Of a stretch of DNA of 64,000 bases, positions 1 through 64,000 are shown piece by piece; the stretch's first letter is position 1; each line of letters begins with the position of its first letter. Source of the stretch: Asterias amurensis (Eukaryota; Echinodermata; Asteroidea; Forcipulatida; Asteriidae). Below the pieces are notes generated by a model. It made no database searches. It saw nothing but the letters and a program-made list of their open reading frames with translations, and was not told the origin of the DNA. Where the stretch lies: contig NC_092648.1 of NCBI RefSeq assembly GCF_032118995.1, positions 23,650,059 through 23,714,058 on the forward strand, given 5' to 3'. Both the position numbers and the translations under genes were made by a program.

Positions 1-2970
1 TCATTAATTGGAATACACAGTCAATTCTCAAATTCAAATTTAGGGCATATAAACACTAAGTACTATATGTTTCTATTATAACAACATTACTCCTAAATGA
101 AATTATTCTTCAAACAAAAATTCTACACTACCGAAAGCTGCTAACCAAATAAGCGTTCAAACAAACTTTAAGAGCGATAACCCAACATACAATGTATACC
201 GTCCCTTTAAGATCTCTCAAAGTCTCAACCAAATTTCGCTTGATACGTCTGGAAGTAACCCACCGGAATTGAAACCAAAACCAGTCATTCTCCCCTATCT
301 GCACAAAAAACAAAACACACCAATCTTACCTCATCCAAAAATGAAACAGATTTTCGTTGCTGATGATATGACCAGGCTGTTTGATGAATTCCTAGACTAA
401 CAGTGACACTGATTCCCTGAAACTCTTGTCACCGGTACCAAAGCTTGACTTATTGAGTCCACAATGACGTACCCAGTGTAAATATGAAGTTAATACTTCT
501 GAGACGATAGTCCTATTGGCTGATATCATTGGGCTTATCTGGTGAATCAACAGAATGTGGGTGGTAGGAGTGACAGTCCGGGTTAGACTGGCCAGTAGTC
601 TACTTAATACCATAAACAGCAAACTTTTACTGAGCAATACAGTTATATGTAGAACTGATTGAACCAAGCTTTTAAAAATAGATATTATGTAATACCACAA
701 GGGAAACTAACTGGGTAGTTTTTTTGTCAATTGCTAGTGCCTATTTAACATTGTCATAAATTGACATTTAGTGCCTATGTAATGTATTAAAACCCTAAAT
801 CTTCCATACACTGCCAAAAACTTGTTTTTTTTCTTTTGAAAATGAAGAAATTCTTATAATCTTGATTTTAAAAAACAAAACTTGAAGCGTTAACTTTTTA
901 AAAAGTTGCTTACAAAATGTCAGTGTGATCCTGGTTTGTTTTAGCGATATATTTTAAAACAACATTTTGTCACAAATTCACATGAATAAATAGTGAATAA
1001 AACTCTCCAATCATCCGTACTGTACGTGTGTACACGGACAACAACTTGTCTTTTCTTAAAACTGAACTTGGACTTAGACTCAAGCGGCATGAGAGTCAAA
1101 GAATTTCTATACTTTTCAGCAAGTCATTGTAAACCTGCAAGTTGTATAGTCACTGTCGACCTTGATTTCAGTATGGTACAGCCATTTCGTCTTTCTCTCA
1201 TTCAAACAAATGTGCAGTAACAAATTTAAAAGAGGCTGGACAGGAAGCCTGGATCATGACAAAGATGGTGGGATTGAAAAATCTCTACTTCAAGTGCTGC
1301 ACTCCTTATATTCCTCTAAATTATTCACCACCGAGTATTTATTACCACATCAGATCCAGTCCCAGACAGCTGAATATACACATGTGGTTAAAGGCAAATA
1401 CAGGGCTTGAATCTAGGGTGAAAAACCACAAGACTACAGGGCTTGCTTGGAGCTAAACAAAAAATTGTTATTGTAGACCAGAATATATTATTCAAGACCA
1501 GAATTGGACGAGAAACAACTTTAGAGACATTTAATTATTTTATATATGTAATTTGTTTATGTTATTTTAAAAAGTTCTTATTGAGAATCTCATTGTCTTG
1601 GTATTATTTTTGTATTGATAAAGATGACTAAAACAGTTTTTTGACCCTTTTGTTTAATTTGTGTACTTTAAGTTCCTTTAATCCTTTAATATTTGATGTA
1701 TATTTGATGGCTGTTTGGCCATTATTACGAGTCATTTTCAGATAATGACATAATTTATATATTTCAAAAGGTCATCATAACTAACTTTATCAGTGACTGT
1801 GACTCAATTAACAATCACACAGAGCTGAAAAGTGTATGAAAAATAAAAGCACCATGTATCCATGAATGCCAATATAAAAAAACACCACTAGAAGCTCATG
1901 GAAAGAGTCAAGTTTCCAGTTTTAATCTATCATTCTCACAGTGCCAGCAGCACAGGGATCACTTTACATCATGGAAAACACGGTACACGAGGTGAACTGC
2001 ACGTAGCGCGCTTCATTTGTGGGTAAATTAACTGAGCTTCTTCCGTGGCTCAACTAACTGATAGTTATGAGCAAGTTCGGGTGAGCGACAACACTTGACC
2101 AGTAACTGTGACGTAGCATTCCAATCTCCATGTGCCCTATGGTCAAGTCTAGTCGCCACCGGAACTTGCTCTATGCAGTATTAAAAATCACAGTCAATGC
2201 ACAGGAAGTCGCTAAGCAGAGGGAAATTGTTCTTGCTCTCCGGCAAACGCAGGGCTTGAATTTTTTTAGAAAATCCGCAATACCATCAGGGCGTGCTGCT
2301 CAAAATTGTTACCACCAGAATTGTTTTTACAATTGACCATGGATTAAAAAAAACAGAAACAGTCTCCTGACTCTGGTTAAAGGGCAAACTTGGTCAGTCT
2401 TTTTCTTCGCTGGTAAAAGTTTGAACATTTAATTGAGTATTGAGTTACAGTATGAGTTTTTGTTTGTGTCAACATTGCCTAATAGGCCTACATTATAGGG
2501 CCTAGTATAACATAGGCAAATTACACAACTTACAAAAAGGAGGGGATGCTCCAAAAATTGATCACCATTTATTTTTGATTGGGGGGGGGGGCCTTCCTCG
2601 GGCGTAGGGTCAATGTTGATTAATATAGGACGTCCCTCCCTATTTAAAAATTTGCGTCGATTGCACCATGTGAGAATGCAAGAATAGTGAAGTTCGGATA
2701 TTGGGTCAATGTGTCATCTTTAAAACAATACAACAACAAAATAATGATAATATTAATACAAAATGGGAGGTTTAAAAATGTAGTTTGTTTGTTTCTTTTA
2801 CAATGTAGTTTTGTTTATAGGTGGATATGTGTGCAATACAAATTGCCCTTATAGACTGTGCAAGTCTTGCACATATTTGAACTTCCGGTACCATTGTGGT
2901 CCCAACCTTAAATGGAGTTTTACGTCAGTGATTTTGTTTCGTCCATTATTTTAATTTAACGTATTTTGCA
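1..2970. other. No gene recognised
   Basis: AT-rich. A - strand segment at 313-200 (acceptor tttttttgtgcag, frame beginning IGENDWFWFQFRWVTSRRIK) could be an exon but cannot be linked to anything. The rest shows only short random frames. Confidence 0.4.
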
Positions 2971-3125
2971 CCTGGGGTGGATTTCACAAAGAGTTAGGAC
3001 TAGTCTTATCTTGAGTTAGGACCAGTTACTCGTCCTAACTTAGGACTATCCATGCAATTTGTATATCTCCTAGGACTAGCCCTAAGTTAGGACTGGTCCT
3101 AACTCTTTGTGAAATCGACCCTAGG
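2971..3125. mobile_element. Palindromic MITE (gatttcacaaagagttagga)
   Basis: Left end CCTGGGGTGGATTTCACAAA; the right end is its near reverse complement ending GAAATCGACCCTAGG. Internal gttaggac motifs alternate in both orientations. About 155 bp, nearly one hairpin. Confidence 0.85.
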
Positions 3126-3319
3126 TCATTCTAATACTATTATTATAATATTATTATTTTAGTAATCATTACTCTGTAATCTGTATGGTTTTGTTAGTGT
3201 TCAGATCGCCTTTTATTAGTTAAATTCATAAATACTATTTGCTATTCCTATTGGTGGAGAGCGAGTCACGTGGGTGTGTATAAACCTTTGTTTATGACCA
3301 GTAAAAAGTGTTGAAACAT

Positions 3320-3855
3320 GCAACGGCGCACCCAAGGGGGGGGGGCTCTGGGGGGCTTGAGCCCCCGCCCCCCCCAAGAGGGTCCCCCAAAAGAAAAAAA
3401 GCGGGAGAAAGAGGGAAGGAAAGAAGAAGAAAGGAAAACATAATAATGGGGGAGGGGAGGAAGGGGAAAGGAAAAAAGAGCCGAGGGAGAAAAGTGGCAA
3501 TGCGTACACGTGTAGTTTTTGGGTTTTATTTCCGGTGGAAGTATTTTCTTTTCTACCTTAGCCATTCGCATTTTTTTCCCCTGCCAAAATAACTCTTTTA
3601 TCTGGGATATTCGATAATGCGAGGTGCGAGGTAAAAGATTTTCAAAACATCTTAATGCAATGATCTTATGACAACTCCCTTGTAATTGTGTAAACTTGCA
3701 ACAATAACACATTTAAGCATTTGAAACCCGTTGTCCAGAATGAAATATATCTCCGGCATTCAATGGTTTTCCGTAAGGCTGGACCCTGGACAATAAACTG
3801 ATTCGAGCCCCCCCCCCCCCCAAAGAAAAAAAATCCTGGGTGCGCCCCTGGACCC
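3320..3855. repeat. Repeat with inverted ends gcgcaccca / tgggtgcgc
   Basis: ggcgcacccaagggggg at 3,325 and tcctgggtgcgcccctgg at 3,834 are inverted, each next to a G or C homopolymer. The segment may be one mobile copy; open frames through its purine-rich part are not credible. Confidence 0.4.
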
Positions 3856-4659
3856 CACCAGCCCCTGGACCCCACCCAATAAATTGGTTCGATTAATTTA
3901 CTCAGGTGAAAGAAAAAAGTGGCAGGATACACAGAATTCCAGCAAGTTTTCAGAGCATTTGGAATAGAACTTGAAGTATACATTCATAATACATGTTACA
4001 TGGAGAAAGCTGGTCCCTACTTCTAGTTCTACGTTCTATGGTTCTAGAAACTAAGTCTCCCCCGTGAGCCGTATAATATACATAGTTTCTACTAGAAACT
4101 CTAGTGGAAGTAGCATGAATGGTCCCATGCTGATGTTCGGATCGTTGGCTATGCTTAGTTTAGTAGGCATCAACAATTGTTCTTATATTATTATAAAAAC
4201 TCTAGCTAAATTCAAGGGACATGTAAGCAACAACAAATATATGTAGTAGTCTATTTCCACACGCAGTGCGCAAGTTAGCGTAGATGTATCCGGCAGGATA
4301 TTTTGCTGACTGAACCAATGGAGATGGAGATGAAGTTCTACGATTGTTAAGAAAACAAACTTACCTCGATCATCATGAATTATGGGATGGTTTCCAGGAG
4401 AATGTCTTCCAACTTCTATCATCTGATCATATCATACATACAATTATTACAATACAACATCTGAACATCAACAATCAATGGAAATGCTGGATCCCCTTTT
4501 TTCTGGTAGGCCTATGTGCGACACGTGTTTATGTTATGCTTTAATCCACAAATTTACGAATGAATAATGGGCCGGCCGGTGTCAGGAGCTAGAGTAGAAG
4601 TTCATCTTGTGTAAACTATCGATGATCGATGAGGTAAACAAACTGAACCGCCGTAGTAA

Positions 4660-4760
4660 AATGTACACCGGTGTGAAGTTGGTTTCTTGTTTGACGTTCG
4701 AATGTCAAACAAGGCCCAGTTACTTGTTTGACATTCAACATTCATTTGTGCACAAATTCA
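4660..4760. repeat. ttcgaatgtcaaac repeat, inverted copy near AKIP1 promoter
   Basis: gtgtgaagttggtttcttgt, a palindrome around gacgttcgaatgtc, and cccagttacttgtttgacat. An inverted copy is at about 30,400-30,510. Confidence 0.55.
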
Positions 4761-5112
4761 AATAACGATTACCTAATTAATTTTCTTCGCTAGGCTAGGC
4801 AAGAAATGGGTGGGGCACCTGTCACAATTGACTTATCTGGTTATCCTACAGTTTCTGCTAAGCAAAGATGCTTAGCAAGTGTTTGTGTTAGGCTTTATGA
4901 AATTAGGCTGCAGGGTACTAATTCTACTGTACTTGTTTATAGGGTCCAAGGACCACACCCAATGCAACTAATTAAACCTGGTGAACATGTGCAGAAATTA
5001 CTTTAATTTTGTTTTTATAATTGATCAAACTGCTGTAAGAAACAGCGGTGACAACAATTTTCTGACAGATTAAATTGGACAATTTTAAGCAATATAGCTC
5101 TGTTTAAAAACA

Positions 5113-5385
5113 ATAAAGGCTCCCCCTGAAAAAACATTGGTTTTTGAGAAAGAGGTAATTTCTCACTCAAAGTCAAATGACAAAAGACTTGAAACCTTTT
5201 ATTATGCATCTGAAAAACATAAGAGTTGTTGAATTAACGAGGGTGCATATATTTTCTTATTCTCGTGCAACTTCGATGACCAATTGAGCCAAGTTTTCAT
5301 AGGCTTATAACTTTATGCATATTATGTTGGGATACACCTAGTGAGGGTACTGGTCTTTGACAATGATCAAATGTGTCCAGTGTAC
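5113..5385. mobile_element. TTAA-type MITE fragment
   Basis: Shares tgcaacttcgatgaccaatt, gatacacctagtgag and tctttgacaatgatcaaatg with the family. The left end is lost. Confidence 0.65.
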
Positions 5386-6464
5386 AAAAGATCACCTAAC
5401 ATTTAATGGCTTAATATAAACAAGTTTTGCTTTGTGTGGTCAGTGGTTGTATCAATTACACAGCTCACAAGTTAAAAAATTGAGTAGGCGGCTCATTACA
5501 CATAAATAGGCCACATCCAAAAACCCAGACCGCCCCCCCCCCACCACCACCACCAGATTGGCAATTTTTGCCATACATGTAGCTGCTAAATAAATTTGAC
5601 TTAATAGTAATAAAACATGAAATTATGTTTGCACACGACCATAATTCATTTAATCAATTAACTTTGTTTGTTTTATTACACAATCTCCACAGAATACTAC
5701 AAGTGGACAACAAGAAGTAAATTTAAAAAAAAGAATAACAAAAGACATGGAACTTCAGGAATTGTCAAGGCCAATTGTTTTTGTCATACGGCTCAAACAA
5801 ATCTATAGCATGTTCTGTATGAGCCCAGGCTCAGTACTAAAGGCAAAATACAGGTATATTTATGTTGGCCACTATTTTCAAAATTTGAAATATATCTTTC
5901 CACTCATATTCATTCTTTTCATAGCAATAACTTTCTTAAGCACAAAACACCAAACCCAAATGCAACATGCCCCTTGGCATGTGATGTTATTCAACATTCA
6001 TAAATACCCTCGACAGTTTCTCTTTTCATATTGGCATGGTGGAGAGCGCGTCACGTGGGGGTGTTTAAACGGTTGATAATCCCAGCTGGAGCTGTTTATA
6101 ACCGGTTGATTTGGGATAAGTTTGTGCGGGTTGTCCCACAAACTCGTTCCAAGGGATCTCCACGCGCCATTTTAGCCAATGGATGCATTACGCGCACAAA
6201 TGCAAATCCAAAAACTGTCTCAATGCACCATACGTCAACCTGCCGAACATACAGAGCTCGTCGTCGGAAAACACTACAGATAAGTTTTGACAGAGTTTCC
6301 TTCTCTATTACGCCTTTATCCCACGGCCACGACACTGCCGGTTTTAAACAGCTGTTCAAGAACAATTGCCATCAAAACCTTCTTCAAGAGACACATTTGC
6401 TTTTAGATTTGGTGCTTTTGGCCATGAAAGCATTTGTACATGTAGCAGGTATATGACATGAATC

Positions 6465-6612
6465 TGGGCCCAATTCAACAACTTGCTAAACACAGAAAAG
6501 TATTGCTTAACAGAAACAGGTTTCCACCCAAAATAACATCAATTTTACTTAGCAAAGACATTTGTCCAGCAGTGTTTTCTGCCTAAATGCAGCTTTATGA
6601 ATTGGGGCCCTG
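6465..6612. mobile_element. Palindromic MITE, GGGCCCAATT family
   Basis: gggcccaattcaacaacttg and its mirror gcagctttatgaattggggccc bound a segment with the gctaaacacagaaaagtatt interior shared by other copies. Confidence 0.75.
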
Positions 6613-7153
6613 GTTGGAAACATGTTTTAAATGTAGGGAATCAATATTTACACTAATGTGCCTCAAAACTGTAAAGTTTTCCAATTACTTTGTGAACTAA
6701 ATAAGTTCGCCATTTTTAAGGACTCCACAATTTGCTTCAGCAAAATGGCAGACTGTAAGTGTTACTTCAAGAGGGTATATAAAAAGAAAACCAAACAATT
6801 TCCAAGTAAACCTCCATGGATATCTGTGTGGATCATTATTTTCTTATTTTAAAACATATTTCCAACCACATCCATTTCACAGCATACCAAAGCACTAAAA
6901 CCATCTAAAACCAAAAACACCCGACCCAAAAGCAACGCTTCCCTTTAGGTATGTGAGGTAATTCAACATTAAAAAAGTCGGGTTCAGTACTTTTTATCCA
7001 AACTTGTTTAAAATTCATCACATCTCAAATTTCAACAACTTAACTCAATCACATTATCATCAAAACCTTCTTCAGGAGACACATTTTTAGCTTTTAGATT
7101 TGCCGCTTTGGACTATGAAATCATTTGTTACATGTACATGTATGACATACTGT

Positions 7154-7333
7154 TGGGCCCCCTTTAATAAAGCCTGAAAGCAAAAAACCTTGCTAAGCAC
7201 AGAAAGGTATTGCTTAAGAGAAACAGGTTTCCAACCAAAATAACATTAAGTTTCACACTGTTGTGACTGGTGCCCAAACTCAATTTTACTAAGCAACAAA
7301 ATTTGTCAAGCAGCTTTATGAATTGGGGCCCTG
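7154..7333. mobile_element. Palindromic MITE, GGGCCCAATT family
   Basis: Same family and same relative position as the copy at 6.5 kb within the tandem duplication. Ends gggccccctttaataaagcc / gctttatgaattggggccc. Confidence 0.7.
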
Positions 7334-8987
7334 CATGGTTGGAAATATGTTTTAAATGTAGGGTACCAATATTTACACTAACGTGCCTCAAAACTGTGAG
7401 GTTTTGAGGCAGTTGTTCTTTTTCTCCAACAAGAGTACGGAATAAAAGTATTATTGAATTGAATTGGCAGACTGTGCTCAAGAGGGTAAACATAAAACCA
7501 AACAATTTCTAGGTATAGGCCTAGTGTGGATCCTTCAATTTGAAACATATTTACAACCATCTTTTCATACCAGGCACTTTCTAAAGCCAAAAACAGCCAA
7601 CATGTCCCTTTAAGCATGTGAGGTAATTCAACATTTGGTTATTGTCTGGTTAGCAACATATGTTTTGAAAGTAGTGTTTAACTATTTACACTATATGGTG
7701 CCTCAAAACTGCATGTTTTTTTCAAAATAGTCTGCCATTTTTAGGAGTCCAGAATTTGCTTCAACAAAATGGCAGACTGTGTTACTACTGCAAGAGGGTA
7801 TAAAAAGAAAACCAAACAATTTCCAGGTATATTTGTGTGGATCATTATTGTCAACCACATGCATTTCATAGCAAGCACTTTCTAAACCCCAAAACACCCA
7901 ACCCAAAAGCTAAGTGTCCATTTAGGCATGTGAGGCAACATTAGATTGTCAGTACTTAATTGTTATCAAAACCATGTTGTTGTTGAAAATCATCACATCT
8001 AAAACTTCAACAACTTCAATCACAATCAATGATTCAACTTCATCCAAACATTTTAGAGACACATATTGCTTTAAAATTTGGCGATTTTGGGCTATGAAAG
8101 AGTTTGTTATGACATGAACCTGGTTGGAGAGATTACATTTTAGAGTAGTGGAATAAAAGTAGTGGATAGTTAAACTAATGTACTTCAAAACTGTAAGGTT
8201 TGCCATTTATTTTGTGAACTAAAATGGTCCGACATTTTAAGGAGCCATGAATTTGCTTCAACAAACTGGTGGTTTGGATTAGTTCAAGAGGGCAAAAAGA
8301 AAAACCAAACAATTTCCAGGTACAACATTATTTTGTGGATCAATATTTTCAACAAAAAAAAAAAAAAAACATCTTTCGTATGGCAGTCATTGAAGAGTAG
8401 GGTGTTGACAGGGGCCTTCAGTACAATTGTAGCATGCTGTGACGTGGTCCATGGCATTTTGTACACCCGAGGGGGGAAAATGGCACACGAGGCGAAGCTG
8501 TGGGTGCTATTTTCCGTCGAGGGTGTAAAAAACCCATGGGCCCCTATTACAGCGCGCAACGATTGTTTTGTTATACCTCGGTAACATATTCCTCTTCTCA
8601 AAGTTTTGTTGTCAACTTCAAACATTTTTACACAGTTGAATACAATTCTTCACTTTTCCCTCAAGCCCGCGGATGTTTTGTACTAAGCGCTCAAAATCGA
8701 CCAACGGTGGGAACGATCAAGGTAATGTAACCGGTTAACATCACTCATGTTACCTGCCGCAACGGCAGCCGTGGTACATCACGTGACGTGATTGGTTGTC
8801 ACCCAATCAAACTTCACAGTTCATTAACGAGGCATAACAATGATAGATGTTCATCCATGACTGCACAGAGATTTCTGGCTTCTGATGAGGAGTTCAACTG
8901 TACATCTCCAACTGTGATGGAAATGACTGGGTGTGGCTGTTGCGAAAATCTTGATGTAAAATGAAGTTTGCCGCGATTAGCATCATC

Positions 8988-11900
8988 TTATTTGCAGTCG
9001 CCTAATTGGTAAATGTCGTTCATGAATGCCTTGAGGTTTTGGAGTGCAGTGTCAAGGTTCGACATAGACTTGCATCCATGGCCCCCCTCAAGCTTAAATT
9101 GTAATGGGGGCACATTCCTGGAGTTGCCCTCCTCACCTGTTCTCTTTCAGTCTCTCTCAGTGTGGATCCAATCCTTTGCAAGCTTTGTCGCCAGTTCAGG
9201 AGCCATAACCTTGAAGATGTTCTGCAAGAATAACAATTCAAAGAAAAACAAATCATAATAATTATTGGTAACCTCACCTCAGTAGGTAATCAAGACTTTC
9301 CAACCCATCAACTTTCTTCAAATATTTTTATATAAACACAATCAAAATACCTTCTCTATAGCATACACAAGTCCTGTTTCATTTGCACTCATGCAGGCCT
9401 GGAATAACATGCAGGCTACAGTAGAGACCATGGCCTCTGTTGCCCCATGTATGTATTGTCCTTGGAACTCTTGAAAAGTTTCCCATTGACTTTAAAGATT
9501 TTCCAATGGAAGTGCCCTCTGCAAAATTAAAATGGCCTTGCCCTTTCAACATGTTCAAAGATAAAATTCCAGGCCTGCTCACAAGTCTGTCTTTCCTGCT
9601 GCCCCTTACAATGTTCGTTTTTTCTCTTACATAAGGATTTGTTGTCTTGATAATTCTTAGCAATATTACCTGACAACCCTTGTTGCTATAAAACATCATA
9701 GCAGAACACAAACAACTGAAGAGGGTTTTCATCATCTCATTTCCTTATGTTCCTGCTTGTCTTGTCATACATGTATGTCATATTCCTCGTGTAGACCTGG
9801 AAAGAAAATGATTTGGGTTTGAAAAACAAAAATGACTAGAGTGGGATTCAAACCAACGACCTCCAGATCAACGACGCTCCCTTTTTTTCCAATATTTTTG
9901 TTTTGGTGCAAGTCAGAAGCCATACAACCATCAACTGTCATGTATTCGGCAGTTATATGGCTTCTGACTGACACCCCCGAACAAAGACATTGACAAAACA
10001 GGGAGACTGCCAACATAGGGCTTGATAGCTCAGTTGAGAACGTCAACTCGTTAATCCATTTGTTAAAAATAATTACGCGCTTTATATACGCAGGTGTAAA
10101 AAATGTGTGAATTTCAGCGCTATACATTTCAATCATGCTTTTATATGATGACCCAAAACCAAGTGCCCAAAACTGCATGTAATTAGCATACCGCAAGATC
10201 CAAAAACATTGAGAGGGGACCACAGTAGCTCTATCTTGACGCATCTTTTTACAGTGTGCTCTTAGTATTAAACATAGAATGGATCAATCATACGCAATAG
10301 GATATTTCAAAGTCAAAGGGGTGGGTTTTAGCGGCTGCAACCAAAAACATCATTAAAATGAAAACGGTTGTAATTCTGGAGGCAGACGTTAAGTAAAACT
10401 TTTTTGTTAGAGGACTGGTGTTTATCTAATTTACTTAAAGATAGAATAACAACAAACTTGACTGCAACTTACCTTGCGTGTATTGCAGGATGATTGCTAA
10501 GAGTTCACTACAGTAAAGCTTCAGCAGCCAATGCAAGAAGCCCTCCTGGGCTGCCTCCCTGCATGTCTTCCCACACATCTCAGAATGTCATATTCTCAAC
10601 AATTCCTACAAGTTAAAAAAAAAAAGAATTGGGGATTGAGCAAAAGAAAATTTACCCAGTCTGTTTCCCCTAAGTTTTTTTGTTTAATAAGTAAAATAAA
10701 TAAAGAGTACAATACATGATAAAACAACTTATTGACACAATTCAACTGATGTCATAATAATGCTTATAATAATAACTAGTTCTTAATACACAATAACTGT
10801 CTCAATGCGCTATACATAAATGCCCTCTTTATTTGGGCAATAACATTCTTTTAATCTTTCTCAGCTCCCTTCCCTCATGCTCCAAGGGCTTTTTCATACA
10901 GAGTATCAACCTCTACCCTCAAAGGTACCCATTTATACCCCTAGATGAAGAGAAACAATTGTAGTAAAGTATATTGCTCTAGGACACAAGTGTCCTGACC
11001 GGGATTCGAATCAACACTCCGATGACTTAACCACCAGAAAATGAATTCAATACTCAGAAAAATCTATGTTGTGGCATTTTCGGAGTGTGATACAATGACT
11101 TTCTCCATTATTGTGCAGTGTAGTGCACATTTAAGGCGACACTCTATCTATTAAACAGATTTTACATGCAATTTTACTCCCATAATGGCAAACGCTGCAA
11201 TCAACAGCCTTGTGACATTGATGCAGTGGGCCAAAGACTTATTTTATTGCAGAGACTCGGAAGTTAAGCTATGTATATACTGAGTGCTCCACTAGTTGCT
11301 GGAGTTTTTTTCACAAATCCGACCGATGGACATTAATAATAATAATAAAATTATAAGGCACATTATGAATCACAGATTCCTCAATGCGTATAACAATAAA
11401 AACTAAAATGCAAAAACAAGACCAATTAAAATATAGGCTTAATACTAAGTAAACCAAAAATAATCGACATAAAAACAATCAACCATGCAAACACAAGTAG
11501 ACACAAATTTTAAACATTAGGAACAACAGACCTAGATATAAATATAAACACATACAAATGAAAACATTAAAAATACAAGAAATTAATCCATCAATATACA
11601 TTGAACCATGAGCAATAAGCAAATGTAAAAATAGTGACTTACATGTAAAGGCAGTGGACACTATTGGTAATTACTCAAAATAATTATTAGCATAAAATAC
11701 CTCACTCGGTAATGAGTAATGGGGAGAGGTTGATAGTATAAAATATTGTGAAAAACGGCTCCCTCTGAAGTGAAGTAGTTTTCCACAAATTTGATTTTGA
11801 GACCTCAAGGTTAGAATTTGAGGTCTCGAAATCAAGCATCTGAAAGCACACAACTTCATGTGACAAGGGTGTTTTTTATCTTTCATAGTTACATGTATCT

Positions 11901-14900
11901 CGCAACTCCGACGACCAATCGAGTTCAAATTTTCTCAGGTTTATTATTTTATGCATATGTTGAGATACACCAAGTAAGACGACTGGATTTTGACAATTAC
12001 CAATAAAGTGCAGTGTCTTTAAAAGATTCAACAATGCACACAAACAAAAGTAGATGTAAATTAAAAACATTAGAAACAACCAACCCAGATATAAACCCAT
12101 ACAACTGGAAATATTAAAATTACAATAAATTAATCCATCTAATATAGGCCTACATTGAACCGGGAGCAATTATAAGCAAATGAACAAATGCGTTCAGTGA
12201 CTAAAAAGATATGTTTTAAGAGCACCTTTAAACAATTGTATTGACCTAGAACATTTGATTATTACAAGGTCAAAGCAGAATAAAAACACCTTCAGACCAA
12301 TATGGATTAGTTACCTACAATGAATCTTTTGAAAACCTTAAACACCACAAAGAAAACCCAGTAAGCCTAAACAAAAGTAACTCATTTTTGTTACTAAAAG
12401 TTATAGCTTGGAATCAATATGGCTTTCTACTTAAACCCACTACTCAAATCCTTTGTTGTCCCCAACAATGTTAAAATAACATCAATCAGACACTAAAATT
12501 AAATAACAACAAAAACTAAAACAACTTAACATTATAAAACACATTTTTGTGGTTGATGACGGCACAACAAAAGAGAGAGAAATTTCTGCAAGAGAGCAGG
12601 GGCTTATTTCTGTCTGAAATTGGATCACCATGGGGTCAACATTGGGTCAAAGTTTCTATATCCAGAAATGTGTAATACGTCGAATAAACATCAAAATAAT
12701 TATAAAAAACAACAATCAAAATATTTATAAAAAATATATCAAAAAAACCTGATGAAAATACCAAACGTATTTTAACTACTGTACATTCAATTGTTGTAAC
12801 TGACCTCTTAACACTGTACAACAATAATTCCTTGTGTTATAACTTCTGCTACAATTACTTACGATGGTTTACATATCTCCCACTTTGGTATGGGACCAAC
12901 GAAATAGTTGAAGTGAACAACACACATGCCTCTGGACGACAGACCAAGAGGGGGTGTGTGCCCAAAGGATTTTATTAAAAATTATGTTCTTGAACATTCC
13001 AACTATGGGAGACTCGGTATACAGTAATCATCTAATTAAACACAATCTACATGTATATTACATCACAATAACATCACACACATTGGCTGGCCACCATACA
13101 TTTGCTCTTTTTGAGTGTGCTGTGAGGTGTTTGAACAGTTAAGAGTCGTTAAAGACATTGACTAGTGCCAAAAGGAAAAGGAGTCAACTAAAATCTACTA
13201 GGCCTATCTAATACAAAAATGGTAACACAAATTTTATCACAATAAAACATTTGCAAAGTTAAAACATCAATAACAAAAAATTCACCAGACCTAAATTCAC
13301 CACAATAATATAACATGCCAAAGAATATTTGAATATTGTTTATAGGCTCACTTTAAGCAATGTTTATTTATTTGTTTATACAAATAACTTTTTGTTTACA
13401 AAATATGTTTTCAGCTGTCTGAAGATCATTGGAGCTATATAGGCCTATGGCATTCTTGCTGAGCCTGTTTCAGCTGTCAGAACGAAACCTTACAATGGTT
13501 TTAATTCTTACCAAGCATGTATTTATTTTTGAATACTGCAAATAGTGCCCTTAAATTGGATTAAATTATTCAGTGAAATGTATACAAACAGTGTTTTTGA
13601 TATTTTTGCTGCACTTAAAAATGTTCATGTTTTGAGCAATGAAGTTCCCTAAAGCTGTGACAAGTTTGCGTTATCAAATAAGTTTCTTTTAGATAAGGCT
13701 TCAAATAAAACAAGGAGCACAAACTGATCACTTTACATATTTGATAGTCTACAGATCAATTTTATGACTTATTGTTTAGTTTGATAATTCATACACCATG
13801 AAAGGACCGAGGTTAATCAACTTGAAAAATCAGGGCAAAATTTCATAGAGCTGCCCAAGCACAAAAAGCACCCAAGCACATCAACAAAATTAAGCTTAGC
13901 AAAATAAGGTTACCAGCCAAACTACCGTGTCAAATGTATAATTTGCTAATTTCTGCTTAGCAGAAATGTATCATTGCAATATTGTATGCTATGACATTGG
14001 GCCCTGGTTGTATGACCACATTGGCAAAAAAATTACGTTCGTTTGGACAGACACCAATTTGAATAGATTGTTTTAGTCACCTAGACTACATTTTGTAACA
14101 GTGTGTTAACATTCACATACAACTGTCATACAATCTGCCAACATTAATAGTAATATTATTAATGACGTTTATTACGCACATTTTCCATACAAAAATAATT
14201 AAAAGGGCCTTACAATAAAAATAAATACAATGAACTAAAACAATAACACAGTAAACACCCGATAAAACAAAAAAATAGCAAAGTAAAAGTATGTATTAGA
14301 CTAAAAATAATTCTAAAAATCTACCTTAAAAACATGAGATTACACATGTACCCATTTAAAAGCGGGAAAATTACATTGTAATTTGGGTTATCTGTGCAAG
14401 GCCTAGTTTGGAGCAAGGGCTGGAAAAATAAGGTGTGACCACTCTCTTGAATCAATTTAAAAAAATCTTTCAAGCAGCCCATATTGGGAAAGCTTGCATC
14501 CAACCTTTTGATATGTTACTTTGAAATACTTAAAAGGAACTTTCAGCAACTGCCTGCACAAAAAACACACAATAGTTGCATGTACATTGGCTCTAAATAG
14601 ACACTTCCCATGCAATACATGTATGTAACTTGCGCTATCGTGTCAGTATAAATGTTCTCAAATCAATCTACATACTATTTTATTTTAGCCAGTACATCTT
14701 TGCTCAGTCTGTTCCTCTAATAATAACTAGTGTTTAGTGTCTAGCGCATTTTACAATAACCATATCAATGCGCTTCACATACATAGTGCCCTCGCCATTG
14801 GGCCAATAACATTCCTGCAGTATGGTGCTAGTGGCTATTCAACCCCTACCCTCACATGTACCCATTTATACCCCTGGGTGGACACAAGTGGCATGACCAG

Positions 14901-15883
14901 ATTCGAACCAACACTCCGATGATTAACCATCAGAACTTGAATTCGATGCTCTCAACCACGACCCCATTCTGTAATTTTAAATTAAATAAACTACAAATAT
15001 ATTGATGAAAGTGTAGATTATTTTTGTGAATCTACACTCAACTGTCATTGTAACAAACTAAAGTGAATAGAACTTGAAAATAACTGTCTTCCCAAAATAA
15101 AAGATACATGATGTCCAACAAAGAAAACATTGTTTTCTTTCAATTTACCAAAACACTTTCCATTTAAATAATGGTAGTTTAAATTGTAAACTGAACAAAC
15201 TGGCATTATACTGGATAGAATGTTTGACAAAGTACACAACATTAGATACAATTTAATAAGGGATAATACACTGAACACTGTAACCTTGGAAATATTTCTT
15301 TCCATATCATTTGAGTAAATTCAATCAAAAATTAATTTATAAAGCAATAAACAGAACCACAAACAAAATGCTTAAAGGCACTGAATACTAATTGGTAGTT
15401 ATTCAAAATAGTTGTTCTAAAACTGACTTGTTAATAATCAATGGAGAGCTGTTGATAATGGAAAACATTGGGAAATATGGCTCCAATGCTCTTTTGCAGC
15501 TTAGATGACCAATTGAGGCCAAATTTTCACCGCTTGCTTTTTATATGCATATTTGGGTGTACACCAAGTCAGAAACTGCTCTTTGTCAATACTACTAAAC
15601 GTGTTCAGTGCCTTTAACAATAAGGTCTAGATATTGAAAAAGTCGTCACACTACACTACACAGACATAATCTGTAAAAGCTATGTTAAACAATCTAATCA
15701 ATAGCAAGATGAATTTACTTTGGAATAACAATGGTAACGATAATGTGAGATGATGGCTGTCTTTTGATGAAGATGAAGTTCTCCGAAGTTAAAAGAGATG
15801 GTGTTTGAATGTGCGACAGACTCTGCAGTATCGAGCTTTGCTGATGGCCTCTCTTGGTCCGCATGTTGTTCTCAAAGAAGACC
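8988..15883 (-). CDS. Unrecognised - strand gene, 3' exons
   Basis: Exons in transcript order: 15883-15719, 12931-12863, 10558-10473, 9743-9670, 9398-9351, then a terminal exon from 9221. Donors are gtaaat, gtaagt, gtaagt, gtaata and gtattt. For the last four exons only one phase is open in each, and those phases chain without a break, which argues for real coding sequence. Readable segments: HWLLKLYCSELLAIILQYTQ, MMKTLFSCLCSAMMFYSNKG, ACMSANETGLVYAIEK, NIFKVMAPELATKLAKDWI. The composition suggests an all-helical, perhaps HEAT/ARM-like protein, but I cannot name a family. The terminal exon meets TGA at 9149-9147 and then stays open 52 codons to TAA at 8990-8988. The two upstream exons are less certain. 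The acceptor of 10558 is one of several choices. Confidence 0.5.
9396..9576. mobile_element. Small repeat with AGGCCTGGAAT inverted ends
   Basis: Inverted ends aggcctggaat / attccaggcct. The interior gaaaagtttcccattgactt ... attttcc-atggaagtgccct is shared with 48,026-48,178. The - strand splice acceptor of exon 9398-9351 lies in its left end. Confidence 0.6.
10765..11066 (-). mobile_element. tRNA-derived SINE, same family
   Basis: taataataactag, tcaatgcgctatacataa, acccatttatacccctagat, gaccgggattcgaatcaaca. It lies between two exons of the unrecognised - strand gene. Confidence 0.8.
11649..12018. mobile_element. TTAA-type MITE, AGGCAGTGGACAC family
   Basis: aggcagtggacactattggt at the left; aattaccaataaagtgcagtgtcttt at the right. 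About 370 bp, with the interior tcaaattttctcaggttt shared by the other copies. Confidence 0.85.
13831..14006. mobile_element. Palindromic MITE, GGGCCCAATT family
   Basis: cagggcaaaatttcatagag ... atgacattgggccctg, with cagccaaac and gcttagcaga interior motifs. Confidence 0.65.
14719..14966 (-). mobile_element. tRNA-derived SINE, same family
   Basis: taataataactag, tcaatgcgcttcacatac, cccatttatacccctgggtg and agattcgaaccaacactccg in the same order, with an internal deletion. Confidence 0.8.
15376..15613. mobile_element. TTAA-type MITE, AGGCAGTGGACAC family (short)
   Basis: Flanked by TTAA on both sides (15372-15375, 15614-15617). Ends aggcactgaatactaattgg / cgtgttcagtgcct. Internally deleted (238 bp). 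Confidence 0.85.
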
Positions 15884-17040
15884 CTGCACCAAATGAATGC
15901 TGATCATATGTGGCATTGATCATGAATATGTTTGCATATCAGTAATCTTATGAATGCACATGGTGCACTTATTATTGAGAAATCCAACTAATTGAAACTG
16001 TACCAGCAGTACTACTAAAATCTTTACAAATTTTTATTATCATAAGACCACATACATGTACATGTAGTCAACAAATGGTGCTGTCCAACGTGGCATTCTT
16101 TATTTGAATAGTCTGGATAAAATATAACCTACATGTAAGAGGGTTGAGGAACAGGACAGAAAGAATAATTTTAGAACACCAGGCCAGTACCCATACCGCA
16201 GTGTGGGGATACGCCTTTCCCGCCAGTGGGAGATCTCTGTGTATATACTCCAACTGACATCAATGAAGTGTCGACCATTCCGGGGTCCAGGCGACTCCTA
16301 AAAACCCTACCTACATGTACACTAAACAAAAGATAAACTAAACTGGCAAGGTGTTCCTTGAAAAGTGAGTATGTTTGGGGAAGTAGAAGAGGAAATGAAA
16401 AAGGAGCACATTGAACCTATTCCCCCGAAAGTTGTGGTGCTTCCATTTGGGACTTGTATACATTGTATAAGTAGGCATTATGGTTTTCCAGATTTTTGTA
16501 CTATTAATAAAAGTCTCAATGTGCTTGCATTGATTTAACATCCCCAAAAATGCTGGTTCCTACACACTTAATGATGAATTTAATTTGGTTCATGGGATAT
16601 GAACTTTTGAACTACACAATTTGAACTTCTGGTTTACTTCGGAAGTAAATGTCAAATGGGATCAAACTTTGTGCACAAATTTTAATATATATGCACCGAG
16701 TGCTTTGATATGCAATTACCTTGTATGCTAACCATTTGTAATTAAGGTTCTCTTCAAGATATTATCATTTTAAACAATAAATGTTTGTTTAATGTTTTAA
16801 ATATTGAATATTCATGTCATTATAACTAAGATATTTAGTTAATGTTTAAGCTAATTACTACCCTTAACTATTATTTCATGACCTTAATAGCTTTAATACG
16901 ATATAAAATCTGACATGGTAGTGTGTCTAAAGAACAGGACTTGTTAAGAAAGTACCTTAATTATAAGATTGTTGACATCTGATGTGAGAGGATTGAAATT
17001 GTGCATAATATTTATGCAAGTATCAGAAAAAATATCCGCT

Positions 17041-17295
17041 CAACTTTACAGATGAAGGAAAACAAAAAGCTATTAGCAATATCGATATCAGGGCTACATG
17101 CAGTCAGTTTCTTGGTACAGTTATATTCATCATCGTCATCAGGTAGAGCATGCTTGGCTTTCTTTGACATGTTTTTTCCATCTTTCTCTGTTGCTTTCCT
17201 AACCTGGATCTAGTATCCTCCATTAACTGGTCAAAAAAGGTCTTCTTTGGCATCTTTGTCTGCCATGGATGAGTTTTTAAAGTACAACATCTTCA
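17041..17295 (-). pseudogene. Candidate coding fragment, two overlapping protein-like frames (possible frameshift)
   Basis: From 17203 the - strand reads a Lys/Asp-rich peptide starting VRKATEKDGKNMSKK and continuing through HALPDDDDEYNC, preceded by an acceptor (agatccag). A second frame, open from about 17,290, reads KMPKKTFFDQLMEDTRSRLG across the same site. The two together look like one coding region broken by a frameshift, or an exon plus the tail of an upstream frame. The family is not recognised. Confidence 0.3.
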
Positions 17296-17329
17296 GCGAG
17301 TTACTCAACATTTAGTCAATAGATCATGT

Positions 17330-18515
17330 ATAGTGGTCTCGGGATTGGCACGAACTGGAGAACTGGAGTAGTATGCACAATGTCCTTGGGATCAGCACTG
17401 CAGAATTTGTCAGACGCTTATATGTACAATGCCCTTGGGATCAGCACTGCAGAATTTGTCGGAGTAGTATGCACAATGTCCTTGGGATCGACACTGGAGA
17501 ATTTGTCAGAGACGTATACTGTATCACAATGTCCTTGGGATCGGCCCTTGAGAAGTTGTCAGAGTAGTATGCACAATGTCCTTGGGATTGGCACTGCAGA
17601 ATTTGTCAGAGTAGTATGCACAATGTCCTTGGGATCGGCCCTTGAGAAGTTGTCAGAGAAGTGTGCACAATGTCCTTGGATTGGCACTGCAGAATCTGTC
17701 GGAGTATATGCACAATGTCCTTGGGATCAGCACTGCAGAATCTGTCGGAGTAGTATGCACAATGTCCTTGGGATCGGCACTAGAGAATTTGTCAGAGACG
17801 TATACTGTATGCACAATGTCCTATGGGATTGGCCCTTATGAGAATTTGTCAGAGTAGTATGCACAATGTCCTTGGGATTGGCACTGCAGAATTTGTCAGA
17901 CGCGTATATGCACAATGTCCTTGGGATCAGCACTGCAGAATCTGTCGGAGTATAAGTATGTCCAATGTCCTTGGGATCGGCACTGGAGAATTTGTCAGAG
18001 ACGTATACTGTATGTACAATGTCCTATGGGATCGGCCCTTGAGAAGTTGTCAGAGTAGTATGCACAATGTCCTTTGGATTGGAACTGCAGAATTTTTTAG
18101 AGTGTCCTTGGGAATTGCATTGGAGAATTTGTCAGAGTAGTATGCACAATGTCTTTGGGATCGGCACTGGAGAAATTGTCTGAGTATGCACAATGTCCTT
18201 TGGATCGGTCCTGGCGAATGTCAGATTAGTACGCACAATGTCCTTCGGATCAGCACTGCAGAATCTGTCAGACTCAGAGTAGTATGCACAATGTCCTTGG
18301 GACCGGCCCTGGAGAATTTGTCAGAGTAGTATGCACAATGCCTTTGGGATTGGCACTGGAGAATTTGTCAGTGTAGTATGCACAATGTCTTTGGGATAAG
18401 TACTGCAGATTGTGTCAGATACGTATGCACAACGTCCTTCGGATTGGCACTGCAGACTTTGTCAGAGTAGTACGCACCATGTCCTTTGAATTGAACTGCA
18501 GAATTTGTCAGAGTA
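17330..18515 (+). repeat. 47-bp minisatellite, about 25 diverged copies
   Basis: Unit: agtagtatgcacaatgtcct plus tgggatcggcactggagaat plus ttgtcag, with 45-55 bp variants carrying an acgtatactgt insert. The long + frames through it (MHNVLGIGTAEFVR repeats) are a product of the repeat and shift phase repeatedly, so no protein is called. Confidence 0.9.
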
Positions 18516-18622
18516 GGCCTAGAATCTATACTAGCTCTCTAGATCTTGGCATCAGCAATCAGCATCTGTACCCAGTTCTTTTGTTGTAGAAACGGTGATC
18601 GCTTACAACATCAATGACCCAC

Positions 18623-18761
18623 CTGTCCACACAAGGGATGGCACAACTCTCCAGTATCCAACTTCAATCTTGACAATGACATGCAGACAACCAATGTAGT
18701 ACGAGAACAGAGAAAACAGAGACATTTTTAGGAGAGCAATAGCGAAAGCTGCCACATCGCG
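18623..18761 (-). CDS. Candidate - strand exon, hydrophobic segment, unrecognised
   Basis: Bounded by acceptor ggtctggcag and donor gtgggt, open in phase 0 with a phase-1 end. It begins RDVAAFAIALLKMSLFSLFS and continues hydrophobic to VPSLVWTG, which could be a membrane segment or buried helices. It lies directly beside a Penelope remnant (18,762 onward) and may belong to the same gene as the 3' exons at 9-16 kb, but at least one linking exon is missing. Confidence 0.35.
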
Positions 18762-18946
18762 CTGCCAGACCGGAACTGGTATGTGATCTTGCATTCAATA
18801 TTTGGAATGGGGTTTCTTGGTAGGTATCTGTAAGTGTCAGTTGGTGTAAGTGAAGGTTGGTGCTGTAAGTGAAGGTTGGTGTTTGTCAGGGTCGGTTGTA
18901 GGCCTAGTCGTTGGTGTTTGTAAGTGTGGTCGTGAGTGAGTGGTTG
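18762..18946 (-). mobile_element. Penelope-like element fragment (- strand), second locus
   Basis: The - strand reads TDTYRYLPRNPIPNIECKIT, matching the + fragment at 27.3 kb (NPILAIECKI). It is truncated on its outer side at about 18,765, next to a candidate exon. Confidence 0.5.
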
Positions 18947-19022
18947 GGTTACATTAAAGGTTAGGGTGATAGAACTCCCGGGTAGAACTAGGGTTAGGGT
19001 AAGGATGAGGGTTAGAGTTGTG
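18947..19022. repeat. Telomere-like TTAGGG-rich block, second locus
   Basis: ggttagggtgatag, then agggttagggtaaggatgag. Degenerate telomere-type units lie between oppositely oriented Penelope fragments, as at 27.06-27.12 kb. Confidence 0.65.
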
Positions 19023-19039
19023 ATAGGGACAGACACCTA

Positions 19040-19331
19040 CAAGAAACTCCATTCCACTATTGAATGCAAGATCACATAGCAGCTCCGCTCTCAAGATTTG
19101 TTTCAAGCCATCAGCACACCAATTTAGTGCAACTTTATGCCCGTTGTTTCCTCAAGCTCTCTGAATCCCCTGCCCTCGTTTTCTCAGTCAACGCGAGATA
19201 AACAACCTTCATGTTCCCCTCCACGACAAAGTGGTGTCCAGGGGGTTCACCCGGCCAACTACAACACGGCCAGACATCTCACCAAGATCATCCACCCACT
19301 AGTTGGCCTCACACAGCATACCACCAACTAA
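19040..19331 (+). mobile_element. Penelope-like element fragment (+ strand), second locus
   Basis: Contains TIECKIT, then ANYNTARHLTKIIHPLVGL, matching the polymerase block read at 26.8 kb (TTYNKARHLTKILHPLLGL). It runs outward from the telomere-like block. Confidence 0.6.
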
Positions 19332-19541
19332 AGTTCGACTGTCAGTTTTTTCATAACAACTCTTGATCATCAGTTCACCCAACACCTGAACAACCAGCAT
19401 CAACTCATCAAATTGACCATGGAACTAAAGGAGAACAGTATCATCTTCTTGATGTTTAAACATCCAGCCAGCAGACATTTCTCACAGAAACTTGAAACTT
19501 CTCATTTAGTTATATTCAGAGATGAAAATTCTTCAGTTTCG

Positions 19542-22140
19542 TCATAGTGGTGTCACTATGTACTCATCATGATCATCATTTAGGCTGTGTTCGCATCCCG
19601 TGTAGGATATGTCCCTCCTCGTGTAAATGTCATTCATTTCTTTTACTTGCAGTTCTGGTTCATGTTGCTCATGCATGATGTCATCTCTCCATCTTCTTTT
19701 CTGTCTACATGTACCTCTTTTCCTTTTCCCCTGTCCTTGGTTACCAATCCATAATTCTTGTTGTCCATACATTGCCATTTCTTAGGGCAGTGATTGTGTC
19801 CATCCAATCTCTATAGGCTTGTTCTACATGTATTTTCCTTTGTTCTTTCTTGTTTATGCGCATTTAATCCTGTCTTGATACCAAGAAATAGCATTTGTCT
19901 CTCCATCGCTCTTTTTGGTGTGCAGAGTTTATGTCCTATTAGTTTTGTTGTTGTCTGTCCATGATTCTGCTCCATAAGTTATTGTTGATATCAAACACTG
20001 ATCATATTATTTTTCTCCCAAGTGCCATACATTTAGGTATGTTCTCATCACAAAGTGTTCCTCTGTATCGTCCAAAGGAGCTCCATCCTGCCTTAATCCT
20101 GGTTGATATTACATCTGTTGTGTTGTCTTTCAGTTATCTGTTTGGCACAGCATTTGTATTCATTTAACACCCTCTGCTGATTACTTGGTCCTCCACCATT
20201 ATTGAGTCATCTGTAATGAATTTGGCCATGTACTTTGTCTTTCCTTTGGGCATCTTCAAATCTTTGTCTTAACTTTCTACTTCATTTATTTGCACTTTTT
20301 TAAAAGTCGTTAGCAGAAGAGTTAGAGCCACGTCATCTGCAAAGCGTAGATCTGAAAAGTTGTCTCCATTGATGTTGTACAATGTACTCCTTCCTTCTCA
20401 TCTAGTTTAGTGTTCATGAAAACCTCTTCCAACACTGCATTGAATGTTTTGGGTGATATTGGGTCCCCTTGCCCAACTCCTCTGTTCAAGCTTTTAGCCA
20501 GCAATGCGTCCGGGCGTCTTTTGGACGCCCTATTTCATTTTTGGACGCCCCCAAAAACTGTCGGACGCCCTTGAAGACGCCCTGTTAAGCTTAGGCATTA
20601 ATGAATTGTCGGCAAATCATGGTTTTGATGAAGTATCTTGATGTATTCCCTAATTGAGACGTCTTGCAACCACAAAGGGCTGTTTAAAAAAATATTAAGT
20701 CCCAGAAACAACCGCAAGATTCTACAATTGATCCTGAAATACCAGGGTTTCTTTGAAAGAAAAAAAAACATCAAAAGACTCTAGCGCCCATGCGTCTCCC
20801 ACAGACGCTGCAGAAGTAACACAATGTATCATGTTACCTCCCCTGTGTGGGAGCCTTGTGCGCCGCCTTGCCGCCGAACTGCAGACCACAATGGGATCAT
20901 ATTACACAAACCACAACTCATCCACAACCCAATTTATGAATGAGAGGTCACCCCATGTGCATTATGGATGCTTATTGGTTAGCTAGAATGAAATGGGCGG
21001 GATCTAGCTAAATATGCACACATGTAAGAACAGTCATGTGCAGTAGACACTTTAAAAAGACACTTTATGTGTGTGTAATAGAACTCTATGGTGTAACTGA
21101 AAGGCCCATGTTCACACCATGGGTAGACAGTACACCCCACAGATCCATACCCCGATTTGTAAATACTAATAAGCATTGAAATTGGGCGTTGTAACGATGT
21201 CAGAATTTCGGCTAAAAATATAAATGATACTATTTTGATGATATAGCGTGGGATAAATAAAAGAAATATGCTCAAGCTTACTTAACCTTGTATCTGGCCA
21301 TTGAAAAAACAAATATATAAATTGCATCAGACTCAATACCAGTTGGGCCTTTTGTAAGCAAAATGAAAGAAATACCCAAATTGCTACTATCTGCCAGTTG
21401 CATGTTTCTGCAAGATAAAATGTACAACCAATTTATCTTATATACTGTTGCCCATTCATTGTTTGCCGGCAAGGGTATCAAATTTCACGTCAGACACCCA
21501 AGGTTTTCATTTCACACACAATTTATTTTGTCATATGAATGGTTGTAGCCTACTTCATCATGGGGACAGGAAAATCACAAATTTCTTCCAACATCTTGCC
21601 AGATATTCACCCGATCCAGTGTCGAGTGACCCGAGTGACTGTTCTAGCAGTGATTTTCCTGACCCCATGCAACAACCGGGACCCTCAGGGAAAAATAACA
21701 GCTCGTCCCACTCCCATTGTGAGTTTGACTTCCCTTATTCGAATCAAGAGACAAGCCAATTCGCCCAACTGATGTCGATTCCAGTGACAGCGACCAACAT
21801 TAGTCTGTACCATGTCTATCTAAAAAAAAGGGTAAAGAACACAAGATCTAGAAGAGTCCTCCCAAAAAACAAAAGACAGTGGAAAAGAAATTTGTCCGTA
21901 CATGGTTGGCTACCCAAAGCATACGTTGAGTTGAGCACACAGTAGATGCAATAGCTCTGTGGTACATGTCATGTACCTGGCTACATGATAGCTGAAAATT
22001 TTTCCCAAAAATTTGGACGCCCTGTTTTTCAATCAAGTCAAATTTGGACACCTTATTTTCAAATCCTGGCTAAAAGCTTGCCTCTGTTGATGTTTAATTC
22101 CTGTGAGACGTCTTTATCAATTTAAATCTTACATTAAGTA
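19542..22140 (-). mobile_element. RTE-type non-LTR retrotransposon remnant (interrupted)
   Basis: The - strand reads ...ELNIN (22,090-22,130), then after the inserted transposon RGVGQGDPISPKTFNAVLEE (20,420-20,486), part of the reverse-transcriptase core typical of RTE-like elements. Further on come YGAESWT with a RAMER-like stretch (about 19,860-19,985) and a C-terminal KRRWRDDI motif (about 19,690). Multiple stops and frameshifts make it a dead copy. Confidence 0.7.
20487..22080. mobile_element. hAT-like DNA transposon (1,594 bp), 15-bp TIRs, 8-bp TSD
   Basis: TIR CAAGCTTTTAGCCAG at 20487-20501 and its exact reverse complement at 22066-22080. Flanks are the 8-bp duplication CCTCTGTT (20479-20486 and 22081-22088). 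Removing the element and one duplication restores the frame of the interrupted RTE polymerase across NRGVGQGDPISPK. Subterminal ggacgccc motifs cluster at both ends, as for transposase-binding sites. The + frame at 21,550-21,945 begins with KITNFF and has a QWKRNLSVHGWLPK-like stretch, resembling hAT transposase N-terminal parts; no catalytic region is present, so the copy is non-autonomous. Confidence 0.75.
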
Positions 22141-22382
22141 TTGAAATACATTAAATAAAAGTTTACTATTCAAAATATCATAACACATAAACCACACAAT
22201 AGTATAATCTATACATCATCGCATGGGCTTTGCATACTAAACAAAGTGTGACCCCATTTGACCTTTACTTCCAGTTAAGCGCGGGCGTTAAAGCTAACGT
22301 TAGTGTTAAACTACATGTATGTTATCTATAACGAGAAAAGCACTGAGGCTGGCTGTTCCGCTCCTTTGATCAACAGGTTCAA

Positions 22383-22416
22383 AGATAGATAGGATATGTA
22401 GATAGATAGATAGTCT

Positions 22417-22448
<32 letters not shown>

Positions 22449-22473
22449 TCTATGGATAGTTAGATAGATAGTA
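22383..22473. repeat. (GATA)n microsatellite, imperfect
   Basis: gatagatagatagatag runs broken by tagtctatag spacers. Confidence 0.9.
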
Positions 22474-22689
22474 TACGTAGATATTTCCACAAAAGTAATC
22501 ACAGCATAACAGCTATATGCAACGACAGTGTATGATACATTCATTAAAAGTTACAAATTGTAGATATATAGAACACTAGCAAAAATGGGGAAAATGTATA
22601 CTTATATTGTTTAAACTTTTTACTTGGAAGCAGATCGATATCTAATGTGACTCATGTGGAAAAATCAGACATGCTTACATTGTATTATT

Positions 22690-23020
22690 TAATAATAATA
22701 ATAATAACCAATTTTTATATAGCGCATTTCACAATAACCGTATCAATGCGCTTTACATTAGTGCCCTGGTCATAGGGTCAATAACATCCCTTTTTAATGT
22801 TTCTCAGCTCCCTTGGGAGTATACCACCATGGGCAACAGTTTATATCGCTCCAAAGGCTTTTTCATTCACAATATCAACCTCTACCCACGCAGGTACCCA
22901 TTTATATCCCTGGGTGAAGAGAAGTAATTATAGTAAAGTATCTTGCTCAAGGACACAAGTGTCACGACTGGTATTCAAACCCACACTCCGGTGAATTAAC
23001 ACCAGAACTTGAATTTGATT
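22690..23020 (-). mobile_element. tRNA-derived SINE, same family
   Basis: Aat-repeat tail, tcaatgcgctttacatt, cccatttatatccctgggtg, caaggacacaagtgtc and a degenerate B box. The head end is truncated. Confidence 0.8.
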
Positions 23021-23897
23021 CGATTAGGCACTTTACAAATGTCTTTATCATTATAATGGCAGGATCATGACAACAAATTAAATTGTTTTTTATGAGTGGT
23101 GGCTCAAGTGCCACTGAGAAACAAATTTCCAAACAGACATTTTTGTGTTGTGTGATATCCGTTCCCATACAATTTGTAGAAGGCATTTCATGTGATTGGT
23201 GGTTTTAGGCCACTGACAGAAATGTCATGTTGTTTAAGGCTGTGTACAACTGTGAAACTTTGGCCCAATTGATCAATTTGGATTCAACTGAGAAAGGCTT
23301 CATCAGGCCTGAAGTCTTTCCCAAATCTCCCCCGACCAGTGTCTCAAATGGGTACAATTTATTAAAATTTGTGCTGAAAGGATTGATGGATTGTGTCACT
23401 GATGTCTGATTGTGTAAATGATGTGTCGTGAATAGTCATGAGCGACACAACTGGTTTTTAACCCAACAGGGAAGTTTTTTTGCAACTATTTCTAGTGATA
23501 TTCAATGCAGTATGATTTACCTTTAGTAGTTAAATAGCTTTTGTCCCAACTCACAATCAATATTTGCGACTTCGACCCTAGTCACACAAGACACCCAGGC
23601 TTAAACAGGGAGTAGGCACAACTATTATACAAATCATAAAATAATATTTAAACAAAGTAAAACGTAAACTGAAAGAAAAATAGCTAACCCCAATAGAGAT
23701 GCAATTATGCAAGATCAAAGATGAAGCATAATGTGCTAATTGAATATTATGTTTAATATTCACTTCAGTACTGCAAATAGTGCAAGCTGATTAGATATTG
23801 AACTATAAAGAATGCTATCATTTTTGCACAAGATATGAATATTTTTTTTTTAAATAGGCCCCTATTCAAAATTATAAAATAAACTTAAATGGTAACC

Positions 23898-24243
23898 GAC
23901 AAAGACCAGTATTCTCACTTGGTGTATCCTAATGCATGCATCAAATAACACAAATTTTTGACTCAATTGGTCATCGAAGTTGCAAGAGAATAATGAACGA
24001 AGAACACCCTTGTTGCACAAATGTGTGTGCTTTCAGATGTATAAAAAAAGGCTTATATAAATCAGCTGAGGTACTTTATTGTTTGAATGAGAAACCACCT
24101 CTTTCTAAACAAACTACGTTACTTCAGGAGCCGTTTCTGACAATGTTGTATACTATCAACAGCTCTCCATTGCGAGTTACCAAGTAAGTTTTTATGCTTA
24201 TAATTATTTTGAGTAAGGACCAATAGTGTCTATAGTGCTTTTA
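23898..24243. mobile_element. TTAA-type MITE, left-truncated
   Basis: aaagaccagtattctcactt through taattattttgagtaaggac and caatagtgtctatagtgc. Confidence 0.75.
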
Positions 24244-24249
24244 TACAGT

Positions 24250-25920
24250 CTTTGATAAAACTCTCTTCATATTTCAGGACAATAAGCATGGTCCAATACA
24301 CTGTCACAGCTGTCTCACAAGCAAACAACTTAATAATTAGCCCCAAAACCAATTCATCACACTACACAGTTACAATCTGTAAAAGTTATGTTTAAAGCAA
24401 CATTACAGAAATGGTTTTTTGCTCACAAAACAGTCTCTTGCACTCCTGGCAGTGTAAGCACTGTATGCAAGGCCAAATAAAACAAAATACCAGTTGGTTG
24501 CCCTGCCCGCATCCTTTTTGGGGGCTGCATCCTTTTTTTTATTTACTACATGTATTTGTTATTTTTCTAACGTGATGCTCTCGAACATGTGTAACCGTTT
24601 CATAAAACAATAATAGTGAATGCCTACCAGCAAATCTTTTTACAAATCCGACCTGTTAATACTAATACAGTAATAGTGTTGACAGGTCCTCATGCAACAA
24701 ATAGGTATAAAATAAGTTTGCAAAAAAAATGCAATGGGTTTAAACTGAAGAATTGGTGGCCCGTTTGATTTGAAATACTAAGCGGCCACCTTGAAAAAAA
24801 TAGTGAAATTGGCTCAAAAATAATGTTTTGCCAAATTAATACAAGTTTTTATCCTGATTACATAGTGTTTGTTTTGGTTTCGTTTGTTTGAACTTTGCTC
24901 TAGTAACAACACAATGATGGGAACAAATTTAAGTTTTTCAAAACTTTATGATGTTCAATATCTTAGGAAACTACTTTTTCGATGTACGTTCGACACTAAA
25001 ATAGTGAATTTTTAAATCCCTCTATTTCAACCATGGGCAGAAAATTATCATAATTTACATTACAAAGCACAATTGATACATGGATTCATTTCTTTAAAAA
25101 ATCTTCGTATTTGTACAAAATCCTGGTGTCTGACAACACATTTTGTTCGTACAGTACACACAGTATGTCCGACACCTCCGAAATAAATATAACAAAAGCC
25201 TTCTTGAACGCCTTTAAATTATAATACAAAGCTAAAAATTGGTACACGGTAACTTTCATCCAAATTACTCAAATCTTGCCTCAAAACAAGTGTATCTCAT
25301 TCCCTTTTTTTCTACTGCCAATTAAAAACACAATAATTATAATCTGCAGAATTTCCATTTCCAAAACCCACTGGGTTGGTACTTAATTATTATCAGAAAA
25401 GCTTGATTTTGCATTTGTTTGTTAAATACAGGTACATGCAAGCCTGGGTACATGTGGTAACCCCCAAGCAAGGATAGAGCTTTTATTCAATAGTAAAATG
25501 TTGCCAAGGCTCCAAAGACAGAGTTTGAACTAGATTGGTTTTCATAAAAAAGCATTTCTCTGAGTTACATCCCACACTGTGGTGTTTTGGGCGAATGGCT
25601 TCTATATCCAAAGATGTGGATGTATAACTTGTTTGATAAAATTACCTTTATATCTCTATCCAGAACAAAAATTCCTTTTATTTATATCACTGTAATAATA
25701 CTCTCTGTCCGAAATGTACATCTGACACCATGGCACTGCCCCAAAGTTACTTCGGAATAACTAACGTTTAAGATAACATGAACTGATAGCTGTCAGTGTA
25801 AAATTTCAAAAAATGTAACCATGAATAGTCTACCAACCAGTAATTTCAAAATTAACTTAACGGCGCAGTTTCTCCAAACATACCTTTTTGGCTGCCGGGG
25901 ATTTTTTGGCTGTTCATAAA
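24250..25920. other. No gene or clear repeat recognised
   Basis: AT-rich, with only short frames. Could be intron of the - strand gene if the 28.3-kb exon belongs to it. Confidence 0.5.
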
Positions 25921-26732
25921 ATTACTGAAGATATGCATGGGTAATCTTAGGAATCTATAATACTTATTATTGAGAAATTAAATTCATTTATATAATTTAT
26001 TTCATATATACGATTGACTTTTGTGGAAATAAATTAGGTCAGAGAATAGACTCTGTAGTGTAGATTCATAATGTACTCGCTTTTGGCTCACTCATCCTAT
26101 CCACAATTAAAGTATTTGCACAATTATCAGTGCTCACAACTATAAGGTCCTTACAGCAATTTCTTATTTCTAAAAAAAAAAAATTAAAGTTTAATTTTGA
26201 AATGGAGGTTTTTTTTTGCCATTATTCATTTAAATTCGTTTAAACCCTATTTACCAGGAGCTCAGCAATATGGAATAAGCATTTTTATGACCCAGACAAA
26301 TTGCAATAAAGACTGTAATATAGTTCTGAGCACTGCCGTGACAAGGGTTGCTTTGGTAAAATTCAGTAATGATTGTTGTAAAACTACCATTCCTATTTAA
26401 AAGATGTTAAATTTACATCCAAGATAAAGAACAATAATTTTGGTTTTACACTTATTGTGTGTTTAAAACACTGTTTACTCAGAACTTTCCAGAGTCCTGT
26501 GAAAAGTCCACTCAAGATGAACAGCCTATTTTTAAAGGTTGCACATAATTCATATATGTTTTTAGAATGGACAACGCAATGACTACAGATGAAATAGTAT
26601 CAAAAATCATTAAGGTTGTTAAGCGTGTGCTTCTTTCTTGGGTATGTTGGTGAAGAGAGAGACGTTGTCAAAACTCTCAAGAATGTCTGTTTGACCGAGG
26701 AGAATGTCATTTATGATGTTGACAACTTGGCT

Positions 26733-27050
26733 TTAGTTGGTGATGTGGTACTGTTTGAGGCCTAGTAGTGGGTGGAGAATCTTGGTGAGATGTCTGGCCT
26801 TGTTGTAGGTTGTTGAAACCCTGGGCGCCACGATGGGATGGAGGGGAACATCGGGATTGTGAATCTTGGGTTGACCGAAAGAAATAAGGGCAGGGGGATG
26901 TAGAGGTTTTGAGATGGCAGTACCTGGGTGTGCTGATGGCTTGAGGCGGGACTGATGGAGAGATCGGTGCTTGTTGCTGATCTCGTGTTCGATGGCCTGA
27001 TTGGGGTTTCTTGGTAAATGTATGTAAGTGATGGCCGACAGAATCACAGT
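26733..27050 (-). mobile_element. Penelope-like element fragment, reverse-transcriptase part (- strand)
   Basis: The - strand reads YIHLPRNPNQAIEHEIS, then VPLHPIVAPRVSTTYNKARH and LTKILHPLLGL. These resemble the RPIVSxxGxPTYxLAKxLxxIL block of Penelope polymerases. It runs outward from a telomere-like core at 27,061-27,115, mirrored by the + fragment at 27,190-27,640. Confidence 0.6.
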
Positions 27051-27060
27051 CTCCTTGAGG

Positions 27061-27115
27061 TTAAGTCAGATCCCTAACCCTAACCTAAACTCAACCCTAC
27101 CCTAACCCTACCAAA
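27061..27115. repeat. Telomere-like CCCTAA-rich block between Penelope fragments
   Basis: Contains ccctaaccctaacc and further degenerate units (aaccctaccctaacccta). It sits exactly between the divergent Penelope copies. Confidence 0.7.
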
Positions 27116-27189
27116 AACTCAAGTCTGAATCCAGACCCTGCTAACCCTCAAGAACGCTAAGCTACCAAGACCATTCAAAGCAAGCAGTA

Positions 27190-27640
27190 GAATGCTGCCA
27201 TCTAAGCCCTACCTCAAGACCAATCCATCCACTTCTTGCCAGCCGACAAGGGTAACACCACTGTGGACAAACCTACCACTAAGATATGACCACAAGGTGA
27301 CTAAAATTCTGTCAACTGACACTTTCAGACGCCCACCAAGAAATCCCATCCTGGCCATTGAATGCAAGATCAGCATCAAGCTCTGATCTCTCCATCAGTC
27401 CCGCCTCAAGCCATCAGCACACCCAGGTACTGCCATCTCAAGACCTCTGCATACCCCTGCCCTCATTTCTTTCGGTCAACCCAAGATTCACAATCCCAAT
27501 GTTCCCTTCCGTCCCATCTTGGTGCTCAGGGTTTCAACAACCTACAAGGCCAGCCATCTCACCAAGATTCTCCACCAACTACCTGTCCTCGAACAGAACC
27601 ACCTCACCCATCAAGCCAGTATTTTGAGTTCCTAGTAAAT
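27190..27640 (+). mobile_element. Penelope-like element fragment (+ strand), mirror of the - copy
   Basis: Reads LPADKGNTTV in one frame, then after frameshifts YDHKVTKILSTDTFRRPPRN, SLHQSRLKPSAHPGTAIS and STTYKASHLTKIL. ADKGN-T-V followed by a D-x-T-x-R/Y-x-x-x-x-DP/NP pattern is typical of Penelope polymerases. Frameshifts and stops show it is dead. Confidence 0.6.
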
Positions 27641-28264
27641 GGGGTTTATTGATCAAGAGTGTTCTTCAAAATTGTTTTGCAAAAAGAAACTTTCAATTTC
27701 ATTCATGTGTTGATTTTCACTTCAGGATCTTTTGACCATTAGAACTATGAAAAAGCCATTAATGACCTTTATAGTTCTGAGCAGCAGATGATTGTGCAAA
27801 TAATTTAAGTAGAATGGATGAGAAAGTGTCTACTGTTTAATGTACGAGCCGAAGGCAAGTACATTTGTAGTTAAAAGAACCTACAATTCAGAGTCTATTC
27901 TCTGACAAAATCTATTTCTACAAAAGTCAATGTATGAAATAAATTAAATGATTTGGATATATCAATTATAAGTGTAGATTCCTAAAGACCTCAATGATTT
28001 TTGATACTATTTTATCTGTAGTATTGCATAGTCCATTCGAAAAACATCATGTATACGTAAACAATATAAAAATAGGCAATTTACAAAATTTTAACCCTGA
28101 TTCTGATTACATAGGAAAGGTAATTTTACATCAATCATTACTGATTTTTACCAAAGCAACAGTTGGCACTGTGATTGTTAACTAAAGAATACCTATGCAT
28201 AGATTAACAGAATTAATGTTTGTTGATACAATTGGATCCATTTCTGGATGTGTTCTACACTGAC

Positions 28265-28372
28265 CTGATTCCATTCTTCTTCTTGCAAGCTTGAGTGTAG
28301 ATCCGACCTTAACGGTCATACAACTTGACTGGTCAGGCACTTTGACGACTGAATGGTACGCACGGTCTCCAA
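28265..28372 (-). CDS. Candidate - strand exon (108 bp), unrecognised
   Basis: Acceptor ttgtcttacag and donor gtcagt bound a 108-bp segment with one open phase: GDRAYHSVVKVPDQSSCMTV then KVGSTLKLARRRMES. It could be a 5' exon of the - strand gene whose 3' end is at 9 kb. A possible preceding exon is 28,896-28,955 (ATG at 28955, MDSLICLLNHCQAACLSPGE), but its phase does not fit directly. Confidence 0.35.
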
Positions 28373-29035
28373 CTGTAAGACAAGTCAAATTTTGAGCAGA
28401 CTGTCAATATCGATAACATGCGTATATCTAGTCTTGTGCAAGTTGTTGTTATTCACCAACCCAACAGTGCACTCAACTATCGCAAAACCCCCTCACTCGG
28501 ATCCGTGCTAAAAAGATCGCTGATCACCACTCAAGGTTTGCAGCTCCCAGAACGCCCTCTATTGGTGGAATAATCGCAACTCGAATAACAAAATTGAAAA
28601 AGCAAAGTGGTGAAAGAATAACTTAATTCATGCGAGATTGATGACGAGATTCAATAAAATGCCAGATGCAACTGGCAGATATATACAACAATAATCAAAA
28701 ATGGGCAGACAATGCTTTTGGATGCAAAATGTTTCTTGTATTGATACACCAAGACAAGGGGGACAATTTTGAGTGAATGTGCTCTCCAGGCCAATGTGCC
28801 CGCTACGGAAAGTGACACAACTGGGGGAAAATATCCGCATAAAAACGTGTTTCTATTTATAAATAAAAAAAATAAAAAATAAAAAAAGATTTCACCTCTC
28901 CTGGAGACAGACATGCAGCTTGGCAATGATTCAACAAGCAAATGAGGGAGTCCATGCTATGCTATAATTTGGCACTATTATTTATTCAGACAATCAGGAA
29001 CATGAGCTCAAAGAGGTTCAATAAAATCAATAATT

Positions 29036-29296
29036 TGGAAAAGTTTCCGTATGGCGCCACCACTTAATTTATATAGCATAATTTACCTCAATGAGATATC
29101 CCTTTTTGCAAAAAAAGGGAAAAGTTTCCGTATGGCGTCACCACTTTTTCATTCGAAATTAAATAATATAGTATCTAATTTACCTGATTGATATATCCCT
29201 TTTTGTAAAAATGAGTGAAAAAGTGGTGGCGCCATGCGGAAAGTTATCCAAAAAAAGAGTGAAAAAGTGGTGGCGCCATACGGAAAGTAATATCCC
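29036..29296. mobile_element. Doubled palindromic MITE, ttccgtatggcgccaccac family
   Basis: The end motif occurs twice on the left (29,043; 29,127) and twice inverted on the right (about 29,225; 29,268). This suggests one copy inserted into another. Confidence 0.75.
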
Positions 29297-29599
29297 ATCG
29301 GATTACTTTTTACCCCAACTTACTCATCACTATGCTCTTATCATATTGAGTCGTGTGGCTCTTTGCTGAATAACGGGCGGTATGCAGGTCCTGTCTATGA
29401 ACTACTGGCGCCTCACAGGTCCGAACTGGTGAACTAGAGTGCCATGACAGTGGAGTGTTTTTTCGAGCCGGAGTCAAAGGAAATTAGCGGCGTATATGTA
29501 CATGCATTAACTGCGAATGACCAAAGAATACCGTTCAGAAGTACCAGCGGGTTTTACGGAAATGCATTTTGACAGGAAGAAATTAAAACAAATAAGATT

Positions 29600-29700
29600 T
29601 ACCTTTTCTTTGTGAAATTTAGAACTACGACGTCACATCATATCCTCTACGCAGTTACAAAATGGCGCTGCTCAACTCGCGCATGTGCACTGCGCGCTGG
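29600..29700 (-). promoter_or_regulatory. Possible promoter / noncoding first exon of the - strand gene
   Basis: A YY1-like caaaatggcgc (+ strand, about 29,659) lies near a CRE-like tgacgtcgt on the - strand. A potential - strand donor (aaaaggtaaatc) follows near 29,600. AKIP1 starts about 1 kb away in the opposite direction, so the interval may drive divergent transcription. This rests on motifs only. Confidence 0.2.
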
Positions 29701-29964
29701 CATTGCTGCATGGGTCACCGCTTTATTGGTTGAGGTCAGGTCTTTTTTATCCAATGGCATCGGCGTATTTGTGTAAAGAAACAATTAACATTGGTGCAAT
29801 AAGCTAAAATTTGACAGTAGTCTTTTAACCAGTATTTTAGTTTTGTCAATTCACTTTCCTTGGAAAATACTTCACAAGTTTAAATCTTACTCTGCAGGGT
29901 TGGCCCCTTCAACTTTTTGAGTGTGGTTATTGTCGGCTGCAGGACGAAAAGTTTCGATTTCGAC

Positions 29965-30316
29965 TTTTGAATGGTCAGTTTCACATGTCCAGACCCCAGG
30001 CCAGGCACCACTACATACATAATTGAAGAGGAAGGTTCAAAGAGAACACCCATGGTCAACTTGACCCGGCCCAGGGGTTTTAGTATTTTTTTAAATAAAT
30101 TTTGAAAACAATTATTATTTTAACCCACACAAAATTAACCGTACTGCGTGTGGTGCTTGCATATCAGGCATTACTTTTGTTCAATTATTCGCATGTCGGC
30201 CTCGCCTCAGAACGAAGTCATATTACGAATTTTGAATGGTCAGTTTCACCATTCCTCCATGGTTTCACATGTCCAGACCCCTGGGCCGGGCACCACTACA
30301 TACAGAATTAAAGAGG
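29965..30316. repeat. Direct repeat upstream of AKIP1
   Basis: ttttgaatggtcagtttcac with the following catgtccagacccc and gcaccactacatac occurs at 29,965-30,025 and again at 30,228-30,316. Confidence 0.65.
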
Positions 30317-30499
30317 CTGGTTTACAAAAAAAAAAAAAAAAAAAGTATAAAACAACATATGAAAATACACACTCCGTTACATATGTATTGGTTTTGTGCG
30401 TAAATGCAATTTGAATGTTGAACGAGTAACTGGGTCGTGTTTGACATTCGAATATCCAATGTCCAATGTCGAACGTGAAACCAACTTCACACTGGTAAA

Positions 30500-30711
30500 A
30501 TGTACGCCTTTTCTGTAGGTGACAGACTAATGCAACGCAGTTCATATTGGAGAAGATCCGGTTTGGTCATAACCCTAGACGTGTTATAAATAAGGGAAAC
30601 TTAACACAAACAGGGTGTTTGAGGGCGCCATGACATTCTATCCTCACAACACTAAACACAAAATTGATATCCGAGGAAGACGCGGGCAAGCTTTATACAG
30701 ACTGCTGTAAA
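30500..30711 (+). promoter_or_regulatory. Inferred AKIP1 promoter and 5' UTR
   Basis: A TATA-like ttataaataagg lies at about 30,583-30,595, some 120 bases before the AKIP1 start codons. The first donor (gtaagg) directly follows the ATG ATG at 30712-30717. The stretch just upstream (30,400-30,510) is a repeat with an inverted copy near 4,660-4,750. Confidence 0.35.
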
Positions 30712-33700
30712 ATGATGGTAAGGATATATATTATTTTAACCAATCTTAAAGTGTTCATTTATTATTGTGGTGGGAACCTTGTGGTGTAGCCGGTTTCGTG
30801 GATCAGATGCGCTAGTTTTCAAAAAAGAAATGTGCATGAAGAGGACGAAGTGCATGACGAAAAGTCAAAAGGAAAGTGTTCAAAGCAAAACTCCACAACT
30901 ACACTAGAACTACTTGATTGAACTTAAAAATTAAACATCTGCTTCGTGCTAGTAGAGTAAAGCAAGACAGTTCTCTAAAGAAAAAGAACAAACTTTACCT
31001 GGCAAGTAGATACACACATGGTGCTACTGCAAGCCAAATATACATTGATACCTCACCATGCAATGCCTCAAATCCTATATAACTTTTTTATGAGTCTAAC
31101 TTTAATAACTTTAGTAAAAAGATTAGATAGTTATTGCGATAGCGCAGCCCCCCTCCCCCTCCCCCCCCCCCCCCTGACGGCGTAGCCGGAGGGTTACGAA
31201 GCATGCTCGAATTGTAAAGGGCGAAATGGTCTAGTCAGCAGATTTGCTCAATTTTTACCACTTTCAAAAATCATGACACAAATTCTAGGAACACAAACTT
31301 AATCCTCAATGGCTAATGAATATCACACAAAAACACAATTGAGAAAATATGTGAGATAGTATGAAAATATGTAGTAATATGTAATATAAAGACCATTTCG
31401 CCCTTTACATTCGAGAATACTTCGTACTAACCCTCCGATAACGCCTTCAGGAGGAGGGTTACGTTATCACAACTAGTAAGAAGACTGAAGAGTGCATTTA
31501 CAAATTGACAATGTAGTAATAACTATGATGACCTTACACTTACAGACAGGGGACACAGAAAACTTTTTGCACAATGTGATTGTGAATATCTTCACAGTTT
31601 ACCAAAAACAGTCTTACGAACAGCTGTTGACCATAAATTGCACCTGTTTTTTTTTAATTGGTCAGCAAACTTTTCCTACAAGGTGCCTGGGGTACAGCCA
31701 GGGATGTGCAAAAATACTTACCCTGCCCAGCCAGGTAGCATCAGGACACGGACACTCAACGGGACTAGCACACAGCCCACAGGGCCAACTTTCATATTTC
31801 GTCCACGGCAATTTCCTTGCTGCTAAGTGCTAATTACAACTGAGTCCTACCTAGACTTAGAGCTATGAGGTGTTAAACCTCTAGGTGTACCTCTTGTTCT
31901 AGGTGTACCTTCTGCTAATCCTGAGTCCCCTGTGGCAGGGACTAAAATTGATAATGTGCATTGCCATTAGTGAAAAACAATCTAAATAATGATTTTCCCT
32001 CCCCCTGTTATTAACATTTAGGAAGACTGGATGTCGTGCACATTGTGTAGAACAGGAAGACAAGGACTTGATGTATTACAGAGGGCACAACAGCGTAAGG
32101 TAGAATGGCCTCAACAGCCTCATCATGAAAAGTCACCAATACAGGTACAAATCATGTTGGTTTTTTCTTTCCAAATGTTACAGCCGATGGCTAGGAACCA
32201 ATCAATATTGTTTAGGGGGATTTTTTTCAGGGAAATGTTTTTTTCAATCCTGAAGCAACCTCTTTATTGAGATACCCCCTCCCCCCCAAAATGGGAAAAA
32301 ATAGCCTTTAAATCACTACATAAAACAAGTTTTTAATTTGCAAATAACCTTGACTTTATTTCTAATGAGCCCCATTTCCTCTTCATGCAAAGTTAGGCAT
32401 GACAAGTTTCCTTTTGCACTTTAGGCCTGGGACTTCACAGAGGTAATGAGGGCAATTGCTTCAATGCCCCAATAGTCATTGCCTTGGTGTCCCTTGAAAT
32501 GTTCCAGTACAAATTAACATTTCCCGAATTGAGGTTCCTGTCATGCCCTAGCCCACCTTGTTGAGCTGTTAGTGGCTCCACTTTTAACATCGGTCTCATC
32601 ACTGTCATCATTACAGTAAAATAAGAAGGACACAGCAGTTGCCAAATGCATAGAACAGCTGAACAGAAGGAGGGGGGGAGAGTAGAGATTCAAACTGTAT
32701 TGTCGATCATGTCTTTGCATCATTTTTGTTATCTCTTTATCATAGGATCCAATGAAGTTTACCACAATTGATGATGCTTTTTCAAGTATCCTCCAGTATA
32801 TGTCAACCACGACTAGACAGTGTCGGGTAAGTTGGTAACATCACACCCATAACAACCGTACTGCAAGCAAATTGATTTAGTTACCTACCAAAAGGACCTA
32901 TTATGCAACTAGTAGTTAAAGGCAATGGACACTATTGGTAATTACTCAAAATAATTATTAGCATAAAACTTTTTTTTTGGTGACGAGTAATGGGGAGAGG
33001 TTGATGGTATAAAACAGAAACGGCTCCCTCTGAAGTGCCATAGTTTTCGAGAAAGAAGTAATTTTCCACGAATTTGATTTTGATACCTCAGATTTAGAAC
33101 TTGATCATGTGGTCTCGAAATGAACCATCTAAACGCACTTAACTTCTTGTGAGAAGGGTGTTTTTTTCTTTCATTATTTTCTCGCAAGTTCGATCACCGA
33201 TTGAGCTCAAATTTTCACAGGTTTGTTAGTTTATGCATATGTTGAGGTACACCAACTGTAAAGGCTAGTCTTAGACAATTACAAATAGTGTCCACTGCCT
33301 TTACTGGCCTGACATTTCAACCCTAGCAGCATCTTTCTCAAAGTGCTAAATGACAAACTTTTTAAAGTTCGACAATGTCAGTTATTTAATAACCAATATA
33401 ACAAAAAAACTATTTTAACGAGAACTGTATTTTACATTTCCTCAGAGATATTACAGGAGTGCTCCACCTGCTCAGCATAATCCATTAGACAAACAACACA
33501 CCAAGAGATTCCACACTCCACAGTATACCGAGGTTCACAAAAAACACCCAGTGAGTATTTGCTCTTTTCCAGATTTTCTTTCCAGGTAAAAATGTCGTGC
33601 AAGATATATTCTACTAGTTTTCAACAGAGTACACTGACCAAATAAATTGCCATGTTGAAACAGAAATTGAATTACTTTATGGGATGTATTCTTTTATGTA

Positions 33701-34704
33701 AAACCCACTGAAATGTAAGACAGAAAATCTCTGTCTGTGACTCCGCAGGACGAACAAAAGCAAAAATGGAAAAGACAGACACCAAATGATTTTTTTGCAA
33801 AAAGGCAGTAAAATCAGCGAAGAAAGGGGTGAAAACGCATAACAAAATTGGGCTGTGTGGGCCTGCCACAATTTAACAAACACATTATTCGATGGACCAG
33901 TCTTGGTCAAATTTGGAGAAACAAAAAGTTGCTCACGGAACAGAGTTAAGACTACTTGGTATTGGTGGTTGGTGCAATCATTATACCTGGGGTTGTTTAA
34001 CTTTTTGATTTCCAAATTGGAATTGTTTTGGCTCTTAAAAATAGTATTCTATTTGCCGAGTGGTGTAGGGCAATTTGTTCAAGATTGTAGATTGATTGTT
34101 TGACATTTGGAAAACGCCTTTGGACAACCCATGTCAAATTGAGGTTAAAAGTTTAGGAGTCAATGGATAGTTTTCTATTTGACATAACAAAAAAAAAGTT
34201 GTGAGGCTTGTCAGTAATTTCAAATTTAATTTTTAATATTATAGCACTTTGCACTGTATGCTATGGGTGTTTATTTAGTGGTGCACCCTTAATAGTAGAA
34301 AACGAATATGTACATCCAGACCCAATTTCATAGAACCTGTAAGCACATAAACTTGCTAAGTACAGAAAAGTCTTACTTAAAACACAAACAAACAGGTTAC
34401 CGGCCAAAACTACATTGAGTTTACATTGTTGTGACTGGTGCCTCACCCAATTTTTAAGCATTATGTTCTGCTTAACAGCTTCATGAAATTGGGCCCTGCT
34501 GTCTTGAAGGATTTAAAAGCCTGACAGACATTTTAACAATATTTCTATCTTGATTTTCAGTTACTGAGATCTGAGGATGTCCACGTCATGGTCGCCCCAG
34601 GGACCTATGCTGTGACTGCCGGCGCTTGGGGTACATCTCAACAACAGACGCATGTGGTCCATGTCAACCAGGGGCAAAGTGTGGATCTCGATTTTGTTCT
34701 CTAG
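30712..34704 (+). CDS. AKIP1: AKIP1 (A-kinase-interacting protein 1) ortholog, 5 coding exons
   Basis: Coding exons: 30712-30717, 32022-32144, 32746-32826, 33446-33550 and 34561-34704 (stop TAG 34702-34704). All junctions are GT-AG and all introns are phase 0, giving 152 aa. Exon 1 carries only two ATG codons before the donor gtaagg. Seen: exon 2 has the LCRTGRQGLDVLQRAQQRKV helix, which matches the LxRSxRxxLEVLERAKRR region of vertebrate AKIP1. Exon 3 has a DDAFSSILQYMSTTTRQC segment and exon 4 starts RYYRSAPP, matching the FxxMxxYTSSQCxKYYSSVP region. Exon 5 ends with APGTYAVTAG, THVV and GQSVDLDF, nearly the vertebrate C-terminus. Known of the family: AKIP1 binds the PKA catalytic subunit and NF-kB p65 and affects nuclear retention and signalling. 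The human protein is about 210 aa, so this one is shorter in the middle. Identity is confident; the minimal exon 1 is inferred. Confidence 0.88.
31127..31476. mobile_element. Palindromic MITE in AKIP1 intron 1
   Basis: ggagggttacgaagcatgct and tgtaaagggcgaaatggtct on the left are mirrored by agaccatttcgccctttaca and actaaccctccgataacgcc on the right. A C-rich run breaks the left arm; the arms are about 120 bp. Confidence 0.8.
32920..33300. mobile_element. TTAA-type MITE in AKIP1 intron 3
   Basis: ttaa precedes aggcaatggacactattggt; the right end tagtgtccactgcct is followed by ttac. Full length, about 381 bp, 93 bases after the exon 3 donor. Confidence 0.88.
34317..34498. mobile_element. Palindromic MITE, GGGCCCAATT family, in AKIP1 intron 4
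   Basis: cagacccaatttcatagaac ... cttcatgaaattgggccctg, ending about 60 bases before the AKIP1 last-exon acceptor. Confidence 0.8.
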
Positions 34705-35425
34705 CAATAGACGTTCCTGTTGTTTTTTGTAAAGTAACTTTAAAGAGGGACTCCATGATCAAATAAGGTTTTGTGATCCACTCATTTTTCAATAGGTAGG
34801 GTTATTACGAAAGTTGAATAGCACCTACAAATTCTTCTTTGGATTGTACGTTTAAATTTTTTGCTATGGTAACGAGTTTAGAAACTTGTAATTTTTCCCC
34901 ACTTTCATGAGGACTCTAGCTATTTAAAATTGAGTGCATCAAACAAAATTTATTTTGACATTAAAGCCCACTCTTTAAAAAAATCTGGGAAATCTGAGCC
35001 GTTAGTTTTATTCCTTACATGAAGAAGAGTTGATTGGATTTTGCGTGAGAGTTGGATCTGATTCAATGTGGATTAATGCAGAACATGGTGCTCAATTTAT
35101 GCCCGCTACGTTCAAAAGGCAATGACCCAAAAGGCAATGACATTACACTTTCTGGTGCAACTGAGAGTGTTTACACCAGGCTCACGCCTTATTTTATATG
35201 CTTTGAACTGAAGGTGATTCTTAATTTAAACCATTTGGAAACCTTTGGGCACTTTAGGTGGTAGCAGACTCAGGTTACAGTAAATCAATGGTTAACTTTG
35301 TTAACAAAAGCGATTTATACTTGGTAAAGTTGCTCCCATTTCTACCTGGCGAATGTTTTTTCCTTCTATTTAAATCATGTATTGGTTGGAATATATACCT
35401 TACCTTCAATGGGATTTGGGTCCTG

Positions 35426-35693
35426 AAGTGGGACTTCCATAAGTGGGACTTCCATAAGTGGGACTTCCATAAGTGGGACTTCCATAAGTCACTTAAAGTG
35501 GGACTTCAATAAGTGGGACTTCCATAAGTGGGACTTCCATAAGTGGGACTTCCATAAGTGGGACTTCCATAAGTGGGACTACCATAAGTGGGACTTATAT
35601 AAGTGGGACTTCCATAGTGGGACTTCCATAAGTGGGACTTCCATACAAAGTGGGCAAGCCATACGTGAGACTTCCATAAGTGGGACTTCTATG
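35426..35693 (+). repeat. 15-bp minisatellite (aagtgggacttccat)n
   Basis: About 17 units with point variants (ttatat, tctatg) and one 12-base gap. It lies 0.7 kb beyond the AKIP1 stop codon, upstream of candidate poly(A) signals, so it is probably in the 3' UTR. Confidence 0.92.
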
Positions 35694-35871
35694 AACTCAT
35701 TTTCAACGCACTACTGAAATTTTAATCATGCTTTAACTAAGGATGCATTGAGGGTTTTACTTTAAAAATATGAGATCATGTCTGATTTGTACATTTTTCT
35801 TGAAGTGCTGCTCTTGTAAATATCAGTTGGTATTAACTATTATTCAAGTTTTTCCGTTATGGTTTTCTGTA

Positions 35872-35897
35872 AATAAAGTGTCTTTTTAACAATAAAA
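35872..35897 (+). terminator. Candidate AKIP1 polyadenylation signals
   Basis: Two AATAAA hexamers (35,872 and 35,891) lie about 1.2 kb after the AKIP1 stop codon. If used, the 3' UTR includes the 15-bp minisatellite at 35,426-35,693. No closer convincing signal was noticed. Confidence 0.4.
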
Positions 35898-36044
35898 ATC
35901 ATGACTGTGATCTTTACCTTTGTGTCAGTATAGGGTGCCCCTTTGTGTTTAATTTATTTTAGACAATGGACTTTTGTAACTTGGTGTCCTGCAACTCTGC
36001 AAATTATCTTTATGCAATCTAGACAGTTCAGGCAGTCATCATAA

Positions 36045-36250
36045 TCACCTTTCGGCCTTCGTCCTTGGACGACATTGTAGAAGCAGCTTTGATGAAGTTT
36101 TGCCAGGTTGCTCTATCCTTCATGAGTTGTTGGGCCTCGTTTAGATTGAGATTTATGTCTTTAGTGATGGTGTCTCTGTACATGTAGCTTATTTTCCTCC
36201 TGCCGCGATTTGGATGTCCGCTAGAAGGATTCCAGAAGATCAGGTGTGAT
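36045..36250 (-). mobile_element. Non-LTR retrotransposon C-terminal fragment
   Basis: The - strand translation reads HLIFWNPSSGHPNRGRRKIS and continues YRDTITKDI...LMKDRATWQNFI, the W-P-x-G-x-R...G+R...M-x-DR-x-W pattern found at the C-terminus of many LINE polymerases. It lies about 150 bases past the candidate AKIP1 poly(A) signals. Confidence 0.6.
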
Positions 36251-36514
36251 ATTGGATTATCAGCCTATCGCAAGCAGGCATTCATATTGGTTGAAAGGTG
36301 CCCGAATTTAGAGCATTGGTAGCGAGCTGATATAAATCAGTTTGTATGCACAACCTGATGTGAGCGTTGCAGCCAGCTGGCAGGACTTGCGATGATCATG
36401 AGAGCAAAAATTGAAGGACAATTTCAAGTAAAATTTTACACTTATTGTTATGCTTCTCAACACTCGCTGCCAAAACATAGGATGGAACTCATGCCTCAAG
36501 CTACTGGGCAATCT

Positions 36515-36592
36515 CGGTGGTCTAGTTGGTAAGACACTGCTCCAGAATTGCTAGATTTAAGAGTCGTGTGGGTTCGAATCCCACCCCAGTAA
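36515..36592 (+). repeat. tRNA-like sequence (SINE head)
   Basis: ggtggtctagttggtaagac ... gtgggttcgaatcccacccc: A and B boxes in tRNA order, with poor acceptor pairing. Similar to the copy at 47.9 kb. Confidence 0.5.
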
Positions 36593-36599
36593 TATGCCT

Positions 36600-37130
36600 G
36601 TGATATTATTTCGAAGGACTTTTGACAAGTTAGCCACGTGTTCATCTTTCTTTGGGCCTGGTGTCAGATGCAATTGTGTCCGCCATGCAATATTGTCCGC
36701 GCTCCGGACAATTTGGCATATGCAATCGTGTCCGGGGTTACGCAAAAAACGTGTCTGGGGTTATGCAAAAAATCCGGCGGACATGTTCATGACTGTACAT
36801 GTATGTGCGCGCGTAAGCGAGTGGCATGCACTGAACCAACCTACATAATATGCAGCATGAATATTCACGTATTTTATGATTGCAGCGAATACCCAACGGC
36901 CGAACGGTTCCCATGTCATTCATGACATGCACTTATACTTAGCTTGTAAAAAAGGGCGAACGTGTTCCGTCGACCAAGGGCGTTTAATTTACTCCAAGGA
37001 CCGTTTTGCACGGGGGCGGACACAACTGCATATGCAGCAGCGTCTGGGCGGACACATTTGCATAAAAATATGCAAAACGGTCCGGCAGGCATTTTGCACA
37101 TGCAATAGGTCATAATTGCATGCGACACTA
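36600..37130. repeat. Cluster of inverted CpG-rich motifs (tgcaattgtgtccgcc type)
   Basis: The left half repeats variants of atgcaattgtgtccgcc and gcaatcgtgtccgg (36,668-36,780). The right half carries the reverse complements (gggcggacacaactgcatat, gcggacacatttgcat; 37,012-37,095). The middle (36,790-36,960) is unrelated. It may be a small transposon with subterminal repeats, or a binding-site cluster. Confidence 0.45.
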
Positions 37131-37214
37131 TTTACCACTAAAAAAGGTTGCAGCTGTTTACCATAGAAAAGCAATTGGCAAATATTTTACTGCTTCTAAA
37201 ATTGCCCCATATTT

Positions 37215-37312
37215 CGAGGTGGACGTCCTCGAATCTCGAAAAAGTTTCCAGAAGCCCCAGGGGAAACTTTCTACCCACTTTTCGCAAAAACGAGGGGTGT
37301 GACGTCACTTAG
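37215..37312. repeat. Two short hairpins and a CRE site outside the foldback element
   Basis: ttcgagg...cctcgaa (about 37,213-37,233) and aaagtttcc...ggaaacttt (about 37,241-37,270) can form hairpins, followed by a perfect CRE, tgacgtca (about 37,300). This lies just outside the left end of the foldback element. Confidence 0.4.
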
Positions 37313-37689
37313 TCGGGTGATTAATGTTTGTACCCAGTCTTCTTTCCAATTCGTAGGCAACGTGTAACGTGCACTGTACGTGCACATCATGTACACGAAT
37401 GGCCTGTACACTCGGTAGATGTTAGTTTCCAAACGCCAGGAGTCGATCGCTACTCGAAAGGATCCGATGTAATCGGTAGTCGTTAAACGGGGCAGCAATA
37501 CATAGACTCGCTACCATTCCTTGAGCTTTGTTTGTGTATTTTTGTATGGTAGCTACACCGATGTTTTGGAGTTTCGCTCTTAAGTTGAGACATTTGTTTT
37601 ATTTATTTTTATTCACAACCATTAACATACAAAGGGGTCATGTATTGCTGATTTTTAAAGTATATTCCAGATTTTTTAAATAAACAACA

Positions 37690-40600
37690 AAGCAATGTGT
37701 AGCCACAGAATACAAACTCTTCATCAACTAAAAGATGATTTGTTAAAAACTGTTTATCAATACGGTATCTTTCAGATTAAGCCAATCAAAGACTGCCATT
37801 CCCTATACAAAGGATTCCTGTAGCATTACTGATTTTATCGTATTTTTATAAAACTCCATTACATGTATTTCAAATTTAAAAAAATTTAAGACCACGAGTC
37901 TGCTATACGAACAGTTTACGATTTCATCAACGCCACGGGTCGATTTGTAAAACGGTTTATCAACATGTTATCATTTAAACGAAGTCAATCCAAGACTGCC
38001 ATTACCTATACAAAGCATTCATGTAGCATTACTGATTTTATCATAAGTTTATAAAGCTCCGTTATATTTATTTCAGATTTATGAAAATTACACACCACGA
38101 GTCCCTTTGCAGCATACTTTGTATGTGTACTACACTGCTGTGCGCACAGTTTAAGATTTCATCAACGCCACGGGTCGATTTGTAAAACAGTTTATCAACA
38201 CGTTATCATTCAAACGAAGCCAATCAAAGACAGTCAGTACCTAAACAAAGCATTCATGTAGCACTGCTGATTTTATCACAATTTAATAAAGCTCCATTAT
38301 ATTTATTTCAGATTTTTGAAAATTAAAGACCACGCGAGTCCCTTTGCAGCTTAGGCTACTGTGCGTGTGTATTCAACACCGCTGTGCGCACAGTTTAAGA
38401 TTTCATCAACGCCACGGGTCGATTTGTAAAACGGTTTATCAATACGGTATCATTCAAATTAGACCAATCAAAGACTGTCATTACCTAAACAAAACATTCA
38501 TGTAGCATTACTGATTTTATCATATTTTTATAATGCTCCGTTATATTTATTTCAGATTTTTGAAAATTACACACCACGAGTTCATTTGCAGCATACGGTG
38601 CACATGTACTACACTGCTGTGCGTACATTTTACAATTTCATCAACGCCACGGGTCGATTTGTAAAACAGTTTATCAACACGTTATCATTCAAACTAGTCC
38701 AATCAAAGACTGTCATTACCTAAACAAAGGATTCATGTAGCATTACTGATTTTATCATAATTTTATAAAGCTTCGTTCTATTTATTTCAGATTTTTGAAA
38801 ATTACACACCACGAGTTCATTTGCAGCATACGGTGCACATGTACTACACTGCTGTGCGTACATTTTACAATTTCATCAACGCCACGGGTCGATTTGTAAA
38901 ACAGTTTATCAACACGTTATCATTCAAACGAAGCCAATCAAAGACAGTCAGTACCTAAACAAAGCATTCATGTAGCACTGCTGATTTTATCACAATTTAA
39001 TAAAGCTCCATTATATTTATTTCAGATTTTTGAAAATTAAAGACCACGCGAGTCCCTTTGCAGCTTAGGCTACTGTGCGTGTGTATTCAACACCGCTGTG
39101 CGCACAGTTTAAGATTTCATCAACGCCACGGGTCGATTTGTAAAACGGTTTATCAATACGGTATCATTCAAATTAGACCAATCAAAGACTGTCATTACCT
39201 AAACAAAACATTCATGTAGCATTACTGATTTTATCATATTTTTATAATGCTCCGTTATATTTATTTCAGATTTTTGAAAATTACACACCACGAGTTCATT
39301 TGCAGCATACGGTGCACATGTACTACACTGCTGTGCGTACATTTTACAATTTCATCAACGCCACGGGTCGATTTGTAAAACAGTTTATCAACACGTTATC
39401 ATTCAAACTAGTCCAATCAAAGACTGTCATTACCTAAACAAAGGATTCATGTAGCATTACTGATTTTATCATAATTTTATAAAGCTTCGTTCTATTTATT
39501 TCAGATTTTTGAAAATTACACACCACGAGTTCATTTGCAGCATACGGTGCACATGTACTACACTGCTGTGCGTACATTTTACAATTTCATCAACGCCACG
39601 GGTCGATTTGTAAAACAGTTTATCAACACGTTATCATTCAAACGAAGCCAATCAAAGACAGTCAGTACCTAAACAAAGCATTCATGTAGCACTGCTGATT
39701 TTATCACAATTTAATAAAGCTCCATTATATTTATTTCAGATTTTTGAAAATTAAAGACCACGCGAGTCCCTTTGCAGCTTAGGCTACTGTGCGTGTGTAT
39801 TCAACACCGCTGTGCGCACAGTTTAAGATTTCATCAACGCCACGGGTCGATTTGTAAAACGGTTTATCAATACGGTATCATTCAAATTAGACCAATCAAA
39901 GACTGTCATTACCTAAACAAAACATTCATGTAGCATTACTGATTTTATCATATTTTTATAATGCTCCGTTATATTTATTTCAGATTTTTGAAAATTACAC
40001 ACCACGAGTTCATTTGCAGCATACGGTGCACATGTACTACACTGCTGTGCGTACATTTTACAATTTCATCAACGCCACGGGTCGATTTGTAAAACAGTTT
40101 ATCAACACGTTATCATTCAAACTAGTCCAATCAAAGACTGTCATTACCTAAACAAAGGATTCATGTAGCATTACTGATTTTATCATAATTTTATAAAGCT
40201 TCGTTCTATTTATTTCAGATTTTTGAAAATTACACACCACGAGTTCATTTGCAGCATACGGTGCACATGTACTACACTGCTGTGCGTACATTTTACAATT
40301 TCATCAACGCCACGGGTCGATTTGTAAAACAGTTTATCAACACGTTATCATTCAAACTAGTCCAATCAAAGACTGTAATTACCTAAACAAAGCATTCATG
40401 TAGCACTGCTGATTTTATCATAAGTTTAATAAAGCTTCATTATATTTATTTCAGATTTTTGAAAATTAAAGACCACGCGAGTCCCTTTGCAGCTTAGGCT
40501 ACTGTGCGTGTGTATTCAACACCGCTGTGCGCACAGTTTAAGATTTCATCAACGCCACGGGTCGATTTGTAAAACGGTTTATCAATACGGTATCATTCAA

Positions 40601-40905
40601 ATTAGACCAATCAAAGACTGTCATTACCTAAACAAAACATTCATGTAGCATTACTGATTTTATCATAATTTTATAAAGCTCCATTATATTTATTTCAGTT
40701 CTTTTTTAAATTAAAGACCACGAGTCCCTTTGCAGCACACTGTGCGTGTGTACAACACTGCTATCGTACAGTTTAAGATTTCATCAACGCCACGGGTCGT
40801 ATTGTAAAACGGTTTATCAATACGTTAACAAAGGATTTATGTAGCATTACTTATTTTATCCCATTTGTATAATGCTCCATTCTGTTTATTTCTGATTTTT
40901 GAATA
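37690..40905 (+). repeat. Left satellite arm: 235/244-bp monomers, 714-bp higher-order repeat
   Basis: The landmark catcaacgccacgggtcgat occurs at 37925, 38160, 38404, 38639, 38874, 39118, 39353, 39588, 39832, 40067, 40302, 40547 and 40782. Spacings are 235, 244, 235, 235, 244, 235, 235, 244, 235, 235, 245, 235. From 38404 to about 40546 the 244+235+235 trimer recurs with period 714-715 and looks nearly identical by eye. The outer copies (37.7-38.4 kb) and the last (40.7-40.9 kb) are more diverged. Monomers contain the palindrome ctgtgcgcacag. Confidence 0.9.
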
Positions 40906-42934
<2,029 letters not shown>

Positions 42935-45350
42935 GGGTCCTTTTGATAAAAAGTTTTACAAATCGACCCGTGGCGTCGTAAACTGTAAACTGTACACACA
43001 GCAGTGTTGAATACACGCACAGTATGCTGCAAAGGGACTCGTGGTCTGTAGTTTTAAAAAATCTGAAATAAATATAATGGATCTTTATAAAATTATGATA
43101 AAATCAGTAATGCTACATGAATGCTTTGTTTAGGTAATGACAGTCTTGGACTGGCTTCGTTTGATCGATAACGTATTGATAAACCGTTTTACAAATCGAC
43201 CCGTGGCGTTGATGAAATTGTTAACTGTGCGCACAGCAGCGGTGTAAACAGGCAAACTAGGCTGCAAAGGGACTCGTGGTGTGTACTTTTCAAAAATCTA
43301 AAATAAACAGAACGGAACTTTATAAAATTATGATAAAATCAGTAATGCTACATGAATGCTTTGTTTAGGTAATGACAGTCTATGAATGGTCTAATTTGAA
43401 TTATACCGTATTGATAAACCGTTTTACAAATCGACCCGTGGCGTTGATGAAATCGTTGACTGTACGCACAGCAGTGATGTACACCATAAAGTATGCTGCA
43501 AAGGGACGCGTGATTTGTAATTTTCAAAAATCTTAAATAAATATAATGAAACTTAATAAAAATATGATAGAATCAGGAATGCTACATGAATCCTTTGTTT
43601 AGGGAATGGCAGTCTTTGATTGGTTTAATTTGAATGATACCATATAGATACACAGTTTTACAAATCGACCCGTGGCGTTGATGAAATTGTAAACTGTACG
43701 CACAGCAGTGTAGTACACACGCACAGTATGCTGCAAAGGGACTCGTGGAATGTAATTTTCAAAAATCTGAAACAAATATAATGGAGAATTTTAAAATTAT
43801 GATAAAATCAGTAATGCTACATGAATGCTTTGTTTAGGTAATGACAGTCTTTGATTGGTCTAATTTGAATTATACCGTATTGATAAACCGATTTACATAT
43901 CGACCCGTGGCGTTGATGAAATCTTAAACTGTACGCACAGCGGTGTAATACACGCGCACAGTATGCTGCAAAGGGACTCGTGGTGTGTAATTTTCAGAAA
44001 TCTGAAATAAATATAACGGAGCTTTATAAAATAATAATAAAATCAGTAAGGCTACATGAATGCTTTGTTTAGGTAATGACAGTCTTTGATTGGTCTAATT
44101 TGAATGATAACGTATTGATAAACTGTTTTACAAATCGACCCGTGGCGTTGATGAAATCTTAAACTGTGCGCACAGCGGTGTTGAATACACACGCACAGTA
44201 GCCTAAGCTGCAAAGGGACTCGCGTGGTCTTTAATTTTCAAAAATCTGAAATAAATATAATGGAGCTTTATTAAATTGTGATAAAATCAGCAGTGCTACA
44301 TGAATGATTTGTTTAGGTACTGACTGTCTTTGATTGGCTTCGTTTGAATGATAACGTGTTGATAAACTGTTTTACAAATCGACCCGTGGCGTTGATGAAA
44401 TCTTAAACTGTGCGCACAGCAGTGTAGTACACATACAAAGTATGCTGCAAAGGGACTCGTGGTGTGTAATTTTCAAAAATCTGAAATAAATATAACGGAG
44501 CTTTATAAAATTATGATAAAATCAGTAATGCTACATGAATCCTTTGTTTAGGGAATGGCAGTCTTTGATTGGTCTAATTTGAATTATACCGTATTGATAA
44601 ACCGATTTACATATCGCCCGTGGCGTTGATGACATCTTAAACTGTGCGCACAGCAGTGCAGTACACGCGCACAGTATGCTGCAAAGGGACTCGTGGTGTG
44701 TAATTTTCAAAAACCTGAAACAAATATAATGGAGCTTTATAAAATTATGATAAAATCAGTAATGCTACATGAATGCTTTGTTTAGGTAGTGACAGTCTTC
44801 GACTGGCTTCGTTTGAATAACGTGTTGATAAACTGTTTTACAAATCGACCCGTGGCGTTGATGAAATCTTAAACTGTGCGCACAGCAGTGTAATACACGC
44901 GCACAGTATGCTGCAAAGGGACTCGTGGTGTGTAATTTTCAGAAATCTGAAATAAATATAACGGAGCTTTATAAAATAATAATAAAATCAGTAAGGCTAC
45001 ATGAATGCTTTGTTCAGGTAATGACAGTCTTTGATTGGTCTAATTTGAATGATAACGTATTGATAAACCGTTTTACAAATCGACCCGTGGCGTTGATGAA
45101 ATCTTAAACTGTGCGCACAGCGGTGAACGTTGTTTACACACGCACAGTAGCCTACGCTGCAAAGGGACTCGCGTGGTCTTTAATTTTTAAAAATCTCAAA
45201 TAAATACAATGGAGCTTTATCAAACTATGATAAAATGAATTCTTAAACTGTACGCACGGCAAAGTGACTTGCCACAGTATATGAAGCATTTTAGGGGGAC
45301 TCTCGGTCTTAATTATTAAAATCAGCAGAACTAGATGAATCTCTTGTGTA
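42935..45350 (-). repeat. Right satellite arm: same monomer, opposite orientation, more diverged
   Basis: The landmark gttttacaaatcgacccgtg begins at about 42953, 43186, 43421, 43655, 43890, 44125, 44369, 44604, 44835 and 45070; spacing is 231-235, with one 244. Neighbouring copies differ more than in the left arm and no clean trimer period is seen. The monomer decays beyond 45,235 into degenerate pieces up to about 45,350. Confidence 0.9.
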
Positions 45351-45539
45351 CTGAAAGGGAATGGACCAGTCTTTGATTGGCCTTAACTTAATTGATAACG
45401 TACGTTTGTGTTGAGAAGTTTTGCAACGTGGAGAGTGATACGTATGTACCCCTGCAGTGGGTCCCATCCACTCGCAACACGAGAAATGCTGCACGGACTT
45501 GGTCAAGTCTAAAAGCGTTCTTAACAGTGTGGTTATTTC

Positions 45540-45743
45540 GGATCCTTTTCACGTGTAACGATCGACTCCTGGCGTTTGGAAACTAACATCTACCTGTACA
45601 CTCGACTGCTACGGACATGTGCATGTTGTGTACGTTGTGTACAAACTACAACAAGCTGACAAGCACTTCGGTCTGCAGAGAGCAAGAATCAAGCCGGTTT
45701 GTTTTGCACATTAAAGGAGATTTTATGCACTGATATATCGACG
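45540..45743 (+). promoter_or_regulatory. Inferred 5' UTR / promoter-proximal region of ZC3H14, overlapping the end of the foldback element
   Basis: The ZC3H14 ATG is at 45744 and no splice acceptor is evident just upstream, so transcription probably starts within a few hundred bases. The outer inverted sequence of the foldback element reaches at least 45,596 and perhaps about 45,640. Core promoter and element end therefore overlap or abut. No clear TATA box is seen. Confidence 0.35.
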
Positions 45744-48449
45744 ATGGATATCGGTAGCAGTGAAATGAGTCAAAAGATAAGGGTGAGAAAATATTACCGG
45801 AACGGCAAAGAGAAAGATGGTTAATTAATACTATTTTTGCCAACTCGTCTGGCTCTATCTATGCTGTTAGTATTTAAATGCTGGGACATGCAATCCTAGC
45901 AGCCTTGGCCACAAGATTCGGATATGGGGACCAACACTATATCTAGTCTTTATAGAGATGTACTAACATTGCAAAGTCTAAACTGAGTCTGGATAACTTT
46001 CCGTAAGAAAAAAGGGATATCTCATTGTTGAGTCATTGCCATTGGGACATTGAGGAGGTAAATTAAATACTACTATTAAAAAAGTATTATATCATATCGA
46101 ATGAAAAAGTGGTGGCGTCATACAGAAACTGTTCCAGTTCTAGGAGTAGACCCAAGACGGATGGCAAATCCAATTGATTGAGATGTTCCTGTGTCATGGT
46201 AAATAAAAAGGAAAGGTTTCCGTTTATATTGTGCCACCACTTTTTTATTCGGCATGAATAGTATCTAATTAACCTCAATGAGAATGAGATGTCCTTTTTT
46301 GTTAAATAAGTGAAAAAGTGGTGGCGCCATACGGAAAGTTATCCCTTTCCCAACAGAAATTTGTTGAAAAACATATTTTTTGAGAAAATTTAATTATTTT
46401 TGAGCCGCCAGTGTGCATTAGTTCAAATTGATAAATCAACTTGCTTGAAAACTTTACTTGTCAAAAGTCAGGTCCACTCGAAACCTTACAACAACATTCA
46501 ACAATCATGACAATCATACGACTACAATCAACTGCTTCAATCTACTAATGTCATACTCAAAGACCAGAGTGATTGACTCAGTGCGCTCATTTATCTCTTC
46601 AGTAGATGGGCATGAGATGCGCACCTTGATTTACTCAGCATGCCAGTTAGAACAAAGGTTACGTTGTGAAATTATGTGGTGCGCATTTCACGTCTGTCTA
46701 GGCAAATGAATTACTAGCTGGTTGAAGCGTCGGACTATACTGTAATATAGTATAAACTACTGTTTGTTTTGTCGTCTTACATTGTCTTAATGGCACAATC
46801 TTTGACGGGTTTTCATAACAATAATAACAAATTCTTACAAAGCGCATTTCAAAATAACCATATGATATCAATGCGCTCTACATTATTGGGCCTATAGCAT
46901 CCCTTTAAAGGAACACATTGCCTTGGATCGGTCGAGTTGGTCTTTGAAAAGTGTATGTAATCGTTTGTTATAGAATGCATATGATTAGAAAGATATTTTA
47001 AAAATAGAATATAATGATCCACACAAGTATCACTTGAAATTGCGTGGTTTTCCTTTTACCTCGTCAACAAACACGGTCGGCCATTTATGGGAGTCAAAAT
47101 TTTACTTTTTAAACATCTTTCTAACCATATGCATTTTATAACAAACGGTTACAAACACTTTTCAAAGACCAACTCGAGCGATCCAAGGCAATGTGTTCCT
47201 TTAATCTTTCTCAGCCCCCTGTGGGTATTCAGCCCCGAGCTGCGGTGGCGTTCCTAAGGCCTTTTCATACACAAATCAACCTCTATCCTCACAGGTACCC
47301 ATTTATACCCCTGGGTGAAGAGAATCAACTATAGTCAAGTATCTTGCTCAAGGACACAAGTGCCACGACCGGGATTCGAACCCACACTTTGGTGACTTAA
47401 CCACTATATAACCTGAATTTGGTGCTCTTTTAAAACCACTCAGCCATGACACTCTACCTTTTTAAAAGGTTGAAAGTTTTGTGTTGTTGTACTTGTACAT
47501 GTAGTTCACACAAAGTCAGTGACCAATTATATCACATTGCTTAAATACTGAGTATCTACTAACTAGAGAAACTGAAAATGAGGATTAAAATACATGTAGA
47601 CGAAAATCTGTTCAGTTTAAGGGAGTTGCTCTGGAAGTGCTTTGAATGTCAAAATAAAACTAGTGTATTTTTTCATTTATTTCAGTCTGCAATAAAGGCC
47701 AAGCTTGTTGATCTAGGATCTTATGTGGGTAAGTTTAAATACAAAGTTTGCAGATAATGTGTGCATCAAATCAGACTCTAACCACTTGGTTTGACCCTTA
47801 CACTGATGTCTGTGAAGCAGTGTAGACGCGGTACCTTCCCGAGTTCTGTGAACATAAATGCACAGGCATATTATTGGAGTGGGATTCGAACCCACAACAA
47901 TTTGCCGTTCTAGGGCAAATGTTTTACCAACTAGACCATTGCCCGATACCTAAAGGCAGTTCGAATCCTACATTTTAGGAATGGGTACCGCAAAACTCTT
48001 TTGTTAAATTTCCGTTGGGATAACAAGCCTGGAAAACCACGCAGGCAATGGCCTCCGTTACCCCCCGTCTTTGGAGCCCCTTCAAAAGTTTCCCATTGAC
48101 TTTAAGATTTTCCGATGGAAGTGCCCTGTACAAAATGAAAATGGTCTAGCCCTTTCGAAGATGAAATTCCAGGTCTAGGATAAAGAATATTGTATTTGGT
48201 ATTACATGTACCCTTACACCGATGTAGCTAAACTGTAAGTTGTTCTGTGAGGTTTGTCCAAAAAAGTCTAAAAACTGAGTGAACGGACTTGAGGCACTGA
48301 ACTAAAACCTGTAATATGATTGATTTTTCTCCAGACGATGAACTACCAGATTATATCATGGTGATGGTTGCTAACAAGAAAACAGAGGCCCAGATGACGG
48401 ATGACTTGTCCCTGTTTCTTGGGAACAATACATTGATTTTCACGTCCTG
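45744..48449 (+). CDS. ZC3H14: ZC3H14 exons 1-3: PWI-like N-terminal domain
   Basis: Start ATG 45744-45746 opens MDIGSSEMSQKIR (human begins MEIGTEISRKIR). Exon 2 reads SAIKAKLVDLGSYV and exon 3 supplies DDELPDYIMVMVANKK and DLSLFLGNN. The exon 2/3 junction is phase 1 and exon 3/4 is phase 2, splitting a Trp codon (TG|G) before LHTVLTKL. This strongly conserved part fixes the start codon. In the family this fold mediates protein contacts needed for nuclear RNA export and quality control. Confidence 0.92.
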
Positions 48450-51400
48450 GTAAGTTCCAACAAAGAGTACAGGGCCTAATTTCATGGCTCTGCTTTCCAT
48501 CGAACTCTGCAATAACAATCACCATTTTCCTGGGTGTAGAATGCCTAGTAGTGTGGAGTACACGCACACACAGACACATGACAAAATTTACCTCTAACCT
48601 ATGAAAGACGCTTCAAGTAAGCGCAGAATTCCCTGTTTCCGCAAGTGCCGATTCTTTGCTTAGGGTAAATATAGCCATGAAATTGGGCCCCAATCTTGAT
48701 GTGTTGACTGCCAGAGCTCTACAGATGACCAAATGAAAAACATTAATCCTTATTCCCTAGGCCTACAGATGACCTCAGTCTTTCCGATATCCTCCTCTCT
48801 TATGTCACTTCACACTAACATGTTTGGACTTAGATAATATTTGAATGCTCAACCCAGTGGAAAAGAACTGTTGCTTGTCCCTACAGCCATGACAGACCTT
48901 CTTCTGAATCCTTCATTTCGACATTTGGAAACTATTGACTAAATCAAATCATATCTTTGTGTCAGGTTGCACACTGTCCTCACTAAGCTCTCGCAGCCAG
49001 CTTCAGAACCAAAGCCAAAGAAAGTCAAGGAAAGCACCACCAAAACCAAAAAGATCAAAGAGAAGAAAGCAGCTGGAGCATCAGGAGCACATCAAAAGCA
49101 AACCAAGGTTATTGATCCACAGCCAAGTAAACCAGGGCATTCCGTTGAGACGACCATGATAATGCTCCCAACCGCACCGATGCCTTCATTTGCTGCTGCG
49201 AAAGGAGCTAAGCCGGAACCCACCCAAGTGGTCATCTCCTTGAAGCCAGAAACCAATGATTTCTTAGATGAAGAACTTGCTCAGGAAGAGGTGGACTCAG
49301 AGACGGCAAAGAGACAGTCTGCTGTAATTGCACCGCTCCAGCCCAAGGCATTGCCTCGTACATCGTCGCAACCAAAAGAAGTCATCAAGAAAGTGTCATC
49401 CCATCATCACTCGGCAACAAACAAAGTATCACCAACTCAGGTAATCTGTGTTGGAGCCACGGTGGGAGGTGCTGGGCAGGGCGCACCAAGGACTCACAAT
49501 TTTTTGTCCAGCACTCGGAGCAAAATACAATGTAACGCCCAGCACAATCCCCAGCCGTGACACTGTGTTCTTGAGCAAGACACTTAACCATTGCTTTGTC
49601 CTTCGGATGGGACGTAAAGCCGTTGGTCCCATGTGTTGTGTAACGCATGTAAAAGAACCCAGTGCACTTATCGAAAAGAGAAGGGGTTCGCCCCGGTGTT
49701 CCTGGTTGAGGCTGCTTAATGCGCCGTAGCACCTTGTAAACCCTTTTAAGGTGCTAAATAATTGGGTCTCAGAATTCATCACTGCAGTAACCTATCTTTC
49801 TGAAAGTTTGTATATACTCAGCGCCTTGAGTACCTTTTTGGTAAATACGTGCGCTATATAAGACTTTGATATTATTAATATTATTATTATTATTACAGTT
49901 TTCTCCTAGAATAAATAAAAATACTGTCCACTGTGCATTGATCTTAGACACAGCTAATGATAAGGAGTCTCAAATATCACATAGAAAGAACACAGCAAAA
50001 GGCCATTCAACTTATTGCAGGGCCCCATAACACAAACGGTTTGGGAAACCTGGCATAATGCCTGAAGCTTGCACTTTAAGAACAATGGTTGGGCCCAACG
50101 AGATATGGCCGTTATTATTAAATAAGGAAAAACCCAGGTGCAGTACATGTATGTTCACACTCATCAAATTTCACCCTTGTCTATGTTCATTCCTGACCAT
50201 GCTTTTTTCAATGTAGCATTTTAAAACTTTAATTTTATGTGCATTTTGCTGCAGACCTCACGAAAGCGCAAGGCACCCGGCTCTGTGATTGGTCAAGTTT
50301 TGAATGTCCAGGAGGATGAAGACAGTGATGAACCTTCTAGCTTTGGAAAGAAAGTGGCCAGCACTGTCCTTCCACAAAGAAGGTTTGCTAATTTTCCTCA
50401 TTCTATGAATTCTTACATTTTGCCACACTTGACCTGGGCCCAATTTCATGACTCTGCTTACCGTAAGCACAGAAACGGCGCTTACGGAAGCGGGGAATTC
50501 TGTGCTTATGGCAAGCGTATTTCACGGGTTAGTGGCAAATTTTGGCTTGTACGTGTGCGTACTCCACATTTCTAGGCATTCTACGCTTACAAGGCTAGCG
50601 CAGAAATTCAGCGCTAGCATGTCAAGCGGGGAATCGCACAAGCGCAGAATTCGGCAGTAAGCAGACCCATGGAATTGGGCCCTGAACAATAGATCCATCC
50701 CATGAAATATACTATTGACATTCACAGGGACCTTCTAAATTTATCTGTAGTCCTGTTTTGTATTTCTATTTTTCTGTGTGTGGCGTTTGTGTTCTGCCTA
50801 GATAAAAAAAACAAAAAAAAACTTACCACACTTCTCATCTCCTTTGTGTTGCAGACCAACACTCCCTATGGCCAAGCAGGCCAACACCTCCTTACTGAAG
50901 AAGGCTGTATGCGCTGCAGAAGCTTCTACTAGTCAAGTCCTCTCTACACTGACTAGGAAAGAACCGCCCAAAACCACACAGGCAGGACCAAGACGCATCA
51001 AGATTGTTAGGTAAAGCGATTTTCTCACTTTTGTAGAACTCAAAGGAAACTAACTTTTATGTGTGAAAGCAGTTTGATTTTTTTTTCTTGAATTGATTGT
51101 TGTGGAGTTTAAACCACTGACCTCTGTGTTTCGTTCACCAGTAGCTGTAGATGGTAGAGCAACGAAAAGATGCCACGTTTAAATCTTATGCTACCTAGGT
51201 TACCCCAAAACTGTTACTAAACATTTGTAGATAAAGCCATGTCTTCTAAGGACTTCCCCCTGATGCATCTTGGTAACATGTAGCTGTTAATGACACTGGG
51301 TACCTTTGGTTATTGTCAAAGACCAGTCATTTCACTGTGAGTATCTCAACATACGCATAAATTAACAAACCTGTGAAAGTTTGAGCTCAATTGTTCTTCA

Positions 51401-54400
51401 AAGTCGTGAGATAATAATGAAAGAAAAAACACCCTTGTCACACGAAGCTGTACTTGTGCTTTCAGATGCTTGATCCCGAGACCTAAAAATCCTCAAAATC
51501 TAATTCTGAGGTCTCAAAATCAAAGTTGTGGAAACTACGTTACTTCAGAGGGAGCTGCTACTCACAGTGTTTTATACTATCAACAGCTCACCAATACTCA
51601 TTACCAAGTAAGGTTTTTTGCTAATAACTATTTTGAGTAATTACCAATAGTGTCTTCTGCCTTTAATCAAGAAGGGTTTGAAGCCCCTCCCTCCCTTCTA
51701 AATGGCTGTAGCCAACTGTCATGTTTTGCCCTGGACTGTCTTAATGTTTAAGGGGAAGACAAAACCACCTAAATACCGAGAAGTTCCAATATGTAGGGGT
51801 GGAGCATACATTGATTTTACACTGAGCAAAAGCCCCCAACTAATAAACAGCAGTGAAAAAGACGATGCTGTTACCTGAGGGAACTATTCTTCAAGTCAGA
51901 GGTCTGGGTAAGCTGTTGCAGGCCTAAAAGAGACCAATCCCAGCTGTGCCCTTGCATGGGCAGCTAGACCCTTGAGTTCCCTGCCATTGGACGATCAGCT
52001 CTAACATGGTTTGTGTCCCTTTTTCAAAATGTCAATTGTTGGCAGGTATGTTGTATGATGTCACACATCAATGAAAGCCGCTTTCACCCCCCCCCCCCCC
52101 TCCCTCGATGACTTACTGGATCCATTTAGTCACTAAGAAGAAGAAATGACATTTCTATACAAAGTTAAAACACTATGCAAGTGTTTTAACTACGCAGACT
52201 ACGCAGACTACGCAGACTACGCAGAACGCCCTGGTAATACGCCTACATTTTGTGGTGACCCATGGAGCAATAGGTGACCACATGAAAAACACAATCATTT
52301 TGAAAATATGTGCATTTTTATAAGCGTTTGCCACACGCCCGACAAGTGCCCTAGGGTTTTATTAGCGCTGGAAAGTTGTTAACAAGTGTGCATGCAAAAC
52401 AGCCAATTAGCGTTGATTTTCTGTGTTCCCCTCCCTGGGGTTAGTGACAAGAGGTAACGATACGAGAGAGGTGCCCGCGGTAGGGAGGCTGCAGCACTGG
52501 CTGGGATATAAGCCCTTTGAGATAAGCTGGTGGACACTGACACTGTAAGGTTTGGGTAAATTTGTCTGTATCAAACAGAGAACTAATTATAGTGGTCCAC
52601 AGAACCCTCAAAAAAGGCTAATTGCCTCGTGTCCTGCTAACAACAAGGCTTTGCACTGTGGAACACACTTCCTTTGAGCTCTCTCAATTAAAATCCTTAG
52701 TTTGGGTTTATTTGTAACTGTTTAATAACTCTAAAGCCCCAATTATCCATAATCTGAACATATGGTCATCATTAAAACAGAAGTAAAACTGACTCCAAAG
52801 ATTAGGTGCTTTATCTGAACAAAAAATATCTTTCAGAAATCATACGACCACAGGCATTTTTGAGATGATTGGAAAACGGCCAAATTCAAGGGTTTCTGTA
52901 AGGGATATTCTGCTCTACTCCTGGAAGACCTTCAAAATTTTGGTGTTGATTGGGTCTAATTTGTAGCAAAAATAGCACAACAAAGCCAGTCGTCCCTTCA
53001 AGAAGATTATCGGTCACATGTACAGAACACGTGTTTCACACAATTCACGTACTTCGTGAAGTTCTATTTAGAGATATTTATTTACATGTCAGTTAATTAA
53101 GATGTGAGGTTTCCATTGAATTCTTAGGTGAACCATTAAAAGGATTCGGTTGTGGCTTTGTGTCCTCATTGTTGAGTCTAATCAAAAAATTAAATTGTTC
53201 GGGTCGAGTCTGAGTTACAAGTCGGAAAGATTGCAGTCGGAATCATGTGACACCTAAATTTAAAGATATTCTGGAAAAATAATAATGCAATAGAAAATCC
53301 TGACAGATATTTGTACAAAATTAGGTATAGGGATGAATGAAGAAGAAAACAAATGTATTGGGACCTACATGTTGGTCTCTTTGATTGTAGATGAGAGGTC
53401 CATTTTCCAAAACAAACTAATGTATTTCAAAGGCTTATTTGGTAACAAGCAATGGAGAGCTGTTGATAGTACAAAACAGTGTGAGAAACAGCTCCCTTTG
53501 AAGTAATGTAGGTTTTGATAAAGTAATTTTCCATTAATTATTTTTAATTTGATTTTGATTTTAAGGTCTCGAAATCAAGCATCTGAAAGCACACAACTTC
53601 TTGTGACAAGGGTGTTTCGTCTTCCATTATTATCTTGCAACTTAGACGACAAATTGAGTTTAAATTTTCTCAAGTTTTTTATTTTGTGTATTTGTTGCAG
53701 ATAAACCAAATGAGAAGACTGGTCTTTGACAATTACCAATAGTGTCCAGTGTCTTTAAGCAAAAAGAAACAATAATAAGTAGTTTAACCTTTCTGTGTCT
53801 TCTCGAGTCCCCTAATGGAGGCTGGTTGAAATGTCAATGAAACCCTGAAGCTCACAACTGCTTGAGAAGTTGTATCTAACTCTTCAGATTTCACTCTTCG
53901 ATTCTTTACAAACAAATTAATGTTTGAATAAACCTCGAGTCTGAGTCCCAACTCTGTTTTCTGGGCCCAATTTCATTGAGCTGCTTAGCACAAGAATTTG
54001 CTTAGCATGAAATTTTTTCCTTTATATTAACAGGGTTACCAACCAAATTTCCGTTTGTTGCATATTGCTTGTTACTGGTGTTCAGCTGTTTTTTTGTTTA
54101 TCCTGAAAATCATGTAAAAATTTGGTTGGTAATCCTGTTTTTATCAAGGAAGAAATTTCATGCTTAGCAAATTTTTGTGCTTAGCTGCTCTATGAAATTT
54201 GGCCCAGATGGCCGAGTCTTCTTCATTGATCGAGTTATCGATAATGTGGCTCAAGTTGGACTTGAGTTTGAGTCAAGAGTCAAACAAAACTGTGCTGATC
54301 AATTTCTTGAAGCAAAACTTTTTGTGACCGAATTTACAAAGAACTTATTTTACTCCTGGTTTTTGTCATTTCTGTTTTTCTTGTTGCACTTCTGAGTCAT

Positions 54401-57400
54401 GATTTATTACAATCAGTTTCAATGTACTCAGGCCTGATGTACTGGAAGAGTTATCGTCAGGGCCTGATAGTCTTGGTTTTACACCTATTGGGTCTTTGTA
54501 TGATGTGTTGAATTAAAAAGCCTCAAAGTTGTCAACAATAATGTGGCAATAGTAGCTGAATTATTACATGATATGTGTAGTATGCTTATCAATGAAGTGC
54601 AATGACATTGTTTTGTTTTTTACACAAACATTACATCTAGCACTTTTTACACTACCTACATGAACATGTACTAGACCTTGGATATTTGCAACTTGGTAGC
54701 ATGTGTAAAAAGTCTTATAGATTAAAACTGACCCAGAGATTCCTTTCACACTGCAATATCTAACAAAGAGAAACATTAGCCAAGTTCCATACTAACACTG
54801 AGATTGGTGGATTAACCCTGGTCCTTGGCAGGGTTAAATTTTTCACGGATGAGGCCAGTGCTGTGTTTGTTAATCAGGGGAGTTTTTAGTCCTGAGAAGT
54901 GTAGTGTGAATGCCAACGCTCCACTTAATCCAAATTATCTCTGTATTAAACATTCTCAGGATTAGAGTGTAGTGTGGAAGTGGCTTATGTGGCATAAAAT
55001 TAGAAAATGTGTTCAAGGCATGTAGCTGCTTAGCCTAATTCAGTTCTTGTTTTTCTAAACCCCAATAAAGGAAACTACAGTCGTCAGTTCCAAGAAGAAA
55101 CCTCCTCTTGAAAGCCGTCAACGATGCTGCGAAGCAAAGTATCAAATCAAGGCTCACTCTTGAAAAGCCAGCACCAGGTCTGGTATCCCGCTCAAAGATG
55201 ATGGAACTATCCGAGCGAGATTATGACACCCAGGAGTTTATCACAGTTTCAGACAGCTCAACCTCACAGCAGGTGGAGGAATATTATGCTGATGATGAGG
55301 AGCAAGGTGGGAATGTTTTTAATTATTAAAGGCACTGGACACCTTTGGTAATGCGCCGTATTTTTGACCACATGAGGGCGCTTTCAAACATACTTGTTTC
55401 ACTTCCTGGGGTATATTCATTCAAACCCAAAACAGTTATTAAAGACTGGAACACGTTCCACCACAGACATCATGGACAATAAGACTAAAAAAGGAGACGA
55501 TACAATCCACCTCTCAAGCAACTTAAACTATTGCGCAACAAAAGTGAAAGAGCTCCTATTAAAATTGGGCAGGGCGAACGGCTTATACCCCTGGAAGTGA
55601 TGAAAATACTATTGAGATTGCCCTCACCCGGTAAAAAATACAGCGCATTGACAGAGATCAGTATTCTCACCAACAAACAATATCTACTAGATGGTCTCTC
55701 AACTAAGTCAAGCAGTTTTCTCTGGGTTCTGTTTCTAATAGTAAACGTCATAAAGGAACACTAGTAAAGAATTGAACTAATAATAACTCTTACACTGTGT
55801 GCTGTTTAATGTCAGATGACAATGAGGTGCTTGATACTAGACAAATCTGTATGGAAACAGAAATGCCATCCCAACCAGTGATCTATGTTATACGAGATGA
55901 GAATGTAGTGAAGAAGGCGGAGCAGCCTACCTATACACCAACTCCAGGGGTAGTTGACAGCAGCCATAGGTGAGTTTTACTGTACAGACCCCCCCATGGC
56001 ATTACAACCATGAGTAGTTTCAAATTAATCAACGTCACAAACTGACATATCAATGGGAAGTGTAGATTGGTCAAAGTTTACATCATGGCTGCATGGCTAT
56101 ATTGACGAACCAAGCCCCAAGCCATTTTGTGGTCCCCTGCCCTTAGTGCAGGTTAAACGTTGCTGTACTCTGGTCATGGTCGAGTGCGAGCAGACATACT
56201 CTCGATGGACTTGATTGTAAGTCCAGCCTGTGTGTGTTGAGCTGCCCTCCAAACACCTGTCCTCATCACCAGTGACTGCATTTATCACAGTTGCCCTGGC
56301 TAGCAGTCCCTAAAGGAGCAAGACAGTCTGGTCAAACAATAGCTGATTGACACCACTTGTACCATTTATGCATTTAAACATAGCCTTGTAGACACTTTCC
56401 TTTTTGATTGTATCATCTGTAAACATATATCCGTTTCACCTTCCTACAGCGAGACCTCCCCCACTAGACCAGTGAGCCCCAAATTCATCGTCACGTTAGA
56501 AGGTGCTGTTAAAGCCAACACCAAGCAGAGGAAGTCAGCCAGGGTGGCACCTCGTCTCTCCTCCTTCACCAGGACCATCGACAACAGCTCCATGTATGCT
56601 GACTTTGTCAACATGCAGCAGCAGCAGCAGCAGACACAGCAGGCAGAAGAGGAGCATGTACTGCAGCAGCGGTTGCAGCTAGCGCAGCAGGAAGCCGCTC
56701 TACTGCAGCAAAAGAATCAACTGCTTGAACAGCGGGCTTTGCAGGATTACTCCATGGAAGAAGACATCCACGTCTATTCAAGACAGACACATCATCCTGA
56801 AAAAATGCATGAAGAAACACAAGGTAGATTGGGCTGTGTGGCTGTGTTGTTGTTTTTTACAGGTTTTTTTAGCTTGTGTTATGCTTAAGTGCATAATATT
56901 ATTTTGGGGGATCAGTTTGTCATTTTCTGAAGCAATTCTTCTTTTGCTTGTCAGGTTTTAATTTTGGCCTCATTGTCTGGTTCATGAGTACATGAAACTT
57001 TGGTCACCTTTTGCCAATCATTTGTCAACATTATCAAAATAAATTTTGTTTTGTGTCTTAACTAAGATTTTTTCCTTGTATGTACTGTGAATTAAATTTG
57101 ATGAGGTAAATGATACCAGTGTGTATTTATGAAGTTTCCAAGGTTCTGCTTTTACCTTGGCTTCGCAACCAAAGTTAATAATAGAAATGAAATGGAGTAT
57201 ACATGTGCATGATTTGTTTTGTTTTTATTTTAATTATCACCGATTGTAAACGGAATTTATTTTAATTTTTTTTAAACTTACAGAGCAGTTTGAGAAGGAA
57301 GAGGTTAGTCCCGTAAAGAAAGAACTATCAACCAACGAACGCTGTTTGTTTTGGCCTGCCTGCAGGAAAGGTAGTGACTGCATATACGTTCATCCAACAA

Positions 57401-60400
57401 CACCTTGCAGGTTGGTTATCCCTTTTCTATTCACAGAACATTTTCGGTTTGAAATATTTAATGTTTTTTACTCTTAATGTTTTTATATGGAGCTGATCAA
57501 CTCATCTAATTACCTTTTAAGGATCCTGTATCAGAGTAATTAACCAAGAACTTTAATATTGTCTCTCGATTGCCAACAGGACCTTCCCAAAGTGTAAATT
57601 TGGAGACAAATGCTTATTTATCCATCCCAACTGCAAGTACGGTGCCCGCTGCAGCAGAACCAACTGTCCGTTCACCCATGCAACAAGGAAACAAGTATCT
57701 CAGGGTCCAGTCAGCCCGACCCTTATTGTCGCACCTACACCAGGTAACTATTCCTGCTCTATCTTTAATTCAATTCAAGAATACATTTATTTCCATACTA
57801 ATAAAAGAATAACGACAGTTACATTTATTTACAGAGTAAAGCAAAACATATCATTACGTAACTGTAAACATAAATAAATAAACTTACAAAAATATCTTAT
57901 GTGTTGATTGGTTACTACTCAAGAAGAGACATTTGGCCAGGGTGTTACCGCAGACCACCATGCAAAGTTTCAAATCCTAGTGTGACACTGACTTTGTAAA
58001 TGTAGTCGTCGATATTGCAACACAAATTACTGGAGATCAGGTATCCTATCACAACAAAAATCTGGATCACAACAAGCATCTTGATGCTTTCGGCACTCGG
58101 ACCCTTGCAACCCCCCCCCCTTTTCTGGTTTTGATTTGAGTATTAATAAAGCGAAGAGTATGTGCACTGCTGATGTGCAACAGGCACAAGAATCTTCCCA
58201 AATTTGTCCGGATTTCCAGATTTTTCACTTAAAAACATAATTTATTTCCTCTGAGTTCAGTGTAAATTTGAATTAATAATCGGGGGGTAGGTCCTAAAGG
58301 TGTAAGGTCAAACTTTGGATATAAGTGAAATTGAACTTCCGTCGCCCGATAAACTAAGGCATATTAGTATTGAGAAACGGCATTGTTTGTCGGATTTGAA
58401 AAGGGAATGGGTGTGCGTCCACATTATTTATTACATGCATTGCGTACACTTCACTAGAATATACATCTGTGGAGAATTCGTCAGCAAGTACATGTTCTGT
58501 ACATGTACAAAGATTTATCTCAATCAAATTCTCACTACATTATGTAGACGATGAAGAACAGTCCTACTTGTGTTTTTTCTGTGTTAAACGCGATGTATGC
58601 ACCTTATACAAAAAAACTATCATTGCCAATCATGACTAGCTCTTCGCTCCTTATTAAGTTTGATCCTTTTTTAAGGCTAAATTGGAATTGAGTCCTGCCA
58701 GCAATTGCTTAGGATAGGCTAAAAATACCATCCCACCCCCCCCCCCACATGCCTGTTTAAATTAGAAAATTGCTCAGGTTTGTGGAAGATCGCGGAGCAT
58801 TAAAGTAAGCTTGACAATGTAAGTGTTTTCTAAAGAGGGCGCTGAGATTGGCAAGAGGTCCCTGGAGCTTGGCTGTGTAGAGCCTAGTTATCTCAAAGTC
58901 AATCAAATCTGGTATCAGGTTTCATTTAGAATGATGGGTAATTTCAGACGGGATTGTGACAGTCGAGTAATCTTCAGGAGTGGGCTTTTTTTCCTTTTCC
59001 GACCACAAACCCGCTGAGATGTTATTGTCCATCTCTATGGTGTTTTTCTGTGATATTTCTGTTTTATCAATACCTGAAGGTAGTTGACGTCAGTGTGTGT
59101 TTTTTTTCCTTTCTTTTTTCAGTCCACATAAAATCCAATACTTTAACATCCTTTAGGTATTGGATGAAAGGATTTAACACTATTGGTTTAAATTGCCCAG
59201 TAGAGATATAAATCAAATGAAGTATTTAAATGCAACTCATGAAGTGTCCATGCTTTAAGAATATTACAAATTATAAGTAATCTTGAAATTTTAAATAGAT
59301 TGCATTTGTTAGTTATGATAACAATTTCTTGAGTTGAGAGTAAACAGTTTTACGAAACAAGTATCCTTAAAAAAGGTAGGGGAATAATGTGCACCGGGAG
59401 CTGCCAAATGCAGGTCATTGAGTTTCATTTGAAACCAAACGCCTTTTCCCTTTACAGAGCCAATTCCCAGGAAATAAAGAATTTTCTGAGGAATTTTAGC
59501 CCCTCTGCTGACTATGTTCTTTTCACACCGTTCCTATCAGCATCATTATTTTCAGGAAGCGTCTTAGACACTTCTTGTTCACAACATGCTATATTGTATT
59601 TCTCCAATCTTGAGTTCTTTGATGTCCTTTGTAAAAGCGCTCTAAAAAATATTTTTTTATTATTGGTAAGTTTATCTGGGCTCTATTTAAATTTCTTTAG
59701 AAATGTTTTTATGAAATATATATCGCTAGATGTAGCCTACAAATGTTGACAGTTTATAGCTGCTTTTCTTGAGGGGAAACCCAGGGGCAATATAATGCTC
59801 CAGGGATGACTGTTGGAGGGAAGCTAGAATTACCTTACCATGAATAAGAAAGCAGTCAATATTTTCTTGAAACCACCCTTTGCTAAGATTCTTACACAAG
59901 GTAGAAAGATTCTTGCAACAATAAAGCAGAACCAATACAAAGCTGTTCTATCCTTTCATGGGGCTAGCTCACAGGACCCATTATGGACTAGCTGCAGCGA
60001 TTGCACTTTTGCAGGTATTCTTTAAAGTGTTTATGCAGCTTTTAAGTATAAATAGAAAGCTCCATGTGATTTGTGCAGGATATATTTGTTTGCTGTATTA
60101 TTCTGAGGGTAAAATGTGACCTTATTCCTCCGGCAACCATGTCCACTTGTACATAGTTTGATTTATCACAATTTATACCTCTCCTTCTATATAAGAGACT
60201 TGAGTACCTTGTTGGTAGACACGTGCGCTAGATTTTATTATCATTATAGAAGCCATCTGGGAATGAGGTGAGCTTGGTTTTAGAATCTACGCAGGAAATT
60301 TTGAAAGTCTGGATTAGTCTTTTACTTTATTGCCAAGGCTGAAAATGTTAATGTTAAGACCGAAATATTTGAGAGAAATAAAACATACTGAATCTTATTT

Positions 60401-63400
60401 GTCTCTGGTTCTGAATTAAATTTTTATTCTAATGCATGACTGGTGCAAGACATGGAAGGGTAGGTTTTAACAAAGGATCGTAAACACAATGTAACTCCAC
60501 CCAACCACATGAATCACAAGTTCTTTCTCTTTTTAAATCTGGCCTCCATGGCCACTAGCCACCAGCCAGTGTTGATTAGTTTGGATAGAACGGTTCACCT
60601 GTATATTTTTTATCCATCATCTTTGTGAAATGTTTTACTTTTACTAGTATTTCTTTGTTTTCTTTGGTTGTAGTTGAGTTTGTCCCTTGTCTTTCCGTTT
60701 TGATGTGTGAACAAGGGTCCCCATTTAGTGTGTCTGTTTGGGGTTTCCCTTTTGCACCGATGTCATTTTTTAAATGTATTTGTGCAATGAAGGTAAAAAA
60801 ATAAAATAAATAATAAACAACAGGATAATATATAGACGATGTGACTTATGTTTACATTCCAACCGCCCTCTGTTGACAAAACACTGTATACGTCATGTTT
60901 TGCAGCGCAAAAAGACGCGTAGGCACGGTAAAATTGCATAAACTTTCCAGCCGGCTGCCAAAACACAGAGGTTTTGCCTGGCGGTATGCACGCAAGTTAT
61001 GTTATGGTTTTCGTCTATATGTAAATAAACTACTGGACTGTAACAACTATAACCAACAGTGAAACAATAAAACCTTAGCTTTTATAGTTTGCAACAGCTA
61101 ATGATTTTGTTTATATGGTTTTTTTTTTCAGTGCCTCAGAAAGTTGCCAAAGTGTGCAGATTTCACCCAAACTGCACAAATGTCAACTGTTCTTTCCTTC
61201 ACCCAAAGGTAAGGCCATTTTACAACGCGTACAACTCACTGTTGTATGAACCCTGTATGATAGACATCATCATTTTATAATGAACTTAATCTTTTACTTC
61301 TTCCAGACAGAAATGCTGTAGTTTATTATTTAATTTATTATGTGTGTACAAACATTGCTTTGGAGTGCAGTACTTCTGAAAGATATGCTGGTTGGTTCCC
61401 TTATATAGCAACAGAACTCACAGTATGGAACTCCCACATGCAACTAAATATATGGTGCCTAAATATAGAGCTAAATGAATCAATAGTAGATTGGAGCTTA
61501 TATTTGCTTATGTCTACTATGTCTACTATGTGGAATAGCGAGGGATCCCTGGTTTTAAGATGGTGTATTTCATAGTGGGCTTTCAATGTAAAGGAGGTTC
61601 GTCATGATACCCTGTGCATTTTTGTAATGTTTTATGTTTTATCATATTTATATATATTTTTTTCTCTTGATGTGGAGTTATACTACTCCGTTTATTCAAC
61701 AACAATTATCAGCAACAGCATACATCAATACAACAAGCTCCAATACATACTGTTATTATATGACAGATTAAATGAGCTATGGGTTGTAATACATAGAAAT
61801 TAAAATTGATAACATACAAACAAGAACAAGAGACATAAATATTTATATATACATTTTAACGTGACCTAATCATATTTATATTTATTGTCACCTTTATAGA
61901 TGTATTTATGTATCCCCTGTTTTGCGTTGTTGCCATTTTTATCTGTGTAATTTAAACTCTAATTCACCTTTTGTGCTGCCATTTGGTTGTTTTAAAATTA
62001 ATTACATTTTGAGTTTGTCATCAAGAAGTTGTGCAACAGTGTCCACATTTATTTGAGGATTGTTGTAGATTTGTTACTTCATGTATCTCATTTTGAATAC
62101 TTCTCTATTGCTAGCAATGCGGTGTCTTCATTTGATGTGAAATGTTTGTGTACAGTCGACTCCCGTTATTACGAGCTCTCGTCCTGTATTGACTCTGGTC
62201 TATGTCTTCTATTATTAAACACAGTTGAACTAGATTTAGGCTTGGAGTTTTGTCCCTCGTAAAAGCATTTCATATAACATTTGAGTAGGTGCACTTATTG
62301 TGCATCTGTCGTACGTCATTCCCTGTACAGGAACTAAAGACTGCAAAAGCTACCTGCAGAAAATTGCTTGTCATGCCCTTGTATATGTTTTTTTCATTTA
62401 AACATCCTGGGACTAAATTGATCCAAACATAGAAATTCATCGCTATGATTAGCTTTGAAACCGGAAGTGTTGGACAGCACTCGAAATAATCAAACCTCCT
62501 TTTTACACAATAATAGATAATGATAATAATATCGAAGTCTTATATAGTGCACGTAACTACCAAACAAGGTACTCAAGGCGCTGAGTATATAAACTTTTTC
62601 AGAAAGATAGGTAATTGCAGTGATGGATTCCGAGACCAAATAGATGCTTTTGTGTGATATTTTGATGTAAACATATTTTGTTGATAGAAATGTATTCTCG
62701 TTTTGCATTTCTTTTTGTTTTGATTTGTTTTTGTTGACATATGTGAATCAATGTTTCCTCTTTCACAAGGTTAATACCTAACTTGACTCTGGAGCCACTC
62801 TTAAATGTTTGGTTAACATCCAGGTTGCTAGTTTCAGGGCAATACTGGGTTTTTTTACAGGCTTTTCTTGATTACATAGGCCTACATATAAAGCTCTTTT
62901 AATGTTAACGTCTGTGTGAAATTTAAATTGTACATTCCTTCAGTCAAACCATGAAACCGACACATGTGTTAAAAAACACTAAGCATAGCGATTTGTGTAC
63001 AAAGGATTAAATTACTGTTAACAGTTCAGCAAGTTTGAGGACCTAATGTAATAGTTTCATAGTAACACTAATTAGCATAATGGCCATATCACTAGAATTG
63101 CAATTTTGGGGCAAAAATAAATAATAGTTCTAAAACTTATAATTGTGCCCTAATCTTGTTGACATGCTCTAGGGCGCTGAACAAATAGCTCTATAGTAAA
63201 CAAATATACAGGTGCACTTGTATAGACAACCTGAATTATTTATAACAACAAGAGTAAAAATTCTTGAAGAACCTTTATATATACTTTCTTTTGATTTTGT
63301 GATAGCTTCTCATTTATATGTAATGTATTTTCTTGATTCCTGCAGATGTGTATGTACGGTCGAGCTTGTACTAGGTCTGGTTGTCTCTTCACTCATCCCA

Positions 63401-63453
63401 AAGTGGCAACTGGTGCCGCCCTTAAATGGACGAAGCAATCGCATATAAGGTGA
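45744..63453 (+). CDS. ZC3H14: ZC3H14 (nuclear poly(A)-binding CCCH zinc-finger protein, Nab2 family), 13 coding exons
   Basis: Exons: 45744-45782, 47686-47728, 48335-48449, 48966-49440, 50255-50382, 50855-51010, 55071-55306, 55816-55969, 56450-56823, 57284-57410, 57580-57743, 61132-61208, 63346-63453 (stop TGA 63451-63453). Phases agree throughout; the total is 731 aa (human 736). Residues 1-75 form the PWI-like domain (ELPDYIMVMVANKK, LSLFLGNNT). Basic stretches lie near residues 82-105 and 225-232 (RKRK). SPKFIVTLEG starts exon 9, followed by a Q-rich coiled coil around 503-550. Five CCCH fingers span 594-713, and the tail ends ALKW-like, as in vertebrates. Known of the family: it binds polyadenosine RNA in the nucleus and speckles and limits poly(A) tail length. 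The gene is intact. The weakest junctions are the exon 5 donor (gtttgc) and the exon 7 acceptor (55,095 is an alternative). The 5' and 3' UTR limits are not visible. Confidence 0.93.
45990..46344. mobile_element. Palindromic MITE, ttccgtatggcgccaccac family, ZC3H14 intron 1
   Basis: ggataactttccgtaag on the left and gtggcgccatacggaaagtt on the right, with two internal copies of the same motif (46,110 and 46,222). Begins about 210 bases after ZC3H14 exon 1. Confidence 0.7.
46817..47453 (-). mobile_element. tRNA-derived SINE (interrupted), ZC3H14 intron 1
   Basis: On the - strand the head has A-box-like tggctgagtggtt and B-box gggttcgaatcccgg, followed by the body and a (aat/att)n tail. It is split by the 292-bp TTAA MITE. 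Confidence 0.8.
46909..47200. mobile_element. TTAA-type MITE (292 bp) inserted in a SINE
   Basis: TTAA duplications at 46905-46908 and 47201-47204. TIR aggaacacattgccttggat mirrored by atccaaggcaatgtgttcct, with similarity extending about 85 bases inward. The uninterrupted SINE sequence (ccctttaatctttctcagc-like) is known from the copies at 10.8 and 22.8 kb. Confidence 0.9.
47870..47955 (-). repeat. tRNA-like sequence (SINE head), ZC3H14 intron 2
   Basis: The - strand reads caatggtctagttggtaaaa ... gtgggttcgaatcccactcc, with A- and B-box order. The stems are imperfect and it sits in an intron, so it is probably a SINE head, not a working tRNA gene. Confidence 0.55.
48026..48178. mobile_element. 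Second copy of the AGGCCTGGAAT repeat, ZC3H14 intron 2
   Basis: agcctggaaaac ... gaaattccaggtct, with interior caaaagtttcccattgactt and aagtgccctgtacaaaa. Confidence 0.6.
48471..48691. mobile_element. Palindromic MITE, GGGCCCAATT family, in ZC3H14 intron 3
   Basis: agggcctaatttcatggctc ... agccatgaaattgggcccc; begins about 21 bases after the exon 3 donor. Confidence 0.8.
49450..49895 (+). mobile_element. SINE with (att)n tail, ZC3H14 intron 4
   Basis: Contains cttgagcaagacacttaacc, cttcggatgggacgtaaagc, cgccttgagtacctttttgg, gcgctatata and an (att)n tail. The cttgagcaaga core resembles the tRNA-derived SINE family above. Open frames across it belong to the repeat, not to the gene. Confidence 0.8.
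50435..50683. mobile_element. Palindromic MITE, GGGCCCAATT family, in ZC3H14 intron 5
   Basis: tgggcccaatttcatgactc ... ccatggaattgggcccta-type ends, with repeated gcttac/gtaagc interior pairs. Confidence 0.8.
51291..51662. mobile_element. TTAA-type MITE in ZC3H14 intron 6
   Basis: TTAA at 51287-51290 and 51663-51666. Left tgacactgggtacctttggt, right ccaatagtgtcttctgcct. Confidence 0.85.
53441..53754. mobile_element. TTAA-type MITE in ZC3H14 intron 6, left-truncated
   Basis: Interior ggtaacaagcaatggagagc and right end caatagtgtccagtgtct then ttaa. Confidence 0.75.
53961..54207. mobile_element. Palindromic MITE, GGGCCCAATT family, in ZC3H14 intron 6
   Basis: Best-preserved copy: ctgggcccaatttcattgag ... 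ctatgaaatttggcccag, with the interior taccaaccaaattt mirrored by aaatttggttggta. Almost the whole element could fold into one hairpin. Confidence 0.88.
56450..56823 (+). CDS. ZC3H14: ZC3H14 exon 9: conserved SPKFIVTLEG block plus Q-rich coiled coil
   Basis: The exon opens phase 2 and reads SETSPTRPVSPKFIVTLEGA, matching the SPKFIVTLDG block just before the finger region in vertebrates. After a basic, Ser-rich stretch comes a CAG-rich tract coding six consecutive Gln, then alternating L/Q/E heptad-like sequence (LQQRLQLAQQEAALLQQKNQ) suggesting a coiled coil. The CAG tract may vary in length between alleles. Confidence 0.88.
57284..63453 (+). CDS. ZC3H14: ZC3H14 exons 10-13: five tandem CCCH zinc fingers
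   Basis: Fingers by residue: ZF1 C594-C600-C606-H610 (CX5CX5CX3H), ZF2 C615-C621-C627-H631 (CX5CX5CX3H), ZF3 C634-C640-C645-H649, ZF4 C679-C685-C690-H694 and ZF5 C698-C704-C709-H713 (all three CX5CX4CX3H). No ligand is missing. ZF1 is on exon 10, ZF2 is split by the 10/11 junction after its first Cys, ZF3 is on exon 11, ZF4 on exon 12 and ZF5 on exon 13. Spacings match the vertebrate five-finger RNA-binding array, which recognises polyadenosine. Introns 11 (3.4 kb) and 12 (2.1 kb) separate the last fingers. Confidence 0.93.
57744..61131. other. ZC3H14 intron 11 (3.4 kb)
   Basis: Splits ZF3 from ZF4. Contains C-runs near 58,110 and 58,735, a SINE fragment near 60,185-60,245, and no exon-like sequence that I can support. 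The 120-codon frame at 59,387 has no conserved features. Confidence 0.6.
61209..63345. other. ZC3H14 intron 12 (2.1 kb)
   Basis: Splits ZF4 from ZF5. T-rich, with a reversed SINE fragment at 62.5 kb; otherwise nothing recognised. Confidence 0.6.
62500..62645 (-). mobile_element. 3' fragment of the SINE seen at 49.5 kb
   Basis: Reverse complement of its 3' part: gataatgataataat, tcttatatagtgcacg, ggtactcaaggcgctgagta. A shorter + strand piece lies at about 60,185-60,245. Confidence 0.7.
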
Positions 63454-63576
63454 ATTCCCCTGTGGCTTGAATTTCTTAGAGGCCCTGGACGCATTTAGTA
63501 ATTGTCAAAGACCAGTGTTCTCACTCGGTGTATCTCAACGTATGTATAAAATAACAGATATGTGAACATTTGTTAA

Positions 63577-63954
63577 AGGCAGTGGACACTATTGGTAATT
63601 GTCAAAGACTAGCCTTCACAGTTGGTGTATCTTAACAAATGCATAAAATAACAAACCTGTGAAAATTTGAGCTCAATCGGTCATCAAAGTTGCGAGATAA
63701 TAATGAAAGAAGAAAACACCTTGTCAAACGAAGTTGTGTGCGTTTAGATGGTTGATTTCGAGACCTCAAGTTCTAAACTTGAGGTCTCGAAATCAAATTC
63801 GTGGAAAATTACTTCTTTCTCCAAAACTATGGCACTTCAGAGGGAACCGTTTCTCACAATGTTTTATACCACCAACCTCTCCCCATTACTTGTCACCAAG
63901 AAAGGTTTTATGCTAATAATTATTTTGAGTAATTACTAATAGTGTCCACTGCCT
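63577..63954. mobile_element. TTAA-type MITE nested inside a relative
   Basis: TTAA at 63573-63576 and 63955-63958 frame aggcagtggacactattggt ... ccaatagtgtccactgcct (378 bp). The host is an older copy of the same family: its left part is 63,477-63,572 and its right part resumes at 63,959 and runs off the window. Confidence 0.9.
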
Positions 63955-64000
63955 TTAAAACACCCTTGTTGCACAATATTGTGTGCTTTCAGATGCATAT

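What the first reader, a model, noticed from the sequence alone, without database searches (positions are those of the whole stretch)
37320..45660. Large foldback element with inverted satellite arms, about 8.3 kb
Two arrays of one 235/244-bp monomer (13 landmark copies left, 10 right) face each other across a 2-kb core, and the sequences outside the arrays are also inverted copies, with a perfect 36-base stretch. Inverted outer ends argue for one mobile unit, not two chance satellites. No coding capacity is seen, so mobility would need a partner in trans. Arms of satellite monomers this long are unusual; classic echinoderm foldback elements use units of about 15 bp. It could seed satellite DNA elsewhere in the genome.
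Basis: partly seen in the sequence, partly recalled or inferred. Interest (0 to 1): 0.88.

Follow-up and report, generated by a model that had tools for sequence, protein, structure and literature searches.

The report
Starfish foldback transposon with satellite arms
This is one copy of a jumping-DNA family in what appears to be a starfish genome: its two ends are long mirror-image arrays of a 235-base repeat, and it closely parallels an element called Tetris known from fruit flies.

Summary
The host assembly (491.5 Mb) holds at least 23 complete inverted pairs of these ends; 20 of 23 have an exact 9-bp duplication. Two copies at different sites are 99.94% identical over 7.1 kb, so the family moved recently. 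No coding capacity was found. Monomer types are specific to arm and position: prebuilt arrays travel with the element, change by block duplication, and exchange between arms only rarely. Most monomers carry a 14-of-16 match to the inner terminal repeat, in one of their most conserved stretches, as if monomers were extra transposase-binding sites (inferred). No element with these ends and a transposase was found. The listed monomer hits lie inside such elements; no free satellite was seen (capped list). Closest known: Tetris of Drosophila virilis. New member of a known kind; host inferred to be Asterias amurensis.

The parts
37405..37413 (.). Left copy of the 9-bp target-site duplication TGTACACTC
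   Evidence: Identical to 45595-45603
37414..37449 (+). Left terminal inverted repeat, 36 bp, GGTAGATG...
   Evidence: Perfect reverse complement of 45559-45594
37414..37927 (+). Left outer domain up to the first monomer landmark (514 bp; 529-531 bp in the other 19 copies read)
   Evidence: 98.2% to the family consensus. Similarity to right-arm monomers begins about 37737
37900..40827 (+). Left array: 13 landmark copies from 37928, at spacings 235,244,235,235,244,235,235,244,235,235,245,235
   Evidence: types E G F F G F F G F F G I from outside in
38156..40357 (+). 714-bp trimer higher-order repeat, perfect at shift 714 over a run of 1488 bp; this G-F-F pattern appears in this copy only among the 20 read
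40785..42978 (+). Core between the innermost monomer landmarks, 2194 bp, no coding capacity found
   Evidence: (97.8% to the core consensus)
41951..42236 (+). (TTTA)n tract in the core, expanded in this copy (272-bp perfect run; 20-48 bp in the 19 others)
42943..45236 (-). Right array, inverted: 9 landmark copies plus one hidden in a 466-bp step
44150..44400 (-). One left-type 244-bp monomer inside the right array: a tract of exchange between arms (approximate limits)
45096..45594 (-). Right outer domain, outside the outermost landmark (499 bp)
45559..45594 (-). Right terminal inverted repeat, 36 bp
45595..45603 (.). Right copy of the 9-bp target-site duplication TGTACACTC

Best explanation
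A non-autonomous cut-and-paste DNA transposon of the Foldback type, built like Tetris. Shown: it inserts as a whole unit, ends at GGTAGATG...CATCTACC, makes a 9-bp target duplication, and has spread to at least 23 complete copies, at least one pair of them recently. Shown: the arms are two arrays whose monomers are mostly specific to arm and position; they travel inside the element and differ in length by blocks of monomers. Inferred: a Mutator-type (MULE) transposase made elsewhere in the genome binds the terminal repeat and the TIR-like 16-mer present in most monomers, so the arrays act as clusters of extra binding sites, as shown for the tandem repeats of Galileo. Inferred: array length changes by unequal exchange or replication slippage, and the two inverted arms only rarely exchange a monomer. 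The confidence given is for the shown part; I put the MULE step near 0.75 and the binding-site step near 0.45.
For: 9-bp duplication in the window and exact in 20 of 23 complete pairs, one more with a single mismatch. 62 ends genome-wide within 3 mismatches of 24 nt, 0 for the reversed control pattern. Copies L010 and L022 99.94% identical over 7117 bp at different sites. Core 97.8-99.8% identical to the consensus in 20 of 20 copies read, element lengths 5661-9694 bp. Monomers: 359 in 36 types; 22 of the 25 largest types occur in one arm only. 281 of 359 have a nearest relative of 99% or more in another element, while same-arm monomers within an element average 89.4%. TIR/monomer motif 14 of 16, 0 of 300 shuffles as good; conservation rank 2 of 220 windows with each of two independent landmarks. 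Long MULE-domain frames occur in the same genome, and two such elements, L034 and L035, end in 16-bp tandem repeats with flanking direct repeats of 9 and 8 bp read by eye. Binding sites in TIR tandem repeats are shown for Galileo (PMC3688188 abstract).
Against: No element that has both these ends and a transposase was found, so the superfamily rests on duplication length and analogy. Two of 23 complete pairs have no duplication (L013, L024), and the 207-bp MITE of this family is flanked by an 11-bp direct repeat, not 9. In the diverged sibling L047 the TIR-like motif is not specially conserved (rank 152 of 220 with 2 monomers; rank 120 of 220 with 1 monomer and another landmark), which weakens the binding-site reading. 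Outer domains and core are about equally conserved (median pairwise 99.1, 99.1 and 98.8%), so there is no further sign of selection.
Confidence: 0.9

Rival explanations
1. Two chance satellite arrays, or an assembly-made or segmental inversion of one array, rather than a transposon.
For: The arrays dominate the locus and look like satellite DNA; no raw reads were examined.
Against: 23 complete inverted pairs on 13 contigs and 20 of 23 exact 9-bp flanking duplications; left and right outer domains and core differ from each other but are conserved among copies.
Confidence: 0.02
2. The arms are maintained by frequent copying between the two inverted arms (foldback gene conversion), which keeps them palindromic.
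For: The window's right arm carries one left-type monomer at about 44150-44400, and 6 of 192 right-arm monomers have their nearest relative among the left-arm monomers of other copies.
Against: 0 of 167 left-arm monomers are nearest to a right-arm one; left-right identity is the same within an element as between elements, 88.1%. 22 of the 25 largest monomer types are restricted to one arm.
Confidence: 0.07
3. It is moved by a transposase of another superfamily (for example a P-type enzyme, as for Galileo), not by a MULE.
For: No partner element was found, and foldback structure arises in more than one superfamily (PMC4079207 passage).
Against: 9-bp duplications are the MULE-type length in the sources read (PMC6446971 table; Tm1, PMC3169594), and long MULE-domain frames are present in this genome.
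Confidence: 0.15
4. The monomers are a functionless satellite that expanded inside a transposon, and the TIR-like motif is only a trace of their origin from the outer repeat. (This concerns the role of the arms and does not exclude the transposon itself.)
For: Tetris shows a similar shared stretch read as origin by duplication; the motif is not specially conserved in the L047 sibling.
Against: In the main family the motif is among the most conserved windows of the monomer (rank 1 to 2 of 220), and it is intact in 3 of 3 monomers of the C16 relative.
Confidence: 0.4

Closest known systems
Tetris of Drosophila virilis (PMC4079207; abstract, passages and section 19 read)
   Same: Long inverted arms with an outer domain and ~220-bp internal tandem repeats of variable number; non-coding middle; 8-10 bp duplications; no autonomous copy found; a short stretch shared between terminal domain and monomer (37 bp at ~80% there, 14 of 16 bases here); a related short MITE-like element.
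   Different: Only three structurally complete Tetris copies were reported, against 23 complete pairs here. Tetris arms also have an inner domain, which I did not look for here, and its middle varies in size, whereas the core here is 2058-2225 bp in 20 of 20 copies. Tetris repeats also form long satellite arrays; none were seen here in the listed hits. The host phylum differs. Sequence homology was not tested (no Tetris sequence was at hand).
Tm1, Mutator/Foldback family of root-knot nematodes (PMC3169594; passages read)
   Same: Composite inverted ends with tandem repeats and mostly 9-bp duplications; non-autonomous forms.
   Different: Tm1 units are 13-15 bp, and a transposase-coding Tm1 form is known.
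Galileo of Drosophila (PMC3688188; abstract read)
   Same: Long internally repetitive ends; tandem repeats carry further transposase-binding sites.
   Different: P superfamily with known transposase; a different target duplication length (recalled).
Rehavkus and Phantom-type MULEs (PMC6446971; passages read) and the MULEs L030, L034 and L041 of this genome
   Same: 9-bp duplications and a minisatellite near an end in Rehavkus; PHD finger in Rehavkus, in L041 (over the Pfam cut-off) and weakly, below the cut-off, in L030 and L034.
   Different: None of the 10 MULE loci examined shows the GGTAGATG ends, though most were read only as 3.3-kb loci; the array beside L042 has 238- and 487-bp periods but no detectable sequence relation.

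Membership tests
Foldback-type element | Long terminal inverted repeats made of internal tandem repeats | tested here: met
Foldback-type element | Moves as one unit with a target-site duplication | tested here: met
   20 of 23 complete pairs exact, 1 with one mismatch, 2 without
Tetris (as an anatomical class) | ~220-bp monomers in the arms, outer flanking domain, non-coding middle, 8-10 bp duplication | tested here: met
   235/244-bp monomers; left outer domain 529-531 bp in 19 of 20 copies (window 514), right 497-500 bp in 17 of 20 (L011 and L018 319, L027 595); longest core frame 112 aa without Pfam match; 9 bp
Tetris (as a sequence family) | Sequence homology to Tetris ends or TIR-220 | not tested
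Mutator superfamily (MULE) | Target duplication of about 9 bp (9-11 bp, partly recalled) | tested here: met
   9 bp in 20 of 23
Mutator superfamily (MULE) | MULE transposase in an element with the same ends | tested here: inconclusive
   12 MULE-domain places; 10 of 12 examined, none shows the ends (8 search loci of about 3.3 kb; flanks of two of them; L041 and L042); 2 of 12 not looked at
P superfamily (Galileo) | Galileo-type duplication length (7 bp, recalled) | tested here: not met
   9 bp in 20 of 23
Rehavkus | PHD-finger MULE transposase with a minisatellite before one end | tested here: not met
   No coding capacity found; arrays on both sides

The most novel reading that the evidence does not exclude
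The satellite arms are a selected part of the transposition machine: each monomer is a transposase-binding unit, kept by selection on its 16-bp TIR-like core, and the transposon disperses ready-made, position-ordered satellite arrays through a sea-star genome. Natural copies with graded monomer numbers (6-13 left and 6-22 right landmarks) would then be a dose series for testing why Foldback elements have long repetitive arms.
Probability: 0.35. Interest if true: 0.65.

Novelty: new member of a known kind. Interest (0 to 1): 0.5.

Why it matters
Tetris was reported with three complete copies. Here a comparable foldback family with ~235-bp arm monomers has at least 23 complete copies, 20 with exact target duplications, and the 20 read in full have near-identical cores but different arm lengths. 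That makes it possible to separate array evolution from transposition: monomers keep arm and position identity across copies, lengths differ by blocks, and arms rarely exchange. It also shows that this anatomy exists outside flies and points to a testable role for the monomers as transposase-binding sites.

Tried and rejected
Autonomous partner: 12 MULE-domain places were found, 10 of them examined. L034 and L035 are nearly identical MULEs (L034 scanned: MULE domain over cut-off, PHD and FLYWCH below cut-off) with 16-bp tandem-repeat ends and other termini. L041/L042 (MULE + Ulp1 + PHD in a 1045-aa frame) lie beside a 238/487-bp array, which looked promising, but one array monomer scores no better against ours than 200 shuffles of it (22.5 against mean 22.1, maximum 36.5), BLAST found no match to a copy of the element, and no inverted partner array appears in the 14 kb read. 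Unpaired ends were followed as possible partners: C16:15490785 is a decayed relative in repeat-rich DNA, read only in part; C2:23320306 is a diverged sibling with a very short core; C6:7511764 is a 207-bp MITE made of both ends; four ends with one shared flank are an element fragment inside another repeat, two of the four read further. The other unpaired ends were read only at the end itself or not at all.

Element-mediated rearrangement as the cause of the two copies without duplications (L013, L024) was checked by comparing unpaired flanks; no partner flank was found among those read. Coding remnants: all 5 core-consensus frames of 60 aa or more and 2 of the 4 right-domain ones were scanned against Pfam; none was over its cut-off. 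Rfam on 34000-49000: two tRNA-like hits, both outside the element. My first conservation ranking of the motif was biased because the same motif defined the monomers; it was repeated with two independent landmarks.

Full report
What is there. The window carries one transposon copy at 37414-45594 (8181 bp). It begins GGTAGATGTTAG and ends with the reverse complement; the outer 36 bases are perfectly inverted, and outside them lies the same 9 bp, TGTACACTC, on both sides. Inside are a left outer domain, a left array with 13 monomer landmarks, a core, a right array in inverted orientation with 9 landmarks plus one hidden in a 466-bp step, and a right outer domain. Random 9-mers from the window match in 12 of 200,000 draws.

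Host. The window lies at C1:23650059-23714058 of a 491,506,623-base assembly of 23 contigs. The published Asterias amurensis assembly is 491.53 Mb with 22 chromosomes of 13.43-38.00 Mb and scaffold N50 23.75 Mb (PMC10625585, passages read); here C1 is 38,009,675 and C9 23,750,475 bases. The identification is an inference from these numbers. That assembly used HiFi reads from ~15-kb fragments, longer than the element.

It is a mobile family. A search with the left 67 bases gave 40 scored matches of 65 candidates, 22 of them perfect over the full query, the window included. A search for the terminal 24 bases with up to 3 mismatches gave 32 forward and 30 reverse hits and 0 for the reversed control. 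Pairing them by hand gives 23 convergent pairs 5.7-10.7 kb long (46 ends, on 13 contigs) and 16 unpaired ends. Flanks were read for 23 of 23 pairs: 20 have an exact 9-bp duplication, one has one mismatch (L022) and two have none (L013, L024). Twenty copies, the window included, were read in full; the other three only in part. The twenty are 5661-9694 bp long; core identity to consensus is 97.8-99.8%, and median pairwise identities are 98.8% for the core and 99.1% for each outer domain. L010 and L022 differ at 2 aligned bases plus 2 gap positions over 7117 bp but sit at different sites with different flanking 9-mers. The family has therefore transposed recently.

No coding capacity found. The longest stop-to-stop frame of the core consensus is 112 aa and runs through the TTTA tract. 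Seven frames (5 of 5 core, 2 of 4 right-domain frames of 60 aa or more) gave no Pfam match over cut-off; Rfam gave nothing inside the element.

How the arrays behave. From the 20 copies, 359 monomers (167 left, 192 right; only steps of 200-260 bp were counted, so longer and shorter steps were dropped) fall into 36 types at 5% distance. Of the 25 largest types, 22 occur in one arm only. They recur in similar order: left roughly E G H J (M/P) F I, right A B N O A B C D L K, with copies that deviate. 281 of 359 have a relative of 99% or more in another element, whereas same-arm monomers within one element average 89.4% identity. So much of the order within the arrays is older than the dispersal of the copies and is carried along by it. 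Length differences look like block duplications: ABCD blocks in L013 and L028, and a G-F-F trimer in the window copy (perfect over a 1488-bp run at shift 714). Exchange between arms is rare: 6 of 192 right monomers and 0 of 167 left monomers have their nearest relative in the opposite arm of another copy. The window copy shows one such tract, a left-type 244-bp monomer at about 44150-44400. Its TTTA tract is also expanded, 272 bp against 20-48 in the 19 others.

A possible role for the monomers. The inner part of the terminal repeat, AACGCCAGGAGTCGAT, matches AACGCCACGGGTCGAT of the monomer at 14 of 16; none of 300 dinucleotide shuffles of the repeat reached that (best 13). The monomer motif is the most conserved 16-base window of 220 with the first landmark, which contains it, and second of 220, behind an overlapping window, with each of two independent landmarks (344 and 340 monomers). 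It is exact in 334 of 359 monomers. Against this, the diverged sibling L047 does not specially conserve it (rank 152 of 220 with 2 monomers, 120 of 220 with 1), while the C16 relative does in 3 of 3. Galileo's tandem repeats in the ends are reported to hold extra transposase-binding sites (PMC3688188, abstract), and Tetris shares a 37-bp stretch between end and monomer (PMC4079207 section 19). I infer the same here, but no binding was tested.

Relatives. A 207-bp MITE made of both ends lies at C6:7511764; its right end lacks 3 bases and it is flanked by an 11-bp direct repeat, CCCAATGTATT. A sibling 72-84% identical in the arms, 77-79% in the longest matches, with a core of about 160 bp, lies at C2:23320306 (only 3.5 kb read), and a decayed relative at C16:15490785. 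Four unpaired ends share the same upstream flank: an element fragment with about one monomer that has become part of another repeat (two of the four were read further).

Partner and satellite. The genome has 12 places with a MULE domain. L034 and L035 end in 16-bp tandem repeats; their flanks, read by eye, show direct repeats GACGCGCGC (9 bp, L034) and CCGCATTG (8 bp, L035). L029, L030 and L033 have a similar 16-bp tandem repeat in the stretch read. None of the 10 loci examined carries the GGTAGATG ends, so the partner is unknown. A monomer search gave 480 matches in 40 scored of 75 candidate regions; by coordinates, compared by hand, the rows listed lie within the 23 pairs or two further copies (C18:11.30 Mb, C8:8.24 Mb), and further rows were not listed. 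Free satellite was therefore not seen, but the search is a lower bound.

Comparison. In the features compared it parallels Tetris closely; Tetris lacks an identified autonomous copy too. The 9-bp duplication fits Mutator-type elements such as Tm1 (PMC3169594, passages) and the MULE table of PMC6446971 (passages). Searches of the paper library for Asterias with foldback gave 0 papers, and for foldback element, sea urchin and inverted repeats 1 paper, the Tetris one; broader searches listed 12, 20 and 12 papers, none titled for an echinoderm foldback element. The library covers open-licence papers only, and the 1983 sea-urchin foldback paper is known to me only from the Tetris reference list. 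The verdict is a new member of a known kind, with an unusually good natural series of copies.

Noticed in passing
L034 (about C9:13390387-13393686), L035, L030: MULE loci with long open frames of 630-658 aa (stop to stop; MULE domain over the Pfam cut-off in L030 and L034, PHD and FLYWCH or ZSWIM-like matches below it); L034 and L035 end in 16-bp tandem repeats (GTCACTTCGTACCCAA) and L030 has a similar one (GGACACTTCGTACCTT): short-unit foldback-type elements in the same genome.
   Followed up: partly
L041 and L042 (C15:2373700-2382700; C3:21145500-21154500): Two copies 99.5% identical over 5.8 kb with a 1045-aa frame joining MULE, Ulp1 protease and PHD domains (L041 scanned), beside a tandem array of similar monomer length (238-246 bp) but no detectable sequence relation; ends not found.
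   Followed up: partly
C15:10665297, C7:7871561, C16:6761954, C8:11455612 (L060-L063): Four unpaired ends with the same upstream flank; in the two read further an element fragment with about one monomer is followed by other tandem-repeat sequence (ATATATA-GGAGCAAAACC in the one printed), so another repeat family seems to have captured it.
   Followed up: partly
window 35426-35689: Array of about 18 copies of a 15-bp unit AAGTGGGACTTCCAT, 1.7 kb outside the element; no inverted partner cluster in the window.
   Followed up: partly
window 36511-36592 (+) and 47878-47939 (-): Two tRNA-like hits facing each other on either side of the element, probably SINE-type repeats; 79% identical in inverted orientation.
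   Followed up: no
window 46905-47204, 53960-54208, 9877-10005: Long imperfect palindromes (77, 75 and 71% self-complementary), possibly other foldback-like or MITE repeats.
   Followed up: no
window 17366-18516: About 24 copies of a 47-bp tandem repeat with 104- and 189-bp higher periods.
   Followed up: no
C16:15490714, 15522135 and 15522236 (L043, L044): Another, diverged use of the same ~25-bp end sequence followed by TACGGCATA(A/C)AG(G/T)CATAAAGG, in tandem on one side: perhaps a second family with related ends.
   Followed up: partly
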